Source: a virus
Direction: 5' to 3' (one strand)
IMG/VR virus record: IMGVR_UViG_3300033143_000663
Coordinates: 1-64,000 of that record
Length of the DNA: 64,000 nt
Part shown: positions 1 through 64,000 of the stretch, piece after piece
Layout of the letters: every line of letters begins with the position of its first letter
How positions within the stretch are numbered: position 1 is the first letter of the stretch
Translations under genes and position numbers: made by a program
Notes under the pieces: model-generated
Database searches by the model: none
Seen by the model: only the letters and a program-made list of their open reading frames with translations
What the model was told of the DNA's origin: nothing

Positions 1-596
1 TCTTTCAAATATCTTTGTACACGTTTGTTCTCGCTAGCCTCTTCTGCAATACCTAACAACTTCAAGCCACCTTTCATATTCATGATGCCTTCATATATAG
101 CTGTTGGATACGCTTCAGGTGCACTAGGTTGAGCAACTATATCTACAGTGATTATTTCAAATTCACTGACGTGTCCTGTAGCTTCGTTAACGTTACCACT
201 TCCCCTAGATGAAACACCTAGTTTAACTCCGGACTCAAGCATTGTTTCAATGACCTTGCCCATTGGAGTCGGTAGTATCTTTAACTTACCATAACCGTTA
301 GCGCCTTCCATCCACATCTCTGTGATCATGTGTGACACGCGGTCTAAATTTATCTTTAAATCATCTGGATGATCTATTTCGCCTAAGACGGAATAACCAC
401 TAGTGATTTGTTCATTCAAAGTTTTTACGGCGGTATTTATTTCTCGAACTGGGTATATACGTTCATTGGCATTACGTTGATCGCCTTGTATACATATACC
501 TTTCATGTACAAATCTTTGCCGCCCTTCGTGTTATCTTCTTGAAGAAGTTGCACGTGGGCTGCATCGAATGTTAGATGTTCTCTTAAGAAACTCAT
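1..596 (-). CDS. 21: Prohead core protease gp21, partial (C-terminus beyond window)
   Basis: Serine protease that would cleave scaffold and capsid precursors during head maturation. I translated it by hand from the ATG at 594-596; 198 codons are visible and the frame runs off the left edge, so the C-terminus is missing. The T4 gp21 / prohead-protease family pattern is visible: a His in GEIDHP (about residue 76) and a Ser in GVSSRGSG (about residues 129-130) fit the catalytic pair, followed by a segment beginning IVAQPSAPEAYP. It lies 11 bases after the acidic core protein in a minus-strand head operon, the same neighbourhood as in T4. The family call is strong; which residue is the third catalytic member was not determined. 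Confidence 0.9.
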   Translation of the reverse strand, partial: MSFLREHLTFDAAHVQLLQEDNTKGGKDLYMKGICIQGDQRNANERIYPVREINTAVKTLNEQITSGYSVLGEIDHPDDLKINLDRVSHMITEMWMEGANGYGKLKILPTPMGKVIETMLESGVKLGVSSRGSGNVNEATGHVSEFEIITVDIVAQPSAPEAYPTAIYEGIMNMKGGLKLLGIAEEASENKRVQRYLK

Positions 597-607
597 ATTA
601 TACTACC

Positions 608-1390
608 TTAAGATCCGGAAATACTTTTCTTGTTCACGCCAGCATCTTCACCTTTCTTTTTAGGTTCGGTAACTTTGCTTTCGTTTGGTTCTGTAGTGCT
701 ATCGCCTGGTTTAACAGTTGGGTCAGCTACATTACCTTCTTCGCCAATTTCTTGGTGTGGTTTAGCAACTGCGCCTTTCTTACCGCTATTATCAGCGTTA
801 ACAGACTTCTTGTTAATTGTTCCTTCTTCTGTTGAGTTGGAAATACCTTTGCTTACTTTAGTTAAGGAAACAGTTTCTTCTAAAGCTTCTTCTGTTTTCT
901 CTTCACTTTCGTAACGACCAGCAGCCATCATTTCTTCTTCGCCGCCCATCTCTGGTTCCATGCCCATGTCATCGCCCATCTCTGGTTCCATGCCCATGTC
1001 ATCGCCCATCTCGTCGCCCATTACAGAATCAAATTCTGCCATTAAAGCATCAAGCTGGTCTTCTAAGTCAACTACACGATCTTCTAAGTCGGCTTCTTCT
1101 TCAGCGCCGCCCATATCGTCCATGCCGCCCATGTCGTCCATACCCATTTCTGGCTCTGCACCCATGTCATCCATGCCCATCTCTTCTTCGTCTTCGCGCA
1201 TTCCTTCTTCATCAGTAGAAATATCGTTAATAAGTTCGTCAGCTTGATCGCCGCCAAATTCATCATCGCTATCCATTAATGATTCGTAAATGTTACGAGA
1301 CTTTTCAACTACGATATCATGAAAAAGTTCTTCAGCTTTCGCTTCTTCTTCGTTGATAACGTATTCAATAAGTTGTTCAAATTTATTCAT
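608..1390 (-). CDS. Acidic prohead core protein (gp68/core-like)
   Basis: A 260-residue, very acidic protein, probably an internal core component of the prohead that is degraded by the neighbouring gp21 protease. The N-terminus (about residues 1-40, with FHDIVVEKSRNIYESL) matches a segment I recall from core proteins of marine T4-like phages. The middle is low-complexity and rich in Met, Gly, Asp and Glu, with a short coiled-coil-like stretch (LEDRVVDLEDQLDALMAEF). The C-terminal third is rich in Lys, Gly and Thr. An AGGAG-type ribosome site precedes the ATG. The naming against T4 gp67/gp68 is by position and composition, not by a search. Confidence 0.7.
   Translation of the reverse strand: MNKFEQLIEYVINEEEAKAEELFHDIVVEKSRNIYESLMDSDDEFGGDQADELINDISTDEEGMREDEEEMGMDDMGAEPEMGMDDMGGMDDMGGAEEEADLEDRVVDLEDQLDALMAEFDSVMGDEMGDDMGMEPEMGDDMGMEPEMGGEEEMMAAGRYESEEKTEEALEETVSLTKVSKGISNSTEEGTINKKSVNADNSGKKGAVAKPHQEIGEEGNVADPTVKPGDSTTEPNESKVTEPKKKGEDAGVNKKSISGS
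951..1010. repeat. Two exact 30-base tandem repeats inside the core protein gene
   Basis: The 30-base unit at 951-980 is repeated exactly at 981-1010 and encodes two copies of a 10-residue Met/Glu/Asp-rich unit. Such an in-frame repeat can expand or contract without breaking the frame. Confidence 0.9.
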
Positions 1391-1420
1391 TCTAGAATCT
1401 CCTAAAGTATACTTTCTATG

Positions 1421-1431
1421 ACAGTATTTAA
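1421..1431 (-). promoter_or_regulatory. Probable late promoter, TTAAATA type
   Basis: On the minus strand the 11-mer TTAAATACTGT ends 31 bases before the start codon at 1390. The same 11-mer lies 32 bases before the start codon at 63883. The core TTAAATA differs by one base from the T4 late element TATAAATA. Confidence 0.55.
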
Positions 1432-1460
1432 GAGGTCAGAACGAAATATAGGTGTTTTAA

Positions 1461-1480
1461 GTGTGAAAAGGTGTGAAAAG
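1461..1480. repeat. Tandem 10-mer repeat in the head-operon spacer
   Basis: The unit GTGTGAAAAG occurs twice in tandem in the 124-base spacer between the core protein gene and the upstream 73-codon gene. No open frame fits there. The function is unknown. Confidence 0.6.
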
Positions 1481-1514
1481 GTGATTCTTTTATCGAATCA
1501 ATGGTACTGCGGGG

Positions 1515-1736
1515 TTAAAACGGCTCCATGCCGCCTTCTTCTGCTGGTGTGCTATATTGAGCACGAATGTTTTTTAACTTAGCTTCTTTCTCATATTCGC
1601 GGATGTCATTCATCTTTCTTAGCTTGTTAATTTGCTTTAAAGTAAGACGTGTTTGACGCAAGGAATACTTAGTAGACTGGTCGTCTCCTAAATCTTGCAT
1701 ACCTGGAATCTGTTGGTCAATTTCGTTTATGATCAT
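1515..1736 (-). CDS. Small conserved head-operon protein (gp67 position)
   Basis: A 73-residue protein between the portal and the acidic core protein. A basic, helical-looking centre (RQTRLTLKQINKLRKM, then YEKEAKLKNIRAQY) is the kind of small protein found beside gp20 in marine T4-like phages. In T4 this slot holds gp67, a small core protein. I infer a role in the prohead core from position only. It starts 8 bases after the portal stop codon, so it is probably co-translated. Confidence 0.65.
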   Translation of the reverse strand: MIINEIDQQIPGMQDLGDDQSTKYSLRQTRLTLKQINKLRKMNDIREYEKEAKLKNIRAQYSTPAEEGGMEPF

Positions 1737-1744
1737 ATTGTTAT

Positions 1745-3442
1745 TTATGGCTGTTCTACGTCTAACTCGCCGCCTGATCCAGCTTCTTCGGGACCGCCTT
1801 CTGCGTCTAGATCGTCTATACCTTCAAAGTCTTCCATGTCGCCTATGTCAGCATCCATGTCGCCTGGTGTGATACCTACTCCACGTAGATCGCTACCAGC
1901 GGTACCTGTCTCTTCTTCATCAGGAACATTGTTCTCTTCGCGCCACATTGTTTCATTCTCAAGCATTTCTTCTTCAGATAAACCTAAGTAACGTTTAAGT
2001 GCAAAGCGTTTTGACATATAAGGAATCTCGGATATACCGCTAAAGTTACCAAGGCGTGTAGCATCAAGCTCTGTTTGTCTATAGCTTGCAAAGTTCTGAG
2101 GCGCATTAAATTTAAGATCGAAAATCTTAGCATCAATATTAAATCCTCTCCAACGCATGAACATTTTAAATTCTTCATTCATCTTAGTTATAAGACTGTT
2201 TTGTAAACGTTCGCAGTACTGATTAAAGCGGAATTCTTGTATTAGTGCTGTACCCATGCGCCCATCGTTTACTGTACCCTGTGTATCGTCTGGGCCTGTA
2301 GGCAAGTAACTACTTGGAACACGTAAGCCACGTGCCATCTTGTTATTAAAGTATCTAAGATCATCAATTTCAGATAGGTTCTGTCCACCTGGTAATGTTT
2401 CTACTCGTGAACCACGACCGTCTGCAGTCTGTGGAAAGAAGTAATCTTCATTCATTGACATTGGGTTATAGCTTGCGTCTAATTGGTTTGCACCACCACT
2501 TTGCGTTGGTATTCTACGTTGATGTATTTCATTTTTAACACGCTCTACAAAGCCCATTGCTAAGTGAGATGGCATGTTACCTGTATCAATATAAAATATA
2601 CGACGCTCTGGAGCACGTTGTATTCTGTATATAAGAATAGCATCTTCAAGTAATTCTTTTTGCTTGTATACTTTAAAAATCTGTTCAAGTATTGATTGTC
2701 CGAAAGGCCAGTTATAATCAAGTCCCTCTGTTAAGCTAAGATGCATAACGTTCTGTGCATCAATAGCAGACTCCTTAGGGCCCATATTAAAACGTCCTGT
2801 ATTACCGTTTGGCATATCAGGAATAGTATATGTTTGTGGTGCTGTATAACCAGCGTTTGGTTGTCCGGACTGGAAGTCAGATACTGTTTTTGCCGCTACT
2901 GATAAGTTTTCAAGGTTTGGATTAATGTCTTGTACAATGTATTGTTCAGGACGTTTGCCTTCACTTTCATTAACAATTACCCTTGATACTTTATTAGTTT
3001 CAACCCAAAATAACTTGAATGTTTCTGGATCGCGGATGAATACTTGATCGCCGTACTTAATAGCATTGCGAAAGATTTTAAACATACGCTTATCAAATTC
3101 GTTTAACTTAACCCATTGCTGTAGCTGTTGGGTAATAATTTTGATTTCGTTATCGGTTGGTTTATCATGATAATGAATTTCAAATGCTGTATTGTTCTGT
3201 TCGTTTGCTTGTGTTGAAAACTCAGCAATAATATCAAGACATGCATTAACTTCGCTGTCCATATCCATTGATTCATATTGATTATAGCGTTCTATCCTAT
3301 TAGGATGACCTGTGTACACTTCCGGCAAGTTGCTTTGATAGTTTCTAAATCCAACTTGTCCGTTAACATTACCCATGCCGCCACTAATCGGACTCATTGT
3401 ACCTGATGTGTCTGCTACCTTAAAATACTTACGCCATGCCAT
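1745..3442 (-). CDS. 20: Portal vertex protein gp20
   Basis: Forms the ring at the packaging vertex through which DNA enters and leaves the head, and starts prohead assembly. The 565-residue length is close to T4 gp20 (about 524). Characteristic stretches include a region near residues 330-390 (SRVETLPGGQNLSEIDDLRY, then RVPSSYLPTGPDDTQG), followed by a helix with MGTALIQEFRFNQY. The C-terminal 60 residues are very acidic (DMDADIGDMEDFEGIDDLDA). Its ATG directly follows the stop codon of the homing endonuclease gene, whose last codons carry the GGAAGG ribosome site. Confidence 0.95.
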   Translation of the reverse strand: MAWRKYFKVADTSGTMSPISGGMGNVNGQVGFRNYQSNLPEVYTGHPNRIERYNQYESMDMDSEVNACLDIIAEFSTQANEQNNTAFEIHYHDKPTDNEIKIITQQLQQWVKLNEFDKRMFKIFRNAIKYGDQVFIRDPETFKLFWVETNKVSRVIVNESEGKRPEQYIVQDINPNLENLSVAAKTVSDFQSGQPNAGYTAPQTYTIPDMPNGNTGRFNMGPKESAIDAQNVMHLSLTEGLDYNWPFGQSILEQIFKVYKQKELLEDAILIYRIQRAPERRIFYIDTGNMPSHLAMGFVERVKNEIHQRRIPTQSGGANQLDASYNPMSMNEDYFFPQTADGRGSRVETLPGGQNLSEIDDLRYFNNKMARGLRVPSSYLPTGPDDTQGTVNDGRMGTALIQEFRFNQYCERLQNSLITKMNEEFKMFMRWRGFNIDAKIFDLKFNAPQNFASYRQTELDATRLGNFSGISEIPYMSKRFALKRYLGLSEEEMLENETMWREENNVPDEEETGTAGSDLRGVGITPGDMDADIGDMEDFEGIDDLDAEGGPEEAGSGGELDVEQP

Positions 3443-3973
3443 TTATAAATTACCTTCCAGTTGTTTCTTTTTGTTGTGTGCGTCGCGTCTTGCTTGGCTC
3501 CACGGTTTACCTTTTAAAGTAGCTGAGGCTTTAGCGTACCTACTATCTGGCTTTCTGCCTATATTAGCTTGTCTAATATTTTCTGCATGTTCAGCTGTTT
3601 TTGGTTTGCTGTAGTTCTTTTTATGTTCTTCTGTACGCACTTTACCTGTATTACCTTCTGATATCTTTTGTTTTGCTTGTTCGCTGTGATGCCAGTCTGA
3701 ATTACTTGTTTTTCCGCCTGCACGTAAATTCTCTAATATTCCTGTTCCGTTGCACTTCATTCCGTGTCGTTTAATTAATTTAGTTTCTAAGTTCCAAGCC
3801 TGTTGCTTAGTTAAATCATCAACAACCTGCACATTATCATATCCGGGAAAGGTTACATAAAGATGTTTAGCTTGGATTCGATCTTCCTTACCCATACCAA
3901 TATAGAATGGGTTATTCTCATTTAAGTATGTGTAGACGTAGTATCGTTTATATTCCTGCCAAGCCATTTATAA
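3433..3973. repeat. 16-base near-identical start-codon repeats flanking the homing gene
   Basis: Positions 3433-3448 and 3958-3973 match at 15 of 16 bases; read on the minus strand they are TTATAAATGGC(A/T)TGGC. Each copy contains a start codon: portal (MAWRKY) and endonuclease (MAWQEY). The pair brackets the endonuclease gene as a target duplication would. Confidence 0.6.
3443..3967 (-). CDS. GIY-YIG homing endonuclease with NUMOD3 repeats (Seg-like)
   Basis: Free-standing homing endonuclease of 174 residues. The GIY-YIG domain is at the N-terminus (YYVYTY about residues 9-14, FYIGMG about residues 20-25). After about residue 90 it has NUMOD3-type DNA-binding motifs (HSEQAKQKISEGNTG, EEHKKNYSK, AEHAENIRQANIGRKP), as in T4 SegA-E. 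It sits between the tape-measure gene and the portal gene, abuts the portal start codon, and has a perfect TATAAATA late promoter 19 bases before its own start. Its first codons resemble those of the portal gene, which suggests insertion at the portal start. Confidence 0.9.
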   Translation of the reverse strand: MAWQEYKRYYVYTYLNENNPFYIGMGKEDRIQAKHLYVTFPGYDNVQVVDDLTKQQAWNLETKLIKRHGMKCNGTGILENLRAGGKTSNSDWHHSEQAKQKISEGNTGKVRTEEHKKNYSKPKTAEHAENIRQANIGRKPDSRYAKASATLKGKPWSQARRDAHNKKKQLEGNL

Positions 3974-3985
3974 TTCTCTTTATAC

Positions 3986-3993
3986 TATTTATA
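3986..3993 (-). promoter_or_regulatory. Late promoter TATAAATA for the homing gene and portal
   Basis: A perfect T4 late consensus TATAAATA on the minus strand lies 19 bases before the endonuclease start. It probably serves the portal-to-protease head operon. Confidence 0.75.
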
Positions 3994-4018
3994 TGTTTAT
4001 ATGTTAGGAGTTTGTTTA

Positions 4019-6136
4019 TTACCCCGTATTGGTTTTAATTCCTTTAGCAATATCATTACCTTCAACCTGTTTTGTGGTTAACTTTTCTATTGCTATTCTA
4101 ATTCCATTTAGTTCTCTTTTAAATTGGTCAACTTCAGCACGTTCGCCTGGCATTACTATACCGTCTGCTCTTGCTGCGGCGTCGGCTTGCATCATTTGTG
4201 CTTTTTTAGCTTTAAATGCTTTTTCTAAGTCTGCTCGTCCTGCATTTGGTCTAGCGACTTCCTTAGGACCTGCTGTTACTTCTGCTTGAACAGCTCGCGC
4301 AATTGCTGCCTTAACAGTTGGATCAACATACATGCTAGTTTTGCCGTGTTCTGTTCTTTTTTCAATATCGTTCGCTGCTCTGGCTGCTTTGATTATCTCT
4401 CTAATTTTTTTAGCTTGTGATGGCAGCACCATACCGTCGGCTATACCTAAATCGTTTTCGATGTTATGACGACTCGCCATTGATTCGTTTGCAAACATGT
4501 CATCGACTATATCTTCAACATCAATTGACAATTTATCAACTTGACGTTGCGCGGCTTTAACGTACTCTTGATCTTCATCATCTACTGCGTTTGCTGTGCG
4601 CTCTTTTAAAATTGCAATCGCTCTTTGTAGTTCGTCGCTTTGGCGAGCAACAATGTTGCCTCTTTCACCTTTACCAAGATCGACTCCATATTTCTCAGCA
4701 CCTTCTTTGCCTGCTTTGGCAAATTCTGCGTCGGCTTTTCTTTGTGTTGAAGTTTTCACACCTGCTGCTTTAGCAATTAAATCTGTTGCCATGTTTATTG
4801 TTTCTGCAAATGCCTTCATTGCTTCTGTACCTGCACCAGTGGCTAAAAACATTGCATTCATTCTAGCTGTAACTTCTTGTGTGGTCCGCATAGTAGCTGT
4901 CGCATTTGCGGTTGCTACATCCTTGCCTTCACGTTGAGCTTTTATATTTTCTAAAGCTATTTTTGCTTCTTCTTCAGATATCTCGTGCTTCCTTGCCATG
5001 TTTGATATTTCTGCTTGACTAACAGCAACAGACTGACCTGTTATTTCAGTAACTCGGTTAAATGTCTTTTCGTGTTTCTTTGCAGATCTTATTATAGCGT
5101 TATTAAATTCTCTAAAACTCATTTCGCCAGATCTAAATCGTTCGCGCATTTGAAGTATATCAGCACCCATACCTTGTATTGCTAATTTCTTAGCATCCTC
5201 CCCAACAAAGGTACCACTTGCCATTATCTGTTTAACGCCTGCTCGCATGCCTGGCTCAAGTGAATTAATTGAGTCCATCATTTTAGTTTTTGCTTCTTGA
5301 GTTAGATTTGGTAATTCATTTAACATTGCACGAAACTGGTCGTCAGCCATCATGCGATCACGTTCTTGTTCAATTTGAGATCTTTGCTTACCTGTCAGCT
5401 TTGCAATCATGTCAAGTTCAGATCCATATTTTACTGTGGCTTCTCTTAATTGCTCTGCATCCATTTGACGCATATAACCTATCATTCTCTCACGTTTCTG
5501 GAATTTAATTACAGTGTCACTGATTTCTTCTAAGGTGTAACCTAAGTTTCTAAGGCGATCATCTTCACCTTCTTTCATACTCTTTAATACACCCTGGAAT
5601 ATTTGACCACCTGCTCGAGCAGAACCACTCATGTACGCTAAATCTTCTGAGTTCTTAGTTAATAACTTTGCGTATGTTTGCAATGGCATACCAGCATCAT
5701 CTATTGCCTTTGCTAATCCCGACATACCATCTGCGCCGATTTGACCTGCTGTTGATAACTGTTGGAACGCGTCAAATCCTGCTTGTGTTTGTTGTATTGT
5801 AAATGTTGCTAATTCTTGTGCTGCTTCGCCTAGGCCTTCAATCATACCGCCAACTACTGGTATCTTTCCTAGTAGTCCAGTCATTGCACCTATAACGCCG
5901 TTAACTGCACCTGACAATGCATTAAAGTCACCACTTGATGAACTCATTGCTTTAGTTGAGTCTTTGAACCCTTTGGTTACACCTTTAGTTGCTTTACCAA
6001 GTTCAGTGAGGGACTTACCAGTTTTAGTAGTCTCCATCCACTTTTTAGTTTCAATCTCAATACCTGATTCGCCCAGCCTAGTAGCGTTTTCAAGGTGATC
6101 GATAAGACCTTCTAGTACTTCATTAATATCTGCCAT
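4019..6136 (-). CDS. 29: Tail tape-measure protein (gp29-like)
   Basis: A 705-residue protein that probably sets tail length and threads the tube during assembly. It is largely helical, with a hydrophobic Gly/Ala-rich segment (about residues 75-125, including VNGVIGAMTGLLGKIPVVGG) and long charged helices, the usual tape-measure make-up; T4 gp29 is about 590 residues. It is transcribed away from gp26/gp51, which in T4 are clustered with gp29. The assignment rests on composition and neighbours rather than a conserved catalytic motif, so another helical virion protein is possible. Confidence 0.7.
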   Translation of the reverse strand: MADINEVLEGLIDHLENATRLGESGIEIETKKWMETTKTGKSLTELGKATKGVTKGFKDSTKAMSSSSGDFNALSGAVNGVIGAMTGLLGKIPVVGGMIEGLGEAAQELATFTIQQTQAGFDAFQQLSTAGQIGADGMSGLAKAIDDAGMPLQTYAKLLTKNSEDLAYMSGSARAGGQIFQGVLKSMKEGEDDRLRNLGYTLEEISDTVIKFQKRERMIGYMRQMDAEQLREATVKYGSELDMIAKLTGKQRSQIEQERDRMMADDQFRAMLNELPNLTQEAKTKMMDSINSLEPGMRAGVKQIMASGTFVGEDAKKLAIQGMGADILQMRERFRSGEMSFREFNNAIIRSAKKHEKTFNRVTEITGQSVAVSQAEISNMARKHEISEEEAKIALENIKAQREGKDVATANATATMRTTQEVTARMNAMFLATGAGTEAMKAFAETINMATDLIAKAAGVKTSTQRKADAEFAKAGKEGAEKYGVDLGKGERGNIVARQSDELQRAIAILKERTANAVDDEDQEYVKAAQRQVDKLSIDVEDIVDDMFANESMASRHNIENDLGIADGMVLPSQAKKIREIIKAARAANDIEKRTEHGKTSMYVDPTVKAAIARAVQAEVTAGPKEVARPNAGRADLEKAFKAKKAQMMQADAAARADGIVMPGERAEVDQFKRELNGIRIAIEKLTTKQVEGNDIAKGIKTNTG

Positions 6137-6148
6137 GTTTTTTTACCG

Positions 6149-6156
6149 TATAAATA
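6149..6156 (+). promoter_or_regulatory. Late promoter TATAAATA for gp26
   Basis: A perfect TATAAATA lies 31 bases before the gp26 ATG. It is face to face with a leftward copy at 6169-6176 in a 50-base spacer. Confidence 0.75.
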
Positions 6157-6168
6157 GATTAGTACAAC

Positions 6169-6176
6169 TATTTATG
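6169..6176 (-). promoter_or_regulatory. Late promoter CATAAATA for the tape-measure gene
   Basis: On the minus strand CATAAATA lies 33 bases before the tape-measure start. The two divergent elements overlap in reach, so one polymerase may exclude the other. Confidence 0.7.
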
Positions 6177-6186
6177 GAAACAAACA

Positions 6187-7029
6187 ATGTCTGATAATCC
6201 TTTATTACAATATTTCAGAAGTCCAGCAATTCATTTAGAATTACCAAGCAAAGGCGAGTACTATGCTAAGGGTAGTCTTATAATGCCTGAGACTAACGAA
6301 CTCCCAGTACTACCAATGACTGCATTAGATGAGATTACATACAAAACACCAGATGCATTGTTTAATGGATCAGCTATTGTTGATGTTGTTAAGAGTTGTA
6401 TACCAGCTATTGTTGATCCTTGGCAAATGCCAATAACAGATATAACAGCGATATTGTGTGCAATCCGTATTGCAAGCTTCGGACATCAAATGGATATTGA
6501 CACAGTATGTCCAAAGTGTAATAATACTGCTACGTATAGTTTAGATCTAAGAAATATTATTGAAGCAATACAACCACCAGATTATTCCGATCCTATGAAA
6601 ATTGGCGATCTATCATTTTTCTTCAAACCAATGATTTATAAAGATTTAAACGAAAATAATAAATTACAATTTGAAGAAGAGAAGATGTCGCAGATACTTA
6701 CTAATTCTGAAATTGATAAGGCACAACAAATTGCAATGTTGTCTGAAGCTTATAAGAAGGTATCTAAATATACTATTGCAACACTAGCTAAGAATATTAA
6801 AACAATTATCACGCCAGACGCATCTGTTGTAAATGAAGAACACATTTTAGAATTCTTACAGAATTGTGAAAATGATGTGTATAAAAAGATAAAGAAAGAA
6901 ATAATTACTCAAAAAATGTCAGAGGCAATAAAGCCATTACATATTAAATGTGAGGAAGAAGAATGTGGTCACGAATATGATCAACCATTTACTCTTGACA
7001 TGACATCTTTTTTCGCGCAAGGCTCTTAA
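6187..7029 (+). CDS. 26: Baseplate hub protein / tail assembly chaperone gp26
   Basis: T4 gp26-family protein of 280 residues (T4 gp26 is about 208), needed for baseplate hub assembly. The N-terminus (LPSKGEYYAKGSL about residues 19-31, then LPVLPMTALDEI) is the typical family start. Two cysteine pairs, CPKC (108-111) and CEEEEC near residue 260, could form a zinc ribbon. The last codons contain T-TTT-TTC (7008-7014), a canonical -1 slippery heptamer in frame with gp26. A shift there would fuse residues 1-276 to the gp51-like frame. A late promoter is at 6149. Confidence 0.9.
   Translation: MSDNPLLQYFRSPAIHLELPSKGEYYAKGSLIMPETNELPVLPMTALDEITYKTPDALFNGSAIVDVVKSCIPAIVDPWQMPITDITAILCAIRIASFGHQMDIDTVCPKCNNTATYSLDLRNIIEAIQPPDYSDPMKIGDLSFFFKPMIYKDLNENNKLQFEEEKMSQILTNSEIDKAQQIAMLSEAYKKVSKYTIATLAKNIKTIITPDASVVNEEHILEFLQNCENDVYKKIKKEIITQKMSEAIKPLHIKCEEEECGHEYDQPFTLDMTSFFAQGS
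7008..7014 (+). promoter_or_regulatory. Candidate -1 ribosomal frameshift site
   Basis: The heptamer T TTT TTC is in the gp26 reading frame: codons TCT, TTT (7009-7011), TTC (7012-7014). It has the X XXY YYZ form. A -1 slip leads into the downstream gp51-like frame at codon CGC 7014-7016. Confidence 0.6.
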
Positions 7030-7244
7030 TCCTAACCCCTGAAGAAATTTCCAACTTTGTAGATCAACTCGAAAAAGAATCGGATGCAATACGCAGCGAG
7101 TCTCTTAAACTAGCATGGTCTATGCGTGGTGGTGTACAGTACACTGATGTTATGAATATGAGTTTTAACGAACGTGTTATGATTTCAGAAATATCTAAAG
7201 AAAACCTTGACATTACAAAGAAATCCGGCTTACCCTTCTTCTAA
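7014..7244 (+). CDS. 51: gp51-like hub assembly segment, probably made by frameshift from gp26
   Basis: A 76-codon frame in the -1 frame of gp26, ending TAA 7242-7244, that reads LTPEEISNFVDQLEKES and continues to SGLPFF. In T4, gene 51 (hub assembly catalyst) directly follows gene 26, and the position and helical character fit. The frame has no ATG, GTG or TTG before the internal Met of WSMRGG, and an in-frame TGA at 6996-6998 closes it upstream. A -1 shift at 7008-7014 would give a 352-residue gp26-51 fusion. Initiation at a rare codon such as ATC 7029 is the alternative. The protein is far shorter than T4 gp51, so the name is tentative. Confidence 0.6.
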   Translation, partial: RARLLILTPEEISNFVDQLEKESDAIRSESLKLAWSMRGGVQYTDVMNMSFNERVMISEISKENLDITKKSGLPFF

Positions 7245-7662
7245 ACCTAGAAGTTTTAATCAGAATGATGACAATATCCTATTGGAGATCTGCTAACACA
7301 GATCTATTCGTCTGTTTCGCTGTCGCTATACAGACTCATGTATGCTTACGCTTAATTAGATTTATTTGTTTAAGAAAGAATAAATTTATTGTAAGAGCAA
7401 AGAGATATATTTGACTAGAACTAAGAGCCATACTCCACCCGCTAAGGGCGGGCCAAAATAAAAAATTAAATTTTTACTTTTGGAGATTTGTAACTTGACT
7501 GTCACGTTTCACCAATGTTATGTAACGTTAAAACCCTTGTTCTATATTTCATTCCATGACTACATAGATCGCAGTAGCTATACCTATAACACCCACACGA
7601 TAGACAATTATTACTATTAGTAACACGAAGGCGGTCGCCCGCTACCTCCTATGCCCGTCTCT

Positions 7663-7708
7663 CACAACGGAACTCTCCACCCACCTCGTTGTGGTCACCA
7701 GCAGGTGG
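7663..7708 (-). other. H-type pseudoknot candidate
   Basis: Stem 1 pairs 7663-7669 with 7687-7693 (7 bp, CACAACG/CGTTGTG). Stem 2 pairs 7681-7686 with 7703-7708 (6 bp, CCACCT/AGGTGG). The stems cross with no base between 7686 and 7687, so they can stack coaxially. The loops are 11 and 9 bases. Confidence 0.55.
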
Positions 7709-7750
7709 AAAGCCGACAGTTGCATTCTTTTTCAAGCAGAGCTGTCATCT

Positions 7751-7960
7751 TTTAGCCTAAACACTATTTCCCATAATTGATTTCTTTTCACAGTCAAACG
7801 CATTATATGGTAGGCATATCGCATCGTCATCCGTTGGCACGGGTAGTGACTGTTAACTCCGCTATTGCCCGGAGTATTTAGACTACCTTCTCACATCAGG
7901 AAGGGTTCGTCGGCGCAATAAACCGCCCGCGCTAGGGCTTTCAATAGTGTTTAGGCTAAA
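7751..7960. repeat. 18-bp perfect inverted repeat enclosing a folded domain
   Basis: Arms 7751-7768 and 7943-7960 are exact reverse complements and enclose 174 bases. Inside are further pairings: 7790-7796 with 7847-7853, 7842-7847 with 7882-7887 (crossing the former), and a hairpin at 7856-7875. Confidence 0.85.
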
Positions 7961-8159
7961 TCAATAAACTTCCAAAGGGTTCTGTATTATCCCACACCGC
8001 TCTTGGGTGCATTTGACTGGGTGTCTGTTTGTTGTCCTAGAAGTAACACTCCTTCGCGGAGTTTACCACATTTTAAATGTACACTTTTGGGCATCGTACA
8101 TTATTAATGTACGGTCGTTAATAGTGTACAATCAAAGTAAAGTCGGGCTTTACTTGCGA

Positions 8160-8167
8160 TATTTATA
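8160..8167 (-). promoter_or_regulatory. Late promoter TATAAATA pointing into the untranslated region
   Basis: On the minus strand this is the exact T4 late consensus. There is no minus-strand gene within about 900 bases downstream. The expected start, about 6 bases on, lies at the edge of an 8-bp hairpin (8135-8155). Confidence 0.65.
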
Positions 8168-8196
8168 CGCGCCGCTGACGCCTAATAAATAACACT

Positions 8197-8727
8197 ATGC
8201 CTTATATAGAGCTTAAAACAAAGGATATTAAGGTCCTTAAAGAAAAACTCCACAAACAGAATAAAAAGATCTGTCCTTTACTTGGCGTACCTGTACCCTT
8301 AGATAAAACAGCTTTAGATCATATACATAAACTAAAGTCTGAACCTTATGCAGAAGATAAAGGTACTATTCGTAATGCTATCGAATTCCGTGCTAACGCA
8401 ATGGAAGGTAAGATAACAAATAACTGGAAGCGATACTTCGGTGCTGATGTATCTAAGCACCCAACCGATCTCCCATCATTCTTACGCAACCTAGCTGACT
8501 ACTTAGAAGCTGGCGCGTACTCTGAGGATGGCGATTACTATATCCACCCTAGTGAGGTACCCAAGGTACCAAAAATTAAAAAATCATCTTATAACAAAAT
8601 GATTAAGCTCTTCAAAGTAAAGTATCCTAAGAAGAAAGTTCCTGCTTATCCAAAATCTAGAAAACTAACAAAACTTATGGATAAACTGTTTACTGAATTT
8701 AGCATAACTGATATCTATTACAGTTAA
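8197..8727 (+). CDS. 49: Recombination endonuclease VII (gp49-like)
   Basis: Holliday-junction resolvase that debranches replicated phage DNA before packaging. The 176-residue length is close to T4 gp49 (157). The HNH-type core is visible: LDHIHK (about residues 47-52), then GTIRNAIEFRANAMEGKITNNWKRYFG (about 66-93), with the Asp-His and Asn expected of the active site. T4 endonuclease VII binds zinc through four cysteines; here I see only one (ICPLLG), so the zinc site seems to be missing. The C-terminus is Lys-rich. Its stop codon abuts the stop of the convergent radical SAM gene, with no spacer. Confidence 0.85.
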   Translation: MPYIELKTKDIKVLKEKLHKQNKKICPLLGVPVPLDKTALDHIHKLKSEPYAEDKGTIRNAIEFRANAMEGKITNNWKRYFGADVSKHPTDLPSFLRNLADYLEAGAYSEDGDYYIHPSEVPKVPKIKKSSYNKMIKLFKVKYPKKKVPAYPKSRKLTKLMDKLFTEFSITDIYYS

Positions 8728-9729
8728 TCACCATTCTAACGTGTGATCATCATCTGCTAATTTTTCTCTAGTACACTTAGCTGTACATTCCTGCGATGTA
8801 AATAACCGATCACTATACCAATCATCAAGTTTACTAACAGGCTCGTTATATAAGTTAAGAGCATTGCTCGTCCACGATTCGTTGTGTTCAAATCTATTTG
8901 CAACCCAACAACACGGATACAGTTCTCCACGACTATTTAAAAATAATCCTTTGTTACCTATTGTACATATTCCTGCGTTATTAGAAAATATTAATTGGTC
9001 TTTCCTTAACCGAAAAGTCTCTTTTATACTTTGGCCACAACGAACTTTATTTGTTAAAAATGAAAGCTCACGTTCGTAACGCTCTGATGATGATACTAAA
9101 TCTTTACGTGGTTCTAGTGGATCGTTAGCTGGATAGCTTGAATACTTACTACCAAATTTTGTACTTTTAGTTAATTGAAATAAATCGAAATCCATCTCTG
9201 TTGCTAACTCTTTCATCTGATCAAGATTATCTTGATTAAACTTAAAAGCAATGGCAGCCCAGACGGTGTATGTTGTATCATTTGCATCAATGAAAGCCTC
9301 AACACCATCTATAATAGTTTTCCAATTTGAATTAATACGATACATGTTATTAGATGCATCATTAAAACCATCAATGCTCCAGTTAACTTCATCGTGTTCA
9401 TCTAATGCGTATGCTAATTCTCTCCACCAGCACTTAGGTTTATTGCTTCCGTTTGTTATAATAACAATCATAATCTCCGGATTGCATTGTTTAAACCATT
9501 TAATAATATTAATTAGATCCGTGCAATATATAGGGTCGCCATCATTGCCACACAATGTAATTTTTTTAATGTTCTTTACAACGTCAGCGCCAACATATTC
9601 TTTAAAGAAATCTAGTGTTAGTTGTTTATTTAAAAGTGATTCTGGAACTTCAGCCCGCGGGCATCGCGGGCACTTTAACGGACAACGACTACTTAATTCT
9701 ATATGCCAGTGGTCTCTAGCTAAGTTCAT
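8728..9729 (-). CDS. Radical SAM protein at the end of the gp55-gp47-gp46 operon
   Basis: A 333-residue radical SAM enzyme. The cluster-binding motif CPLKCPRC (Cys16, Cys20, Cys23) is near the N-terminus and several more cysteines lie in the C-terminal half (CTIGNKG, YPCCWVA, SQECTAKCTRE), suggesting a SPASM- or twitch-type second cluster domain. The start overlaps the gp46 stop by ATGA, so translation is probably coupled to the recombination genes. The substrate is unknown. It differs from the six radical SAM genes at 47.6-55.6 kb, in which the cluster motif lies near residues 99-147. Confidence 0.85.
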   Translation of the reverse strand: MNLARDHWHIELSSRCPLKCPRCPRAEVPESLLNKQLTLDFFKEYVGADVVKNIKKITLCGNDGDPIYCTDLINIIKWFKQCNPEIMIVIITNGSNKPKCWWRELAYALDEHDEVNWSIDGFNDASNNMYRINSNWKTIIDGVEAFIDANDTTYTVWAAIAFKFNQDNLDQMKELATEMDFDLFQLTKSTKFGSKYSSYPANDPLEPRKDLVSSSERYERELSFLTNKVRCGQSIKETFRLRKDQLIFSNNAGICTIGNKGLFLNSRGELYPCCWVANRFEHNESWTSNALNLYNEPVSKLDDWYSDRLFTSQECTAKCTREKLADDDHTLEW

Positions 9730-11660
9730 CCAACAGATCCATCATAGCTAGTGAAACCACCTTCTTTAATAACCATCATTGTATTGTTTACGCGACTAAC
9801 TAACTCATCGCGATGACTAACAAGCCACACACTCTTTCCACGCTCACGGGCCATGCCCTTCATAATTTTAATTGCAGCTTCAACCCCATTGGAGTCTAGG
9901 CCGTTGTCAACAAGCTCATCCACAAACAATAAGTTAATATGGTTATATAGGCTTTCCCAAACGTCACGGAAAGCCCAGCTTAATGATAATATAAGTCTGT
10001 TGCGTTCACCGCGAGATAAGTTGTCAAAGTCTAAGTCTCGTCCCATGTCTGTAATCTCTACAGTCAAGTCGGACATAAAGCGTACCTGGTGAGGAAGACC
10101 AATTTCATTTAGGTAGTGTGTAAGTCTGTTGTTTAAATAGGCTAAGTTCTGTTCTATAATCTTTTTACGTATGAAGCTGTCTTTACTTGTTAACAGCTTT
10201 AATAAGAACGCTTGATGTTCTTGTAACTCAACAAGTCTATTCATTTCATCATATGAAATGTCTTGGAGTCCTTTGTTTTGCATATCGTGTATTTGATCAA
10301 CATACGGATCTTCGTCCACCATTGCTGTTTCTAATTGTGTAGATAACGTGTCTAGCGTACTCTTGTGTCCGTGCGCCTCATCAACTGTATCGTGAAACGT
10401 TTCAAGTTTAATTGGTTCAATACGTGCAATAGTTTCTACAACCGGTTGTACTGGCTCTTCTTTAGGTTCAAGTGGAACTCCAAGATCTGCTAGTTTTAAT
10501 TTGTATTCTTCTTCATGTTTATTAGCTCGGGTTATATCCTTTTCGATCCTTGCCATATCTTTTTCTTTTGCTGCTTTATTTTCTTCTTGCTTTTCGTCAT
10601 GTAGATCTTGTCCACATGCATGACATTTATGATCTGCTAACAAGTCAATATCTGATTGTAGCGACTGACTACGTCTAGTGTAATCAGTTATGTCTTTTTC
10701 TAAATTAGCAATCCATTTATTTGCATCTGTAATCTCAGCATTGTGTTTGCTTATACCCGCGTTGTGCTTAGTAACTTCGTCTTGATCACTAACATAGCTA
10801 GCCATTGCACCTTCTTGTTCGTCTTGTGCTACCTGTGTTAACCTATACCATTCAGTCTTAGCCGCTTCCCTAGCATTTGTGTTGTCTTTGTGTTTTTGAA
10901 TTTCTGCATCAATGTCAACTTCCATTAGCTTTTCAATTTGACCAACATAGTCATTAACAGTTTCATCTTTCTTTAGCTTCCACATACGCTGCCTGCGCTC
11001 AAGCCCGCTAATCTGTTCTTCTATATGCTCGTTAGCTTTAATAACAGCTTCCAGCCTGAACTCTTCTTCTTTAATTTCGTCTTTAGCAATTTTGTTAATT
11101 GTTTTAAGTGCTTCTGCCTTTTCTGTTAGTACAGTAATGCCAAGCAACTCTTCAATTATATTCTTTTGGTCTACTGTTCGCATTGACAAGAACGGTGTTG
11201 TATATGTGTTTAGTGCAATAGAATGTTTGAACATGTCGTGACTAATGCCAAGCAATCTTGCAATATCTTTTTGCGTTTCTCTCTGCTCGCCTTGTGCCTC
11301 ATCATCGTCTTGTTGTTCTACTTTATTCTTATAGAACTTTAATAAATTAGGTTTACGCCCACGCTCAATTCTATATTCAATGTGATCTATATCAAACTCA
11401 ACACTTACTAGCATGTTCTTTTCGTTTGTTTTATTAATAAGGTTGTTTACTTTAATTTCGGATAGTGCTGCACCATACAATCCATAGCTCAGGGCATTTA
11501 TTAGTGTAGTTTTACCTGTACCATTTCTAGATCCATTACTACCAAGATCGAGATTCTCCCCAAGTACTAGTGTTAAGTCATCGCGATTAAAATCTACAGC
11601 TTGTGTAGCATTGCCAATCGACATAAAGTTTTTTACAGTTAGGTTTTTTATTTTTATCAT
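9726..11660 (-). CDS. 46: Recombination nuclease ATPase subunit gp46 (Rad50/SbcC-like)
   Basis: ATPase partner of gp47; the complex resects DNA ends for recombination-dependent replication. The 644 residues show a Walker A motif (SNGSRNGTGKTT, about 41-52), a long coiled coil with a zinc hook CHACGQ (about residue 345), the signature LSRGERNRLILSLSWAF and a Walker B LLFVDELVDNGLD, then the VSHRDEL switch. T4 gp46 is about 560 residues. The start overlaps the gp47 stop by ATGA, so the two subunits are translationally coupled. Confidence 0.95.
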   Translation of the reverse strand: MIKIKNLTVKNFMSIGNATQAVDFNRDDLTLVLGENLDLGSNGSRNGTGKTTLINALSYGLYGAALSEIKVNNLINKTNEKNMLVSVEFDIDHIEYRIERGRKPNLLKFYKNKVEQQDDDEAQGEQRETQKDIARLLGISHDMFKHSIALNTYTTPFLSMRTVDQKNIIEELLGITVLTEKAEALKTINKIAKDEIKEEEFRLEAVIKANEHIEEQISGLERRQRMWKLKKDETVNDYVGQIEKLMEVDIDAEIQKHKDNTNAREAAKTEWYRLTQVAQDEQEGAMASYVSDQDEVTKHNAGISKHNAEITDANKWIANLEKDITDYTRRSQSLQSDIDLLADHKCHACGQDLHDEKQEENKAAKEKDMARIEKDITRANKHEEEYKLKLADLGVPLEPKEEPVQPVVETIARIEPIKLETFHDTVDEAHGHKSTLDTLSTQLETAMVDEDPYVDQIHDMQNKGLQDISYDEMNRLVELQEHQAFLLKLLTSKDSFIRKKIIEQNLAYLNNRLTHYLNEIGLPHQVRFMSDLTVEITDMGRDLDFDNLSRGERNRLILSLSWAFRDVWESLYNHINLLFVDELVDNGLDSNGVEAAIKIMKGMARERGKSVWLVSHRDELVSRVNNTMMVIKEGGFTSYDGSVG

Positions 11661-12670
11661 AGATTATTGTATATTTCCATCAGCAAACCGATTTTGTAAA
11701 AATCACTTTCGATTGCTGTAATTTGTTCGCTAATAATAGTATCAACGCTGTTAAATGATACTGTCTCATTATTGTCTTGTTCGAATTCTTGATCTTTGAC
11801 TGGTATTAAACTAATCTCCCGGAGATTATATTTGTTAATAAAAGTCTCTTTAATAAAGTTAGCTTCTTCGTAGCTAATATCTATGTCTAAGTTAACTTTA
11901 ACATACATGTTGGGTCCAAGTAAAGAGTCAGCATTGTCTAAAAGGTCACTTAGGTTTAATACTTTGTATAAAGGTTGATCAGGCCACGAATGAAATGATG
12001 GCTTCTTGTCCCACTCAAGTACCATAGCGCCGCGCTGATCATCTCCAGCATCTGCAAAGTTATGTGGGAAACAGTTACCAACATAGGTAATGTTTCCGCG
12101 CTCCTGGCGCATGTGAAAGTGACCACTGTATACTTGTTCAACGTTAGCCATTTGTTCACTCTTAACTGTGCCGTGATCCGGCATCTCTACTAAGGCATTC
12201 ATTTTAAAATGCGGCAGTTCAAAATGTCCAAACATGTATTTGGCTTTTATCTTTGTTAATTTTTTATAATCGTCTCCAACAAGCCACGGAACAATAGCAA
12301 CATCATCTTGTTTAAACCAGTCATTGCAAATTGTAATGTTAGGCAAGTGCTTTGCCCATTCAATGCCGTGTATGTCGCGTTTATCTCTGTAGTATAAATC
12401 GTGATTCCCTGGAATAAAGTAAAAGTTATCAAACGCATCATTAAGTTTCTCTAAACTCCTTAAACTGTAGTTTAGGGTTTGAAGATTAATTGACGACCTG
12501 TGGTGGTGCCAATCACCTAGGAACAGGCCAGTTTCACAGTTGTGTTCTTTAGCTGTTTCTATAGCCCAGTCTACAAATGCTTCGCAGTCCTTATTGTGCT
12601 GTTGACTATTTGATTTTAACCCAAAATGTATATCTGTAAATACTATTGCCTTCTTAAATAAATCACTCAA
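11657..12670 (-). CDS. 47: Recombination nuclease subunit gp47 (Mre11/SbcD-like), TTG start
   Basis: Metal-dependent exo/endonuclease partner of gp46. Phosphoesterase motifs are visible: VFTDIHFG near the start, GLFLGDWHHHR (about 55), FIPGNHDLYYR (about 92) and GHFHMRQERG (about 178). I prefer the TTG at 12670, which overlaps the upstream stop as TTGA and gives 337 residues, almost the length of T4 gp47 (339). An ATG at 12706 would add 12 residues unlike the family. Confidence 0.92.
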   Translation of the reverse strand: MSDLFKKAIVFTDIHFGLKSNSQQHNKDCEAFVDWAIETAKEHNCETGLFLGDWHHHRSSINLQTLNYSLRSLEKLNDAFDNFYFIPGNHDLYYRDKRDIHGIEWAKHLPNITICNDWFKQDDVAIVPWLVGDDYKKLTKIKAKYMFGHFELPHFKMNALVEMPDHGTVKSEQMANVEQVYSGHFHMRQERGNITYVGNCFPHNFADAGDDQRGAMVLEWDKKPSFHSWPDQPLYKVLNLSDLLDNADSLLGPNMYVKVNLDIDISYEEANFIKETFINKYNLREISLIPVKDQEFEQDNNETVSFNSVDTIISEQITAIESDFYKIGLLMEIYNNL

Positions 12671-13464
12671 TGTATGTAGTCCTGTGCATAATACGCATAC
12701 TCCCATAATTCCTTTGTTGTCTTTGGAAAGTTATCGCCAAAGTCGTTGCACCGTAGTTCTATGTGCTTTTCTCGAAGGAACCACTGAATGTATGCTTCGT
12801 CTATCAGACTACTGTCTAGCGGAAGATCGCAGTCGTTGTGATTAATAAAATCGTTAAGAAATATATTAATGTTTTGATTCTTAATTAAATTTTCCTGCTT
12901 TGATAACATCTCGTTATGATTTTGCATTATAACGTCCATGCGTTCTGTTAGTGTCAACCCAAGATCTTTTGTGAGATTAATTAACGTTGTCTTAAAATCA
13001 TATAACAGATCTCCTAGGTTTATTATTATTCCATTCGCAGGAACATCCATCATTGTGTCTTTTATACCAATAAAGCCTTTATAGCTATACTGTTCGCGGT
13101 AGCTTAAATCATCAACACCTTCAAATTTAATATTTTTAGAATTGGGTTTTGTCACGTCATTCATTATTAATGCCCAATATTCACAAGGATACTGCATAAA
13201 AATAAATTGTTTAACTTTGCTTGCTACATAATGAACGGAATTTGTATTTGCTGGCACTGCGCGGGGTTGATAATCCATAGTATACATTCTTTGTGATCCA
13301 GGAATCATCTCAGAAAACGAAACCCAATCTTTAAAGCATATTTTCAATGCGGCAGATTCATCGCTTGCTGTTTCAATGTTAGTAAAACTATCTAATACTC
13401 GAGTTAAGTAAGTCCCGTATATATTATACTGGTCGAGTATTGGAATACAATTGCTTATATTCAT
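12667..13464 (-). CDS. Tandem paralog 1 of 3, unknown function
   Basis: A 265-residue protein related to the next two genes in the operon. Shared features are an N-terminal IPILDQYNIYGTYLTRVLDSFTN segment, a central NGIIINLGDLLYDF segment, MDVIMQNHNEMLSKQ, and the C-terminal IDEAYIQWFLRE then ELRCNDFGDNFPKT. The start abuts the previous stop (TAAATG). I do not recognise the family. The glycine-containing N-terminal loop followed by a helix weakly recalls a sulfotransferase-type nucleotide loop, but the canonical signature is absent, so no function is assigned. Confidence 0.8.
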   Translation of the reverse strand: MNISNCIPILDQYNIYGTYLTRVLDSFTNIETASDESAALKICFKDWVSFSEMIPGSQRMYTMDYQPRAVPANTNSVHYVASKVKQFIFMQYPCEYWALIMNDVTKPNSKNIKFEGVDDLSYREQYSYKGFIGIKDTMMDVPANGIIINLGDLLYDFKTTLINLTKDLGLTLTERMDVIMQNHNEMLSKQENLIKNQNINIFLNDFINHNDCDLPLDSSLIDEAYIQWFLREKHIELRCNDFGDNFPKTTKELWEYAYYAQDYIH

Positions 13465-14322
13465 TTATTGTCCTATTTTATACGTATATCGCCACAGTTC
13501 ATTGACTGTCTTGGGGAAATGATCACCTATGTCGTCGCACCTTAACTCGAGTTGTAATTCTTCGCGAAGGTAATATTGAATATACGCTTCATCTATTATA
13601 CTACACCCATCTAGTAATTTGCAATCATTGTGGTTAACAAAGTTTTTTAAAAAGATATTAATATCTCGAATTTTGACTAAGTGTTTTTGTTTTGATAGCA
13701 TGATATTATGATTTTGCATTATAACTTCCATGTCTTCTGTTAACGATATACCAAGTTCTTGTATAAGATTGTTTAGTACCATCTCGAAATTATACAGCAA
13801 GTCATTTATGTTTATTATAATTGCGTTCTTTGGAATATTTAATATTTTGACCATCTGATCAAATTGAAATAGATTAAAACTGAGTTGTTCACGAAATCCA
13901 GCAGCCGTAGTACAATTATCAAATTGCGGATATCTGTTTTTGATTTTTGATATAATATTATAGTATCTTAGTAGCCAATTATTTTCTAATGTTTGCATTA
14001 TAATAAATTGATTAACTTCTTTAGATATATTATCAACTGCATTTTGTTCATTGATTAGCTTCTCACGAGAATGATAATGCATTCTGTAGAATCGTTGTTC
14101 ACTTTCTGTTGTTAAAAATTCGAGCCAGTCATCATAATATGATCCAGCAGCACCAACTTGATCGTGTGCGTTTCCAGTTGCTGTAAATGGAAGATCCTGG
14201 TTGTTACGCATTCCGCTGTTGGTAAAGTTATTTAATACCCAAAAGAGATAGGATCCGTATTCGCCCGGACGATATAGTATTGGAATATAATCTTTTACGT
14301 TCACGGTTATGTGTAACTCCAC
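13465..14322 (-). CDS. Tandem paralog 2 of 3, unknown function
   Basis: A 285-residue protein, the middle copy of a three-gene tandem family. It begins with YIPILYRPGEYGSYLFWVLNNFTN and shares with copy 3 the C-terminal block IIDEAYIQYYLREEL, LELRCDDIGDHFP and NELW. It shares MEVIMQNHNIMLSKQ with copy 1. Its first 16 bases overlap the end of copy 3. It lies between the late sigma factor and gp47, inside an operon otherwise made of core genes. Function unknown. Confidence 0.8.
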   Translation of the reverse strand: MELHITVNVKDYIPILYRPGEYGSYLFWVLNNFTNSGMRNNQDLPFTATGNAHDQVGAAGSYYDDWLEFLTTESEQRFYRMHYHSREKLINEQNAVDNISKEVNQFIIMQTLENNWLLRYYNIISKIKNRYPQFDNCTTAAGFREQLSFNLFQFDQMVKILNIPKNAIIININDLLYNFEMVLNNLIQELGISLTEDMEVIMQNHNIMLSKQKHLVKIRDINIFLKNFVNHNDCKLLDGCSIIDEAYIQYYLREELQLELRCDDIGDHFPKTVNELWRYTYKIGQ

Positions 14323-15167
14323 AGTTCTTTACTAGTATTGGGGAAATGATCACCTATGTCGTTACATCTTAGTTCTAAATTTAGTTCTTCACGTAAATAA
14401 TATTGAATGTATGCTTCGTCAATTAATGTACAGGCATCTGGTAATTTACAATCGACGTGGTTAACAAAGTCTGAAAGGAACTTCTTGATTAAGGCATCCT
14501 TAGTAATGTTAGATTGTAGTGCCATCATTTTATTATGGTTTTCTAAGATTGTTTCCATTGGTGATGATAGTTCTGTATCTAAGAATGCTACAATATTGGA
14601 TATGACAGTTTCAAATTCATACAGTAAACTATTCAGTTCAATTACTTTAATATTAGGCAGCTCAAGAGCGGTTAATCTTTGTATGTATCCGTCGTTGAAT
14701 AATTTATAACTTAGTAATTCACGAATCTCAGAAATTGACGAATTATTATCTAGTGTGTCTAGTTCAAGTGTATCCTTTACACTAGCTATAAGATCTGGTA
14801 TATCGTTATACGTTTTATCAATCCAGTTACTAATTGTTAATAACTGCATTGCAGGATCGTACTTTATAGCTATAACTTTATCGACTGCTCCAGCAACTTC
14901 ATATATTAATTCGTCGTCAGCTATATTACTACCTGGATCATTGAAATGCAGACAGTAATAAGGATGATCTTCGAAGCACTTCATCTCAGACCAGAACGGT
15001 GATTGGTCACCGTTACTATATTGATTGTGTGAGTTGCCACTTTTGCCAAACGGAAGTTTGGGGTGACTGTGCAATCCTTTAGTGGTAAAGTTATTTAATA
15101 CCCAATACAAATAGTGGCCGTAGTTGCCACCAATGAAAAAAATAGGGACCCGATCCTTTAGGAGCAT
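14307..15167 (-). CDS. Tandem paralog 3 of 3, unknown function
   Basis: A 286-residue protein, first of the three copies to be translated, starting 5 bases after the gp55 stop. N-terminal RVPIFFIGGNYGHYLYWVLNNFTT parallels copy 2; the centre has IKVIELNSLLYEFETVISNI; the C-terminus has LIDEAYIQYYLREELNLELRCNDIGDHFP. Copies 2 and 3 are closer to each other than to copy 1. Repeated duplication with divergence suggests different partners or substrates. Function unknown. Confidence 0.8.
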   Translation of the reverse strand: MLLKDRVPIFFIGGNYGHYLYWVLNNFTTKGLHSHPKLPFGKSGNSHNQYSNGDQSPFWSEMKCFEDHPYYCLHFNDPGSNIADDELIYEVAGAVDKVIAIKYDPAMQLLTISNWIDKTYNDIPDLIASVKDTLELDTLDNNSSISEIRELLSYKLFNDGYIQRLTALELPNIKVIELNSLLYEFETVISNIVAFLDTELSSPMETILENHNKMMALQSNITKDALIKKFLSDFVNHVDCKLPDACTLIDEAYIQYYLREELNLELRCNDIGDHFPNTSKELWSYT

Positions 15168-15172
15168 CTTAG

Positions 15173-16150
15173 TTACGAATTGCTTGTTTTCTTTTTGCCC
15201 GGCTTGCCAACAGTATAATCGTATGTGGGTTCGTCTTTAGCACCTTCGTTTGCAAACTGTCTAGTCCAACTAGGTGTTAGTCCGTTAGCTTCTAAGATAT
15301 CATCACGTATGTTCTGCATCTTTTTCTCAATGTTTAACACACGGGTGAAACTGTTAGTTACTGCGGCAGTGTAGTATGCAAAGGGGTTTTGTGATTTAAG
15401 TTCATTAAATTGTAACCCAATCTGCGATAACTGTAATAATGCTTGTCCTTGCATCTCGTCATTATAAGTATATCCACGCCAGTTACTACGTGTACCGTAA
15501 CGTTCGCATAGTTTAATATACATCATTGCTAGGTTACCTGTTGTACGACCGTGATCTTTACTAAACTCACCTGTAGTTACATCGCCTTTCCAGTGTGATT
15601 TACCTACAATATGTAATGCACTAGTATCATCGCCTAATAGACGATAATGGAAAAACGGAGGGAAGTTAACCCGCATAGGTACCAGTTCAACGTTTGGATC
15701 TGTGACTGATATTTGATCGCCCTCCTCAGATTCTATTAGTTCGTCAAATACAGCGTTTGCTTTAGCCTGCTTTGCTTCTTTAGCAAGTATAGCTTTTGAT
15801 TTCTTCTTCGGTACCAACGGAATGTGTTCTTTAGTCATAACACGAAATACAACATCGCTTAAAGCGACATCGTTTACGTCGGTTGGTATATCTAATTTAG
15901 AAAGTCTTGTTGCTCGCGCTTGCATTGCTAATTCAAGTACAGGCTTTTCTTTAAAGACAGCGTCAGTTGTTTCGGTTGCCTTTTTAACTTCAACTAATTG
16001 TGTTCCAAAAATAGCTTCTGTTGATTCTACAATGAAGTCCTGTTGATTGTCTTCGATTGGGTCCTCGAAGGAACAATATGATATTTTGCTTAAATGAATC
16101 TCTTTAAGCATATCCTTATTATTTAAATAGTTCTTTTTTCTTTTAGCCAT
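15173..16150 (-). CDS. 55: Late-transcription sigma factor gp55 with long N-terminal extension
   Basis: Directs host RNA polymerase to TATAAATA-type late promoters. The C-terminal half (about residues 175-290) matches T4 gp55: GNLAMMYIKLCERYGTRSN, YTYNDEMQGQALLQLSQIG, NPFAYYTAAVTNSFTRVLNIEKK. T4 gp55 is 185 residues; this protein is 325 because about 170 residues precede the sigma region. I chose the ATG at 16150, which has a GAGGAG ribosome site; an upstream ATG at 16252 would add 34 unlikely residues crossing the promoter. It heads the operon that includes gp47 and gp46. Confidence 0.9.
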   Translation of the reverse strand: MAKRKKNYLNNKDMLKEIHLSKISYCSFEDPIEDNQQDFIVESTEAIFGTQLVEVKKATETTDAVFKEKPVLELAMQARATRLSKLDIPTDVNDVALSDVVFRVMTKEHIPLVPKKKSKAILAKEAKQAKANAVFDELIESEEGDQISVTDPNVELVPMRVNFPPFFHYRLLGDDTSALHIVGKSHWKGDVTTGEFSKDHGRTTGNLAMMYIKLCERYGTRSNWRGYTYNDEMQGQALLQLSQIGLQFNELKSQNPFAYYTAAVTNSFTRVLNIEKKMQNIRDDILEANGLTPSWTRQFANEGAKDEPTYDYTVGKPGKKKTSNS

Positions 16151-16176
16151 AATCTCCTCGTTACTATAAAGTACAT

Positions 16177-16204
16177 AGTTTAACATATATAAGTCTTTTG
16201 TCAA
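16177..16204 (-). promoter_or_regulatory. Host-type (sigma70-like) promoter for the gp55 operon
   Basis: On the minus strand a perfect -35 box TTGACA (16199-16204) is followed after 16 bases by TAAACT (16177-16182), 4 of 6 to the -10 consensus. It lies 27 bases before the gp55 ATG. It would allow gp55 expression before late promoters can be used. Confidence 0.55.
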
Positions 16205-16238
16205 CCTAAATTTATTATATTGGGTTATATTGAGTATC

Positions 16239-16246
16239 CATAAATA
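16239..16246 (+). promoter_or_regulatory. Late promoter CATAAATA for the baseplate operon
   Basis: CATAAATA ends 24 bases before the gp48 ATG, back to back with the host-like promoter of gp55. Confidence 0.75.
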
Positions 16247-16270
16247 CAACATTAGAATAGGAAGATATTT

Positions 16271-17491
16271 ATGGCATTAACATTCCCGGAATTTTCGCAT
16301 CGAGACCCAGCCAGTGGACTATTAGTAATAGACGGCCAATTCTGGGGGCCGATAACCGGAATAACTCAAGCTGATTTAAACACAGCGGTAAATGGTGTAT
16401 TAACTGGTACTCCGTATGAAATTCGTTTGCCAGACCCAGCGTCGGGTATGATACGGGTAATAACGTCAGCTGATGGATACACTTATAAAACCACCCTGGA
16501 ACCACGTGACCCCCCAATACTAACTGAAGATCAATTTGATCCAGAGGATGGCATTGAGCCAGAGGATGGCATTGTATCTGATGATGATCCAGCAGCCGCA
16601 GCAGCCGACGAAGCCGCTGAAGACGAAGATCCATTTAATGAAAACGATGAAGACGATGACGACGGCGAAGAAACTGCCGAAGAGCTGGCTGAGAGACGAG
16701 CAGGAGATGCTGCCGCAGCTCAAGTCGTGGCTAATGCCGAAAACGACTGGCGTGTACGTTTACACCTAGGGTCTAGTGCAAACTACTTGTATAAATCCGA
16801 CAACCCAGGAATATTAAAACCATTGCAAGACACTGATGGCATTATATTCCCATACACACCAACTATCGCCGTACAGTATAATGCAGACTACGAAAACTAT
16901 GATTTAGTTCATAGTAACTATCGAGGCTATTTTTATAAAGGAAGTCAAGTACAGAATATATTGTTAACAGCAACGTTCACAGCAAATGATGTAGAAGAAG
17001 CAAACTATCTTTTAGCTTCATTACACTTTTTAAGATCGTGTACTAAAATGTTTTATGGTAAAGACACAGCACTAAGAGGAATGCCACCTCCAATTGTATT
17101 TTTAACTGGGCTTGGCGAATTTCAATTTAATAATCATCCATGTGCAATTACAATGATGAACTATAACTTGCCCAACGACGTTGATTACATACCATGCGGT
17201 AAGCCACATAATGTACCACAAACGGCAGCACCAAAAGGCACGCCTTCGACCCAATCAGCGCGAGCCAAGTCGGTCGGCCTTCAACCTGGTACGGGTAAAC
17301 AAATACCAAATGCTAATCCTAATCAGTCTGATAAGACTGGCGATAGCATATACAACAAAGCAACCTATGTACCTACTAAGATTGATATTAACTTTACAAT
17401 GATTCCAATACAAACACGTGATCAAGTTAGTAAAGAGTTTAGTCTTGAGGAATATGCAAATGGTGACTTACTTAAGAAGGGGTTCTGGTAA
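16271..17491 (+). CDS. 48: Baseplate tail-tube cap protein gp48
   Basis: Caps the baseplate hub and starts tail tube growth. The family core runs from about residue 158 to 310: NDWRVRLHLGSSANYLYK, DGIIFPYTPTIAVQYNADYE, HFLRSCTKMFYGKD, then PPPIVFLTGLGEFQFNNHPC and LPNDVDYIP. Residues about 85-155 are an acidic, Ala/Asp/Glu-rich low-complexity insertion, and about 315-360 is a polar linker. At 406 residues it is somewhat longer than T4 gp48 (about 364). The stop overlaps the gp53 start by ATG/TAATG. A late promoter is at 16239. Confidence 0.88.
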   Translation: MALTFPEFSHRDPASGLLVIDGQFWGPITGITQADLNTAVNGVLTGTPYEIRLPDPASGMIRVITSADGYTYKTTLEPRDPPILTEDQFDPEDGIEPEDGIVSDDDPAAAAADEAAEDEDPFNENDEDDDDGEETAEELAERRAGDAAAAQVVANAENDWRVRLHLGSSANYLYKSDNPGILKPLQDTDGIIFPYTPTIAVQYNADYENYDLVHSNYRGYFYKGSQVQNILLTATFTANDVEEANYLLASLHFLRSCTKMFYGKDTALRGMPPPIVFLTGLGEFQFNNHPCAITMMNYNLPNDVDYIPCGKPHNVPQTAAPKGTPSTQSARAKSVGLQPGTGKQIPNANPNQSDKTGDSIYNKATYVPTKIDINFTMIPIQTRDQVSKEFSLEEYANGDLLKKGFW

Positions 17492-17793
17492 TGTCAGTAC
17501 AATATTCAAAGAAAAGTGCATACGGATTAACCGGTACAAGAGATCATTATTTAGATCTTATGGTTAACAGAACAATTCCAAAGCTAGACAGCGATGCAGA
17601 AGTTACAATTACACAAACGTATCACATGCGCCCAGACTTATTAGCATTTGATTTATACGACGATTCAGAACTGTGGTGGGTATTTGCACAACGGAATCCA
17701 GACCGCTTAAAGAATCCATTAATTGATTTTAGTGTAGGTACTTTAATAAGGGTACCTACCATTGATACCCTGCGAGATGTACTAGGTTTCTAA
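17491..17793 (+). CDS. 53: Baseplate wedge protein gp53
   Basis: Wedge protein that joins the six wedges round the hub. The 100 residues carry the gp53 family core: a start with YGLTGTRDHYLDLM, then HMRPDLLAFDLYDDSELWWVFAQRNPDRLKNPL and the LysM-like end GTLIRVPTIDTL. T4 gp53 is about 196 residues, so this is a compact version. The genes before and after overlap its ends by 1 base, which fits tightly coupled baseplate synthesis. Confidence 0.88.
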   Translation: MSVQYSKKSAYGLTGTRDHYLDLMVNRTIPKLDSDAEVTITQTYHMRPDLLAFDLYDDSELWWVFAQRNPDRLKNPLIDFSVGTLIRVPTIDTLRDVLGF

Positions 17794-19694
17794 TGACAAA
17801 ACTAACTGGCCCAATTCCAAACCCTTTCCGTGCGTTTAATAACATGACGTATGGTATTTCGATGTATTTGCAATCACCAGAGAAATACACGGAGATGCTA
17901 GAGACTGGCAATAAAGATGTTAAAGGTATGGAGTTGTTAGTTCAAAGTGGCGGCATAAGTGATAAAGCTGAAGGCAACTTTGGCGCAAAGCGTAACGAAT
18001 TCTTCACTCGCGACTTTTACTTAAACGACATACAGCTACAGAGTTTAATAGCAGGTACAGCAACAGGTGGCCCACACAATAGTTTTGAACTAAACTTTAC
18101 AGTTACTGAACCAATGGGCTTATCGTTCATGGATCGCTTATATAAAGCATCAACCAAATATAATTCAAAATATAAAAACTTTAATCCAATCAACCAGATA
18201 TACTTAATAGTCATACGCTTTTATGGATATGATAAAAATGGCAAACAAGTCCTAAACGGAAAGTTTGACGATGGCTCCGACACTAATTCGTACATTGAAA
18301 AATGGGTGCCTATAATGATTAAATCTATTAAGTTTAGGGTCGAAACGTCAAAGGTAGTTTATGCATGTGAGTGTGTTTGCCCACAAACACAAATAGGACA
18401 GGGCCAGATTCACGGTACGATACCTTTTAGTGTTGGACTGCAAGGCCAGAAATTATCCGACCTACTAGACGGCACAGAAAAGAAGCCAGTTAAAGGTATT
18501 GTTAACAGTGGTTTAATGGACGCCCTTAATAAGCATCAGCAAAAATTAGTAACAGACAAGAAAATTAAAATAGCAAACAAATATTCAATTAAGTTTGAAG
18601 ATGGTATCAAATTAAAAGATGCGAAAGTGGCCGCACCGGGCACAAAAGTAATTCAAAAGAGTGGTACGGCAGGCGGTGCCACAGCAACAGACATATCTAA
18701 ATATTCGTCTGGCAGCGCACAATCGATTAATGGTGTTCAAACTTATGCTACTAATGCAGGTATGAAGATTATGAAATTTATAGACCTAGCGGTTAGATCT
18801 AGTACGTATGTTTCGGATCAGTATAAGAAAGTCAATGAAGAAAATAAGGATGGAACAACTAAGCACAAACCAAAATCAGATCAACCGCTTAAATGGTATA
18901 AGATACGCAACACGATTAAAATAATAGACTTTGACGAAATACGTCAGCAGTGGGCATACGATATTACATATTATGTAACAGCATACGAAGTTAAAACTGT
19001 TGAAACAGTTGACTTTAATAGCGCCGATTGTTTTAAAGTACATAAAGAATATGATTTTTGGTTTACAGGAAAGAACACAGAAGTACTAGATTTTAGTCAA
19101 GAGTTTAATACATTTTATTATACATCATTTAGTCCTAAACATATAGTTGATCCTTCTAAGGATACTAAAAGACAAAATAACTTAAGGGCGATGCTTGCAC
19201 CACGTGCCAACTCTACAGAATCTAATGCACATAGCGAGAACATGGGTACGGAACAAGGTGCCAACGCTGCTAGTGTATTATATGCTCCACAAGATATTGC
19301 TAACGTAAAAATAGACATTCTTGGCGACCCTGATTGGTTATCGCAGAGCGAATTATTTTATGCAGCATCTACTACGCCAAGCGATCCAATACTAGCAGAC
19401 GGGTCAATTAACTACGACATAGCAGAAGTATTTTTTGCAGTAAACTTTAATACAGTAGTTGATTATAATCTTGAAACTGGCCTGGCTGACGTAACCGCAA
19501 AGAATCTAGGCAGAGATATAACTGCTAATGAAAGTGGTGTATCTCAATATAGTTTTCTTTATAGGGCAAACACGATTACAACACAATTTAACGATGGTAA
19601 ATTTACACAACAAATTTTAGGCACTCTGGTATTCATACCAGAAGAATGTATAACAGGAAAGAAACCTGACGATACTAACAAGGGTAGTTTATAA
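17793..19694 (+). CDS. Baseplate hub protein (gp27 position)
   Basis: A 633-residue virion protein between gp53 and the gp5 spike, the slot of the hub protein that holds gp5 in many myophages. The N-terminal part reads as a beta-rich structural protein (SFELNFTVTEPMGLSFMDRLY, about 100-120; NPINQIYLIVIRFYGYD, about 130-147). A Gly/Ser/Ala-rich linker lies near residues 285-315. It is larger than T4 gp27 (391). The hub role is inferred from gene order; the sequence itself was not recognised with certainty. Confidence 0.65.
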   Translation: MTKLTGPIPNPFRAFNNMTYGISMYLQSPEKYTEMLETGNKDVKGMELLVQSGGISDKAEGNFGAKRNEFFTRDFYLNDIQLQSLIAGTATGGPHNSFELNFTVTEPMGLSFMDRLYKASTKYNSKYKNFNPINQIYLIVIRFYGYDKNGKQVLNGKFDDGSDTNSYIEKWVPIMIKSIKFRVETSKVVYACECVCPQTQIGQGQIHGTIPFSVGLQGQKLSDLLDGTEKKPVKGIVNSGLMDALNKHQQKLVTDKKIKIANKYSIKFEDGIKLKDAKVAAPGTKVIQKSGTAGGATATDISKYSSGSAQSINGVQTYATNAGMKIMKFIDLAVRSSTYVSDQYKKVNEENKDGTTKHKPKSDQPLKWYKIRNTIKIIDFDEIRQQWAYDITYYVTAYEVKTVETVDFNSADCFKVHKEYDFWFTGKNTEVLDFSQEFNTFYYTSFSPKHIVDPSKDTKRQNNLRAMLAPRANSTESNAHSENMGTEQGANAASVLYAPQDIANVKIDILGDPDWLSQSELFYAASTTPSDPILADGSINYDIAEVFFAVNFNTVVDYNLETGLADVTAKNLGRDITANESGVSQYSFLYRANTITTQFNDGKFTQQILGTLVFIPEECITGKKPDDTNKGSL

Positions 19695-21139
19695 TGGCTG
19701 AAGAAGATTACATAGGTGGGTCACGAGTAGGTAAGAGCTTCCGACAGGATCGTGGAGGCGTTGTTGGCTATTCAGGTCCGTTTGAAGCAGAAATTATGTG
19801 TACGGTAGATCCTACACATAGTGGACGAATCGAAGTATGGATCAGCGCATTTGGCGATGAAAACTCTAAGCACGAACCATCATCGTGGACCACGGCGCGT
19901 TACCTTTCACCGTACTACGGTATAACAAATGTTAAAAAAATCGACACCCCATCTCCGCGGTGGGAAGATGGTAATGCTCATTCGTACGGACTGTGGGCGA
20001 CAGTACCAGACACAGGAGTTAAGGTCCTTGTTGTTTTCTCAAATGGTGAACGCGATAAGTGTTATTACATAGGCTTTATTCCAGAACCACAAATGAATCA
20101 AATGGTTCCAGCTATTGGTGCTAAGGAAGATGTCCACTTTAACGATAACCCCGCTCAAGAAGAAAAGTTTGCTCATGCAGCACGAAAACCAGTAGTTGAA
20201 ATGGATAAGCAACGAGCATCGATGGATGACGGCGAGTTCGGCAAAATACCTAAACCAATCCACTCAGTAGTGGCAAGCCAAATGTGGCAGCAAGGTATTA
20301 TAATAGATCCGTTTCGCGGCCCTATATCATCAAGTGCTCAGAGAGAAAGCCCAAGTTATGTTTATGGCATCAGCACACCAGGTCGCCCAATATATACGGC
20401 AGGCATGTTCGACCACGAAGTAAAAGACTTAGTTGAGTCTGGTGCAGTAACAGATACCAGCATAGTAGGTAGACGCGGCGGCCATACATTTGTTATGGAT
20501 GACGGCGATGTCAACGGCGACAACAATTTAGTGCGTATTCGTACATCACACGGCCATCAAATTACAATGACAGACGACGGTAGGTCTATATACATAGTAC
20601 ATGCTAACGGTAACTCGTGGTGGGAATTAGGTGCTGAAGGCACAATTGATATGTATGCTGCAAATAGTATTAACATGCGAAGCGGCGGTGAAGTTAATAT
20701 ACATGCTGATACGAATGTTAACATTGATGCGCTTGGAAGTGTTAATTTACACGGCAAGAAAAGAATTGCAATTGAATCCGACGATGCGTTAGATTTAACT
20801 GGATTAAAGAGTTTAACAGCATATAGCAAGACTAAACTTGGCATTAAGAGTGATGGTACAATAGCAACAGACGCAGGCGGTTCAGCATCATTCAAGTCAG
20901 GTGGTCACACAGAAATTAAAGGATCAACAATTGGATTAAACGATGGTGGCGCTGCATCAGTAACAATACCAACTGCGATACCGCTTGTTAGTTTCCCAGA
21001 CGCAACTAAAAACGATATTGAAGGTTGGAAGTTAGTTCCAGATAAGTTTAAGAGTATTGTTACCCGCGCACCAACACACGAACCGTGGGATGCACACAAC
21101 AAAGGAATCTCAGACGTTAAACCGTTTGACAAATCGTAA
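19694..21139 (+). CDS. 5: Baseplate central spike protein gp5 (no lysozyme domain seen)
   Basis: Central spike that pierces the outer membrane. The N-terminal part is an OB-fold-like region (about residues 22-150; GPFEAEIMCTVDPTHSGRIEVW, VKVLVVFSNGERDKCYYIGFIPE). From about residue 260, VVGRRGGHTFVMDDGD-type sequence leads into a repetitive beta-helix (GTIDMYAANSINMRSGGEV, NIHADTNVNIDALGSVNLHG), the gp5C/VgrG-type needle. T4 gp5 (575 residues) has a lysozyme domain between the two; here the intervening segment shows no lysozyme-like Glu/Asp catalytic pattern I could recognise. It begins at the last base of the upstream stop codon. Confidence 0.85.
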   Translation: MAEEDYIGGSRVGKSFRQDRGGVVGYSGPFEAEIMCTVDPTHSGRIEVWISAFGDENSKHEPSSWTTARYLSPYYGITNVKKIDTPSPRWEDGNAHSYGLWATVPDTGVKVLVVFSNGERDKCYYIGFIPEPQMNQMVPAIGAKEDVHFNDNPAQEEKFAHAARKPVVEMDKQRASMDDGEFGKIPKPIHSVVASQMWQQGIIIDPFRGPISSSAQRESPSYVYGISTPGRPIYTAGMFDHEVKDLVESGAVTDTSIVGRRGGHTFVMDDGDVNGDNNLVRIRTSHGHQITMTDDGRSIYIVHANGNSWWELGAEGTIDMYAANSINMRSGGEVNIHADTNVNIDALGSVNLHGKKRIAIESDDALDLTGLKSLTAYSKTKLGIKSDGTIATDAGGSASFKSGGHTEIKGSTIGLNDGGAASVTIPTAIPLVSFPDATKNDIEGWKLVPDKFKSIVTRAPTHEPWDAHNKGISDVKPFDKS

Positions 21140-21147
21140 GGTGATTT

Positions 21148-22032
21148 ATGACTTGTGAAATTGAAATTAAAGATCTAGTTGCAGAATTAGCAAAGCCGAG
21201 TGTAATTACCCCAGTACTGGGTTTATCATTTGACGAGACTGCTGGCGTATTAACCGGTATACTAAAAAGCGTAGACCAAGCGTCAGATGTAATTAGTGAA
21301 AAAGGTTTAGGCTCGTACGGATTAAGTCTTCAAGATTTACAAAAAACGGGTGTTGTTAAGAAAGGCCTTGGCGCATCAATTGATCCAGCAGACCTTGCTG
21401 CAATTCTGTCTGATCCGTCAGTATTTACAGGTAAACACGGTGTAAATAATGTTGACAATATATTAGCAAACGAAGCTTTGCAACAAGAGCTGATAAACGA
21501 AGTAGTATCAAAGAACATGTGCGACATGCGATCCCAGGGGGTTATAACTGGCCTTGAATCAGTAAGCGAATTGGCTGCCCTTGCTGGCATGGCTGCAAAG
21601 TTTTCAATATCGGATATTAAAGGTAAACTTGCCGGCACCATATCTGATTTATTAAATTCAGCAATGGACAAGCTGGGCGGGCTGGCTGCATTTGGCGCAG
21701 TGTTAGCCGTTGCTAAACAAGCAGACATATTAGGTAAATTAAAAGGACTTGGCCGAGCAGTTGTTAGTTTACCAGAACTTGCAGCAGACACTATTGACAC
21801 AGCTGATATTTTCGATAATGTTGATAAACTAATAGGAAGTGTTCGTATTCCTAAGGCGTCTGACATAGCCGCAGGTGTAACAGATTCGTTATCTGTATTA
21901 GGCGTTGCCGGCATAGGAGCCACAGCACAGAGTCTGTTAGCCGATCTAAGTGATCCAGCAGATGTTTTAAACGCCGTAACGGATGCAACTAAGAAGTTGC
22001 CGTTAGGTCCAGGAGATTATTCATCATGCTAA
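21148..22032 (+). CDS. Virion protein with peptidoglycan-binding-like motifs
   Basis: A 294-residue protein between the gp5 spike and gp25. It has short repeats reminiscent of peptidoglycan-binding structural proteins (YGLSLQDLQKTGVVKKG about 52-68; LSDPSVFTGKHGVNNVDNIL about 82-101), then a long Ala/Gly/Leu-rich helical part (about 135-220) that may be membrane-active or form a coiled bundle. This general arrangement occurs in marine myophages at this position. A hub or spike-associated role is inferred. It overlaps the gp25 start by 7 bases. Confidence 0.7.
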   Translation: MTCEIEIKDLVAELAKPSVITPVLGLSFDETAGVLTGILKSVDQASDVISEKGLGSYGLSLQDLQKTGVVKKGLGASIDPADLAAILSDPSVFTGKHGVNNVDNILANEALQQELINEVVSKNMCDMRSQGVITGLESVSELAALAGMAAKFSISDIKGKLAGTISDLLNSAMDKLGGLAAFGAVLAVAKQADILGKLKGLGRAVVSLPELAADTIDTADIFDNVDKLIGSVRIPKASDIAAGVTDSLSVLGVAGIGATAQSLLADLSDPADVLNAVTDATKKLPLGPGDYSSC

Positions 22033-22400
22033 ATTTTAAAGGTTTTAGCACCATAGACAAAAATAAAAAATTCACAATGACAGATCGTGATCTTATTAAG
22101 CGCGATTTACTTAATGCGTTATTAATTCGTGCTGGAACATTGCCGGGCCGTCCGGAGGTTGGCACTAGAGTTTGGGATTATCTGTTTGATCCAAACGATT
22201 CACTAACAACTAATAAGATAGAAAATGAGATACGTCGTATCATAGCTTTAGATTTGCGTATAGATTTACACGATATTGTAATTACAAGCGCGGTTAACAC
22301 TATTAGCGTACATGTGTCAGTAAGTCTTTTACCGGCACAGAGTGCAGAAGAATTCTTCATAACCTTCCTACAGGATACACAAACAGCCACAATTGCTTAA
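22026..22400 (+). CDS. 25: Baseplate wedge protein gp25
   Basis: Wedge protein that contacts the inner baseplate and sheath initiator and is conserved in contractile injection systems. At 124 residues it is close to T4 gp25 (132). The family motif is visible: RDLLNALLIRAGTLPGRPEVGTRVWDYLFDPND (about 27-60), with the conserved Glu of RPEVGTR, followed by IENEIRRIIALD. It overlaps the previous gene by 7 bases; a CATAAATA late promoter follows it and serves gp6. Confidence 0.93.
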   Translation: MLNFKGFSTIDKNKKFTMTDRDLIKRDLLNALLIRAGTLPGRPEVGTRVWDYLFDPNDSLTTNKIENEIRRIIALDLRIDLHDIVITSAVNTISVHVSVSLLPAQSAEEFFITFLQDTQTATIA

Positions 22401-22428
22401 CTCTTAAAGTACGCCGTTTATACTTCTC

Positions 22429-22436
22429 CATAAATA
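22429..22436 (+). promoter_or_regulatory. Late promoter CATAAATA for gp6
   Basis: CATAAATA ends 27 bases before the gp6 ATG, in the 63-base spacer after gp25. Confidence 0.75.
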
Positions 22437-22463
22437 TACGAAACATTTAAAGAGAATTATAAT

Positions 22464-25400
22464 ATGGCAAAGACCTCTAGACAAACGGCAATATTCGGAA
22501 CTGAAGATTGGAAGCGTATATACAAGACTTACGAAGAAGCTGACCTTCAAAGTTATAACTTTGAAACAATTCGTAAGACATTCGTAGATTACTTACGTCA
22601 ACACCATCCAGAAACGTTTAACGATTACACTGAAAGTTCAGAATACATCGCATTGCTTGATTTAATGGCATTTATGGGACAATCATTAGCATTCCGCAAT
22701 GATTTAAACACACGTGAAAACTTCTTAGACACTGCTGAAAGACGCGATAGTGTTAACAATCTTGCTTCGTTAGTTGGATACACTCCAAAACGCAACGAAG
22801 CCGGCCGCGGATACTTAAAAGTACTAGCTGCTTCAACTACAGAAAACATCACCGACTATAATAGGAACAATCTTGGTAATATTGCTATTCGCTGGAACGA
22901 TAAAACAAACGATGATTGGCAGGAACAATTTTCAACTGTTATAAATGCGGCATTAATTGATTCTCAAAAAATTGGACAACCTGGTCGTACAGCAAATATT
23001 GTTGGTATTAGAACAGACGAATACGAAATTAACATGGTAGATGGCTTCTTGCCAGTCGTACCATTTTCAGCAACGGTTGATGGGTTTGTAATGGACTTTG
23101 AAATTGTTAATGGAACATCAATCGGCCGTGATAGCATTTACGAGCCAGCACCAAGTGCAAATGCCCAGCTTAACGTATTATACAGAAATGATAACCAGGG
23201 ATTTGCAAGTCCAAACACGGGATACTTTTTCTACTTTAAACAAGGAGCACTCCGCACACAAGATTTTACTTTAAGTGAGCGTATCGCAAACAGAACAGTT
23301 GATATTGATGTTCCGGGTATTAACAATGATGATGTTTGGTTATTTAAAACTGATACAACTAACAACACCGGCATTGAAGAATGGACGGAAGTCGGCAACG
23401 TATATACTTCGAATAATACACAACTAGCGGTTGATGATCGTAAGTTTTTTAGTGTTACGAGTAGAGTAGACGATCAAGTTACATTTAACTTTGGCGATGG
23501 CGTCTTTAGTGATATACCTGTAGGTGATTTCCGTTCTTACATACGCGAAAGCAACGGCTTAGAATATATTATTAATCCAGAAGAAATTCAAAATATTGAT
23601 GTTAACATAAGTTACATTAGCAAAGCCGGACGTGACGAAACACTTACTCTTACTATCGGATTAACACAACCTGTTTCAAATGCAAAAGAGCAAGAAACAA
23701 TTGCTGATATCAAGCGTAGAGCGCCAGCGCGTTTTTACACACAAAACAGAATGGTTAATGGCGAAGACTATAATAACTTCCCTTATACAGCTCACAGTAG
23801 CATTACAAAAAGTAAAGCAATTAACAGAACAAACATTGGCGCGAGTCGTTACTTAGACTTAGTCGACCCAACCGGCAAATATTCAAGCATTAATGCATAC
23901 GCTAGTGATGGCTTAATTTATAAAGACACTAATCTAAAATCATTTAACTTTACATTCAATGATAAAAATGATATCGACTCAGTCTTTAGAAATCAAGTTG
24001 AGCCATTATTAGGTGAACGTGCTACAATACAGTTTTACTATGAAAACTTTAACCGTGTTACACTACCGCCAGCTAGTGGAGTTACACGTATAAGTTGGCA
24101 ACAGAACACAACAATAACAAACGAGACGTCTGGGTATTTTAAAAATTCAGAAGGCAATGCACTAGCAATTGGTCCATTTGTTAATGACAACAGACAGTAC
24201 CTGTTGCCGCAGGCTTTAGTTAAATTTGTTGCTCCTGAAGGACAACACTTCGACAAACACAATAGATTGGCGCCAGGCTCAGCATTATCCGCAGGCGATA
24301 AAATTGAAATATGGACTACAATTACAAGTGTTGAAAACGAAGGTACATTTGGCGGCTCAGCAGCGCCGGGTGATGCAGTTGGTCCAGTTAAATTAACTAA
24401 TTTTGTTCCGACAGGTGCAGAAGCAGAAGAAATTATACCATTGTTTAATTCAGACTTACCAGTTGCAATTGAACAAGAAATGTTAACACAAGTAGAATTA
24501 TTACGTCCGTTTGGAATTGGGTTTGATCATATACTTAATACGTGGTACGTTATTACCGAAGCAAATCTTAATAAGAATGATGGCTTCAGTCTGTCAAATG
24601 CCCAATCAACTGCAAATGCTGAATTGGATGAGAGTTGGATGGTTAGGTTTATTTCAACACCTGCAGGTTATACTGTCTCTGGAAGAGCATTGAACTATTT
24701 CTTTTCAAGTATAGTTGAAACAAGATTCTTTTATGATAACAGTCAAAAGATATTTGATCCAAGGTCGGGGCAAGTTGTTAATGATTTCATTAAAGTGTTA
24801 AAAGTAAACAGCAAGCCGGATGGATCAAATAATCCAATGTCCGACGATGTAATTATGGACATCATCGACCAAAGTGTTGAGTCAGATGGGTACGTAAACG
24901 ATTACAATGTAGAAATTAGCTTTACAGACTTTGACAATGATGGCATTGCAGACAATCCTGATTACTTTAAGCTAATAGTTGACGAGTCGGGACTTAATTT
25001 AAACAAAAATGTTTACTTCCAGTCAACAGTTGATTTTGACAATTTAGAAAGGTTCTTACCTGTATCATCGGATAGTGTAAACGATGAATACGAAACAGAG
25101 ATTGCTATTTCATTAGTTAAAACAGAACATGTGAATGGTCAAATATTTTATGCAACCGCAGAAGACAAGTTCTTTGAATTGCAAGTTGAAAACTCGACTA
25201 TTAGAGAATTAACAGAACGTTTTGACTATGATGCTAAAATTGGTCGTGACAATTTACACTTTCAGTACAGACATAACAGTCCAGAGACTAGACGCATTAA
25301 TCCAAGTGTGACAAATATTATTGATGTATATCTTGTAACATCAAATTACTATGAAGCACATTTAAGATACATTCAAGATGTTACTGGTTCAATTGCTGAA

Positions 25401-25874
25401 CCAGCAGTACCAACAACAGACGAGTTATCTGTGCAGTACGAAGATTTACAAGAAAGCAAAATGCTTAGTGATAACATGGTTTTAAACAGTGTTAAGTTTA
25501 AGCCATTGTTTGGAGTAAAAGCAGATGCTCAATTGCAGTCTTATATTAAAGTGGTTAAACTAGCTAACACTACAACTAGTGATAGCGAAATTAAGAGCAA
25601 GGTAATATCAGCTATTAATACATACTTTGATATTGGTAACTGGGACTTTGGTGATACATTTTACTTCTCAGAATTAGCTGCATACTTACATTCACAATTA
25701 GGTGATGTACTGGGCTCGGTTGTTATTATATCAAAAGACCCAAGTAAGTCTTTTGGTAGTTTATACGAAATTAAATCAGCACCATTTGAAATATTTACAA
25801 GTGCAGCGACAGTAGATGATGTAACTATAATCGATGCGCTTACAGCAAGTAACTTACAGAACAAGGCAGGTTAA
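22464..25874 (+). CDS. 6: Baseplate wedge protein gp6 (baseplate J family)
   Basis: Main wedge protein that forms the inner ring of the baseplate and changes shape on infection. The N-terminal block (LRQHHPETFNDYTESSEYIALLDLMAFMGQSLAFRNDLNTRENF, about 48-91, then ANLVGYTPKR-type sequence) is the typical gp6 start. The region around residue 405-440 (KEQETIADIKRRAPARFYTQNRMVNGEDY) is the baseplate-J core. At 1136 residues it is nearly twice T4 gp6 (660), with large insertions in the C-terminal half. The next gene starts 3 bases later. Confidence 0.92.
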   Translation: MAKTSRQTAIFGTEDWKRIYKTYEEADLQSYNFETIRKTFVDYLRQHHPETFNDYTESSEYIALLDLMAFMGQSLAFRNDLNTRENFLDTAERRDSVNNLASLVGYTPKRNEAGRGYLKVLAASTTENITDYNRNNLGNIAIRWNDKTNDDWQEQFSTVINAALIDSQKIGQPGRTANIVGIRTDEYEINMVDGFLPVVPFSATVDGFVMDFEIVNGTSIGRDSIYEPAPSANAQLNVLYRNDNQGFASPNTGYFFYFKQGALRTQDFTLSERIANRTVDIDVPGINNDDVWLFKTDTTNNTGIEEWTEVGNVYTSNNTQLAVDDRKFFSVTSRVDDQVTFNFGDGVFSDIPVGDFRSYIRESNGLEYIINPEEIQNIDVNISYISKAGRDETLTLTIGLTQPVSNAKEQETIADIKRRAPARFYTQNRMVNGEDYNNFPYTAHSSITKSKAINRTNIGASRYLDLVDPTGKYSSINAYASDGLIYKDTNLKSFNFTFNDKNDIDSVFRNQVEPLLGERATIQFYYENFNRVTLPPASGVTRISWQQNTTITNETSGYFKNSEGNALAIGPFVNDNRQYLLPQALVKFVAPEGQHFDKHNRLAPGSALSAGDKIEIWTTITSVENEGTFGGSAAPGDAVGPVKLTNFVPTGAEAEEIIPLFNSDLPVAIEQEMLTQVELLRPFGIGFDHILNTWYVITEANLNKNDGFSLSNAQSTANAELDESWMVRFISTPAGYTVSGRALNYFFSSIVETRFFYDNSQKIFDPRSGQVVNDFIKVLKVNSKPDGSNNPMSDDVIMDIIDQSVESDGYVNDYNVEISFTDFDNDGIADNPDYFKLIVDESGLNLNKNVYFQSTVDFDNLERFLPVSSDSVNDEYETEIAISLVKTEHVNGQIFYATAEDKFFELQVENSTIRELTERFDYDAKIGRDNLHFQYRHNSPETRRINPSVTNIIDVYLVTSNYYEAHLRYIQDVTGSIAEPAVPTTDELSVQYEDLQESKMLSDNMVLNSVKFKPLFGVKADAQLQSYIKVVKLANTTTSDSEIKSKVISAINTYFDIGNWDFGDTFYFSELAAYLHSQLGDVLGSVVIISKDPSKSFGSLYEIKSAPFEIFTSAATVDDVTIIDALTASNLQNKAG

Positions 25875-25877
25875 TAA

Positions 25878-28800
25878 ATGGCAAGAATTCGCAGTGTAGA
25901 TTTTCTACCAGAAATCTTTCAGACACAAACTAACAGAAAGTTTCTAAACTCAACTCTTGATCAATTGATCCAAGAACCAAAGTTAAAACAAACTCAAGGT
26001 TATATTGGCCGAGTGAATGCTCCGGGTAAGTTAGCAACCGACGGTTATATTGACGAACCAACAGATAGAAGAACTAATTATCAGCTTGAACCTGGTGTTA
26101 TATTCAAAGACGAAAACGGTGATATTGTTGACGCTTTAACATACATGGGGCTCTTAGATGGTCTTGCTACTAAAGGTGCTAACGTAGAAAATCATGATCG
26201 CTTATTCAGTTCAGAAACGTACAGCTGGTCACCATTTATTGAATTTGATAAGTTTGTAAACTATAGTCAATACTTTTGGTTACCTGACGGTCCAGACAGT
26301 GTTAACGTTGCAGCATCTAGCGTTTTATTAACAAACGACTTTGACATTACTGCAAATGCAAACACATTCTCAATTGAAGGATTCAATATTGAAAATCCTG
26401 TAATTACAGTATTACGTGGCGGCTCATATAATTTTAATGTTAATCAATCTGGCAGCCCTTTCTATATTCAAACACACCCGGGCGTTGAAGGCACTGTGCC
26501 GTGGGCAAGTAATATAAGCAGTAGAGAAATCGTTGGAGTTTCAAACAACGGCGATGACGATGGAACAATTCAATTTAATGTTCCTGTTAGTGATGCACAG
26601 AGTTTTTATCATGATTTAGTAGACATAGGTAATGTTGATTTAGCAACAGACCAGCGCATGGATTCAATTGCCGATCAATTACTTGATGATGTAAGTGACA
26701 TTGCCGGCATACAGAATATTGATAACAAGACTATTATTTTCTTAGATGATACACCTGGCGACGCAGTCGACTTAGGTTGGGTCAATGATGGGTTACCGTT
26801 AACTAATCAAGCAGACAGATACCAAATTTTTAGAATTTTTCTCGAAGATGTACTTGGTGACATTTATATTAGATTAATTCCACATCAATCAATTACTATT
26901 TTTGAAAGGTTCACAATATTGTACGGTGATTTATATAGTAACGTAAGTATCTTTAAAGATTCAGATGGATATTTCGAACAAGTGCCACTTGAAACAGCAT
27001 CGCTTGATACGTTATATTATCAAGACGCAACTAATCCAAATCGATTTGGCGTTATTAATGTAGTTGATAATGAATCAGCTGCAACACTAGATATATCTAG
27101 TATAGTTGGTAGACCAACATACACAAGTCCAAATGGTGTAACATTTACTAACGGGTTAAAGGTACAGTTCCGTGGAGAAATAACACCCGCGGAGTATTCA
27201 GATAATGAATACTACGTAGAAGGGGTTGGTACATCTATTCGATTGGTATTAATAGCCGACTTAAAAGTACCAGAAACGTATGCTACGAGTTTTACAACTC
27301 CGTGGGATATAGGTCCATGGGATACAGATGCAGTAGACGGAACTCTAAATGCACCAACTGACTTAGATTACATTACTATTAACAGGTCTAGCCTAGATAA
27401 AAACGCATGGTCTAGAAGCAACAGATGGTTCCATATCGACGTTATTACAGCCACAGCAGAATATAATCAAACTGTAGTAGACCTTGATAATGACAACAGA
27501 GCATCGCGACCAATTATTGAATTTGATGCAGACTTGCGCTTATTTAATTATGGTACGTACGGCAAGCAACTTATTGATATTATCGACTTTGTTGTAACTG
27601 ACGCATTGTCAGATGTTAACGGATCGCTAGGTTATATAGTTGATGGGTACCAGTTAGCCAGCGGCACACGTATTATATTTGCCAACGATTCAGACCCAAC
27701 AGTCAGCGACAAAATTTATACAGTTGAATTAATTGACGTTAATGACAACGGAATCGAAACATTAAACTTAGTATTAGCAGAGGATAGTGATAGCGAAGAA
27801 AATGATATAGTTACAGTACTAAATGGACTTACACAACAAGGCACAGTGTTTACATATAATGGTTCACAGTGGGTCGAGTCACAAGATAAAGCGTCTGTTA
27901 ACCAAGCACCATTATTTGATATATTTGATGCTGATGGCATTTCGTTTGGTGATTTTAGTTCTTATCCAAGTACTACTTTTGCAGGCACTAAATTATTCAG
28001 TTATGCTGAAGGTACAGGGTTGAACGATGCGGTACTTGGCTTCCCGCTAAGGTACTTGAACATCGACAATTTAGGCGATATAGTATTTGAGAACAATCTG
28101 TACACAGACACGTTCTTGTATGTATTGGATAACGTGTCTAATGACAATAGCCCAATAAGCGATGGCTTTGCTAGAAAATATTATACTCGTTACGAATACA
28201 CAAACGAAATTGGGTGGATTAAATCAATTGAGGATTCGCGTCAAGCCCAGGTATTTGATGCTGTTTATACCGGTGAACCAATAACATTGGATATTGTTCC
28301 AGTTACTGACTTATTAATTCCGTCAGTAAGGATCACTGCCAATGGTACCTTTGTTGCTCCAGACGAATATACAGTAACTGATAATGTTATTACATTCCTT
28401 AATACTATTCCAGCAGATGCAGAGTTGCAGATCAAAGCAATTAGCGACGACATAAGCGAAACTGCTTACTATGAGATTCCAACTAATCTATCAAGTAATA
28501 TGTTCAATGAAAATACATCGTTATTAACACTTGGTACGGTTCGTAATCACTATAACAACTTAGCACAAAACATACCAGAAGTTCAAGGCATCATTAATGG
28601 TGCAAACAATTTACGTGACCTAGGCGACATAAGCAAGTACGGTAACTTTATTATACAACAATCATCACCGGTTGCACTAGCGGCTATGTTTATGCGATTT
28701 AAAGAATACAACTTTTTTAGTTCAGTTACTTTTGCCTCACGCCAATACGAGAAGTTTAAGAACCAGATAATTGATTGGGTTGAGAAGCACGATGTATTTG

Positions 28801-31800
28801 AAATGTCACCGGGCGAGATACTTGATGCTGCAATTAAAGATATTAACACTAGCAAGAATATCAATAGTGCATTTTATTGGAGTGATATGTTACCATCGGG
28901 ATCAGACTACGAAAGTACTGAATATGTGGTAACAGCAATTAGTACAGGAACGTTCACCACTCTTAATACATACGATTTCTTAAATGCCAATACTCAAGCA
29001 TTGTTAGTATACTACAATAATACACTATTAATAAAGGATATTGATTATACTGTGGCAACAGATGGCCCACGTATTACAGTATTACTTGACCTTGTCCCAG
29101 ATGATGTCATAATAATTAATGAATATAGTACAACACTCGGCACGACAGTACCGAGTACACCAACTAAGTTGGGATTGTTTCCAAAATACAAACCAATGAT
29201 ATTTACAGATGATACCTATGCTACACCTGTTGATGTTGTTCGTGGCCACGACGGTAGTATTGTTGTAGCACACGGCGATATCCGCGACGAGGTATTACTA
29301 GAATTTGAGAAACGTGTTTATAACAACATTAAAGTAAATGACTTGATACCAATCGAACCATCAGATATTATTCCTGGTGCGTTTCGAGAAACAGATTATA
29401 CGGATCAAGAAATTCTTGAGATACTTTCACCTAGCCTATTGTCTTGGTTGGGCTGGAACAGAATTGATTACAAAAAACAAGATTATAATCAAGCAGAAGA
29501 AAAGACATGGAACTATAGTTCTTCAACCGATAAACTAACCAATGCTACAATTACAAAAGGTAACTGGCGCGGAATTTACATTGACTATTACGACACAGAC
29601 GCACCACATGCCCGTCCATGGGAAATGGTTGGCTTAGCCGAGCGCCCTGTGTGGTGGGTACTGCGTTATGGCCCGGGTCCATACACAAGTGGTAACTTAG
29701 TGTTATGGGATGACATGGAAGCTGGATTAATTAAAGAACCAGGCAACGAACGTGTAGTTGAAAAATACAAACGTCCAGGACTAACATCAATTTTACCAGT
29801 AGACGGTGAAGGCAACTTAGTAATGCCCCTTGCTTCTGTTATAGCAGGTTATTCAGCTTACGATTTTAGGAAGTCATGGAAGGCAAGCGATGTTGCACCG
29901 GCTGAAGCGGCATGGAGAAAGTCAAGTGCATGGCCATTTGCAATGCAAACGTTATACTCATTGACTAAACCAGCTGAATACTTTGCACAAATGTCGGATC
30001 GAGACCGTTACGTTTATGATACAACCTCAGAGCAATATCTATATGATGGTCGTAGTAGGATTGATGTACGTAACATTGAATTATTAGATGAAAATACAGT
30101 TAAACATAGCTATATAAACTGGGTAATTGATTACAACAAACACTTTGGATATGAAAGTCTTGATAAACTTAAAATGGATTTATCAAAACTTGACGTAAAC
30201 TTATGCCACCACATGGCATCGTTTACAGATAAAAACAATTTAAGAATCTTTACAGATAAGAGTAGTCCAGATAGCACAAATAATAGCTTATTATTGCCAG
30301 ACGAAAGCTACAAATTATTATTGTATAAGAGCCAACCACTTGATGAAATTATATACTCATCAATTATTGTACAGAAGGTATCCGATGGCTATGCAGTAAC
30401 TGGTAACAGTTTTACAGACCCTTATTTCAAAACACAAACTTCAGTTGACACCGGTCTATTTGATAACATTAAGGTTGGCAGGGATGATAATACATCTTCA
30501 TCTGTCAGAGTTCCAAAAGACTTTAAGGACACTGTAGAATATATTCCATATGGTCATGTGTTTACTAGCAAACAAGCGGTTAGCGAATTTATTGTAAGTT
30601 ACAACGAATACTTAATACGCGCAGGATTGAAGTTCAACTTAGTTGACGATTCACAATTAGTTAATTGGACGCAGATGGTACAAGAGTTCTTGTACTGGGC
30701 AGACCAGGGCTGGGCTGTTGGCAGCATAGTTAACCTTAACCCAGCAGCTACTGAATTAGAATTTGAACGCGAGTTGCACATTGTTGATGATTTAAATAAC
30801 TTAGAACTAACTGAGCAACCACTAAACCAAAATAGAGAACCGCTAGATATTAGTGATTACGTAGTTGATCGTATCGACAATAACTTTAAGATCAGAATGA
30901 TTGATGACAACATTATTAGTTACTTAAAATTCAACTTAACTAGTTTCGAACATTTATTGATACTAGACAACACCAGCATATTTAACGATCTGATTTATGA
31001 TCCAGTTACAAGTGTTAGACAAGATCGTGTTAAACTTTCTGGCTTCACAACATTTGAATGGAACGGCCAGCTAGATGCACAAGGCTTCTTATATAACGAA
31101 GACAACGTTCAGTCTTGGGTGCAGGTAAGCACCTATAACAAAGGCGATATTGTTAAGTTTAAGAACTCGTACTGGAGCGCGTCGGAAAAAGTACAACCGT
31201 CGGAAACATTTGACTACGGGCAATGGGTAAAAACAGACTACAGTAGCATCAACAAAGGTCTATTGCCTAACTTGGCAACAAAGTCAGATCAGATGCTTGA
31301 TTACTATAATAATAAAACTGCAAACTTAGAAAACGATGTTGATTTAATGGCATTTGGTTTAACTGGTTTCCGTTCTAGAGATTACTTGCGTTCATTAGAC
31401 TTAGATGATATTAGTCAAATTAATATCTACAGCGATATGATCGAGAACAAGGGTACAGTTGATAGCTTAAACTTATTTAAAAATGCAGAGCTAAACAACG
31501 AATTGGTTGATTATAATATCTTTGAAAACTGGGCGATCAAACGTGCCAGTTATGGTGCTACTAGTAGCCGCTCGTACATTGAATTACAACTTGATGAAGA
31601 CGTTCTTACAACAAACCCAAGTCTTGTAGAAATTGTTGATTCGTTATCAGACGAGTCACTTAGTGATTTGTTGATTCCAGTTGCTGACATTTATAAGCAA
31701 AGTGAAAAGAACACAAATAAAAATATATTTCCTATTAGGCATGATACAAACTTAGATACCGCACTACCGACTGCCGGGGCTGTAAATCTAGATGACGTGG

Positions 31801-34800
31801 ACCTTGCTGTTTTTGATATAGCAGATATAGATGTTGCCACTGACATTGTTGAAGGTAACTTAATATGGGTAGCGAGAGATACTGAAACTGACTGGAACGT
31901 ATATCGTGCTATTAGATTAGAGCCAACTGTAATTGATGTTAACGATAATCTTGATGGAACGTTAACGGTTGTAACTGATATTCCACACAATCTAAACGTT
32001 GGTGAGACTATTGTTATTAATGAATTTGATGAATTAGTTGACGGTACTCACAAGGTATTAGATATATCCGATTCGATTAACATTGTAATAGCAGGCGAAC
32101 TTGCAAAGAATCAAACGTGTATACTAGATGGCAGCGGAACATTGCTACACTTTTCATCAGCCCGTGTTGGCGTGCCAAGTGATATTGCAGGTTCTGTTTT
32201 TGATAACAACATTCACACATCTGAAACAGTTTGGGTTGGGTCAGAAGGACATCACCCTGTAACATACAAGAAAACAAGACCATTTGCATTAAGCAACTCG
32301 AAGATTAACCCAACTAATTCAACAACAGAGTTTGGACAAAGCATATCACAAGGATACGCAGATGCTGGATTACTAGTAGGAGATCCTGCAAACGCCAATG
32401 GTATTGTACACTTATTCAATAAGGTTGGCGCCAGCGATTATTTTTGGAAACTAACATTAACGCTAAACGGTCATCCAGACGTGTTACGTTATGGTAATGA
32501 TGTAGCATTAATAGAATCATGGGGCGCGATTGCAGCACCAGGCGATGCAACTACTCCGGGTCTTGTTGCAATAGTTAGTAGAAACAAACAATTAGATCTA
32601 ATTCTCGAAACGCAGATACTTGTTAGCCCATCTATATCAGCAGGTGCAGGCGACAGTTTTGGTTCAAGTATTGCAATGAGCAGAGATGAGAATTGGATAC
32701 TTGTTGGGGAACCAGATAACAACAAAGTTCACGCATATCAGAAAACAGAATATGAAATACAACAAGTTTCACACATAGCAGATGGTGCAACAACAGTATT
32801 TAAAATATCAGATGATATTATAGTTGCCACCGCTGATCAAGTCAACGTAACAATCGATGGTACATTATTACCAGATGGTTTACTAGGTGATTATACCCTA
32901 GTAGGTGACGACATTATATTAGATACATTACCAGATGCAGGTGCCGAGGTTATTATTGTACGAAAGAACTGGGTGACGCACGATGGCGATGGAACTACCG
33001 GACCATTTTCGGCAGCTAATTTATATGCGCGTAGTGTAATAGATTCTATTGTTGTTAAGATTAACGGAGTAATACAACGTCCGGTAGTTGACTATACGTT
33101 TGATGGAACTGATGTAACATTTACATCTGTGACACCAGTTGGCACTGATAACATTGCAATCAGTCTAGCAACAACATTTAGATTTGTTAATACAATTGAT
33201 GATAGCATTGATGGTATTACATTATCCGCCAGCGACCAATTTGGCGCTGAGATTGACATAACCGAAAATGGTAGTCATATTGTTATTACTGCGCCTGGTA
33301 CTGATACAGATACTGGTAACGCATACATTGTTGATAGGGTTGTTGAGCGTCATGTGATAAGTGATGCAAATGATTTAACATACTCATCTATTAGAACGCC
33401 AACTGGATCTGCGTTTAATAATACTACACAATTATCTAAGTCAGGATTTAATGCCGCGCCCGACTATAGCATTGTAGGTAACGATTTAACATTGCTTAAC
33501 GCAGGCACTATTAAAGTTGGTGACTTCTTAGATATTGACACCACTGAGTTTAAATTAATACAAGAGGTCGCAGCAGAGACACCAGCAGTTGGCGCAACAT
33601 TCGGTAACGCTGTAACTATTTGTAAATCAAAATGTTCAGTTTACTTTGGCGCTGAAAATGACTTAGATGGTCAGGGCAGCGTTACACGTTATATTAATAG
33701 TTCACGCATGTTTGGATATATTACAAGCACTACACAAAATCCAATGATACTAGCTGGTAGTTCTATTCGTATAGATAATATTGAAATTCCATTATCTGCA
33801 ACTAGTATAATATTATCAGAAGATATTGTTGCAGGAATAACTTATACTATTGTTACAGCAGGTACAACAGACTTTACATTGCTTGGTGCAGAAGATAGCA
33901 ACCCAGGCACAACATTTACATCAAATGGCAATATTGCCGCCGGAACAGGCACTGCTCAGAGTTCATCGACAGAAATTGCAGATGCTATTAATGCAGTGAC
34001 AATTCCAAATGTTACTGCGTCAGCCAAGAACGGCATGGTAACGATTGAATTGATTAACAAACAGATTCAATCACTTGCTAATAAGCTAGATGTATTGCCG
34101 GGCGAGATTGTATCGTTAGCAGACTTAGGACTAGAATCGTATTACATTGGACAGACTATTACAAGTCCAACAGAAACTACACAAGCACAAAACTTTGGTA
34201 GTTCGTTGCACATTGACTTTAATTTAAATCAATTAATAGTTGGCGCTGTAAATGGCGATGCTATAACTATCGCAACACCAGTTGATCAAGATACAACGTT
34301 TGATTCGACTGTAATAACAATGGATAATGCATCTAACGTATACGGTAGCGGCATTGTTTATTCATATGATTTATTAAATGATGGCGACGTATTTACTGGC
34401 GGCAAATTAGCATTCGGACAACAGATTGTTGACAATAATGATATTGCCGCAGGCGACAGCTTTGGCACCGCAGTTAATTTAGTTGATGGTTTGCTAGTTG
34501 TTAGCTCAACTGATCATAATTCAGGCATTGGACGTATTGTTATATTTGGCAATGCAACTAATTCACTTAGCTGGCAAGTACTAAGTGCCCAGCATGATAC
34601 AGTCGATGTTGACTTAATTAATTCAATATACATTTACAGTACTGATACAATGAATGTGTCGCGATACTTAGATTATATTGATCCACTCAGTGGAAAGATA
34701 CTTGGCGCAGCAAATCAAAATATTGATTTTACTACAGTGTATGATCCAGCAGTGTACGCCGATACAAGCGTAGGACTGCTTTGGGGTAGTAATCAAGTTG

Positions 34801-37793
34801 GTAGAATTTGGTGGGACGTTACGGCTGTTCGTTTCATGGATTATAATATTGGCGATGCGAAGCAAGCCAGCAAATTATGGGGTAAAGTATTTAACGGTAG
34901 CTCAATCGATGTATATCAATGGATTGAAAGTACTGTTCCACCAGCTGAATATGCTGGCTCTGGAATAGTATTAGATACAACTAAATTTATTACAATTTCT
35001 AACATTAATAATGCAGGCACAATCAAAAATACTTACTATTATTGGGTTAACGGTGTTGAAACAATTAGTGTTAATTCAGAAAAGACATTAAGTGCGAGTG
35101 CAATTGCATCGTACATTGAATCACCAGCTAGTTCAGGTATATCGTATGCGGCTATTATAGCACCAAACATAATTGGTTTATATAATTGCAAAGATATTAT
35201 TCAAAACAATGATACTGTTTTATATGTTGAATATGACAAGATTAAGAATGATAGTAACGTGTTCGTTGAGTACGACTTATTCCGTGAAAATCATCCAATT
35301 GATTTCTTGTCAGATGGCCTGTATAAGAAGTTACAAGATAGTTTCTGCGGAGTTGACACACTAGGTAATTTGGTTCCTGACGTGGGATTAAGTTTTGCTG
35401 ACAGATTCGGCATTGACTTCCGTCCACGTAAGTCAATGTTTGTTGATAAATTTGCAGCATTAACAACTTACATGAAGAAAGTAAACACTATACTTAGTCA
35501 ACATACTATTGCAGAATCACAACCGTATACATTGCTTAACAGCGAAGAACCAACGCCAACCTTAGCGTCAGGCGAGTGGGACCAGAGTGTTTCTAATAAT
35601 GAAGAATTGTCATTCCAGGACTTAGCAACCATTCCAGCAGGATTTACTTACCTAGTAGAATCTGACGATACCAGCAATGGCTTGTGGACCACATACGAAG
35701 TCACTCCAGAAAAAACATTACAATTAAAACGTGTACAAAGTTACGACACCAAGCGTTTCTGGAATCTTGAACACTGGTATGCAGAGGGATTTGACCCGTT
35801 AACTAAAATAGATTATGTTGTCAATGCGTTTACTGAATTGTCTACATTAAATGGCATCGAAAACAATGCCATTGCAAGGGTAGTTAATAACAGCGTTGGT
35901 AATTGGGAAATACACCGATACATCGATGGTAATTGGAATAGAGTGGGCCTTGAAAATGGTACTATCCAATTTGAAGAAAGACTGTGGGATTATTCAGTTG
36001 GTCGTTACGGCTGGGACGTTGAGGTCTTTGACGCACAAAACTTAGATGAAGAACCAGTTATTGAATTGCGTCAGATTATCAAATCAATTAACGAAGAATT
36101 GCTAATAGATGATTTATCAGTTGAACGTAGCAAGGCACTTATGAGTGTATTCAACTATATATTATCAGAACAACCACATGTTGATTGGTTATATAAAACA
36201 AGTTTAATTGATGTAACACAACGAGTACGTGGCTTGTCGCAATATGCTGTTTATCAGAAAGATAATCAAGATTACCTAAAGGACTATATTAAAGAATCTA
36301 AACCGTACCACACTAAAGTTAAAGATTTCTTATTAAGTTATGATGGTATTGATTATATTGATGGCCAAGTTACAGACTTTGATTGTCCATCAGTATATAG
36401 TGCAGATTTCGATCAGTACATTAGTCCTATCTTAGATGATGGAGCAACACTTATTACTGATCCAAGTAACAAGTTAGCCACTGACATAGTGTGGCAGACA
36501 GAACCATGGAAACAATGGTTTGCCAACTATCGGTTAAGCGTGGAAGATGTAGTAATTACTAATCCAGGTACCGGTTACACTGTAGCACCTACTATTGTAG
36601 TCACAGGCTCAAGTTTACTCCCAGCGGTAATGACCGCAAGGGTAGGCGAAGGTGGTTCGATTGCTGAAATTGTTATTGAAGACCCGGGTAGCGGATATAT
36701 AGACACACCGGTTATTACATTTGAAGGCGGTAACGGCGAAGATGCAACGGCATTAGCAGTAATGAATAACAAGCTAGTGCGAACATTCAATACCGGAATC
36801 AAATACGACAGATATGAATACCAAACAAATATTGTTACGTGGGAAGCAGACACAGCGTATGCAGCCGATCAACTTGTTAAGGTTAATAATGCTGTATATA
36901 AAATTATAGATGCAGATCCAGCCGCAACATTTAATCCTGCCCTACATGAGTTAATTAACATCGACTCACTTAGCGGCATCGATCGTACAGCGGGATTTTA
37001 TGTTGCAGACGTTAATAGTCCAGGCCTAGATTTATCATTGCTTATTAAAGGCATTGCATACCCGGGCGTTGAAGTAGATGGTGTTGGGTTCGACCAGAAT
37101 ACCGGATTTGACTTATCACCATTTGACACAACGACATTTGATAACTTTGACATCGGTCCAGAGGGATTCCCTACATACAGTGAAACTTTAATTGATACTA
37201 TATATGAGAGTTCATTCCTGGCTACGTACCTCGGTACACGCCCAATTGATATTAATGTAGACGGTGGCGAGTTTATTGACACGTACCATTCACATGCTCC
37301 AGAAGAGTTAGTGCCAGGCGCCATTTTTGATACGCTTGATATTAAGGTGTTTACAGACGATGGTATAACCTTTAGATTATTTAAAGACATGCGCGATACA
37401 GTTGGAATGTATAAAATGAACAATTCAACAACTAGTTTAGTGCAGGATCTTGCAGACACAGACGATATCATTTATGTCGATGATGCTAGTGTGCTAGGCG
37501 AACCAGATCTAGATATTGCGAAATTTGGTATATTAATGGTTAACGGTGAGCGCATTACATATCGTGAACGCGACTTATTAAACAATACAGTAAGCGGTTT
37601 ACGTCGTGGTACAGCGGGCACAGGCATAGCGCCACTTCATGTAGCAACAGACGTGGTATACGATGTGAGTTCTGAGAGTTTTGTACAGTGGGATTACAAT
37701 AGAATCTGGTACGCACCAGGCGCAGGCACAGCAAGTGATGGCATTACATTGAACGATCAAACCACAAGCCCAGCACTGTTTATTAAAAGTTAG
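25878..37793 (+). CDS. 7: Giant baseplate wedge initiator-type protein (gp7 position)
   Basis: A single 3971-residue frame directly after gp6, the gp7 slot; T4 gp7 is 1032 residues. The N-terminus (about residues 1-140: RIRSVDFLPEIFQTQTNRKFL, LEPGVIF, DKFVNYSQYFWLPDGPDS) matches what I recall of gp7 proteins of marine T4-like phages. About residues 2150-2890 contain at least six FG-GAP-like repeats (for example GDSFGSSIAMSRDENWILVG, DQFGAEIDITENGSHIVIT, GDSFGTAVNLVDGLLVVSS), which suggests a beta-propeller. Near 3560-3620 are two NPGTGY/DPGSGY repeats. The C-terminus reads FGILMVNGERITYRERD and ends with a Gly-rich tail. The propeller may bind a receptor or brace the baseplate. No internal stop was seen. 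Confidence 0.85.
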   Translation: MARIRSVDFLPEIFQTQTNRKFLNSTLDQLIQEPKLKQTQGYIGRVNAPGKLATDGYIDEPTDRRTNYQLEPGVIFKDENGDIVDALTYMGLLDGLATKGANVENHDRLFSSETYSWSPFIEFDKFVNYSQYFWLPDGPDSVNVAASSVLLTNDFDITANANTFSIEGFNIENPVITVLRGGSYNFNVNQSGSPFYIQTHPGVEGTVPWASNISSREIVGVSNNGDDDGTIQFNVPVSDAQSFYHDLVDIGNVDLATDQRMDSIADQLLDDVSDIAGIQNIDNKTIIFLDDTPGDAVDLGWVNDGLPLTNQADRYQIFRIFLEDVLGDIYIRLIPHQSITIFERFTILYGDLYSNVSIFKDSDGYFEQVPLETASLDTLYYQDATNPNRFGVINVVDNESAATLDISSIVGRPTYTSPNGVTFTNGLKVQFRGEITPAEYSDNEYYVEGVGTSIRLVLIADLKVPETYATSFTTPWDIGPWDTDAVDGTLNAPTDLDYITINRSSLDKNAWSRSNRWFHIDVITATAEYNQTVVDLDNDNRASRPIIEFDADLRLFNYGTYGKQLIDIIDFVVTDALSDVNGSLGYIVDGYQLASGTRIIFANDSDPTVSDKIYTVELIDVNDNGIETLNLVLAEDSDSEENDIVTVLNGLTQQGTVFTYNGSQWVESQDKASVNQAPLFDIFDADGISFGDFSSYPSTTFAGTKLFSYAEGTGLNDAVLGFPLRYLNIDNLGDIVFENNLYTDTFLYVLDNVSNDNSPISDGFARKYYTRYEYTNEIGWIKSIEDSRQAQVFDAVYTGEPITLDIVPVTDLLIPSVRITANGTFVAPDEYTVTDNVITFLNTIPADAELQIKAISDDISETAYYEIPTNLSSNMFNENTSLLTLGTVRNHYNNLAQNIPEVQGIINGANNLRDLGDISKYGNFIIQQSSPVALAAMFMRFKEYNFFSSVTFASRQYEKFKNQIIDWVEKHDVFEMSPGEILDAAIKDINTSKNINSAFYWSDMLPSGSDYESTEYVVTAISTGTFTTLNTYDFLNANTQALLVYYNNTLLIKDIDYTVATDGPRITVLLDLVPDDVIIINEYSTTLGTTVPSTPTKLGLFPKYKPMIFTDDTYATPVDVVRGHDGSIVVAHGDIRDEVLLEFEKRVYNNIKVNDLIPIEPSDIIPGAFRETDYTDQEILEILSPSLLSWLGWNRIDYKKQDYNQAEEKTWNYSSSTDKLTNATITKGNWRGIYIDYYDTDAPHARPWEMVGLAERPVWWVLRYGPGPYTSGNLVLWDDMEAGLIKEPGNERVVEKYKRPGLTSILPVDGEGNLVMPLASVIAGYSAYDFRKSWKASDVAPAEAAWRKSSAWPFAMQTLYSLTKPAEYFAQMSDRDRYVYDTTSEQYLYDGRSRIDVRNIELLDENTVKHSYINWVIDYNKHFGYESLDKLKMDLSKLDVNLCHHMASFTDKNNLRIFTDKSSPDSTNNSLLLPDESYKLLLYKSQPLDEIIYSSIIVQKVSDGYAVTGNSFTDPYFKTQTSVDTGLFDNIKVGRDDNTSSSVRVPKDFKDTVEYIPYGHVFTSKQAVSEFIVSYNEYLIRAGLKFNLVDDSQLVNWTQMVQEFLYWADQGWAVGSIVNLNPAATELEFERELHIVDDLNNLELTEQPLNQNREPLDISDYVVDRIDNNFKIRMIDDNIISYLKFNLTSFEHLLILDNTSIFNDLIYDPVTSVRQDRVKLSGFTTFEWNGQLDAQGFLYNEDNVQSWVQVSTYNKGDIVKFKNSYWSASEKVQPSETFDYGQWVKTDYSSINKGLLPNLATKSDQMLDYYNNKTANLENDVDLMAFGLTGFRSRDYLRSLDLDDISQINIYSDMIENKGTVDSLNLFKNAELNNELVDYNIFENWAIKRASYGATSSRSYIELQLDEDVLTTNPSLVEIVDSLSDESLSDLLIPVADIYKQSEKNTNKNIFPIRHDTNLDTALPTAGAVNLDDVDLAVFDIADIDVATDIVEGNLIWVARDTETDWNVYRAIRLEPTVIDVNDNLDGTLTVVTDIPHNLNVGETIVINEFDELVDGTHKVLDISDSINIVIAGELAKNQTCILDGSGTLLHFSSARVGVPSDIAGSVFDNNIHTSETVWVGSEGHHPVTYKKTRPFALSNSKINPTNSTTEFGQSISQGYADAGLLVGDPANANGIVHLFNKVGASDYFWKLTLTLNGHPDVLRYGNDVALIESWGAIAAPGDATTPGLVAIVSRNKQLDLILETQILVSPSISAGAGDSFGSSIAMSRDENWILVGEPDNNKVHAYQKTEYEIQQVSHIADGATTVFKISDDIIVATADQVNVTIDGTLLPDGLLGDYTLVGDDIILDTLPDAGAEVIIVRKNWVTHDGDGTTGPFSAANLYARSVIDSIVVKINGVIQRPVVDYTFDGTDVTFTSVTPVGTDNIAISLATTFRFVNTIDDSIDGITLSASDQFGAEIDITENGSHIVITAPGTDTDTGNAYIVDRVVERHVISDANDLTYSSIRTPTGSAFNNTTQLSKSGFNAAPDYSIVGNDLTLLNAGTIKVGDFLDIDTTEFKLIQEVAAETPAVGATFGNAVTICKSKCSVYFGAENDLDGQGSVTRYINSSRMFGYITSTTQNPMILAGSSIRIDNIEIPLSATSIILSEDIVAGITYTIVTAGTTDFTLLGAEDSNPGTTFTSNGNIAAGTGTAQSSSTEIADAINAVTIPNVTASAKNGMVTIELINKQIQSLANKLDVLPGEIVSLADLGLESYYIGQTITSPTETTQAQNFGSSLHIDFNLNQLIVGAVNGDAITIATPVDQDTTFDSTVITMDNASNVYGSGIVYSYDLLNDGDVFTGGKLAFGQQIVDNNDIAAGDSFGTAVNLVDGLLVVSSTDHNSGIGRIVIFGNATNSLSWQVLSAQHDTVDVDLINSIYIYSTDTMNVSRYLDYIDPLSGKILGAANQNIDFTTVYDPAVYADTSVGLLWGSNQVGRIWWDVTAVRFMDYNIGDAKQASKLWGKVFNGSSIDVYQWIESTVPPAEYAGSGIVLDTTKFITISNINNAGTIKNTYYYWVNGVETISVNSEKTLSASAIASYIESPASSGISYAAIIAPNIIGLYNCKDIIQNNDTVLYVEYDKIKNDSNVFVEYDLFRENHPIDFLSDGLYKKLQDSFCGVDTLGNLVPDVGLSFADRFGIDFRPRKSMFVDKFAALTTYMKKVNTILSQHTIAESQPYTLLNSEEPTPTLASGEWDQSVSNNEELSFQDLATIPAGFTYLVESDDTSNGLWTTYEVTPEKTLQLKRVQSYDTKRFWNLEHWYAEGFDPLTKIDYVVNAFTELSTLNGIENNAIARVVNNSVGNWEIHRYIDGNWNRVGLENGTIQFEERLWDYSVGRYGWDVEVFDAQNLDEEPVIELRQIIKSINEELLIDDLSVERSKALMSVFNYILSEQPHVDWLYKTSLIDVTQRVRGLSQYAVYQKDNQDYLKDYIKESKPYHTKVKDFLLSYDGIDYIDGQVTDFDCPSVYSADFDQYISPILDDGATLITDPSNKLATDIVWQTEPWKQWFANYRLSVEDVVITNPGTGYTVAPTIVVTGSSLLPAVMTARVGEGGSIAEIVIEDPGSGYIDTPVITFEGGNGEDATALAVMNNKLVRTFNTGIKYDRYEYQTNIVTWEADTAYAADQLVKVNNAVYKIIDADPAATFNPALHELINIDSLSGIDRTAGFYVADVNSPGLDLSLLIKGIAYPGVEVDGVGFDQNTGFDLSPFDTTTFDNFDIGPEGFPTYSETLIDTIYESSFLATYLGTRPIDINVDGGEFIDTYHSHAPEELVPGAIFDTLDIKVFTDDGITFRLFKDMRDTVGMYKMNNSTTSLVQDLADTDDIIYVDDASVLGEPDLDIAKFGILMVNGERITYRERDLLNNTVSGLRRGTAGTGIAPLHVATDVVYDVSSESFVQWDYNRIWYAPGAGTASDGITLNDQTTSPALFIKS
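33840..33880 (+). repeat. 41-base module shared with the adhesin gene at 43737-43777
   Basis: This stretch of the giant gene is identical, base for base, to 43737-43777 and encodes TYTIVTAGTTDFTL. The flanking codons diverge quickly, so this looks like an exchanged protein module. Confidence 0.85.
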
Positions 37794-37824
37794 TGGTTTT
37801 TAAAGTAGGTAAATAATAGCTATT

Positions 37825-37953
37825 ATGAAGGATAACGAACAAGAAAACAAAGATAATAAGTCAGACGAAAGCGGTCAGATTTTAATCGATGAACATATTA
37901 AGATATCAGATCCGGATTCCGGCGAAGTAATCGTAGATAAGAGAGAAACATAA
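37825..37953 (+). CDS. 42-residue acidic mini-protein
   Basis: A short frame that fills the spacer after the giant gene and ends as TAATG on the start of the next gene. It is highly charged; its C-terminal HIKISDPDSGEVIVDKRE resembles the N-terminus of the next protein (HIKVFDPITGEVFEDK). This suggests a partial duplication or a small protein competing for the same partner. Function unknown; it is real by spacing and overlap rather than by length. Confidence 0.55.
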   Translation: MKDNEQENKDNKSDESGQILIDEHIKISDPDSGEVIVDKRET

Positions 37954-38555
37954 TGTTAAATGGTAATCTAAAAATAACAGGTCATATTAAAGTGTTTGAT
38001 CCAATCACTGGAGAAGTGTTTGAAGATAAAACAAACGCAATTCATTATGAAAACTTTAGTGAATCACTAGCACAATCTCTAGCTAATAAAGACATAGGCC
38101 AGATTTATCAAATGTCATTTGGTAACGGTGGAACTAGTGTTAATCCAACAGGCGTTATTACATATTTGCCTGCTAACTCAACCGGCCAAAACGCAGATCT
38201 ATATAATGAAACATATTTAAAAGTAGTTGATGATAATTCAACTGCTAATACCGACACACTAAGAAACAACCTTGTAGTCTTGCACACAAGCGGCAAGGTT
38301 TATACTGATATTTTAGTCAGTTGTTTACTTGATTACGGTGAACCGAGCGGGCAACAAGCCTTTGATAATAGCACAGACCTAGACGGAGATTTTGTATTCG
38401 ACGAACTTGGATTAAAATCATGGTACGGTAGTGCAGAAGAATTGAAGCTTATCACACATGTGGTATTCCACCCAATCCAAAAGTCATTAAACCGTCAGAT
38501 ACAAATAGATTATACAGTTCGCATCCAAACGCTGACGAACTTGTCAACAACCTAA
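37953..38555 (+). CDS. Baseplate or fibre-attachment structural protein
   Basis: A 200-residue, beta-rich protein between the giant gp7-type protein and the first fibre gene. It begins GHIKVFDPITGEVFEDKTNAIHYENFSESLAQSLANK, includes IYQMSFGNGGTSVNPTG and ends HPIQKSLNRQIQIDYTVRIQ. This form is common for small structural proteins near the baseplate periphery of marine T4-like phages. T4 has gp8 in this slot but the similarity was not visible. Role inferred from position. Confidence 0.6.
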   Translation: MLNGNLKITGHIKVFDPITGEVFEDKTNAIHYENFSESLAQSLANKDIGQIYQMSFGNGGTSVNPTGVITYLPANSTGQNADLYNETYLKVVDDNSTANTDTLRNNLVVLHTSGKVYTDILVSCLLDYGEPSGQQAFDNSTDLDGDFVFDELGLKSWYGSAEELKLITHVVFHPIQKSLNRQIQIDYTVRIQTLTNLSTT

Positions 38556-38575
38556 TGGAATAACCGGAGCACTCG

Positions 38576-40513
38576 ATGGCCTACATAATTAACAAAACAG
38601 ACGGTTCTATTTTTGCAAATATAGCCGACGGAACACTTAATACTGATAGTAGTGTATCGCTCCCAGGTAGGAACTATACTGGTTACGGCGAACTCCACGC
38701 AGAAAATTTCATAAGATTACTAGAGAGTGGTTCAAATTTATCAGCCCCATCTAATCCACTTAGTGGCCAGTTGTGGTATGATAAAACTGTAGATACACTT
38801 AAAGTTTACAATGGCACAGCATTTCGGGTGTTGGGTGTTACAACATCTGGATCACCTCCATCAACTCTAATTGCAGGTGATCTATGGTTTGACACGCTCA
38901 ACTCACAGTTAAATGTATACAACGGCACCGACTTTACATTAATTGGTCCAGATTATTCATCGCTTACTGGAGTGTCCGGCGCAATAGTTGAAACGGTATC
39001 GGACGGTGCTACAGATCACATTGTGACTAAACTTTATGTTGCGGGCGATTTAGTAGGAATCGTTAGCAAACAAGCTGAATTTACTCCGAATCCGGTGGTA
39101 CCAGGATTTACAACAATTAAACCAGGTATACAATTATCTACCTCTGTCAATGGACAGACACCAGTATTTGAAGGCACCTCCACCAATGCAGAACTACTCA
39201 ATGGTGTTGATAATACCGCCTTTTTAAGCTCTAGTGCAAATGACACGACTACTGGTTCATTAGGTATTATTAACGATCTTGGATTAACAATTGGCGCTGA
39301 TAGCGATGGTCGATTTACCGTTAGTGGTGATAATGTTACACTTAGCAATGCCACCGTTGACGGTGACTTAATTATTCAAGTCAATGATGGCGGTGTTGAT
39401 ACCCCAGTTATTACATGTGACGGCGCAACAGCCCGCGCACAAGTTGACGCACCTCTAAGCGGATCTGATATTGTTAATAGAGATTACTTAGATTTAACAT
39501 TATCTAGTACGTTAGTAAGTGATTTAACATTTGCTATTCCATCACCGGTTGCAGATTCAAAAGGTATTGTTTGGACTGGTAATACCGACTATGCTAAGAT
39601 CTTTGTTGAATCTTATGGCGGTCCGGACAGCTCTCGACTTGTTCTTGAAATAGGTGACAACGCCACCGATTATATTTCATTCAAATCAAATGCTACAGAG
39701 ATATTAAAAGTTGCTAGTACAGGCATAGACTGTATTACAAACGATATAACAAATGTTGGTCAGATCGATGTAGTTACAATAGTCCTACCAAACGCCGCAG
39801 CCATATCAGAGGATACAATAATACTGGATGGCACGACAATTAATGATCCTGTAACTATTAAAAATAATGATCTTATTAATATAAGATTAGAATCATTACT
39901 ATCTCCTGCAAGTAAAGAGATTGGATTTGATGTCGGCGGCACTGGCGAAGCTGGCAAGTTTATAGATGGCGACGGCGATGGAAATCGTCTAGACATGTTA
40001 GGTAACAAAATAACAAACGTTGCAGACCCAGTCGACCTTCAGGATGCAGCAACACAACAATATGTGTTGGGTGTTGCTACTATATCAGCACCAACTGGAA
40101 CTATTGTGCCCTTTGCGGGTAGTGTAGCGCCGACGGGTTGGTTGGTTTGTAACGGAGTATCACTTCCGAAAGCAGGCCTATACAATCCCCTGTTCCTTGT
40201 AATAGGTATTACATACGGTGATGCTGGTAGTGCATATAATATTCCAGATCTGCGGGGCAACTTTGTTCGTGGGTTTGATGATGGTGCCGGAGTTGATTAT
40301 GCGCGAGTATTTGGTTCACTCCAACTAGATGAATTTAAAAGTCACTCACATTTAAACTACAGACTGGGATGGAATGAGAATGCTGACAATGGTGGAAGCC
40401 AAGGAAATTACTTAAAGCATAATTACGGCACTCAAGATTCTCCAACATCGGACACTGGCGGTGATGAAACTCGCCCGCGTAACGTTGCCATGCACTACAT
40501 AATTAAATATTAA
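38576..40513 (+). CDS. Tail fibre protein A with collar-domain tip
   Basis: A 645-residue receptor-binding fibre candidate. N-terminus MAYIINKTDGSIFANIADGTLN and the following 120 residues (with two NPLSGQLWYD/GDLWFDTLNSQLN-type repeats) are shared with the second fibre at 41272, and so is the central DGDLIIQVNDGGVDTPVITC block. The C-terminus is a phage tail collar domain (about residues 500-590: PTGWLVCNGVSLPKAG, IPDLRGNFVRGFDDG, FKSHSHL) as in short tail fibres. A CCGGAG ribosome site precedes the ATG. A fibre-assembly gene follows. Confidence 0.85.
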   Translation: MAYIINKTDGSIFANIADGTLNTDSSVSLPGRNYTGYGELHAENFIRLLESGSNLSAPSNPLSGQLWYDKTVDTLKVYNGTAFRVLGVTTSGSPPSTLIAGDLWFDTLNSQLNVYNGTDFTLIGPDYSSLTGVSGAIVETVSDGATDHIVTKLYVAGDLVGIVSKQAEFTPNPVVPGFTTIKPGIQLSTSVNGQTPVFEGTSTNAELLNGVDNTAFLSSSANDTTTGSLGIINDLGLTIGADSDGRFTVSGDNVTLSNATVDGDLIIQVNDGGVDTPVITCDGATARAQVDAPLSGSDIVNRDYLDLTLSSTLVSDLTFAIPSPVADSKGIVWTGNTDYAKIFVESYGGPDSSRLVLEIGDNATDYISFKSNATEILKVASTGIDCITNDITNVGQIDVVTIVLPNAAAISEDTIILDGTTINDPVTIKNNDLINIRLESLLSPASKEIGFDVGGTGEAGKFIDGDGDGNRLDMLGNKITNVADPVDLQDAATQQYVLGVATISAPTGTIVPFAGSVAPTGWLVCNGVSLPKAGLYNPLFLVIGITYGDAGSAYNIPDLRGNFVRGFDDGAGVDYARVFGSLQLDEFKSHSHLNYRLGWNENADNGGSQGNYLKHNYGTQDSPTSDTGGDETRPRNVAMHYIIKY

Positions 40514-40525
40514 AGGAAGGATATT

Positions 40526-41239
40526 ATGTTAATATATCACTATACACGAGATTATCTTATATTCTTAGGATCGGAAGAAGGAACCGACTCCCCACTTGAA
40601 CCAGGAGTAACGTTAGTTCCATCATATGCGACACTAATTGTTCCGCCTGCTATTAATGCAAATGAGGCAGCGGTTTTTGACGAAGACACAGATACCTGGA
40701 GTGTACAGCCAAATTTTATAGGACAGGTAGGTTACGATAAGGTAACTAGAGACCGAGTAGTTATAACAGACCTCGGTGTTTTTCCTTCTAATGTAACATT
40801 AGAGGTTCCTCAAACAGAACTTGATGAATGGAATGCCACAAGTTCTTTATGGGAAACTTCTTTAGTAGAATCCCAGAAGGATAGTAAATTTAAAATAGAT
40901 GGCACGGCAGAAGCTGCCCGTTTGCGATACATCACCAGAGGCGCAGGCCAAGCAATGATATACCAAGAAAAAGCATCACAGTCTGAAGCTTTTATACTAG
41001 CTGGATATCCAGCTGATCTTACTGGTTATTCATTGATTCAAGCAGAGGTAAACGCAACAGGAAAAACTGCAACTCAAGCCGCAGACGATATTATCGTTCA
41101 GCGTGATAGTTGGCTCACGCTAGGAGCACAAATTGAAGAGATACGACTAGCTGGAAAAATAGCTGTAGACGCCGCGGTTGATGTAGCGGGTGTCACGTCA
41201 ACTCAGAATAATACAATGGCATTACTTGATGCTATTTAA
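40526..41239 (+). CDS. Tail fibre assembly protein (Tfa-like)
   Basis: A 237-residue protein located right after fibre A. The N-terminal third has the look of tail-fibre assembly chaperones (YTRDYLIFLGSEEGTDSPLEPGVTLVPSYATLIVPP, then AAVFDEDTDTWSVQPNF). The C-terminal part (about 125-230) is helical and Ala-rich (TGKTATQAADDIIVQRDSWL). It probably folds or attaches one or both neighbouring fibres. The family call is by pattern and position. Confidence 0.7.
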   Translation: MLIYHYTRDYLIFLGSEEGTDSPLEPGVTLVPSYATLIVPPAINANEAAVFDEDTDTWSVQPNFIGQVGYDKVTRDRVVITDLGVFPSNVTLEVPQTELDEWNATSSLWETSLVESQKDSKFKIDGTAEAARLRYITRGAGQAMIYQEKASQSEAFILAGYPADLTGYSLIQAEVNATGKTATQAADDIIVQRDSWLTLGAQIEEIRLAGKIAVDAAVDVAGVTSTQNNTMALLDAI

Positions 41240-41242
41240 AGT

Positions 41243-41250
41243 GATAAATA
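41243..41250 (+). promoter_or_regulatory. Possible late promoter GATAAATA for fibre B
   Basis: GATAAATA ends 21 bases before the ATG of the second fibre gene, one base different from TATAAATA. Confidence 0.45.
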
Positions 41251-41271
41251 ACGGTAACAACGGAGCATTTG

Positions 41272-42723
41272 ATGGCTTATATAATTAACAAAACAGACGG
41301 TTCTATTTTTGCAACCGTAACCGACGGAACAATCAATACTGACAGTAGTATTACTTTAGTTGGTAAAAACTACGCAGGGTACGGCGAATTCTTAGGTGAA
41401 AACTTTTTAAGAATGCTAGAGAGTGGTGCGAATCCAACTGCACCAACTAACCCATTAAACGGTCAGTTATGGTATGATTCGGCTGTAGGCTTACTTAAAG
41501 TTTACAATGGAACAACATTTAAAAACCTAGGTTCAGCTGCCGCGCAAGCATCAGCACCAACGTCGAACATAACAGGCGATTTATGGTTTGATACACTTAA
41601 CTCACAGTTAAACGCATATGATGGTAGTGCCTTTATATTAATCGGACCAGCATTTACAGCAGGCACAGGAACATCGGGTTCAATTGTTGAAACTATAACA
41701 GATAGTCTTGCAGTTGATCACGTTGTAATTAAACTTTTTGTAAATGATGAAACTGTAGCTATTGTTAGCAAGGATGCAACATTTACACCAGCTACACCAA
41801 TAACAGGATTTGCATCAACTATCAGCCCTGGCATACAGTTAGCTGAGACGATAGCAGGACAGGAACCTAAGTTTGTAGGCGATGCCACAAACGCACAATT
41901 ACTTGAAGAAATTCCAGCATCCGGCTTTTTACGTGCTACTGAAAATGACACTACTACTGGTTCGTTAGGTATTATTAACAATACTGGATTAACAGTAGGT
42001 GCAAACGGCGATGCAAAAATTACAGTCGCTGGCGATGATGTTACACTTAGCAATATTACACTTGATGGAGATTTAATTATTCAAGTCAATGATGGCGGTG
42101 TTGATACACCAGTTATTACATGTGACGGCGCATCAGCCCGCGCACAGGTAGCAACACCATTGGTATCTTCAGACATTGCAAACAAAGATTATGTTGATTC
42201 AATAACAAACGGAACGACAGATGTGACAGGCGTTATTAATCCAGCAGCAGACGCAACAACCGATTTTGGAACAGCACTAAAACGTTTTGATACTGTACAT
42301 GCTGTTACATTTAGTGGACAAGCAACCACAGCTCAGTACGCCGATTTGGCAGAACGCTTCCATGCAGATGCACAATACGCACCTGGTACAGTAGTATGTT
42401 TAGGTGGTGCAGAAGAAATTACAAAAGCGGCAAGCGATTTGTCAGATGATGTATTTGGCGTCATAAGTACTAACGCTGCATTTTTAATGAATGCAGATGC
42501 AGGTGATAACGAAACACACCCAGCAGTTGCAATGAGCGGAAGGGTACCAGTTCGAGTAATTGGTAAAATTATTAGAGGTGAAAGACTAGTTTCAGCAGGC
42601 AATGGCCTGGCTAGGGCAGCATTACCGTCTGAGATGACTTCATTTAATGTAATTGGTAGAGCATTAGAAGATAAAACAACAGAAACAGAAGGCGTTATTG
42701 AAGCTTTCGTAACTGTAAACTAA
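41272..42723 (+). CDS. Tail fibre protein B with autoprocessing-type tip
   Basis: A 484-residue fibre candidate sharing its N-terminal and central blocks with fibre A, including a 34-base identical DNA run at the start. The C-terminal 140 residues differ completely: YADLAERFHADAQYAPGTVVCLGG, DDVFGVISTNAAFLMN, VAMSGRVPVRVIGKIIRGE and a GVIEAFVTVN end. This resembles the C-terminal domain found on many phage fibres, related to intramolecular-chaperone peptidases. The ATG follows a CGGAG site; a TTG one codon upstream is less likely. Confidence 0.85.
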   Translation: MAYIINKTDGSIFATVTDGTINTDSSITLVGKNYAGYGEFLGENFLRMLESGANPTAPTNPLNGQLWYDSAVGLLKVYNGTTFKNLGSAAAQASAPTSNITGDLWFDTLNSQLNAYDGSAFILIGPAFTAGTGTSGSIVETITDSLAVDHVVIKLFVNDETVAIVSKDATFTPATPITGFASTISPGIQLAETIAGQEPKFVGDATNAQLLEEIPASGFLRATENDTTTGSLGIINNTGLTVGANGDAKITVAGDDVTLSNITLDGDLIIQVNDGGVDTPVITCDGASARAQVATPLVSSDIANKDYVDSITNGTTDVTGVINPAADATTDFGTALKRFDTVHAVTFSGQATTAQYADLAERFHADAQYAPGTVVCLGGAEEITKAASDLSDDVFGVISTNAAFLMNADAGDNETHPAVAMSGRVPVRVIGKIIRGERLVSAGNGLARAALPSEMTSFNVIGRALEDKTTETEGVIEAFVTVN

Positions 42724-42749
42724 AATTATAAAAATAGGAACTTAATTTC

Positions 42750-44222
42750 ATGGCTTATACGATAGGCGACACCATCTTAGATGACGAATATAATCTTTTT
42801 GCGACAGGTAATGGCGACGGAACATTTAATAATACAAACAACAACGTTAACACAGTAGGCGGCCCGGGAGCAAATGACAGGGGTTATGGACAATCTATAT
42901 TGTCAGCTGTAACTGCCGGAACAACAATTTCTGCAACACAGTGGGCAACACTGCTTAACACCATTACAAATTATAAAAATCATCAGGGTTCAACTATTAC
43001 TGCAATAACTAATCCAGTTGCCACTGATCCTATTGCAGTGCTATCAGCACTAGCAGGCAACATTTCTACTATTACAACAAACAGAGCAGACGCCGCAGCA
43101 AGTGGTACAGCCATTACAGCAGGTGGCGCAGTAAGTAGAACATCACAATGGAACAATTTAGTTTCGATGCCTATGACAGTTACATTTGCAAGTGCAGCGC
43201 ATTTACGTTACTTCTTTAATGCAGGCGGGAGGTTAACCATTGCATTTTCACGTAGTGGCGGAACAAGTAACTCGAAGAATACAGGTTGGACAGCATTGTG
43301 TACCGCATGTGGAACAATTAATGTTACTGGAATCGGCGCATCTAAAACTATCGCCGCAGTAGCATACACAGGCACTACAAAGATTGGCGGCAGTGGTTCA
43401 ACTAGTGTACTACTAACAGGAACAGGCGCACACGATTATACAGGTGCATTAACTGAAGTGTTCAAACAATTTGATTCAACAGCCAATTATACTTCAAACT
43501 CTATTTCAGTAAGAGGAAAAGTTAATACAGCAGTAATTACGTTAACTGTAGAATTTCAAGATGATTCTAATACTGATTTAGATGAATATGTTGATGGAAC
43601 ATTAACAACAACGGTTACAGCAGTGCCACCGAGCACTACGTACCTTTCTAATTCATGGGGTACACCGACACTAGGTGGATCAGAATCAGCAACGATAAAT
43701 CCAACGGTTGTAGCAGGCGTATTTGTTACCGGCGTTACTTATACTATTGTTACAGCAGGTACAACAGACTTTACATTAATTGGTGCAGCAGATAGCAGTC
43801 CAGGTACACACTTTGTAGCAACAGGCGCAGGCTCAGGCACAGGTACCGCAGTTCCAACAGCAGAATTAGTACGTGACGCAATCGACTTAAATGTTGGAAT
43901 AACGTATGAGGTTGTTACAGTTGGTACATCCGACTTTACATTAGTTGGTGCATCATCAAACGCAGTCGGTCAGACGTTTACACCAACTGGCAATTTACAA
44001 AACGCTGGCTCCTTTGCAATTGGTAGAGAATACGTAGTCTTCAGCGACGGTACTACTGATTATTCATTAATTGGTGGATCAGCTGTGCCATCCGGTGGCG
44101 CGTTAGTTGCTGGTCATACATGGGTCGGCTCGTACTTTGTCGCTACTGGTCTTGGATCGGGCACAGGCCAAGCAACAGAAACAGGTTCAATAGCTGGTAC
44201 AGGTACTGCAAAAGTAGTCTAA
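42750..44222 (+). CDS. Adhesin-like virion protein with repeated TAGTTDFTLIGA modules
   Basis: A 490-residue Gly/Thr/Ala-rich protein that ends the structural operon. N-terminus GDTILDDEYNLFATGNGDGT and a SATQWATLLNTITNYKNHQ segment are of a type seen in marine phage virion proteins. From about residue 325 there are three related modules (GVTYTIVTAGTTDFTLIGAA, GITYEVVTVGTSDFTLVGAS, GREYVVFSDGTTDYSLIGGS). The first shares 41 identical bases with the giant baseplate gene. A peripheral adhesin or fibre role is inferred. Confidence 0.65.
   Translation: MAYTIGDTILDDEYNLFATGNGDGTFNNTNNNVNTVGGPGANDRGYGQSILSAVTAGTTISATQWATLLNTITNYKNHQGSTITAITNPVATDPIAVLSALAGNISTITTNRADAAASGTAITAGGAVSRTSQWNNLVSMPMTVTFASAAHLRYFFNAGGRLTIAFSRSGGTSNSKNTGWTALCTACGTINVTGIGASKTIAAVAYTGTTKIGGSGSTSVLLTGTGAHDYTGALTEVFKQFDSTANYTSNSISVRGKVNTAVITLTVEFQDDSNTDLDEYVDGTLTTTVTAVPPSTTYLSNSWGTPTLGGSESATINPTVVAGVFVTGVTYTIVTAGTTDFTLIGAADSSPGTHFVATGAGSGTGTAVPTAELVRDAIDLNVGITYEVVTVGTSDFTLVGASSNAVGQTFTPTGNLQNAGSFAIGREYVVFSDGTTDYSLIGGSAVPSGGALVAGHTWVGSYFVATGLGSGTGQATETGSIAGTGTAKVV
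43737..43777 (+). repeat. 41-base module identical to 33840-33880
   Basis: See the matching copy in the giant gp7-type gene. Identity at DNA level, third codon positions included, points to recent exchange or conversion between two virion genes. Confidence 0.85.
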
Positions 44223-44246
44223 GTTTAATATTCGGTAAACTATTCT

Positions 44247-44275
44247 TTTACTTCATGACATAATTCTGTTATACT
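44247..44275 (+). promoter_or_regulatory. Host-like promoter of the accessory operon
   Basis: TTTACT (44247-44252), a 17-base spacer and TATACT (44270-44275), preceded by TG one base upstream (extended -10). It lies 21 bases before the first ATG of the 44-61 kb operon and is not of the late type. Confidence 0.6.
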
Positions 44276-44299
44276 ATCAGGTATAGAGGTTATGTCATG
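44254..44299. promoter_or_regulatory. 10-bp dyad over the accessory-operon promoter
   Basis: CATGACATAA (44254-44263) and its exact reverse complement TTATGTCATG (44290-44299) bracket the -10 box and include the start codon at 44297. The upstream arm is not in the predicted transcript, so a DNA operator is more likely than an RNA hairpin. Confidence 0.5.
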
Positions 44300-44608
44300 A
44301 ACAATCCCAAAACACAAATAAAGCATCATTTCGATCATGATGCTGCCAAGCAAATTCTTAAAGAAAAGTACGAAGCCAAAATGCTCTTTGCAGCATTTGA
44401 CGGCTTATGGAAAGCTGGCCCTGAATTACTAACAACTTTGTATATTTGGGACGGCAAACCAACAAGTACCACTATTGTATTAATAGACGAGTACGGAAAT
44501 CCTTGTAAGGTAAATGTGTTTGAACTTTTCGATCTAGCTAACGAACGTTGGCAAGAACAAATGAATGCTTGGCATCAAGAATTTGAAGTGTTGCAAACTA
44601 AACGATAA
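44297..44608 (+). CDS. Conserved small phage protein, unknown function
   Basis: A 103-residue protein, first in the accessory operon. It looks like a small soluble alpha/beta protein (KQILKEKYEAKMLFAAFDGLWKAG, about 20-43; WDGKPTSTTIVLIDEYGNPCKV, about 51-72). No catalytic motif was seen. Its last base is the first base of the next start codon (TAATG). Confidence 0.7.
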   Translation: MNNPKTQIKHHFDHDAAKQILKEKYEAKMLFAAFDGLWKAGPELLTTLYIWDGKPTSTTIVLIDEYGNPCKVNVFELFDLANERWQEQMNAWHQEFEVLQTKR

Positions 44609-44808
44609 TGGCATTAGGTCCTAGAGCATGTTTGGAATGTCGGGTGCTGGCGATATTTGATCGCATTGTATCATATGGCACCTCTTGCTGGCACTGTCCT
44701 ATATGTAAATCAAGAACAAAAGATCATATTTTACCCACTGCGGAAATAGCTAAAGAGTTTAAGGATAATTTAAAATTTTATAAATTTGTAGAAGGTAACG
44801 ATGAATAA
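44608..44808 (+). CDS. Small zinc-ribbon-like protein
   Basis: A 66-residue protein with cysteines spaced CLEC (about 8-11) and CWHCPIC (about 27-33), enough to bind one zinc ion. The remainder is a basic then acidic helix. It overlaps both neighbours by a few bases. Its role, perhaps a regulator or adaptor, is unknown. Confidence 0.65.
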   Translation: MALGPRACLECRVLAIFDRIVSYGTSCWHCPICKSRTKDHILPTAEIAKEFKDNLKFYKFVEGNDE

Positions 44809-45613
44809 AGGTGTTTTAATATTTGCTTTCAATAACACTAAACTAGATTACTTTAAACAGGCAGTCTGGGTAGCAGACAGAGTTGACAAATTTTTAGGAT
44901 TGCCGACAACTATTATTACAGACGATAACAGTTATAAAGAAACTCGCCATAATACAATATGCATAGAAGCTGAGATTATGAGTAAGCGTAACTTTGACGT
45001 GTCACAAGACGATCAAGTTGATCACTGGTACAACGCCAACAGGTTTCAAGCCTATAACTTGTCGCCATACAATGAAACAATAGTAATAGATAGTGATTAT
45101 ATTGTTAACAGTGAACAACTAAATTTACTTTTTAGTTCACCACATGATTTCTTATGTCACAGAGACGTGTATGATGTTGCAGCTAAAAATAGTCTAGTAG
45201 AACACCAAACGTTTGGATCTACTAAAATGCCGCACTACTGGGCTACTGTATTGTTCTTTCGTAAATCTGAATTTGCTGAACAGATGTTCGAAACAATTAC
45301 AATGATAAAAGAAAACTATAAATTCTATAGTAAATTGTATAAGTTTAATCCTAATCCGTTTCGTAATGACTTTGCAGTTAGTATAGCGATGTCAATTATG
45401 TACGGACATAGAATAAATTCAATTCCAACAATACCTTGGAAACTGCCAACTGCGGTTACAGATATAACAACAACACAAATTAACGATACGACGTTTAAGC
45501 TATTATATAATAAGCGTTATAGGAATAAAGTTCGCACAATGAGCACAATAATTAAAGATCATGATTTTCATTGTTTTAATAAAGTAGCATTGGAACAGAT
45601 GATAAATGATTGA
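44801..45613 (+). CDS. Glycosyltransferase-like protein 1
   Basis: A 270-residue protein with a GT-A-like layout: an N-terminal strand-loop (KGVLIFAFNNTKLDYFKQAVWVADRV), PTTIITDD (about 35-42), then NETIVIDSDYIVNSEQL (about 87-103) where DSD fits the metal-binding DxD motif. The C-terminal half contains MPHYWATVLFFRK. It may transfer sugars to a host surface polymer, virion protein or DNA; the acceptor is unknown. It overlaps the next gene by 8 bases. Confidence 0.6.
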   Translation: MNKGVLIFAFNNTKLDYFKQAVWVADRVDKFLGLPTTIITDDNSYKETRHNTICIEAEIMSKRNFDVSQDDQVDHWYNANRFQAYNLSPYNETIVIDSDYIVNSEQLNLLFSSPHDFLCHRDVYDVAAKNSLVEHQTFGSTKMPHYWATVLFFRKSEFAEQMFETITMIKENYKFYSKLYKFNPNPFRNDFAVSIAMSIMYGHRINSIPTIPWKLPTAVTDITTTQINDTTFKLLYNKRYRNKVRTMSTIIKDHDFHCFNKVALEQMIND

Positions 45614-46415
45614 AGCAGAAAGAGGATATTTAATAGTTGCACAAAATACATCTGACGTAGATTATATCGATTGTGCTAGGGCCTGTGCGCGTAGTATTAA
45701 ACTACACACACCAACCGCAAAAATAGCAATACTATCAGACAAAAAGTACAACCTCAACGAATTTGATTACCATATTGTTTTTCCATATACAACTGACCCA
45801 GATAATCCGTTTTCAAATGATTGGCAAGTATATCATGCAAGTCCGTTCAGACAAACTATTAAAATAGAAGCGGATATGATAGTTCCACATTGTATAGAAC
45901 ATTGGTGGTTAATGTTAGAAAAGAAAGATGTTGTATTAACAACCGGAGCACGAAACTACCACAACGAGTTAACACAACAAAGACATTATAGAAAAATATT
46001 TGATGCTAATAACTTACCAGACGTATATAATGCTATAACGTATTGGAGAGTCAGTAAACCTGCATCGGATTTTTTTGCAATGGTAAAACAATTATTTGAT
46101 AATTGGGAAGATGTGCAAACACAACTTAAATTAGGTAAAACAGATCATGGCACAACAGATCTAGTTTATGCTATCGCAGCAAGAGCATTTGGAGTTGAAA
46201 ATGTTACGTTGCCAGGAACGAGTTATCCTTCATTGATACACATGAAAGGTAGAATAAATGATTGTGCGGGCGAAGATTGGACAAAAGAATTGGTATGGGA
46301 GTTAGCTGGCGCTAACATACGTATCAATACTCTTGATCAACAGTATCCATTTCATTACTGTATAAAAGAATTTAGCAAGGTTTTAAACGAATATTATGAC
46401 ACTTACTCCCTTTGA
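45606..46415 (+). CDS. Glycosyltransferase-like protein 2
   Basis: A 269-residue protein with a similar layout to its upstream neighbour: YIDCARACARSIKLHTPTAKIAILSD (about 20-45), then RQTIKIEADMIVPHCIEHWW (about 82-101), where EAD takes the DxD position. It later has YPSLIHMKGRIND. It is probably a distant paralog with a different substrate. The first Asp of the DxD motif is Glu here, so activity is uncertain. Confidence 0.55.
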   Translation: MIEAERGYLIVAQNTSDVDYIDCARACARSIKLHTPTAKIAILSDKKYNLNEFDYHIVFPYTTDPDNPFSNDWQVYHASPFRQTIKIEADMIVPHCIEHWWLMLEKKDVVLTTGARNYHNELTQQRHYRKIFDANNLPDVYNAITYWRVSKPASDFFAMVKQLFDNWEDVQTQLKLGKTDHGTTDLVYAIAARAFGVENVTLPGTSYPSLIHMKGRINDCAGEDWTKELVWELAGANIRINTLDQQYPFHYCIKEFSKVLNEYYDTYSL

Positions 46416-46722
46416 AGAAGCACTAAAATTAACAGATAACGTCGCACCGGTTGAACTTGAATTTAGACTGTACTACGACACTGAAACAAATCTTCCATTA
46501 TTTTATTCAATGGAAGAACAGCAAGGTGACTATATAAATATATCCAAGGAAGAATTTGCCGAATGTAGGTACGATATTATTATTAAAGATAGCAAGATAT
46601 GTAAAGTTACACACTTGTCGATTGGTAAATTGGTGCCTACGCACTTTGGATACGGCACAACAAAAGATGATATTACTATTGTGGGTAACGAACAGAATTG
46701 GAATATGAAAACATATGATTGA
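46396..46722 (+). CDS. Conserved small phage protein, unknown function
   Basis: A 108-residue protein between two glycosyltransferase-like genes. It has ELEFRLYYDTETNLPLFYSMEEQQGDYINISKEEFAE (about 20-56) and KICKVTHLSIGKLVP; the pattern suggests a small beta-sandwich. Similar small proteins occur in marine T4-like phages. It overlaps the gene before by 20 bases and the gene after by 8. Confidence 0.65.
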   Translation: MTLTPFEEALKLTDNVAPVELEFRLYYDTETNLPLFYSMEEQQGDYINISKEEFAECRYDIIIKDSKICKVTHLSIGKLVPTHFGYGTTKDDITIVGNEQNWNMKTYD

Positions 46723-47638
46723 TTCAATAGACATAGCAGACTTAGACGTAGTTTATCTAAGTTACGATGAACCACAGAAAGAAGAGTTCTGGGTTAGGAT
46801 TAAAAATATGGTTCCGTGGGCCGTTAGAGTAGACGGTGTTAAGGGTAGCGATGCAGCGCATAAAGCCGCCGCAGACGCAAGTGAAACAGATAGATTTATT
46901 TTGATTGATGGTGACAACTTGCCCGACTTGGACTTCTTTAACTTAACACTTGATTTTAAAGATGCAGATTATGAAAAGGCTGTATTCCGTTGGAGAGCAC
47001 GTAACCACATCAATGGGTTGATGTACGGCAATGGTGGTATTAGTTGTTGGACTAAAGACTTTATATATAATATGAAAACACACGAAGCAAGTGTAGGTAG
47101 TGATGACACCGATGTGGAGTTTTGTTTTGATCCATTGTATTGGGCGATGCATGATTGTTATAGTACGACATATCCAAATGGTAGCAAGTTCCATGCATGG
47201 CGCGCAGGGTTTAGAGAAGGCGTTAAGATGTGCTTGAACCAGGGTAAGAAACCTACAATCGGAGAGTTTAAAGATAGCGTACATAAACGTAACATGGCCC
47301 ATTTAAGTATTTGGCATAACATAGGTAGTGATGAGGAATACGGCTCATGGGCAATTCTTGGTGCGCGTATGGGTACACATATGACAATGTTAACAGACTG
47401 GAATTATAAAGAAGTACAGTGGTTCGACAACCTGGCAGAAATTTACAAGCAGGTGCATGATGTACCAGCACAAATTCAAGCATTAGGTGTAGAGCTCGAA
47501 ACACAATTAGATTTACCTATGCTGTCACCTAGTGCTGAGCATAGCAAGTTCTTTAAAGATCACTATCGTTCTAATTGGCACAATAAAGGTGTAATGGTAC
47601 GTGAAATTGATGTAATACGTAACCTAGAAGGTTGGTAA
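46715..47638 (+). CDS. Glycosyltransferase-like protein 3
   Basis: A 307-residue protein. Residues about 5-75 (DLDVVYLSYDEPQKEEFWVR, VPWAVRVDGVKGSDAAHKAAA, TDRFILIDGDNLPDLDFF) look like a nucleotide-sugar domain with DGD at the metal site. The middle has a conserved-looking KAVFRWRARNHINGLMYGNGG. The second half of the large protein at 59381 has a similar sequence of motifs. It may act on the product of the radical SAM enzymes that follow; TAATG couples it to the first of them. Confidence 0.6.
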   Translation: MIDSIDIADLDVVYLSYDEPQKEEFWVRIKNMVPWAVRVDGVKGSDAAHKAAADASETDRFILIDGDNLPDLDFFNLTLDFKDADYEKAVFRWRARNHINGLMYGNGGISCWTKDFIYNMKTHEASVGSDDTDVEFCFDPLYWAMHDCYSTTYPNGSKFHAWRAGFREGVKMCLNQGKKPTIGEFKDSVHKRNMAHLSIWHNIGSDEEYGSWAILGARMGTHMTMLTDWNYKEVQWFDNLAEIYKQVHDVPAQIQALGVELETQLDLPMLSPSAEHSKFFKDHYRSNWHNKGVMVREIDVIRNLEGW

Positions 47639-49011
47639 TGAGTAAGAGTAAGTTTTTGTCTGACGCAGAAAAGATGAAGGAGAAACTAGACTCTGTTAGT
47701 CCTTCGATGTGTCTTGCAAAATGGAAACAGGTGTCCTTGCATTTGACTACAGGGTTGAATAACTCGTGCTACCATCCACCATTACATACAATAGATGTCG
47801 CCGCAATTAAAAAAGACCCAAGTGCATTACATAACACAGAGTTAAAGAACAACATACGTAAGCAAATGATAGAAGGTATTCGTCCAGCAGAGTGTAGCTA
47901 TTGTTGGGCAATGGAAGATAATGGAAAGCTGAGTGATCGTCACTACAGAAGTGGCGAACCGTGGGCAGCAAAAGACTTTGACGCTATAGTTGCAAACCCA
48001 TATGCCGATGTTAACCCTTCATATGTGGAGGTTAACTTTAACCATGCATGTAACTTGGCGTGTTCTTATTGCTCCCCTCAGTTTTCCACTACTTGGATGA
48101 AGGAAGTTAAGAAGCACGGTGCGTACCCTACAGCACAACCACACAACGATCCTGCGTACTTTACTAGCATCAGACGCCCAATACCTAACCGCGAAGATAA
48201 TCCATACGTTGATGCATTTTGGGAGTGGTGGCCAGAACTATATAAAGAACTTGTACATTTTAGAATGACAGGTGGCGAACCACTTATGGATAAGAATACA
48301 TACAAGGTATTTGATTATGTATTAGCAAACCCAAAGCCCGATTTGCATTTAAATGTAACAAGTAATTTGTCTGTAGACCAAAAACTATGGGACAAGTACA
48401 TGGGCTATGTTAAGCAATTAACAACAGGTAAGATCGAACACTTTATGCAGTACGTAAGTGTTGACACTTGGGGCGAACAAGCTGAGTACATACGCCACGG
48501 ATTAGACTTCAATTTGCTTCTTGAACGTGTAGAGGAATTTCTAACAGAGATACCTAGTTACAGTAGCATCACGTTTATTATTACAATGAACAATCTATCC
48601 ATACATAACCTCAGACAGTTAATGATGAACATATTACACTTGAGAAGAAAGTATAGTAAGGACTTCCAGCGTGTCTGGTTTGATACTCCTGTGCTACGTA
48701 CACCAGAATGGCAGAGTATGCAAATACTTCCAGAGCACTTTGTTAGTAGGTTAGAAGATGCGAAACAATACATGCTAGACAACATGGAAACAGAAGACAA
48801 TCGTTTCCACGGGTTTAAAGACTATGAAGTACAGCGCATGGACAGAGACATTGCGTGGATGAAACAAGGAACAGACAACCTAGAACAAAAGAAGGCAGAC
48901 TTCTATCGCTTCTTTAACGAAGCGGACAGACGTCACAATACAAACTTTTTATTAACGTTCCCTGAGCTAACTGCATTTTGGAACGAGTGCAAATATTATG
49001 CAAACAAATAA
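47638..49011 (+). CDS. Radical SAM protein 1 of the tandem array
   Basis: A 457-residue radical SAM enzyme. An N-terminal cysteine segment (SMCLAKWKQVSLHL, then SCYHPP) precedes the cluster motif CNLACSYC (Cys138, 142, 145), and MTGGEPLMDKNTY gives the SAM-binding GGEP motif. CSYCW around residue 83 adds further cysteines. I chose the ATG at 47638 (TAATG overlap) instead of the TTG at 47632. It is close in layout to array member 3 (50464). Substrate unknown. Confidence 0.88.
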   Translation: MSKSKFLSDAEKMKEKLDSVSPSMCLAKWKQVSLHLTTGLNNSCYHPPLHTIDVAAIKKDPSALHNTELKNNIRKQMIEGIRPAECSYCWAMEDNGKLSDRHYRSGEPWAAKDFDAIVANPYADVNPSYVEVNFNHACNLACSYCSPQFSTTWMKEVKKHGAYPTAQPHNDPAYFTSIRRPIPNREDNPYVDAFWEWWPELYKELVHFRMTGGEPLMDKNTYKVFDYVLANPKPDLHLNVTSNLSVDQKLWDKYMGYVKQLTTGKIEHFMQYVSVDTWGEQAEYIRHGLDFNLLLERVEEFLTEIPSYSSITFIITMNNLSIHNLRQLMMNILHLRRKYSKDFQRVWFDTPVLRTPEWQSMQILPEHFVSRLEDAKQYMLDNMETEDNRFHGFKDYEVQRMDRDIAWMKQGTDNLEQKKADFYRFFNEADRRHNTNFLLTFPELTAFWNECKYYANK

Positions 49012-49297
49012 ACTCAAGGTATTTAAAATTTTAAAAGGGGAAAAGATTGTCATTCGGCGTCGATTTCCGAATTTTGTTTGCGACGGCCGACCGTTAGGGC
49101 CAGAACCTGAATTGTATCTACATTCAATAATAATTGAAGAAGACTTTTATACGTTAGATTGGGTAAAGGAAATTATGTCTGACCCGAATTTTAAAAGTTG
49201 GTTTGTTGAGGCGGAAAAAATATGTGCCCGGTATGGAACTGACACAGCTTGGCATGCGGTGGTTGAAGAAGGAGAAATATCTTTTGCTAACAGATAA
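48998..49297 (+). CDS. Small protein between radical SAM genes
   Basis: A 99-residue protein overlapping radical SAM gene 1 by 14 bases and gene 2 by 14 bases. It begins with a basic strand-rich part (LKVFKILKGEKIVIRRRFPNFV) and ends with a helix (KSWFVEAEKICARYGTDTAWHAVV). A second small protein of similar size and position follows radical SAM gene 3, so such small proteins may be partners or substrates. Not recognised. Confidence 0.65.
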   Translation: MQTNKLKVFKILKGEKIVIRRRFPNFVCDGRPLGPEPELYLHSIIIEEDFYTLDWVKEIMSDPNFKSWFVEAEKICARYGTDTAWHAVVEEGEISFANR

Positions 49298-50462
49298 GAA
49301 CAAAGATACATTCTGCCCAGGACACTGGGACGATATTCATTTTGCTCCGTCACAAGGATATATGTACGGTTGTTGCAAAGCGGTACCAATCCCAATAGAA
49401 GATACACGCGAAACTGATCAACGTATACACGACTCTCTAAATGGTATTAGAAACCCAGCCTGCGAGTACTGCTGGAAAACAGAAGATGCAGGCAACGAAA
49501 GCTATCGACATTACAAAATTAAGTTATGGAATAAAACAAAAAGTTGCCGCATGTTAAATTTAGTACTTGGTAATCTGTGTAATCTCCAATGTACGTATTG
49601 CAACGAAAAATATAGTTCAAAGTGGCAAACGGATAAAAAACGCAACGGTGAAATCAAACTGCATTTTGATAGAAATGTATATTACGGCGGCGAATCAATC
49701 GACAACAAGGAGTCACAGGAATATATTGACTTCTTTAATAGCATTACACCCGCACCAAAAGTATTCTCAGTGTCGGGCGGAGAGCCATTAATGGGAAATA
49801 TTTTTAATGATATTTTAACACAATGCGATCTAACTGATGTAGAGACCATACGTGTTTCTACAAACTTAAACTACCCAAACCGAGTTGTAGTTAAAAAGCT
49901 ATTAGAATTTGAGAATACACATAAGGTAATTTTCAATGTAAGTTTAGATACAATAGACTCCGAAATGCAGGAATATATACGTTTTGGATTTTCATGGAAG
50001 AAGTTCAAAAATAATTTAGATTTTCTCTTAAATGAAACATCAGTGTGTATAAATTTTAATTCACTTTTTACAGCACAAACAGTATTTGGTATTTACAACA
50101 TGTACGAATTCGTGTATAATTTAAAGATGGCATATCCTGACAGGATTAATTGGTTTATATCAACATGTACAACACCATCAATACATACCTTTGACACGTT
50201 AGTTGATTCGGATAAAGCGAAGGCATTAGCATTCGCGCAAGCGGCGCAATCGAAAATATCCGGTCAACAAGTCGCAGACCAAATGTCAATTGTGAACAAA
50301 ACATATATGGAATTGATACAAATTAATAAATTGGTTGCGGCATTAGAGCAAGCGACATTCAATGAAGAATTACTAAAGGATCAGCAAAGTTTCTTTAGAC
50401 AGTTCAATGAGAGACAGGAAATTCAATTACCTAAAAAACTAAAGTTTTTAATTGGAGAGTAA
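49284..50462 (+). CDS. Radical SAM protein 2 of the tandem array, probable TTG start
   Basis: A 392-residue radical SAM enzyme if started at the TTG 49284, which has AAGGAG 9 bases upstream. A TTG at 49203 would overlap the previous gene by 95 bases with family-unlike sequence. The N-terminus has FCPGHWDD and GCCKAVP, then CEYCWKTED; the cluster motif is CNLQCTYC (Cys99, 103, 106); SVSGGEPLMGN is the GGEP motif. Two later cysteines only, so the C-terminal domain may lack a second cluster. Substrate unknown. Confidence 0.85.
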   Translation: MLTDKNKDTFCPGHWDDIHFAPSQGYMYGCCKAVPIPIEDTRETDQRIHDSLNGIRNPACEYCWKTEDAGNESYRHYKIKLWNKTKSCRMLNLVLGNLCNLQCTYCNEKYSSKWQTDKKRNGEIKLHFDRNVYYGGESIDNKESQEYIDFFNSITPAPKVFSVSGGEPLMGNIFNDILTQCDLTDVETIRVSTNLNYPNRVVVKKLLEFENTHKVIFNVSLDTIDSEMQEYIRFGFSWKKFKNNLDFLLNETSVCINFNSLFTAQTVFGIYNMYEFVYNLKMAYPDRINWFISTCTTPSIHTFDTLVDSDKAKALAFAQAAQSKISGQQVADQMSIVNKTYMELIQINKLVAALEQATFNEELLKDQQSFFRQFNERQEIQLPKKLKFLIGE

Positions 50463-50463
50463 A

Positions 50464-51831
50464 ATGAGTTTAAGAAAACCGGGCAGAGAAAAAGATGAAG
50501 AAGTGCTAGACTTTATTAACTCGTTTAGTCCTTCGATGTGTTTGGCTAAATGGTACAATGCTACTATATGGCTTGGCAGTGGTCAAACAACGAGCTGCCA
50601 TCATCCGCCAGCACACCAAATCGATCTCAAAGAACTTGAAAGCAACCCAAGAGCCTTACACAATACACGCGAGAAGAAAACAGATCGTATGCAAATGCAA
50701 GATGGCCGTCGTCCACCGGGTTGTGAGTACTGCTGGAAGATTGAAGATATGGAACGTGGTGCTATTAGCGACCGTGTTTATAAGTCTGTAATATATGACG
50801 ATAAAGATGTTAACCTTGTTTCAATGCTTGATCCACGCTCGGATGTTAATCTTAAAACTCTTGAGATTGCCTTTGACCGTACATGTAACTTTGCTTGTTC
50901 GTATTGTAACCCAGCGTTTAGCACCGAATGGGTCAAGGACATAAAGAAGTTTGGCCCGTATCGCTTATTACAAAGTGATGGTCGCAATCACTTCACGCAC
51001 ACACATGATTCAGCAGAGCCGTATGGCCCAAAAGAAGAAAACCCGTATGTAGAAGCGTTCTTTAAATGGTGGGACTCGGATTTAAAATATACGTTACAAG
51101 AGTTACGACTGACTGGCGGCGAACCTTTAATGTCTGGGCACACCTGGCGCTTGTTTGATAAGTTTATAGAAGATAAACCCGACATGCAGTTTGCCTTAAA
51201 TAGTAATCTGTGTGCTAAGGATAAACTAATTGATAAGTTGGTTGAAACAACACATTCAATTTCAAACTTCCAGTTATACACAAGCAATGAAGCCATAGGC
51301 GATCAAGCAGAGTACATACGCGACGGGCTTGATTGGTTACAATGGAAACTAAATGTACACAAGATTCTTAAGGAAGGAAGTGTTCAAGGTTTTCATATGA
51401 TGTGTACTATTAATGCATTGTGTTTAGAGTCGTTACCACAGTTCTTAGATATGATGTTGGAAATGAAAACAGCGTACGGTGGCCAGAACTTTCCAACGTT
51501 TTCATTAAACATCTTAAGGTTCCCATCGTTCCAGAGTCCACTAGTATTACCGGACGACTTACGAACAGAATTTAAAGATGAATTGCAGTGGTGGTTAGAT
51601 ACCAATGGCACTAATCCATTGTTGCATGAAATGGAAATTAATCAAGTACAGCGGTTAATTGATTACCTTGATGTTGTTAAAACACCACACGATGGTACGT
51701 TTGACTTGCCTGCATTGCGTAACGATTTTTACATGTTTTATCAACAGTATGACTCGCGCCGTAGCAAGTGTCTTAGCTTGACCTTTCCTAGGATAGGAGA
51801 ATGGTATGATGGTCTCGGACAGAAGATCTAG
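50464..51831 (+). CDS. Radical SAM protein 3 of the tandem array
   Basis: A 455-residue radical SAM enzyme very similar in layout to member 1: FSPSMCLAKWYNATIWL, SCHHPPAHQID, CEYCWKIED, cluster motif CNFACSYC (Cys141, 145, 148), LRLTGGEPLMSG. A GGAGAG ribosome site precedes the ATG at 50464. Members 1 and 3 share SPSMCLAKW and an ALHNT segment, so they arose by duplication with member 2 between them. Confidence 0.88.
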   Translation: MSLRKPGREKDEEVLDFINSFSPSMCLAKWYNATIWLGSGQTTSCHHPPAHQIDLKELESNPRALHNTREKKTDRMQMQDGRRPPGCEYCWKIEDMERGAISDRVYKSVIYDDKDVNLVSMLDPRSDVNLKTLEIAFDRTCNFACSYCNPAFSTEWVKDIKKFGPYRLLQSDGRNHFTHTHDSAEPYGPKEENPYVEAFFKWWDSDLKYTLQELRLTGGEPLMSGHTWRLFDKFIEDKPDMQFALNSNLCAKDKLIDKLVETTHSISNFQLYTSNEAIGDQAEYIRDGLDWLQWKLNVHKILKEGSVQGFHMMCTINALCLESLPQFLDMMLEMKTAYGGQNFPTFSLNILRFPSFQSPLVLPDDLRTEFKDELQWWLDTNGTNPLLHEMEINQVQRLIDYLDVVKTPHDGTFDLPALRNDFYMFYQQYDSRRSKCLSLTFPRIGEWYDGLGQKI

Positions 51832-52078
51832 GGGTTCTAAAGTGGAGAAATTGCCAGACGGCCCGATCAACTGGAACCGACGGTTTATACGAACACTCAA
51901 AGTGAACGGAAAGCAAACATATATAATTTCGGACTATAAGTTCTGGTCAAACAATCAAGTTGAACTTGAAAATTGGCTTATAGCTAATACTGAGGATGGT
52001 CTAGATACGCAAGAAGGAATGACACTAAATTTTTGCAGCGAGCAAGAAGAATTAATGTTTAAGTTAAGATGGGAATAA
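51806..52078 (+). CDS. Small protein between radical SAM genes
   Basis: A 90-residue protein overlapping radical SAM gene 3 by 26 bases and ending one base before gene 4. It has a basic start (DRRSRGSKVEKL) and a NWNRRFIRTLKVNGKQTYIISDYKFW strand-rich centre. It occupies the same relative place as the 99-residue protein at 48998. Not recognised; it could be a chaperone or peptide substrate for the neighbouring enzymes. Confidence 0.65.
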   Translation: MMVSDRRSRGSKVEKLPDGPINWNRRFIRTLKVNGKQTYIISDYKFWSNNQVELENWLIANTEDGLDTQEGMTLNFCSEQEELMFKLRWE

Positions 52079-52079
52079 C

Positions 52080-53363
52080 ATGAGTTACGATTATAATAGC
52101 TGGCATCCAGTAGGGATTAATCCAGAAGAATTAGACGAGTACGAAACGGAGTTACTACGTGATAGTAAAACGTTTTGTATCTATCCGTGGATCCATTTAC
52201 ATGCATATCCAACAGGCGAAACGTATCCTTGTTGTCATGCAGACATGCAGCAACCTGTAGGTAGTACACGTAAAGATGCAATGAAAGATATTTGGAACAG
52301 CAATGGCATGAAACAGATACGTAAGAACATGCTCGAGGGTAAAGCATGTAGCGAGTGTGTAGGATGTTATGAACAAGAAGAAGCAGGTTTCTTTAGTGGA
52401 CGTAAGAGTGCTAATAAGCATCACGGACATCAAATTAATCTAGTAGAAGAAACACAAGCAGACGGCCACCTAGACAAATTTCAAATGTCTTACTGGGACG
52501 TGAGGTTCAGTAATTTATGTAACCTTAGTTGTCGCAGTTGTGGTCATATTTTCAGCAGTAGTTGGTATAAAGACCAAGTAGCGTTAGCCGGCGCCCAGTG
52601 GGGAGCAGACAATAGTGCTTTGCAGATTGCAGGCCGCAACAAAACAGATATGTTTGAACAGCTCATGGAACATATTGACTACGTTGAACAAATATACTTT
52701 GCAGGCGGTGAACCCTTAACCATGGAAGAACATTATCTGATTCTCGATGAACTGGAACGCAGAAAATTGTTCCATGTTCGCTTGATATACAACACTAACT
52801 TCACACAGATTAAACTTAAAGACAGAGAAGTCTTTGATTACTGGAAAAAGTTTGATAGTGTTAGTGTTGGAGCGAGTTTAGATGCAATGGGGCGCCGCGC
52901 AGAGTATATACGTAAGGGTACGAAATGGGACGTTGTGGAAGAAAACAGACGCAAGATGCTAGAAGTCTGTCCTGATGTGGACTTTTATATAAGTCCAACG
53001 TTAAGCATAATGAATGCTTTGCACATTACGGATTTCCACAAGGATTGGGTAGAGAAGGGTTTCTTAAAACCACAGGACCTAAACATCAATATTTTGCAAG
53101 ACCCGCTAGAGTTTAGAATTGATATTGCTCCACCTAGGTACAAAGAACGTATACGAGAGCTATTTGAAAAGCATATTAAATGGCTCAAAGGTAAGGATGA
53201 TTTAAATCGTGCTACTACAGGATTCGAAAGTGCCTTAACGTTTTTAGATGCAACAGACAACACACATTTAATACCTGCGTTCTGGGATAAGATAAACACT
53301 ATGGATAGAATTCGCAATGAAACATGGCATGACTATATCATTGAGGTTCACGATATTAAATGA
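52080..53363 (+). CDS. Radical SAM protein 4 of the tandem array
   Basis: A 427-residue radical SAM enzyme. N-terminal FCIYPWIHLHAYPTGETYPCC (about 31-51) and CSECVGCYEQEEAG precede the cluster motif CNLSCRSC (Cys147, 151, 154), then YFAGGEPLTMEEHY. The FCxxPWxH...PCC start is also seen in members 5 and 6, so these three form a subgroup distinct from members 1 and 3. The stop overlaps the next start by ATGA. Substrate unknown. Confidence 0.88.
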   Translation: MSYDYNSWHPVGINPEELDEYETELLRDSKTFCIYPWIHLHAYPTGETYPCCHADMQQPVGSTRKDAMKDIWNSNGMKQIRKNMLEGKACSECVGCYEQEEAGFFSGRKSANKHHGHQINLVEETQADGHLDKFQMSYWDVRFSNLCNLSCRSCGHIFSSSWYKDQVALAGAQWGADNSALQIAGRNKTDMFEQLMEHIDYVEQIYFAGGEPLTMEEHYLILDELERRKLFHVRLIYNTNFTQIKLKDREVFDYWKKFDSVSVGASLDAMGRRAEYIRKGTKWDVVEENRRKMLEVCPDVDFYISPTLSIMNALHITDFHKDWVEKGFLKPQDLNINILQDPLEFRIDIAPPRYKERIRELFEKHIKWLKGKDDLNRATTGFESALTFLDATDNTHLIPAFWDKINTMDRIRNETWHDYIIEVHDIK

Positions 53364-54556
53364 ACCTACCTAACAAAACGTTCTGCGTATTACCGTGGAT
53401 CAGTTTAGAAGCAAGCCCAATTGGTACTGTGCGCCCTTGTTGTTTAGCAGATGATGAAATAGTCAACGACGAAGGCGAGAAGTACGACCTTAATAAAGAC
53501 AGCCTCCTTGCAATACAAGATTGTACACACATGGAAAAATTGCGTGAGCAATTCCTTAGAGGCGACCGTCCAGCAACGTGCCGTAGGTGTTGGGCCGAAG
53601 AAGATGTCGGGCGTACTAGTAAGCGGATGAATACAATAGCCCGTCTTGAACACGTCTTAAAAGATACAGCCGACTGGAATAAGTCCGCTAAGAACTTACA
53701 GTTTATAGACTTTAAGCTAGGCAATATTTGTAATCTAAAATGTCGTATATGTGGTAGTTGGAGTTCAAGTACATTTGCCGGCGAAGAAATAAAGTTTGCA
53801 CAAGACGATGACAGTTTCCATAGGGATATGAACCGCAAAGGAATGTGGCCGCGCAAGGCCAAGTCATTCTGGGATGAGCTCGAATTCGCAGCATCAGATT
53901 TACGCTATTTAGAGTTTACCGGCGGTGAGCCGTTTATGATAAAAGAGCACTTTGAGTTTCTAGATAGATTAATCCAAAAGGGTCTAGCTAAACAAATCGA
54001 AATACATTATAACACAAATGGTACACACTGGCCCGAAAAGTACGTGCATCTTTGGAAAGAATTCAAGCATGTAGAATTTGCATTTAGTATCGATAACATT
54101 GGTAAGCGGTTCGAGTACGAACGTACCAATGCAAATTGGGATGAAGTAAACGAAAATATTTGGAAGTTTATTAAGTGGCGTTCGGGTCAATTGAATACAT
54201 CTCTCCAGCTATGTACTACTATTAATATCTATAATGTGTTATACTTAGAGGATATCTACAATTGGGAGTACTTCGATAAGTTCGATTTTGTATTTTGGAA
54301 TATGTTACACGATGCACCGGAAAATTGTATTAAGTCGTTGCCGGAACATGCAAAAGCCGCAGTAAGAGAAAAGTTATTACTAGCTCATGTAGATGATAAA
54401 ACATTAGAAGAATTTAAAAATGTTGTTAGTTTTATGGACTCAGGTAAGGGTGTTGACCCGTTGCCTAATATTACTAAGCTAGACAACCGCCGCGGAGTGT
54501 CTTTAAAAGATACTCATCCAGAACTATATAAATTATTATATGAAGAAGCCAGATAA
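53360..54556 (+). CDS. Radical SAM protein 5 of the tandem array
   Basis: A 398-residue radical SAM enzyme with FCVLPWISLEASPIGTVRPCC (about 7-27), CRRCWAEEDVGRTS, cluster motif CNLKCRIC (Cys124, 128, 131) and LEFTGGEPFMIKEHFEFL. The end (RGVSLKDTHPELYKLLYEEAR) resembles the end pattern of array members 1 and 3. It overlaps the next gene by 17 bases. Substrate unknown. Confidence 0.88.
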   Translation: MNLPNKTFCVLPWISLEASPIGTVRPCCLADDEIVNDEGEKYDLNKDSLLAIQDCTHMEKLREQFLRGDRPATCRRCWAEEDVGRTSKRMNTIARLEHVLKDTADWNKSAKNLQFIDFKLGNICNLKCRICGSWSSSTFAGEEIKFAQDDDSFHRDMNRKGMWPRKAKSFWDELEFAASDLRYLEFTGGEPFMIKEHFEFLDRLIQKGLAKQIEIHYNTNGTHWPEKYVHLWKEFKHVEFAFSIDNIGKRFEYERTNANWDEVNENIWKFIKWRSGQLNTSLQLCTTINIYNVLYLEDIYNWEYFDKFDFVFWNMLHDAPENCIKSLPEHAKAAVREKLLLAHVDDKTLEEFKNVVSFMDSGKGVDPLPNITKLDNRRGVSLKDTHPELYKLLYEEAR

Positions 54557-55595
54557 CAAACCAGATACATTGTGCCTTGCACCGTGGATTCATACATATC
54601 TAAGTCCACAGACTGAACGTAGAATGTGTTGCGCTTCACGCGAACCAGCACAAAACTTTAAACAGTACATAGATACACACACAGGTGACGGCCTGTATAA
54701 TCCCTTAACACTAGAAGAACACTGGAACAGTGAACACATGAAGTCTGTGCGTAAGCGTATGATGGCAGGCGAAGAATTAAGTGAATGCGATGTATGCAAT
54801 AACAAGTTACTAAACACAGACGTTTACCGTAGTTACTTTTGGAATATGTTCAAACAACATTACGATAACATTTGGGATCACACAGATGATGATGGCCATA
54901 CATACATGAACCCAGTAAGCTGGGACTATCGGTTCAGTAATTTGTGTAACTTCAAGTGCCGTATGTGCGGCGGTATGCTATCGTCTAGCTGGGAAAGCGA
55001 AGAACGCAAGCACGACATGATTGATTGGACTAACCCAGCTAATAACTGGATGCAAAAAGATGTCCGCGGGCAAATAAGTAAATTTCAAGATACACAAGTT
55101 GAAAAAGAATTTAGTGATGCGGTCGAAGAGAACCGCATTGAAGAAGTGTATTGGGTAGGTGGTGAACCACTAATGTTTGAACAGCATTGGAAGTACATGA
55201 AGCGAATCATCGATCTTGGCAATGGTCATATGGTGTATGCACGTTACAATACAAACTTATCACAAATAGAATACAAAGGTACACATCTTTACAAAGATAT
55301 CTTGCCGCATATACGCGATTGGCAGATATGTGCAAGTATTGACGGTACTGGCGAAGTTGGAGAATATATAAGGACAGGCCTAAAGTGGCACACGTTCTTA
55401 GATAACTTTAAACAAGGATTAGCAATAGCCAATAACCCCCGCCAGATGCGTCTTGATTTTACCCTGACATTACCAGGGCTTTTTGAGCTGAAAAACATGT
55501 TTAACCTTAGTAAGTCGTTAAATACTACGTTACTTGCTAAAGTTACATTTGCATTCGGTCCAAACATTTTAATGTCGCCTTTAGCATTAGAATAG
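54540..55595 (+). CDS. Radical SAM protein 6 of the tandem array, probably frameshifted
   Basis: A 351-residue radical SAM enzyme with LCLAPWIHTYLSPQTERRMCC (about 11-31), CDVCNNKLLN, cluster motif CNFKCRMC (Cys136, 140, 143) and VYWVGGEPLMFEQHW. It stops after SPLALE while the -1 frame continues open to 55849 with sequence that reads as the missing C-terminus. Either an indel, an assembly error or recoding occurred near 55580-55595. The catalytic part is intact. Confidence 0.82.
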   Translation: MKKPDNKPDTLCLAPWIHTYLSPQTERRMCCASREPAQNFKQYIDTHTGDGLYNPLTLEEHWNSEHMKSVRKRMMAGEELSECDVCNNKLLNTDVYRSYFWNMFKQHYDNIWDHTDDDGHTYMNPVSWDYRFSNLCNFKCRMCGGMLSSSWESEERKHDMIDWTNPANNWMQKDVRGQISKFQDTQVEKEFSDAVEENRIEEVYWVGGEPLMFEQHWKYMKRIIDLGNGHMVYARYNTNLSQIEYKGTHLYKDILPHIRDWQICASIDGTGEVGEYIRTGLKWHTFLDNFKQGLAIANNPRQMRLDFTLTLPGLFELKNMFNLSKSLNTTLLAKVTFAFGPNILMSPLALE

Positions 55596-55663
55596 TAAAC
55601 GACTTTTTAGAGTATGCGAATAAGGAAGGATATGACCAAAACCAGCAGCCGCTAGTTGATGTT

Positions 55664-55849
55664 ATGACCAATATTTTAAGCAGGCCTACATTCGAAGAAG
55701 AATGGCCAAGCGACTACGAGCAAGGAGCAATTGACGGGAAAGCCCGTATACTAAAGGTTGAGAATGTTCGCCTTGCTTCATGTACGCTGGAAGATATTTT
55801 ACAATCAGAGGATGCAGAAGCATATGAGTGGTACAAAGCAATATCTTGA
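55664..55849 (+). pseudogene. Out-of-frame C-terminal remainder of radical SAM protein 6
   Basis: The -1 frame relative to the upstream gene is open through the stop at 55593 and reads RIVNDFLEYANKEGYDQ, then from the internal ATG 55664 MTNILSRPTFEEEWPSDYEQ to LEDILQSEDAEAYEWYKAI. It looks like a natural continuation of the upstream enzyme. No slippery heptamer is visible at the junction. It could also be an independent 61-residue gene starting at 55664. Confidence 0.5.
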
Positions 55850-56912
55850 CACGATAGAACTGATGTTAAAAAATAAAAACACTGGTGACTTACTGTCAGT
55901 TTATATTAACGTCTTTGACGATTCATTGAGTAAGAAATGGTTCGCCGCACTTAACGATATTCTTAATAAGAAGTTGCACCTTGAAAAGAATTACCACTTT
56001 TTTGGTATTCCTGAGTACAAACGCAACGGTCAATACTTAACGGCGAAAATGAATGAATCTATCGAAGCTATTAACAAAGCTGAACTCGGCTATCAAATCG
56101 ACGATTTCTTTAGTCTTTCTAATACTCTTCAAGACATTGATGGGCCTGTTGGTGATGACCATCCTGGTAGGAAACTTATTCATGAAAAAATGAATATGCT
56201 GCATCGTTACTTTGAAGACCTCCAAGGTACAAGCGGACACATGTCTGAATACTACAATAAAGCGGATTCCGAAACACGTTGGCATATACGTCAACTTAAC
56301 TTATTGTGTCACGAGTATGAATCGTGGGCGTTAAGCTGGCGCCGTGAATCGTACTGTCGAGAGTGGATGCGACCAAGTGAATTATTTTGTTTTTTACATG
56401 CACCGCGGTTTGAACTGACAGAAGAAGACTACGAGAGCTTCGGCATTGAAACAATTGCACGACCACTTGGTGGTGTGTTTGTTGGTGTTAACAAAGCAGT
56501 TGGCAAACATCATTGGGAAGTGTTTAAAGATGAAGGCGGCGATAGTAGGATAGACGAGTTAACAACATCTGCAATGCGATCACAAACAGAAGCCGCAGGA
56601 GATTTTGATATTGAATGGGCAAACGACCCAGGACAATTTGATTGGATGCAGAAAGATCTAAGAGACTTCGAACAGTGGCTAATTGTTAACGGATTTGATC
56701 CAGATGATAAATCACTTACAATTGGTCATCCGCAAGTAGCAGAAGTAGACCTGGAAAGAACATTTAATTCCACTGATTATAAAGTAGTATGGGATAAATT
56801 ATTCAATCATCTTGACGTGCATAGCATAAAAACAAAAGACAATTATGTAGAATATGCATATCACTGGGATGATCCAGACTATAAAGAACAACAAATTAAG
56901 GTGTTGGGTTAA
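55824..56912 (+). CDS. Unrecognised 362-residue protein
   Basis: I prefer the ATG at 55824 (MSGTKQYLDTIELMLKN); an in-frame upstream start at 55758 would add 22 residues that lie in the tail of the preceding frame. The protein looks soluble and helical at first (about 1-140, including GDDHPGRKLIHEKMNMLHRYFEDLQG), then alpha/beta (about 190-240: RFELTEEDYESFGIETIARPLGGVFVGVNKAVGKHHW). It is rich in Trp and His. Conserved-looking motifs exist but I do not know the family. TAATG couples it to the next mini-gene. Confidence 0.7.
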   Translation: MSGTKQYLDTIELMLKNKNTGDLLSVYINVFDDSLSKKWFAALNDILNKKLHLEKNYHFFGIPEYKRNGQYLTAKMNESIEAINKAELGYQIDDFFSLSNTLQDIDGPVGDDHPGRKLIHEKMNMLHRYFEDLQGTSGHMSEYYNKADSETRWHIRQLNLLCHEYESWALSWRRESYCREWMRPSELFCFLHAPRFELTEEDYESFGIETIARPLGGVFVGVNKAVGKHHWEVFKDEGGDSRIDELTTSAMRSQTEAAGDFDIEWANDPGQFDWMQKDLRDFEQWLIVNGFDPDDKSLTIGHPQVAEVDLERTFNSTDYKVVWDKLFNHLDVHSIKTKDNYVEYAYHWDDPDYKEQQIKVLG

Positions 56913-57016
56913 TGATTAAATGGTTAAAAAGAAAATGGTGCGATTGGCAGTTACATCGCCGTTATAAGAAGAAACTTAAAGAGCTAAAGAAGCGTGATCC
57001 TTTTATATACAAATGA
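56912..57016 (+). CDS. 34-residue basic mini-protein
   Basis: MIKWLKRKWCDWQLHR at the start and KKRDPFIYK at the end. It is very basic and rich in Trp, joined by TAATG to the gene before and ATGA to the gene after, so it is clearly part of the operon. I recall similar tiny WCDWQL...KRDPFIYK proteins from marine phages. Possible amphipathic or nucleic-acid-binding peptide; function unknown. Confidence 0.7.
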   Translation: MIKWLKRKWCDWQLHRRYKKKLKELKKRDPFIYK

Positions 57017-57198
57017 GTGAGTTTATCAATAACGATCCCTGTAAGCGAGTCTGTGTTACCGATAAGGAAACTGGGCTTTGCTATGGGTGTAAGCGGTCAG
57101 TGGACGAGATAAGAAACTGGAATTTATATTCAGACGAAATGCGTAAAAGCATTCTAATGGACATTGAGGACAGAGATCCTTCTAATGAGACAAAATAA
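57013..57198 (+). CDS. DUF1289-type small cysteine protein
   Basis: A 61-residue protein with PCKRVCVTDKETGLCYGCKR (about 9-28) followed by SVDEIRNWNLYSDEMRKSIL, the arrangement of DUF1289 proteins, predicted to bind iron-sulfur. Four cysteines are present. In this context it could help maintain the clusters of the radical SAM enzymes, but that is inference. It overlaps the carbamoyltransferase start by 14 bases. Confidence 0.8.
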   Translation: MSEFINNDPCKRVCVTDKETGLCYGCKRSVDEIRNWNLYSDEMRKSILMDIEDRDPSNETK

Positions 57199-58702
57199 TA
57201 TACTAGGTATTAGTGCTGGCTTCCATGACGCGGCAGCTACCGTAATCGATGGCGACAATGGTAAGATATTGTTTGCCAGTCATAGCGAGCGTTACAGTAA
57301 GAAAAAGCACGACAAAGAATTAAGTCCGTTATTAGTAGACGAAGCGTTACTACATGGTACAATTAGTACAGTGGCGTATTATGAGAATCACTGGTTAAAG
57401 AAAGCCAGACAGATCTTCGCAGGACAGAAGATTGATAACTGGCGTTGGTCATTGCGCGAAGAACTTAATCGTCATCTTCCTAATCGTCATTTATTCCTTG
57501 ACAGCGTTGAGCTAAAAGGCTACGGCCATCACAAATCACACGCCGCTGCCGGATTCCAAACTAGTCCTTATGACGAAGCGACCGTAGTTGTTATTGATGC
57601 CATTGGTGAGTTTGATACTATTACTATTTGGAACGCCAGGTACGATAATAAAGGCAGAGCACAATATAAACTACGTTACCGCCAGATGTATCCAAACAGC
57701 ATCGGCTTATTCTACAGTGCAATTACAAACAACGTAGGTTTACGTCCACTAGACGAAGAATATGTTTTAATGGGCATGGCCGCATACGGCGACGCATCAA
57801 AAACAGTAACTAAAATTAAGCATAAACTAGTGCGATCTATCGACCCTATTAGATTTAAAGAGAACTTGCATATTGGGTTTCATGATAGTTTTTGTAAGCG
57901 TGGCATTAACAAGTTTGACGTTGCCGCAGGAGCACAATCAATACTAGAAGAAATGATCGACAGTGTAATGCAAAAATCTAAGAAGTATGATCGTTCTAAT
58001 AATTTAGTATTCATGGGCGGCGTAGCATTAAATTGTTCTGCTAATAGAAACCTTGGCAAGTACTACGAAAACATTTGGATCATGCCCAACCCCGGTGATG
58101 CTGGTAGTAGCTTAGGTGCTGCGGCATTAGCGTATGGTAAGAAATTACAATGGAATAATGCATTCCTTGGGTACAATATTGCAGGACCTTATCCTGTTGA
58201 TAAAGTTATTGCAACTTTACTAGAAGAAAAGATTGCTGGTGTTGCTAATGGAAAGGCTGAGTTCGGACCACGCGCATTAGGCAATCGTTCTTTGCTTGCT
58301 GATCCACGTGGTGCTGACATTAAAGATAAAATAAACGAAATTAAACGTAGACAAAAGTTTCGTCCGTTTGCTCCAATGATACTTGCAGAATATGTTGATG
58401 AGTATTTTATCATACCAGACGGCTTTAACGAAAGTGATTACATGCAAGTTACAGCAAAGTGTAGTAAACCTAAAGAGTTCCCTGCGATAATACATGAAGA
58501 TGGTACAAGTAGAGTCCAGACAGTACAAGACGATGGTACTGGTATACGGAAACTTCTTGAAGCATGGTACAACGAAACCGGTTGTCCTATACTACTTAAC
58601 ACATCATTAAACATACGCGGTGAACCCGTTGTAAATGATGTAGCAGATGCAAAGCGATTTGAAGAAGAGTACGGTGTAAAAGTATTTACATCCGTATTAT
58701 AA
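57185..58702 (+). CDS. Carbamoyltransferase (NodU/CmcH/TobZ family)
   Basis: Transfers a carbamoyl group from carbamoyl phosphate, through a carbamoyl-adenylate, to a hydroxyl of a small molecule, sugar or modified base. The 505 residues start ILGISAGFHDAAATVI; GHHKSHAAAGF (about 117-127) carries the metal-binding histidines of the Kae1-like domain; FMGGVALNCSANRNLG and GDAGSSLGAAALAYG follow; the C-terminal domain has AEFGPRALGNRSLLADPR and RPFAPMIL. It is somewhat shorter than typical members. ATG 57185 is preferred over 57164. The acceptor is unknown. Confidence 0.92.
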   Translation: MRQNNILGISAGFHDAAATVIDGDNGKILFASHSERYSKKKHDKELSPLLVDEALLHGTISTVAYYENHWLKKARQIFAGQKIDNWRWSLREELNRHLPNRHLFLDSVELKGYGHHKSHAAAGFQTSPYDEATVVVIDAIGEFDTITIWNARYDNKGRAQYKLRYRQMYPNSIGLFYSAITNNVGLRPLDEEYVLMGMAAYGDASKTVTKIKHKLVRSIDPIRFKENLHIGFHDSFCKRGINKFDVAAGAQSILEEMIDSVMQKSKKYDRSNNLVFMGGVALNCSANRNLGKYYENIWIMPNPGDAGSSLGAAALAYGKKLQWNNAFLGYNIAGPYPVDKVIATLLEEKIAGVANGKAEFGPRALGNRSLLADPRGADIKDKINEIKRRQKFRPFAPMILAEYVDEYFIIPDGFNESDYMQVTAKCSKPKEFPAIIHEDGTSRVQTVQDDGTGIRKLLEAWYNETGCPILLNTSLNIRGEPVVNDVADAKRFEEEYGVKVFTSVL

Positions 58703-58715
58703 ATTAGGACTTACA

Positions 58716-59378
58716 ATGATTATAATCTCAGGATGCAGTTTTTTAGCAAGTAAAGGCGGAGCAATTGAAACTCGCTTTGCAGACTATGATATTAAAAATT
58801 ATGCCTCTAGAGGAGCAGGTAATGATTATATATCTGCTAGTATAGTAGATGCAGTTCAAAACGCAACTCAGAAAATAGATTATGCTTTTGTGTTATGGTC
58901 TGGGATAATGCGTTATGATATACCAATAGGTTCGAATATCATTTCCTTACTAGGATCTGATTATAGCTTTAAGGCGCCAGTGGGCAATAGCCATTATATA
59001 CATTCCGGGGGAATCTACGGCTCATGGTCTAGGTTAGCAAAATCTCCTTATACTGAATTTGTTGAAATGTTTTATCACGAGCCTAATAGAGCATTCTACA
59101 CAGACCGTACAGTTAATAACATGTTTATAGCAAAATGTGTATTGGAGAGTCATAACATACCGTATGATTTTGGATTTATATATGATCCACATGCACCTGA
59201 TGGCAAACAAGAATTGAGTTTAGGCCAGGCTGCATACGATATATCAGAGCATTATAATATAAAATCCGCACCGATGGAATTCTGTATTGAACACGACATG
59301 TTGAGAACCGATAGCTATCATCCTTCTCCCGAGGGACTTCTCGCATGGCTAAATTCAATTAAGCTAAAGATTGATTAA
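58716..59378 (+). CDS. SGNH-hydrolase-like protein
   Basis: A 220-residue protein with the three signs of an SGNH fold: IISGCSFLA (about 3-11), where Ser sits in the GxSx position; RGAGNDYI (about 33-40), block III-like; and DSYHPSPEG (about 202-210), with the Asp/His pair near the C-terminus. Such proteins deacylate or esterify polysaccharides. Here it may trim an acyl group from the same product the carbamoyltransferase decorates. The activity is inferred from motifs only. Confidence 0.6.
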   Translation: MIIISGCSFLASKGGAIETRFADYDIKNYASRGAGNDYISASIVDAVQNATQKIDYAFVLWSGIMRYDIPIGSNIISLLGSDYSFKAPVGNSHYIHSGGIYGSWSRLAKSPYTEFVEMFYHEPNRAFYTDRTVNNMFIAKCVLESHNIPYDFGFIYDPHAPDGKQELSLGQAAYDISEHYNIKSAPMEFCIEHDMLRTDSYHPSPEGLLAWLNSIKLKID

Positions 59379-59380
59379 GC

Positions 59381-61000
59381 ATGTTTGATATATTTTACAT
59401 TTCAAATCCACCCGCAGAGTTTCCCCAGGCCGTACAGGTTAAGAATAGGGCAGAGGCACGTGAGAAGTCACGTACTCGTTTCTGTTGGATACTAGACGGA
59501 TACAATAGCTATTACGACTTTGATTTATTATGGGAGCCAGTTCCTTGGGAAGCAGAGCAAGTGCATGTATGGGCAAGCCATCATCAAGCATACGGCGGCA
59601 CAGAACTTATACCTAAGAACTCCAACGGCGATGTTAATTATCATGACAAAGAAGTAATTCGAATTGAATTCCCAAAGATTGTATACCTGGAACACGGGAA
59701 TGGTAAAACGTTTTGTTCTTTAGGAGTAGGATATTCATTACAGAAATCTAGATTCATTAACGACTATCTAGGAACATTAAAACGCATAGTAACTAAACAT
59801 AGTCATCATGATCATCTTTGGATAACCAGTTCGGTTTGTGATTATTCTGTTTTTGATTTTACTTGGCATCCGAGTGAGTCTCAATTAGAAATGATGCATG
59901 TCTTTCCAACTAACGAACAAAAGTTTGGTGATACGTTTTATATTAACGTGCAAGACTTTCTGAAACAAGTAGATGGATTAGAACTACTGGAATGGTATGA
60001 TACTATATGCTTCCAGGATATTTCAGTACCTAGCACTCCGCTTCCTGTTATATTACACAAGTGTGATTCTCAAGCGGATGCAGTTAAAGAACATATATTT
60101 AGAAGTGTAGCTGATGGATTGTTTACCGCCCCTTATGCATTATTTACTAAGCATCCCGTTAGCCATACCTTTGTACCAACTCCAAACTTGTGGCGCCTAG
60201 AAAAAAGAACAGTAATGCCATTGTCTAATAGTGGCGATCCATGTCTTATACCTAAAGATGCGATACCATATATCAAAAATGAAATGTACGACTATCCGTA
60301 TATTGACAAACAGTTTCGAAACCAATATGGTGATGAACCATTGGATATTGTGTTTATGAGCAACGGCGAAGAGTGTGCAGAGGATAATTATAATCACTTA
60401 TGTGATGCAGCCAAAGGCAGGACTGTTCATTGGGTTAAGGACGTTGAAGGACGTATTAACTCCGCTAGAGCCGCCGCTAAAATGTCACAAACAGATTGGT
60501 TCTTTTCTATTAATGCTAAACTTAAAGTCAATACACAATTTAGTTGGGACTGGCAACCGGATAGGTTACAGAAGCCTAAACATTATATTTTTCATGCATA
60601 CAATCCATATACAGATGATACGTATGGACACATGGCCGCTATTGCATGGAATAAGGATCTGGTTAATACCGATACCGAATGGGGACTGGACTTTACAATG
60701 AGTCACGATCACGAAGTTGTACCAATTCTCTCAGGCACCGCAATATATGGTCCGAAAGAGTGGGACCTATGGCGAACATCATTTCGCGAGGTATTAAAAT
60801 TGCTTGCCGCAAGTCGAGATATAAACGCATCTGATCGTTGTCAGAAGTGGCTTGATTCTGATGATGAGTGGACGCAAAAGGGCGCGTACGATGCACAATA
60901 TTTTTATAACGAGGTGCACGGTGATTACGAGAAGCTAGAACTTAGTTTCGAATGGGATTGGCTAGCCAAATACTATTATATGAAGTATATTACCTACTAA
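59381..61000 (+). CDS. Large two-part glycosyltransferase-like protein
   Basis: A 539-residue protein with two related halves. The N-terminal half has FDIFYISNPPAEFP, RTRFCWILDGYNSYYDFDLLWEPVPWEAEQVHVWASHHQAYGG. The C-terminal half (from about residue 318) has LDIVFMSNGEECAEDNYNHL, RAAAKMSQTDWFFSINAKLKVN and QKPKHYIFHAYNPYTDDTYGHMAAIAWNKDLV. The repeat of IVF/IFYxSN, TDWFF/TRFCW and WxW suggests an internal duplication. The C-terminal half also recalls the protein at 46715. A catalytic DxD is not clear. It ends the accessory operon. Confidence 0.55.
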   Translation: MFDIFYISNPPAEFPQAVQVKNRAEAREKSRTRFCWILDGYNSYYDFDLLWEPVPWEAEQVHVWASHHQAYGGTELIPKNSNGDVNYHDKEVIRIEFPKIVYLEHGNGKTFCSLGVGYSLQKSRFINDYLGTLKRIVTKHSHHDHLWITSSVCDYSVFDFTWHPSESQLEMMHVFPTNEQKFGDTFYINVQDFLKQVDGLELLEWYDTICFQDISVPSTPLPVILHKCDSQADAVKEHIFRSVADGLFTAPYALFTKHPVSHTFVPTPNLWRLEKRTVMPLSNSGDPCLIPKDAIPYIKNEMYDYPYIDKQFRNQYGDEPLDIVFMSNGEECAEDNYNHLCDAAKGRTVHWVKDVEGRINSARAAAKMSQTDWFFSINAKLKVNTQFSWDWQPDRLQKPKHYIFHAYNPYTDDTYGHMAAIAWNKDLVNTDTEWGLDFTMSHDHEVVPILSGTAIYGPKEWDLWRTSFREVLKLLAASRDINASDRCQKWLDSDDEWTQKGAYDAQYFYNEVHGDYEKLELSFEWDWLAKYYYMKYITY

Positions 61001-61101
61001 TCAGCGGTATTGACGCACATCTGCAGATTACATGCAAATTATTTTCCACTATTCCTAGCAAATTCAAGCACTTAACGGTCTAAGTGAACTCCTAGCACCC
61101 A

Positions 61102-61139
61102 TAAAAACGCCCTTGTAAATCAACGACTTACAAAGGCGT
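61102..61139 (-). terminator. Rho-independent-type terminator for the thyA operon
   Basis: Stem 61107-61118 with 61128-61139 (11 paired bases, one mismatch). Read on the minus strand it is followed by a TTTTT run at 61103-61107. It lies in the 162-base spacer between two convergent operons; I see nothing else in that spacer. Confidence 0.7.
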
Positions 61140-61162
61140 GGTGTATTTACTGGGTTATTTGC

Positions 61163-62050
61163 TTATACAGCCATTGGAGCCTTAATAGCTTCGTGACATT
61201 CATAATTAAGTAACTCAAAGTCTTCCATAACAAATCCATCAATGTCTTTAACAAGCGGATTCATTTTTAATGTTGGTAATGCAAATGGTAGTCTAGTAAT
61301 CTGTTCTGCTACTGCATCAAAATGATTGTTATAGATATGTGCATCACCTAACGTATGAATAAATGTTCCTGCTTCCAGTCCACATACCTGTGCCATCATA
61401 TGTGTTAACAATGCATAGCTGGCAATGTTAAATGGAACGCCAAGAAACATATCGCAGCTACGTTGATACATCTGGCAGTCAAGTTTACCATCTGACGTTA
61501 CGTTAAACTGTGCAAGTAAGTGACATGGTGGGAGAGCCATATCATCTAGCTCTCCAGGATTCCATGCAGTTAATAAATGTCTACGACCAAACGGATCATT
61601 TGTGATACCATCTACGAGGTTTTGTATCTGATCTGTTTCAACATAATTACCTACAAGCAATCCATCTTCAGCGTGGCTCAATTCTTTAAACGAACGCCAA
61701 TGGCGCCATTGCACACCATACACACGACCTAGGTCGCCTGGAAACTTTGCTTTGTGTTTCCAGTAACCTGCTTCTGCATTAGCAGTCCAAATTGTTTTCT
61801 TATCTGCGTCATCTGTGCCGTGACGTATCTCGCATAGCCTGCGCTCGTCACCGCTACCTTCTAGCATCCATAATAGTTCACTAACGACGGCCTTCCATGC
61901 TAACTTTTTAGTTGTCATTGCAGGGAAACCATCTTGTAAGTTATAGCGAGTTTGTACTCCAAAGACACCACGTGTACCTACGCCTGTCCTGTCGCCTCTG
62001 TCATCGCCGTCTTTTAAAATATGTGATAGTGTATTGATATATGATTGCAT
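61163..62050 (-). CDS. td: Thymidylate synthase (ThyA type)
   Basis: Converts dUMP to dTMP with methylene-tetrahydrofolate. The 295-residue protein has all main motifs: RTGVGTRGVFG, ELLWMLEGSGDERRL, the catalytic Cys in LPPCHLLAQF (Cys176) and the dUMP-binding QMYQRSCDMFLGVPFNIASYA. The Asn of PFNIASYA (about residue 208) is the residue that selects dUMP; dCMP hydroxymethylases have Asp there, so this one should make dTMP. The TAATG overlap with the dihydrofolate reductase gene couples the two enzymes that share the folate cycle, as in T4 (frd-td). Confidence 0.96.
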   Translation of the reverse strand: MQSYINTLSHILKDGDDRGDRTGVGTRGVFGVQTRYNLQDGFPAMTTKKLAWKAVVSELLWMLEGSGDERRLCEIRHGTDDADKKTIWTANAEAGYWKHKAKFPGDLGRVYGVQWRHWRSFKELSHAEDGLLVGNYVETDQIQNLVDGITNDPFGRRHLLTAWNPGELDDMALPPCHLLAQFNVTSDGKLDCQMYQRSCDMFLGVPFNIASYALLTHMMAQVCGLEAGTFIHTLGDAHIYNNHFDAVAEQITRLPFALPTLKMNPLVKDIDGFVMEDFELLNYECHEAIKAPMAV

Positions 62051-62535
62051 TATTTTCTCTTCCAGATTTCGTAGTTATGTGTTACACACATCTGTGAACG
62101 TGTTAGTGTAAAGTCTTTTTCGAGACGCTCAAGATCTATATGTGTATCACATTCGTATTCATTGCGTAAGTGTGATAAGTGTAGTTCGTTGATGTAATCC
62201 CAGGCAGATGTAACTAACCCTGCTCCACCTATTATCCACGTTTTATCTCGATCGGTAAGTTCATTAGCGAGCCAGCCTTCTAAATCCCAAATTTGCCCAA
62301 CACTCATTAAGCTAGTATCAAATACCGGCTCCTTTGAATGAGATACAATGATGTTCTGTCTGTTTGGTAATGGTTTAGGCATCCCGGTTGATTCCCAAGT
62401 GCCGCGCCCCATTACAACGGTTTGTCCTGTGGTGAGTTCTTTAAACCTGGCAAGATCCTTCGATTGCTTAGGCCACGGCATTGATCCTTCAAATCCAATG
62501 CCGCCATTCTTCTCACATGCTAGAATAGCTTTCAT
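62050..62535 (-). CDS. frd: Dihydrofolate reductase
   Basis: Regenerates tetrahydrofolate used up by thymidylate synthase. The 161 residues match the family: ACEKNGGIGFEGSMPWPKQSKDLARFKELT (about 6-35; the acidic active-site residue lies in this region), VVMGRGTWESTGMPKPLPNRQNIIVS (about 40-65) and TWIIGGAGLV (about 98-107) for NADPH binding. The ATG overlaps the upstream stop by ATGA. It lies upstream of thyA in one minus-strand operon. Confidence 0.95.
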   Translation of the reverse strand: MKAILACEKNGGIGFEGSMPWPKQSKDLARFKELTTGQTVVMGRGTWESTGMPKPLPNRQNIIVSHSKEPVFDTSLMSVGQIWDLEGWLANELTDRDKTWIIGGAGLVTSAWDYINELHLSHLRNEYECDTHIDLERLEKDFTLTRSQMCVTHNYEIWKRK

Positions 62536-62858
62536 TTAGTTCCTTCGAGTAAAGTATTAGTCTGTTGTTGTACTACTTCAGCGACATGTTCGACGTCTAA
62601 GTAAAAGTGTACGGTTTTAATATTATTGTGATGTTCGCTAAACACTTGTTCTACTATTTCGTCAAGTCCTTCATCATCCCAACCATTGCCACGAAGTCGA
62701 TGAATGTTAATATCCTGTGCATCTTCATTCTCAACCGGAGTGTGGAACACAATATTAATATTACGAACAAACTGTATTGGAATGTCCGTTTTATCGACTG
62801 TGTCTATCAATGTTTCCCAACTATCTAATCTTTCCTCGTCGCTTAGTACGAGTTTCAT
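62532..62858 (-). CDS. Conserved T4-like phage protein, unknown function
   Basis: A 108-residue acidic protein with DINIHRLRGNGWDDEGLDEIVEQVF (about 49-73) and TVHFYLDVEHVAEVVQQQTNTLL near the C-terminus. I recall the RGNGWDDEGL and FYxDVEHVAE patterns from other marine T4-like phages. It is co-transcribed with the folate genes but has no sign of enzyme motifs. Function unknown. Confidence 0.7.
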   Translation of the reverse strand: MKLVLSDEERLDSWETLIDTVDKTDIPIQFVRNINIVFHTPVENEDAQDINIHRLRGNGWDDEGLDEIVEQVFSEHHNNIKTVHFYLDVEHVAEVVQQQTNTLLEGTK

Positions 62859-62870
62859 TGAATAGTCTAA

Positions 62871-63527
62871 TTACGACTTTTTAGTAGTTGCTTTCTTCTT
62901 AGCAACTTTTTTCTTGGCTGTCTTCTTCGCAGTCCATTTTGCCTTTGGCTTCAATTCAGGATTTAATTTGATAGCTTCTTTCTTTAGACGTTTGCTTTCA
63001 GCAACTAAAGATGCACCTTCGGCAGCCAGCTGAGCTGACTGGTCAAGCATCTGTGTACCAAGTGTAGCATCATCGATTACATCATCGCTGGCTTGTGCTT
63101 TAACACGATTAGCAACAGGATCAATTAACCCTGCGTTGGCATCTAAATCTGCCATCTTATCAGCTGCGTCTCCGCCTGCTTCCATACCATCAAAGATTTC
63201 GTTAAGTTCATCTAAACGTACATGTGATGTAGCATTAGGTGTAACAATAATCTGGTTGGTATTAACCTTTTTAATCATCCCTTCTTTGTGTAAAGTCTGT
63301 AACATAGGACGACCGTCTGCAAGTAAACTTCTAAACATTGCATCAGATAATTCAGTTGCGTCTTGTCCAATCTCACCTTCAATAACTTTCATTATTGAAT
63401 CATGGAATGCCCTTGGCAATGTATCAGGATAGATAACCAATGCCATGTGCTCTTCACCCGGAACTGTGCGATATACGACAGCAACCTTACGATCCCCGTG
63501 TTTACCTATGTGTTTCATAAACGCCAT
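62871..63527 (-). CDS. Conserved phage protein with Lys/Ala-rich, histone-like tail
   Basis: A 218-residue protein. The N-terminal part (MKHIGKHGDRKVAVVYRTVPGEEHMALVIYPDTLP, about 4-38, and FHDSIMKVIEGEIGQDATELSDA) is a conserved-looking domain found in marine T4-like phages. The last 25 residues are almost only Lys, Ala and Thr, like a histone H1 tail, so DNA or RNA binding is likely. It sits 2 bases after the acidic protein upstream. Function unknown. Confidence 0.75.
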   Translation of the reverse strand: MAFMKHIGKHGDRKVAVVYRTVPGEEHMALVIYPDTLPRAFHDSIMKVIEGEIGQDATELSDAMFRSLLADGRPMLQTLHKEGMIKKVNTNQIIVTPNATSHVRLDELNEIFDGMEAGGDAADKMADLDANAGLIDPVANRVKAQASDDVIDDATLGTQMLDQSAQLAAEGASLVAESKRLKKEAIKLNPELKPKAKWTAKKTAKKKVAKKKATTKKS

Positions 63528-63529
63528 AA

Positions 63530-63883
63530 TTATTCGTCTCCACTGACTTCAGCTGTTTCTTCTGTTGTTTCTTCGGCTGTGTCATCTTTTGCTTCTGTGT
63601 TTGTTGGTGTAATTGCATTAATAAAGTTAGATAACTTTGTGTAAGTGGCACCAACTACAGCGAATTCATTAGTTTTGAACGCACCGCGTTGACTTGCAAT
63701 ATCTATAATATTACGTAGATTCGCAAGGTCTTGTACTGTTAACGCTGCTGGAACTGTTTCAGTTACCTCGGTAACTTCTTCCCCAGCTTCGTCTGTAACG
63801 ACTTCGTCTGTAACGACTTCGTTTGTAACGACTTCTTCTGTTTCTTCAACAGTAGCTTCGTCTTTATTTGTGTCATCGATCAT
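63530..63883 (-). CDS. Conserved acidic phage protein
   Basis: A 117-residue protein with very acidic ends (repeats of NEVVTDEV and TEETAEE type) and a conserved-looking helical core, LTVQDLANLRNIIDIASQRGAFKTNEFAVVGATYTKLSNFINAI (about 49-92). It is the first gene of the minus operon, with a GAGGAAAA ribosome site and a late promoter-like element 32 bases upstream. An acidic partner for the basic tail of the next protein is possible but not shown. Confidence 0.75.
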   Translation of the reverse strand: MIDDTNKDEATVEETEEVVTNEVVTDEVVTDEAGEEVTEVTETVPAALTVQDLANLRNIIDIASQRGAFKTNEFAVVGATYTKLSNFINAITPTNTEAKDDTAEETTEETAEVSGDE

Positions 63884-63914
63884 TTAATTTTCCTCGTAGT
63901 ATAAATTTGATTCT

Positions 63915-63925
63915 ACAGTATTTAA
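63915..63925 (-). promoter_or_regulatory. Probable late promoter, TTAAATA type
   Basis: Minus-strand TTAAATACTGT ends 32 bases before the start codon at 63883, the same 11-mer and nearly the same spacing as at 1421-1431. The remaining bases to 64000 hold no gene I can support. Confidence 0.55.
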
Positions 63926-64000
63926 CCACCGAGAATGAACCGAGGATTTTTTAATAACCGATTTATCGGAAGAACATGGTGTACATGGTGGCTTCAGCTG

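Follow-up and report, generated by a model that had tools for sequence, protein, structure and literature searches.

A probable programmed −1 ribosomal frameshift site joins gp26-like and gp51-like coding sequences in T4-related phages

The 3′ end of the gp26-like gene in a T4-related virus that infects bacteria is very probably a programmed −1 ribosomal frameshift site, from which short and long forms of a putative tail assembly chaperone would be made. We analyzed positions 1 to 64,000 of IMG/VR record IMGVR_UViG_3300033143_000663 (the window, 64,000 nucleotides in full). Strong comparative evidence argues that the site is functional; it is real, deeply conserved and mis-annotated in public records.

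The gp26-like gene (6187–7029, plus strand, 280 amino acids) matches the T4_baseplate family PF12322 (E 4.7e-15) and the baseplate hub family phrog_150 (E 1.2e-17). Its 3′ end reads ...TLDMTSFFAQGS-stop, and the two phenylalanine codons form the heptamer T_TTT_TTC at 7008–7014 (plus strand), in the register that tandem −1 slippage requires. The zero-frame TAA (7027–7029) ends 15 nt past the heptamer. On the same strand, the −1 frame is open from a TGA at 6996–6998 to a TAA at 7242–7244, so that the extension (7014–7244) comprises 76 codons after the slip plus the stop. The joined product has 352 residues (...DMTSFF-RARLLILTPEE..., junction TSFF-RAR). The first-pass annotation had reported the TGA closure, the in-phase T TTT TTC and the length of the fusion, and all of these details are correct on direct reading. 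It had also stated that the gp51-like frame has no ATG, GTG or TTG before its conserved start; the earliest is at 7122, mid-way through the conserved part (W-S-M-R-G-G). Among 46 window ORFs (20,052 codons), T_TTT_TTY occurs in frame three times, and the copy at 7008–7014 is the one at a gene 3′ end. A zero-phase heptamer within an ORF overlap, with the second ORF in the −1 frame, places the site in the X_XXY_YYZ class. Searches of the window for Rfam families and tRNAs returned no match.

The simplest reading is that two Phe-tRNAs slip back in tandem by one base on the ribosome. Most ribosomes would pass T_TTT_TTC without slipping and terminate at 7029, which yields the 280-residue short form. 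A minority would slip one base back, with both Phe-tRNAs exchanging their pairing with TTT TTC for TTT TTT, and would continue to 7241 to produce the 352-residue long form with a gp51-type C-terminal domain. The T4 literature (PMC3004832) and an analogy with lambda gpG/gpGT (PMC5009743) suggest roles for both: the short form is probably a chaperone that coats the tape measure protein, and recruitment of tail tube or hub proteins is probably the role of the rare long form. In T4, the same two forms come from the paralogous genes 26 and 51.

How widespread is this arrangement? The first 19 loci compared (the window, two other viral contigs and sixteen phage records) represent very different T4-related jumbo phages. 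All have a run of T in frame, 71–90 codons in the −1 frame and an FFR..LL-type junction, with the variants FFQ in one locus (L006) and FFY in another (L011), and the gp26 stop ends 6–36 nt past the heptamer. The same layout occurs in cyanophages Bellamy and S-SRM01 and in phage XacN1. With four scans of viral contigs, the comparison grew to ~157 non-redundant relatives (jumbo phages, cyanophages and viral contigs), a number that may include a few near-duplicates, given a crude redundancy filter based on position-wise identity. The slip site was not selected for by these scans, because their peptide patterns were drawn from the N-terminal part and the middle of gp26.

The heptamer is in the same register in 152 of the ~157 relatives (T_TTT_TTC in 149, T_TTT_TTT in three). 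In every one of the 152, a −1 ORF extends beyond the gp26 stop, a few being cut by contig ends; it is mostly 55–75 codons long, vs ~7 codons for the +1 frame. Elsewhere in the same genes, an in-frame heptamer occurs at one of 39,308 positions, and T_TTT_TTY encodes just one of 91 other FF dipeptides. The codon preceding TTT at the site always ends in T, while encoding nine different residues. The first-pass annotation had proposed a survey for relatives that lost the heptamer while both frames stayed intact; among the ~157 we found none, as all 152 intact −1 frames keep the slippery run. Comparison of the relatives thus supports its interpretation of a gp26–gp51 −1 frameshift. The five relatives without the heptamer lack a long −1 ORF and have a long +1 ORF.

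These five (L197, L200, L201, L202 and L205) are divergent gp26 relatives. By eye, a gp51-like extension is recognizable in the +1 (or −2) frame in three of them (L200, 2280–2534; L201, 3476–3973; L205, 3689–3871). Two, L200 and L201, carry a T7 run (TTT TTT TGG), which suggests a different kind of shift that leads to the same product.

Protein coding in the −1 frame begins immediately after the slip. In the jumbo group, conservation just after the slip is 0.49, 0.82 and 0.23 bits at first, second and third codon positions of the −1 frame, and the values are 0.47, 0.80 and 0.33 in the 38 loci whose first 12 codons after the slip include no start codon; the third position is lowest in both. The first −1 residue after FF is arginine in 144 of the 152 relatives, and the zero-frame residue at that place varies (A, G, V, E, D or others).

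Could the extension instead be a small independent gene, with initiation at a start codon of its own or by translational coupling to gp26 termination? Most public annotations of the records examined do list it as a separate small CDS. In 18 of 152 relatives, the gp26 stop overlaps with an ATG, so some relatives may also make the extension alone. We nevertheless regard a separate gene as very unlikely to account for the locus. The first available start in the window lies inside the conserved domain, and annotated starts, where present, are mostly downstream of the conserved FFR..LL residues. ATG, GTG and TTG are missing from the first 12 post-slip codons in 38 of the 152 relatives, and from the entire extension in two (L006 and L148). 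The first-pass annotation had asked whether relatives have a clear start codon and ribosome site for gp51; a start within 12 codons of the slip combined with any upstream Shine-Dalgarno-like match was found in only nine of 152. An independent gene would also leave the invariant register of the heptamer unexplained.

Slippage could in principle take place during transcription rather than translation, as RNA polymerase adding one T on the T6 run would yield an identical peptide, which makes the two mechanisms indistinguishable at the protein level. The nucleotide pattern makes this most unlikely. The run has exactly six T in 149 of 152 relatives and seven in three, which is short for polymerase slippage, and the register at the site is always T_TTT_TTC-type. 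The polymerase-suited arrangement N_TTT_TTT (N not T) is used for 28 of the 91 other FF dipeptides in these genes, yet never at the site. Finally, a chance T run beside a gene in decay, or a single frame split by a sequencing error, would explain the split frame itself and nothing beyond it, and is excluded by the recurrence of the same split, heptamer and frames in ~150 sequences from isolates and metagenomes.

Ribosomal frameshifting thus remains the preferred reading, and we looked for elements that might stimulate it. No consistent stimulator, either downstream folding or an upstream Shine-Dalgarno sequence, was found across the 152 relatives. Mean z-scores for downstream folding are about −0.8 in the jumbo group and −1.4 in the cyanophages, and a Shine-Dalgarno-like site upstream of the slip occurs in only 64 of the 152.

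The relationship to T4 clarifies what the extension is. T4 gp26 matches PF12322 with an E value of 8.8e-64. T4 gp51, which is commonly regarded as a hub assembly catalyst in its own right, matches the same family over residues 1–201 (E 3.9e-52), and is therefore a gp26 paralogue with ~48 extra C-terminal residues. As a single T4 sequence compared with the fusion profile gave too weak a signal, we used a T4-type gp51 family profile built from six proteins. The jumbo fusion profile (43–348) aligns with this profile (16–253) at E 5.5e-8 and a probability of 95%, and the cyanophage fusion profile (13–300) aligns with it (7–255) at E 2.8e-13 and a probability of 98%. Both alignments run through the junction; therefore, the extension is best read as the C-terminal part of gp51, and the fusion as the equivalent of the whole of T4 gp51. 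The gp51 label given by the first-pass annotation was thus apt, in that the −1 product aligns with the C-terminal extension that sets T4 gp51 apart from gp26. Comparison of the extension alone between cyanophages and jumbo phages gives a weaker match (33 columns, E 2.8e-5). The window's own extension has no useful match in Pfam or PHROG, and the extension of the enterobacterial jumbo group matches phrog_18291, a small family of unknown function.

Genes 26 and 51 are separate and divergent in five T4-type phages (T4, SFHK24, Aeromonas phage 31, phiP4-3 and KARL-1). T_TTT_TTY is absent from the gp26 genes of these five and from six T4-type gp51 genes (RB43 included); where a dedicated gene encodes the long form, no slip site is present. 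This distribution of the heptamer, together with the homology, suggests that a short form (gp26) and a long form (gp26-51) would be made by frameshifting here and from two genes in T4.

AlphaFold2 predicts both parts with high confidence (pLDDT 92.6 for the short protein and 90.9 for the extension), and the extension, which is represented in an alignment of 55 sequences, is predicted to be a helical hairpin. The best matches of the short-form model are predicted viral baseplate hub assembly proteins. When the short-form and extension models were compared with PDB folds, no convincing match to solved structures was found, tail assembly chaperones included.

The gp26-like gene is flanked by a divergently oriented gene (4019–6136, minus strand) for a 705-amino-acid virion structural protein of family phrog_14121. 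Members of this family also adjoin gp26 in 121Q and GAP32, and the annotation of the RaK2 neighbor notes similarity to a tape measure protein. Only by position and this one record's annotation is the 705-amino-acid protein tape-measure-like. In cyanophages, the ORF downstream of the extension has a weak match to tape measure families. An ORF of the window (3443–3967, minus strand), located between the portal and tape-measure-like genes, resembles a GIY-YIG homing endonuclease by eye and has no Pfam match at E 0.01.

On the other side, ~950 bases without a convincing ORF (7245–8196) separate the extension from an endonuclease VII-like gene (8197–8727; PF02945, below cut-off). This gap contains an 18-bp perfect inverted repeat (7751–7768 and 7943–7960), and the region from 7640 to 8000 folds unusually well (z −3.5) and has no Rfam match. 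Several relatives have a comparable gap of 700–850 bases at the same place. Further along, a 3971-codon ORF that adjoins baseplate genes (25878–37793) has weak matches to an FG-GAP repeat and a carbohydrate-binding module. Several CxxxCxxC proteins in a run, followed by a carbamoyltransferase (PF16861/PF02543), are encoded at 47632–58702, unusual cargo beside phage structural genes; the one CxxxCxxC protein tested has a radical SAM match (E 3.8e-6) below the curated cut-off.

An evolutionary scenario that we consider evenly balanced between right and wrong, taken as a whole, is that the T_TTT_TTC −1 frameshift is ancestral for the gp26/gp51 pair throughout cyanophages and T4-related jumbo phages, that gene duplication plus in-frame fusion took its place in the T4 branch, where the site was later lost, and that the extension came to lie in the +1 (or −2) frame in a few divergent phages. 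Sullivan et al. 2010 (PMC3037559) described the gp51 of cyanophages as only ~20% as long as usual, which the frameshift explains. Under the same scenario, this ‘truncated’ gp51 would be an annotation artefact. Public annotations of the T4-related jumbo phages and cyanophages examined lack this conserved, predicted fusion protein. Cultured relatives (121Q, RaK2, GAP32 and PA5oct-like phages) make the predictions directly testable.

PMC3004832 places T4 gp26 and gp51 among the hub assembly chaperones. Tail assembly chaperone genes of T4-like phages were the subject of a 2022 publication (Vladimirov et al., Virology 566:9–15), so the first-pass annotation's suggestion that its finding would newly link the T4 26/51 pair to frameshifted chaperones does not hold. 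As represented in two papers that cite that study, some T4-like phages carry a short gene plus a separate fused long gene (the PRFect paper, PMC10885494), and poly-T −1 signals occur in T4-like TAC-N genes (the Adele paper, PMC12846349). As far as these accounts describe it, the reported tail-assembly-chaperone scheme matches the layout in the window. A literature search that covered few subscription journals found no paper describing a gp26–gp51 frameshift in jumbo phages or cyanophages.

A known parallel is lambda gpG/gpGT, a programmed −1 frameshift (Xu, Hendrix and Duda 2004; reviewed in PMC5009743). Unlike in lambda, the heptamer here is T_TTT_TTC rather than the lambda site, and the tape-measure-like gene is divergent. 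In Vandenendeviridae and Andersonviridae, a TAC −1 frameshift at GTTTTT (Adele, PMC12846349) likewise lies in poly-T at the end of the TAC-N gene, and the downstream ORF was likewise long annotated as a separate hypothetical protein; the phage families and slip motif differ, however. Cyanophage gp51 (phrog_634) is encoded in Bellamy and S-SRM01 with the same T_TTT_TTC and −1 arrangement, although the extension is shorter (~59–66 codons after the slip) and the next downstream gene is on the same strand. With T4 itself the likeness is one of homologous short and long forms, the fusion aligning with gp51 through the junction, and the difference is that the T4 long form is encoded, without the heptamer, by a separate and divergently oriented paralogous gene. 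Two routes to a short and a long tail chaperone, frameshifting and gene duplication, would thereby be linked within one homologous family.

Follow-up and report, generated by a model that had tools for sequence, protein, structure and literature searches.

IMG/VR record IMGVR_UViG_3300033143_000663 comes from a T4-like freshwater phage and is 67.9 kb long; positions 1 to 64,000 were analyzed and are hereafter called the window. A gap at positions 7245-8196 separates a gp51-like frame from gene 49, both carried on the plus strand (Table 1). No ORF longer than 61 aa was found in the gap on either strand, and the small ORFs present there are not conserved, with indels throughout the region among relatives. 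No trace of a degraded protein gene was seen in the gap either, in agreement with an earlier sequence-only reading, which had recognized no supportable gene. The same reading put every other spacer of the window below 170 bases. This holds when short genes are allowed (if ORFs of at least 60 aa count as genes, the second-longest spacer measures 162 bases), but not when only ORFs of at least 100 aa are counted (354 bases). The window contains no detectable tRNA or tmRNA. Elsewhere in the window (47632-55595), six predicted radical-SAM/SPASM-like proteins are encoded in tandem, with one more beside gene 49 (8728-9729); together with a putative carbamoyltransferase-like gene (57164-58702), they would form a metabolic cluster unusual for a phage.

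When the gap was folded, the minus strand gave -283.1 kcal/mol (z -6.4 or -5.7 in two runs) and the plus strand -252.7 kcal/mol (z -3.7 or -5.2 in two runs), with dinucleotide-preserving shuffles as the baseline for the z-scores. Eleven other 952-base stretches of the window yielded z-scores from +1.2 to -3.2 over both strands. Together with z-scores of about -5 to -6, the twelve inverted repeats detected in the gap substantiate the dense secondary structure that had been noted from the letters. One of these repeats, a perfect one of 18 bp, encloses the most conserved part of the gap and is kept in two relatives (L002 and L003).

Table 1. The gap, its flanking genes and the parts of the proposed minus-strand RNA (window coordinates)
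Feature	Position	Strand	Remarks
gp51-like frame (putative)	7027..7244	+	Adjoins RNA 3' end; after gp26 as in Phosso and L023; non-ATG start likely
Proposed large RNA, about 870 nt	7285..8154	-	Ends predicted; late-promoter match at 5' side, conserved terminal hairpins at 3' side; z -5.7 to -6.4
Terminal hairpin AGAUCUG...CAGAUCU	7286..7305	-	Like position and sequence type in type B RNAs and L004
3' signature hairpin GUCUGUAUAGCGACAGCGAAACAGAC	7310..7335	-	GARCG-n-AGYGAA hairpin
3' domain	7584..7683	-	Model R1; core hairpin GGAGGUAGCGGGCGACCGCCUUC at 7649-7627
Middle hairpin GACAGCUCUG...CAACUGUC	7715..7746	-	Counterpart of GGGCUCUGUGAAAMAGAUACAACCC in other members
18-bp helix, 3' arm	7751..7768	-	Inverted repeat
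Polynucleobacter-1-like 5' domain	7796..7937	-	RF01718 full length (1-141)
18-bp perfect helix, 5' arm	7943..7960	-	Closes 5' domain; inverted repeat I2
TATAAATA, T4-type late promoter match	8160..8167	-	At RNA 5' end
Gene 49 (endonuclease VII)	8197..8727	+	Head to head with RNA; homologues found

At gathering thresholds, no Rfam family was matched in the window. In a permissive search, the Polynucleobacter-1 model (RF01718) aligned end to end to the minus strand of the gap with 22.3 bits (E 0.021, 0.004 or 2.7e-4, depending on search size). This score lies below the gathering score of 37 bits; the match is full-length, collinear and the best one in the record. The segment shares with Polynucleobacter-1 the motifs CUAGCGC.GGC, UCCG.GCA.UAGCGGAG and ACUA.CC..GGA.GA, which, being collinear and equally spaced, suggested a diverged RF01718 member rather than noise. 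A pattern derived from these motifs retrieved two IMG/VR phage contigs, L023 and L025. In L023, gp26, gp51, a gap and gp46/47 follow one another in the same order as in the window (L025 ends before gp26), and the L023/L025 gap holds a clear RF01718 member on the minus strand (92.1 bits, E 1.8e-18). The equivalent gap of L064 scored 120.1 bits. In whole-record searches, the best RF01718 match fell in this gap, on the minus strand, in the window and in L001-L004 (five records). Further pattern matches, in genome contigs L026-L030, were attributed to chance, and a plus-strand match to RT-14 (22.8 bits) was discarded as below threshold and unsupported in relatives. Searches of the cultured jumbo phages PA5oct, Atu_ph07, RaK2, Phosso and XaC1 with RF01718 gave nothing convincing, and no DNA-level relatives were found in cultured phages.

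Relatives of gp26 led to 80 more phage loci, many with an ORF-poor gap downstream, and iterated nhmmer profiles revealed a conserved element in the gap, without exception on the minus strand, in 58 sequences, one of them the window. Downstream of gp26, the RNA is present in about 57 non-redundant IMG/VR relatives, always on the gp46/47 strand. Two forms can be distinguished: type A, with a Polynucleobacter-1-like 5' domain, and type B, without a detectable RF01718 match (for many members, none at E <= 0.5). Both have the middle and 3' motifs GGCUCUGUGAAAMAGAUACAACC, GUUCCGUUG and a GAGG..CCUC hairpin. The iterated search risked drifting from type A to type B, which was checked by these shared motifs and by an independent model, R1 (see below). 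A scan for a 19-base motif of the 3' domain alone hit at least 120 IMG/VR stretches. Among the 80 loci scored, some of them already among the relatives, SegE lies upstream on the RNA strand in 68 of 68 scorable cases and gp46 does so in 49 of 49; gp26 is found downstream, on the other strand, in 55 of 56. The 5' neighbor of the RNA is the plus-strand gene 49 in some phages, as in the window, and the minus-strand SegE GIY-YIG gene in others (L023, 2343-2768), an apparent neighbor exchange. In L003 (3819-4088) and L007 (3723-4019), the RNA region and gp51 are separated by a small minus-strand ORF of 89-98 aa, which is absent from the window.

R1 is a covariance model of the 3' domain built from 37 phage sequences, with the window left out. 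In the 67.9-kb record it gave a single match (30.5 bits, E 2.3e-5, E-values of R1 being rough because of a short calibration). Since RF01718 and R1 each matched only inside the gap of the 67.9-kb record, two domains are present there, in the right order and on one strand. The window RNA belongs to the extended family by its 3' domain, by its GARCG-n-AGYGAA-type hairpin with a second 3' hairpin, and by its phage locus (downstream of gp26/51, on the gp46/47 strand). The signature hairpin, followed by the second one, is found at the 3' ends of phage RNAs, and the window has both. The RNAs of type B, of bacteria, of L004 and of XaC1 also finish in this signature hairpin, with an inner pair that varies between G-C and A-U. 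Xanthomonas phage XaC1 is probably a family member and the best candidate for a cultured carrier: its equivalent gap (L042:4969-5760, minus strand) has the signature hairpin and a weak R1 match, which is outscored elsewhere in XaC1. The long gaps at the locus in PA5oct and Phosso contain no signature hairpin. The middle-hairpin motif is common to the window, L003 and type B RNAs, and its helix covaries in type B (helix 5). Positions 7583-7340 of the window RNA gave no alignment to other clades, and in some relatives the RNA is shorter, at about 400 nt.

Covariation was drawn from relatives, the close clade of the window being too small, and the structure of the window RNA rests on homology with them. 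Across 27 type B RNAs, 82 pairs were 97.9% paired, compared with 36-44% in slid controls. Double-sided changes were seen in 26 of the 82 pairs (13.5 in shuffles) and in 112 cells (28 in shuffles), and none of 500 shuffles reached either value. The 3' domain, in 37 sequences, presented a similar covariation picture. Covariation in homologues, on which the sequence-only reading had staked its proposal of an RNA, is hence strong. G-U states are frequent (e.g., AU:16/GU:11), which fits the minus strand, and not its complement, as the RNA. In type B RNAs (L047, L058, and L073; alignment A5), CUCRGAUNAWG and UCURGAUNAW vary in concert, in the manner of direct repeats (states GAUG/GAUA, AAUG/AAUA, and CAAG/CAAG), a covariation beyond ordinary base pairing.

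The T4-type late promoter match at the RNA 5' end is one of four exact TATAAATA copies in the 64 kb (+6149, +46533, -3993, and -8167). The +6149 copy is located just before gp26, and the -3993 copy just upstream of a gene for a GIY-YIG-like free-standing endonuclease (3443-3967) beside the portal gene. Judging by T4 late-promoter spacing, transcription of the RNA would start at about 8154. TATAAATA is found just upstream of the RNA in 4 of 57 relatives (L001, L002, L003, and L046). Most other relatives have no T4-type late promoter; in these, SegE and gp46 precede the RNA on its own strand, and the RNA must be expressed in another way. In the window phage, the promoter at about 8167 would drive the RNA and the 3' hairpins would end or protect it, and the two together would allow the RNA to accumulate late in infection. 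That it is both late and abundant seems reasonably probable.

RF01718 scored above the cut-off in 3 of 399 genomes of one bacterial order and in 6 of 398 genomes of one family. In the nine bacterial loci read in detail, an RNA of about 520-600 nt lies in an integrase island, and the best-conserved of the bacterial RNAs have both the 3' domain and the 3' hairpin in common with phages. All nine loci have a gene for a DUF6641 protein (PF20346) in divergent orientation to the RNA, and in seven a short tyrosine recombinase gene lies downstream of the RNA. Among these loci is one that scores only 25.8 bits, so matches to RF01718 below threshold can be real. DUF6641 copies that have no RF01718 match nevertheless have RNA-like matches next to them, which indicates that the RNA family is wider than RF01718; such matches were seen in L152 (G060; E 6e-12) and L155 (G049; E 5e-4). 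Loci L129 and L145-L149 carry a conserved cassette of DUF6641, the RNA, the short integrase, a P-loop ATPase-like protein and a recombinase of about 424 aa, apparently an undescribed integrative element. DUF6641 was absent from the phage records searched, and it was therefore rejected as a partner of the phage RNA. A search of viral contigs for the exact bacterial 3' motif gave no match, no DNA relatives of the bacterial form were found in plasmids, and no mention of DUF6641 was found in the open-access literature. The window RNA is several times as long as the Rfam model (141 nt), which lacks the second conserved domain and the 3' hairpins of the phage RNA. From these sequence comparisons we conclude that Polynucleobacter-1 is only the 5' domain of a wider RNA family.

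GOLLD and ROOL, which are thought to act as a scaffold, cage or RNP core, had been named as parallels in the sequence-only reading. Neither covariance model (RF02032 and RF03087, respectively) matched in cmscan or in any of 12 records at E <= 10, with control genomes silent too for ROOL, and membership in either family was rejected. The parallel survives in kind, all three being large, phage-borne and probably late RNAs. The likeness to GOLLD extends to size, origin from lakes and a conserved 3' region with a more variable 5' region, along with likely late expression (PMC12286853), but the window has no tRNA and the locus is different. ROOL is likewise a large phage or prophage RNA, whereas the window contains no tRNA island. 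Phage ICP1 produces, as its most abundant transcript, an RNA of about 800 nt from an ORF-less gap of about 1 kb (PMC7567579), a gap like that of the window in being about 1 kb, ORF-less and in a myovirus. The ICP1 gap (L156:14000-15200) neither resembled the family profiles nor contained the 3' signature hairpin, and so the ICP1 noncoding RNA was rejected as a relative. The view that the window RNA belongs to an unidentified family thus stands as far as Rfam gathering scores, GOLLD and ROOL are concerned, and has to be amended for the 5' domain, which is related to Polynucleobacter-1.

The fold, the strand, the conserved locus, the two conserved domains and the conserved pair of 3' hairpins were all computed for the RNA, which lies on the minus strand, antisense to its neighbors gp26/51 and gp49. 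The presence in the gap of a structured minus-strand RNA of this family is highly likely, and the z-scores, the covariation, the two models and the lack of any gene remnant uphold the original suggestion of a large structured phage RNA; the late expression suggested with it fits the conserved late-promoter match. Overall, the data are best explained by a noncoding RNA of about 870 nt that is free-standing and has several domains, and we regard this explanation as likely. The RNA itself would be the product, a point of which we are less sure, and its fold would be a stable, compact particle acting in trans, as a scaffold, cage or RNP core, rather than regulating a neighbor in cis. That phages and bacteria have both domains (5' and 3') and the 3' hairpin in common, although the genes around them differ, points to a trans-acting RNA. 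A particle of the GOLLD/ROOL kind serves as our working model, even though it is somewhat less likely than not.

Regulation in cis was considered as an alternative: the element could be a long 3' UTR, an attenuator or an antisense RNA that tunes either gp26/gp51 or the operon of gp47, gp46 and SegE. The RNA shares its strand with gp46/SegE, downstream of which it lies, and is oriented toward gp26/51 on the other strand, and Polynucleobacter-1 was listed as probably cis-regulatory in its 2010 discovery paper (Weinberg 2010; PMC2864571), the only mention of RF01718 found in the open-access literature. We nevertheless think such a role unlikely. In bacteria, the RNA has unrelated neighbors, DUF6641 being divergent from it and the short integrase lying downstream; in the clade of the window, gene 49 intervenes between the RNA and gp46, and the RNA has its own late-promoter match. 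Moreover, a terminator or leader would require neither an RNA of this size nor several long unpaired stretches that are conserved.

The bacterial neighborhoods raise the prospect of a counter-defence or hijacked mobile-element RNA, the phage version mimicking or titrating the island RNA used with DUF6641 and the integrase. The constant association with DUF6641, and the frequent one with the short integrase, speak for it, as do the island neighbors: the three islands examined for defence genes contained Zorya ZorABCD (L130), PDC-M33 with a type II methylase (L129), and restriction-like genes, named from sequence only (L150). With just three islands behind them, these genes may be mere island cargo, and the phages are without DUF6641, which makes this reading improbable.

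An element acting at the DNA level, such as a hairpin-rich replication origin or a recombination or packaging site, would suit the fixed position between late baseplate genes and the recombination genes 46/47/49, and transcripts take part in T4 origins. It is very unlikely given the strand-specific RNA signals (G-U-tolerant covariation and conserved unpaired motifs) and the same RNA in bacterial integrative islands with other replication systems. An accidental fold in a stretch devoid of genes, or the remains of a gene, finds some support in the sub-threshold RF01718 score of the window and can be practically dismissed, as sequence and fold are conserved at one locus in dozens of phages and z of about -6, covariation and two independent models all oppose it.

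If the gap is read as encoding a free-standing large RNA, what Rfam lists as an orphan motif of 141 nt grows into a large RNA family with several domains. The locus of this family is constant across a big group of T4-like phages, uncultivated and in part jumbo. DUF6641 is the constant protein neighbor that ties this family to bacterial integrase islands, and the bacteria bearing such islands may include hosts of the phages. One speculative and rather unlikely scenario is that a large RNA is common to lytic T4-like phages and integrase-borne islands, with the bacterial RNA-DUF6641 unit, adjacent to defence systems, serving the mobility or immunity of the element and the phage copy being a captured RNA that counters or exploits it. 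GOLLD, ROOL and the ICP1 RNA are abundant large phage RNAs without known function; the present family has a defined locus, a match to a late promoter, a counterpart in bacteria and a protein that may be its partner, and with it the question of what large phage RNAs do becomes testable.

Follow-up and report, generated by a model that had tools for sequence, protein, structure and literature searches.

Five different radical SAM enzymes, encoded one after another behind the tail-fibre genes of little-studied large phages and nearly always accompanied by sugar-transferring enzymes, form a conserved array which very probably serves a joint multi-step pathway. The array was characterised in the window, i.e. 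the whole 64,000-nucleotide stretch of DNA that was analysed (positions 1 to 64,000 of the 67,890-base virus record IMGVR_UViG_3300033143_000663). Six radical SAM genes adjoin one another there; we refer to genes 1, 3, 4, 5 and 6 as types A, C, D, E and F, and to gene 2 as B.

The array and its reading frames

The record contains seven PF04055 matches, six on the plus strand at 47.6-55.3 kb and one on the minus strand at 9274-9702. All six array proteins also match the NCBIfam model NF033640 (N_Twi_rSAM, radical SAM proteins with an N-terminal Twitch domain) across most of its length, and five of them exceed its cut-off of 170 bits, with gene 2 under it at 155.9 bits. The six adjacent genes described in the earlier note are therefore real, as is the seventh radical SAM gene that it had placed at 8728, which is not a member of the array. 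The sequence features ascribed to each gene, namely CxxxCxxC, GGEP and an N-terminal cysteine segment (C25, C44, C86 and C89), are invariant across the six proteins, and PF13186 (SPASM) is matched in D and E. In good agreement with the subgroups proposed earlier (1 and 3; 4, 5 and 6; 2 apart), the tree separates genes 1, 2 and 3 from genes 4, 5 and 6 (98% SH-aLRT), gene 2 sitting on a long branch. The array genes overlap or abut as in an operon (e.g. the start at 53360 lies within the end of 52080-53363). A scan for promoter-like sites (50 versus 49.5 expected) and terminator-like sites (12 versus 10.3 expected) carried no information.

The ORF of gene 6 spans 54540-55595 (351 aa), and a frameshift near 55590 leaves the last ~85 residues of its product in another frame, which reaches 55849, the array end given in the earlier note. 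Because this out-of-frame tail matches the C-termini in 110 of 133 F proteins compared, the 61-aa ORF is no gene of its own but the tail of gene 6. Gene 2, the start of which is uncertain (49203-49233), was seen only in a few close relatives and is accessory rather than core. The 99- and 90-aa proteins had been put forward as substrates. Both are poorly conserved, the former turning up nowhere but in the window and two loci on a single contig that carries an identical gene A, the latter only in close relatives, and they are thus poor substrate candidates.

Table 1. Features of the array and its surroundings, in window coordinates
Feature	Coordinates	Strand	Evidence
c8, tail collar protein	38576..40513	+	PF07484 E 9.6e-16
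c6, tail-region protein upstream of cassette	42750..44222	+	conserved position
c7, conserved small protein between tail genes and cassette	44297..44608	+	alignment
c3, first of pair, glycosyltransferase-like by eye	44801..45613	+	recurs before array
c3, second of pair	45606..46415	+	recurs before array; phrog_1903
c1, conserved small protein, 108 aa	46396..46722	+	in 48/69 sources; alignment
c0, predicted GT-A fold protein directly upstream of A	46715..47638	+	AF2 model; invariant DGDN
Core radical SAM A (gene 1), N-terminal Twitch	47638..49011	+	NF033640 325 bits; clade A
99-aa ORF, not conserved	48998..49297	+	
Accessory radical SAM B (gene 2)	49212..50462	+	NF033640 156 bits, below cut-off
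Core radical SAM C (gene 3)	50464..51831	+	NF033640 302 bits; clade C
90-aa ORF, close relatives only	51806..52078	+	
Core radical SAM D (gene 4)	52080..53363	+	NF033640 400 bits; PF13186 E 1.3e-9
Core radical SAM E (gene 5)	53360..54556	+	NF033640 334 bits
Core radical SAM F (gene 6), frameshifted near 55590	54540..55849	+	NF033640 281 bits
c2, directly 3' of F, possibly cyclophilin-like with helical insert	55824..56912	+	alignments, model, fold matches
DUF1289 protein, accessory	57013..57198	+	PF06945 E 1.3e-16
Carbamoyltransferase	57185..58702	+	PF16861 E 5e-49, PF02543 E 8e-35
539-aa protein clustering with c0	59381..61000	+	protein clustering
Seventh radical SAM gene, outside array	8728..9729	-	PF04055 34.5 bits

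The core and its partners in phages and bacteria

The same cassette does occur in other phages, where the earlier note had suggested looking for it: types A, C, D, E and F recur in 225 viral loci with zero order violations, a tally over three baits. Here and below, the loci are the best 80 of each scan (five scans, with 525, 480, 158, 89 and 67 relatives found), and the counts do not measure prevalence. The same contigs were returned by several baits, and the tally was therefore also counted by distinct A proteins. Genes were called as longest ORFs, and the type labels of some scans, that with bait c0 among them, were assigned by clustering and best hits. Core types C and F are almost never on their own (79/80 loci for bait F, 79/79 for bait C). 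When c0, which is not a radical SAM protein, served as bait, the array was present in 76 of 78 new loci (best loci of the scan), both misses being contig ends. Gene order was changed in 9 of the 79 best loci from a later bait.

CxxxCxxC and GGEP are retained in every distinct full-length protein (127/127 A, 122/122 C, 116/116 D, 97/97 E and 79/79 F; 541/541 core proteins for CxxxCxxC), and the N-terminal cysteines in at least 96% of proteins of each core type. The core is under purifying selection, with median dN/dS of 0.05-0.07 per type (at most 60 pairs per type, 21-47 of which passed the saturation filter). All 16 of 16 large contigs carry 7-21 family members. Scattered single copies stand in unrelated contexts in two phage contigs, and D-like genes are single, again in unrelated contexts, in six loci. 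According to the earlier note, single genes alone in unrelated contexts would indicate independent functions; such genes were found among non-core members, and not for the core, since C and F are almost never alone and the set recurs in bacteria, where all five core types lie on one contig of the predatory bacterium Bacteriovoracaceae UBA6144. The 17 bacterial genomes surveyed were picked for having matches, and the bacterial tree holds a random 55 of 101 representatives, built by a quick method.

The constant neighbours of the core are the tail-fibre genes, c0, c2 and a carbamoyltransferase that is above the cut-offs of both its families (PF02543, 121 bits; PF16861, 166 bits). The AF2 model of c0 (pLDDT 88.3) has a sole Foldseek match below 1e-3, the PBCV-1 capsid-glycosylation enzyme 2p6w (E 3.5e-4), and in VIA the predicted model resembles several GT-A enzymes over ~140 residues with modest scores (Z 8.0-8.8). 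Its DGDN, invariant in 15/15 alignment rows, is presumably a DxD-type metal motif. From this modelled fold, c0 is a putative GT-A glycosyltransferase. The ORF of c2 is listed from 55758, the start at 55824 being taken from the alignment. Of its 13 best VIA rows (Z 9.0-9.8, covering ~140 of 367 residues), eight carry cyclophilin or PPIase names and five come from large complexes as single chains, and Foldseek returned no match under 1e-3; c2 is possibly cyclophilin-like. A single-sequence c2 bait gave zero viral-contig matches, with patterns on unconserved stretches, which does not imply absence. Sequence searches of solved structures gave nothing convincing for c0, c2, c3 and the cluster-4 proteins. 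The last of these, together with an NAD-dependent epimerase and a cytidylyltransferase, are optional cassette genes. ThyA and DHFR genes lie nearby.

Candidate products of the pathway

We propose that these six genes are what can be seen of a conserved pathway in which A, C, D, E and F would work consecutively or in parallel towards a single product, each core enzyme with one predicted SAM-binding [4Fe-4S] cluster and probably one N-terminal auxiliary cluster. A multi-step pathway beside glycosyltransferase-like and carbamoyltransferase genes had been suggested before, and the co-conservation of the core supports it. The product would probably be a glycan: c0, the c3 pair, the optional cluster-4 proteins, the epimerase and the cytidylyltransferase may assemble sugars, the radical SAM enzymes may alter C-H bonds of these sugars by epimerisation, dehydration, oxidation or methylation, and a final group may come from the carbamoyltransferase. 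Because the cassette directly follows tail-fibre genes, this glycan would be displayed on host-recognition fibres or on the surface of the infected cell. That the pathway tailors an unusual glycan at these sites we advance tentatively, as a serious possibility.

The bacterial relatives speak on both sides of the glycan proposal. In its favour, all three bacterial genomes that carry c0 have it within ~120 bases of a family member, and a c2 relative in Bdellovibrio has both a family member and PF00534 glycosyltransferases in its vicinity. Around bacterial members, the carbamoyltransferase and glycosyltransferase families rank with the more frequent ones, each accounting for 4 of 115 neighbours in a tally that covered 115 of the 124 listed and was spread over 136 Pfam families. 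Alphaproteobacterial contexts are mixed. Against a glycan, the 48 proteins analysed of 104 listed between or beside bacterial family members included no glycosyltransferase family, UBA6144 has no c0 or c2 match despite all five types, 9 of 79 loci show a changed gene order, the best c0 Z of 8.8 is barely above a typical best value, and c3 and the cluster-4 proteins are without a solved-structure relative by sequence. Moreover, we know of no NF033640 member with a known substrate, product or reaction, and SPASM-type radical SAM enzymes mostly target peptides or proteins.

The main rival, which we regard as somewhat unlikely, is direct protein modification (crosslinks, D-residues or C-methylation), most plausibly of the tail-fibre or adhesin proteins encoded upstream, the glycosyltransferases then glycosylating the same protein or being separate. 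It would fit the N-terminal SPASM/Twitch-like domain, including PF13186 in D and E, and the tail genes directly preceding the cassette. A protein partner is suggested by two Bdellovibrionota-type genomes (G024 and G026), in which an A-type enzyme has PqqD-like and S74-domain proteins close by, and in another genome (G030) a 254-aa ORF beside a family member has both domains; S74 domains are present in Bdellovibrio prey-recognition fibres, according to passages of PMC10769870. However, PqqD was found in 0/16 and S74 in 2/16 phage contigs, which may be incomplete; c0 and c2 point to glycosyltransferases instead; and no conserved RiPP-like precursor was seen, the check beside the array returning c1 as a conserved small protein and the 99- and 90-aa ORFs as poorly conserved. 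Tandem-duplicated paralogues with separate targets, kept together by operon expression or joint transfer, are decidedly unlikely: membership of all six in one family, the scattered copies, the D-like singles and the order variants are compatible with independent functions, but the five types stay together over deep divergence, hardly ever alone, and do so on a bacterial contig as well.

Host-metabolism genes, whether for the SAM cycle or for making PQQ or another cofactor, have been proposed for the Baikal phage population VP_139 but are highly unlikely here. Radical SAM proteins do occur with a methionine adenosyltransferase and an MTA/SAH nucleosidase in that case (PMC7678222, in part), and PF02773 and PF01048 genes sit inside the cassette of some loci. 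Nevertheless, PqqE is absent among the NCBIfam matches of the array proteins, PqqD from all 16 possibly incomplete phage contigs, and SAM synthetase (5/16) and Fe-S assembly PF01883 (1/16) behave as optional helpers, not core. Glycosyltransferases and carbamoyltransferases are also known from phage DNA-modification systems, and with ThyA and DHFR nearby one might think of sugar-decorated bases; with the cassette sitting among tail genes, DNA hypermodification is scarcely credible (TET/JBP in 0/16 phage contigs, the control being likewise silent). Viperin-like antiviral nucleotide synthesis has a practically negligible probability: weak pVip matches in all six proteins (20-31 bits) would fit it, but the best NCBIfam viperin score is 26.7 against a cut-off of 180 bits, and NF033640 scores more than five times higher over nearly the whole protein.

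Returning to the glycan proposal, its most specific form is an undescribed pathway shared by large phages and predatory Bdellovibrionota, in which five serial radical SAM enzymes and a dedicated GT-A enzyme would place a radical-modified glycan on tail-fibre-like attachment proteins to give a host-recognition glycoprotein; in this full form we consider it unlikely. Radical SAM enzymes depend on SAM, Fe-S clusters and a supply of reducing power, and oxygen usually damages them. Given this cost, maintaining five of them in an array, and as many as 21 family members on one contig, must bring a phage a large benefit. The array provides a large enzyme family with a strict genetic context of five non-interchangeable roles, names its constant partners (c0, c1, c2 and the carbamoyltransferase) and connects phages to predatory bacteria. 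Should the product be a glycan or a fibre modification, this would be new chemistry at the virus-host interface.

Relation to known systems

That such phages have many radical SAM genes is already noted in earlier papers. The open-access literature searched yielded no description of the conserved five-gene core: the array is not described in the available portions of PMC9301287, PMC10783043, PMC7150976 and PMC12619734, and PMC9123017 gave no match in a term search. The T4-like pelagimyophages are similar in having radical SAM cassettes and glycosyltransferases in the tail-fibre region, within the host recognition cluster; in the available part of PMC7029224, however, the cassettes are mentioned as variable additions, as opposed to the conserved five-type core seen here. 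The T4-like TARA_ERS488813_N000010 likewise unites many radical SAM genes (12) and Fe-S helpers such as paaD in one genome, although array order, paralogue types and neighbours are not described in the portion of PMC5332604 available. Lake Baikal VP_139 encodes radical SAM proteins, a methionine adenosyltransferase, a nucleosidase and a cytidylyltransferase, interpreted as PQQ and SAM-cycle metabolism in the accessible text of PMC7678222; the likeness drawn here is one of gene content only. Vibrio phages K566 (OZ196521; five proteins) and K567 (OZ196593; at least three places) have family-like radical SAM proteins, some of them close together, but identity is only 22-25% and in the tree they branch apart from the core types. 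Finally, while the family name NF033640 states no reaction, five distinct members of this family here make up a conserved array.

Composition and conservation of the array

Radical SAM (PF04055) matches fall at seven places in the phage record: the array accounts for six, at 47.6-55.3 kb, and the seventh lies near 9.3 kb on the opposite strand. Every one of the six array proteins has a match to the N-terminal-Twitch family of radical SAM proteins (N_Twi_rSAM, NCBIfam NF033640), in five cases above its 170-bit cut-off (gene 2 scores 156), and they share invariant CxxxCxxC and GGEP motifs and four N-terminal cysteines. A frameshift near 55590 breaks gene 6, and the 61-aa ORF 55664-55849 is its C-terminus; of 133 F proteins compared, 110 match this stretch. 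Judged from sequence, this is a T4 superfamily-type phage: the baseplate-wedge protein, 1136 aa long, matched 72 phage records, headed by jumbo myoviruses at ~34% identity.

Trees and clustering of the array proteins defined types A-F (genes 1-6), with B (gene 2) accessory and the others core. A first scan with gene 4 as bait yielded 67 viral loci; together with one Vibrio phage and the window, these gave 69 typed sources, 39 with exactly A-C-D-E-F and most of the remainder being extra-copy variants or cut at contig ends. Seven sources had none of types A-F: Vibrio phage K566 (L001) and six loci with a lone D-like gene (35-36% identity). The K566 record (OZ196521) carries five family-like radical SAM genes, one annotated merely as hypothetical.

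Bait A added 79 loci with unchanged gene order as far as each extends. The gene directly before A, c0, is not a radical SAM gene; used as bait, it matched 525 stretches, from which 78 new loci were kept; the array is present in 76 of them, and the other two stop 2.1 kb and about 0.1 kb past c0. Pooling gave 225 loci, 139 distinct by A protein (loci lacking A each counted separately), and all five types occur in 83 distinct loci without a single order violation. A later bait scan found the order changed in 9 of 79 loci, e.g. A-C-D-F-E.

The earlier note had proposed that relatives with single array genes alone in unrelated contexts would indicate independent functions. For the core, such solitary occurrence is almost absent: in scans with C and F as later baits, at least one other core type accompanies C in 79/79 loci, and at least two accompany F in 79/80, the exception lying at a contig end. 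The six D-like genes do stand singly, as do extra family copies. All 16 viral contigs of 145-347 kb have 7-21 NF033640 matches each, and in the two inspected the extra copies are single, amid unrelated genes, so family members beyond the core set probably serve functions of their own. In two phage contigs, lone N_Twi_rSAM genes (L305-L314) have neighbours that by eye are of replication type: clamp loader, gp32-like and GroES-like.

None of the 541 distinct full-length core proteins (127 A, 122 C, 116 D, 97 E, 79 F) lacks CxxxCxxC or GGEP, every core type shows at least 96% conservation of the N-terminal cysteines among its proteins, and median dN/dS among relatives is 0.05-0.07; these sequence patterns indicate that core enzyme function is under maintenance.

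Relatives in bacteria

One scan of genomes returned 189 relatives, of which the best 79 loci were retained; some are plainly phage contigs within bins. Bdellovibrionota, with large family runs, are common among the bacterial relatives, and 17 chosen genomes have 2-42 family matches each. Type-specific profiles placed all five core types on one Bacteriovoracaceae UBA6144 contig (A 654, C 671 and 663, D 488, E 335 and F 534 bits, each well over the next type), where the run is flanked by genes that are obg- and rpmA-like by eye. By the same profiles a second genome has A, C, F and an E-like member. The tree is consistent with this typing for A, C, D and E. The Bdellovibrionia run in the table exceeds the family run of every phage locus examined here.

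Locations of domain pairs, gene runs and window features
Location	Strand	Feature	Basis
L179:2575-3339	-	PqqD-like and S74 chaperone domains in one ORF, near or next to N_Twi_rSAM genes; predatory-type bacteria	domain matches
L323:17127-17844; L324:1818-3842		Adjacent PqqD-like and S74 chaperone domains, N_Twi_rSAM genes next or near; predatory-type bacteria	
G017:C1:745513-774880 (L315, L316)		Run of over a dozen N_Twi_rSAM matches spread across about 30 kb; Bdellovibrionia	
Window 12667-15167	-	Second paralogue run: three successive look-alike ORFs, 265-286 aa	no Pfam match
Window 25878-37793	+	Tail-region ORF, 3971 aa	FG-GAP and weak carbohydrate-binding matches
Window 61163-62535	-	Adjoining thymidylate synthase and dihydrofolate reductase, downstream of the cassette	

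Partner genes and the likely product

That the five core enzymes serve a single pathway is well supported and very probable. Its setting is constant: tail collar protein (c8), c6 (tail-region), c7 (small protein), two c3 genes (the first glycosyltransferase-like by eye), c1 (small protein), c0, A to F, c2 and carbamoyltransferase. In 68 of 71 distinct loci (those with at least three genes after F, or with c2 found) c2 directly follows F. The c0 model (pLDDT 88.3, pTM 0.86) has a predicted GT-A fold: its sole Foldseek match below 1e-3 is a PBCV-1 capsid-glycosylation enzyme, and VIA lists 20 chains at Z of at least 8, including B4GALNT1, galactosyltransferases and also related-fold nucleotidyltransferases. 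For c2 (pLDDT 81.7, pTM 0.82) Foldseek gave no significant match; the top 13 VIA rows (Z 9.0-9.8) cover about 140 of 367 residues, eight being named cyclophilin or PPIase. Cluster-4 proteins have motifs that we take to be like those of GT-B/fucosyltransferase-type enzymes; sequence searches of solved structures gave no relative of these or of c3. Some loci add NAD-dependent epimerase, cytidylyltransferase, SAM synthetase (5/16 contigs), PNP_UDP_1 nucleosidase or the Fe-S assembly family PF01883 (1/16), the last three being compatible with radical SAM demand.

Because of c0, the carbamoyltransferase, the optional sugar genes and the position, the product is best read as a glycan carried on fibres or on the cell surface; this single leading reading is tentatively held at a little under even chances. 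Of the 17 bacterial genomes, three have c0, in each case with a family member no more than about 120 bases away (one further c0 place lacks so close a neighbour), and one, a Bdellovibrio, has c2. There c2 has a family member on one side and PF00534 glycosyltransferases on the other, and genes for an ABC ATPase and, by eye, an ABC-2-like permease are nearby. The main rival, direct modification of protein by the enzymes, is rather unlikely. In two bacterial genomes (G024, G026) an A-type enzyme lies close to PqqD-like and S74 proteins, in a third (G030) a single ORF carrying both domains adjoins a family member, and 48 proteins in or beside bacterial runs gave eight radical SAM matches and no glycosyltransferase match, which together argue against a purely glycan product. 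Any reaction order, substrate and chemistry assigned to the five enzymes are putative.

Comparison with described systems

Phage glycan and virion modification genes, and the enzyme family itself, were known already. In the open-access literature searched, no paper turned up that describes the five-type core as a conserved set, the partners constant to it or its occurrence in predatory bacteria, and the core is without a described counterpart there. An environmental T4-like genome has 12 radical SAM genes plus paaD (PMC5332604), the host recognition cluster of pelagimyophages contains radical SAM cassettes (PMC7029224), and a Baikal phage population has radical SAM proteins, methionine adenosyltransferase and a nucleosidase, which that study attributes to PQQ and SAM-cycle metabolism (PMC7678222).
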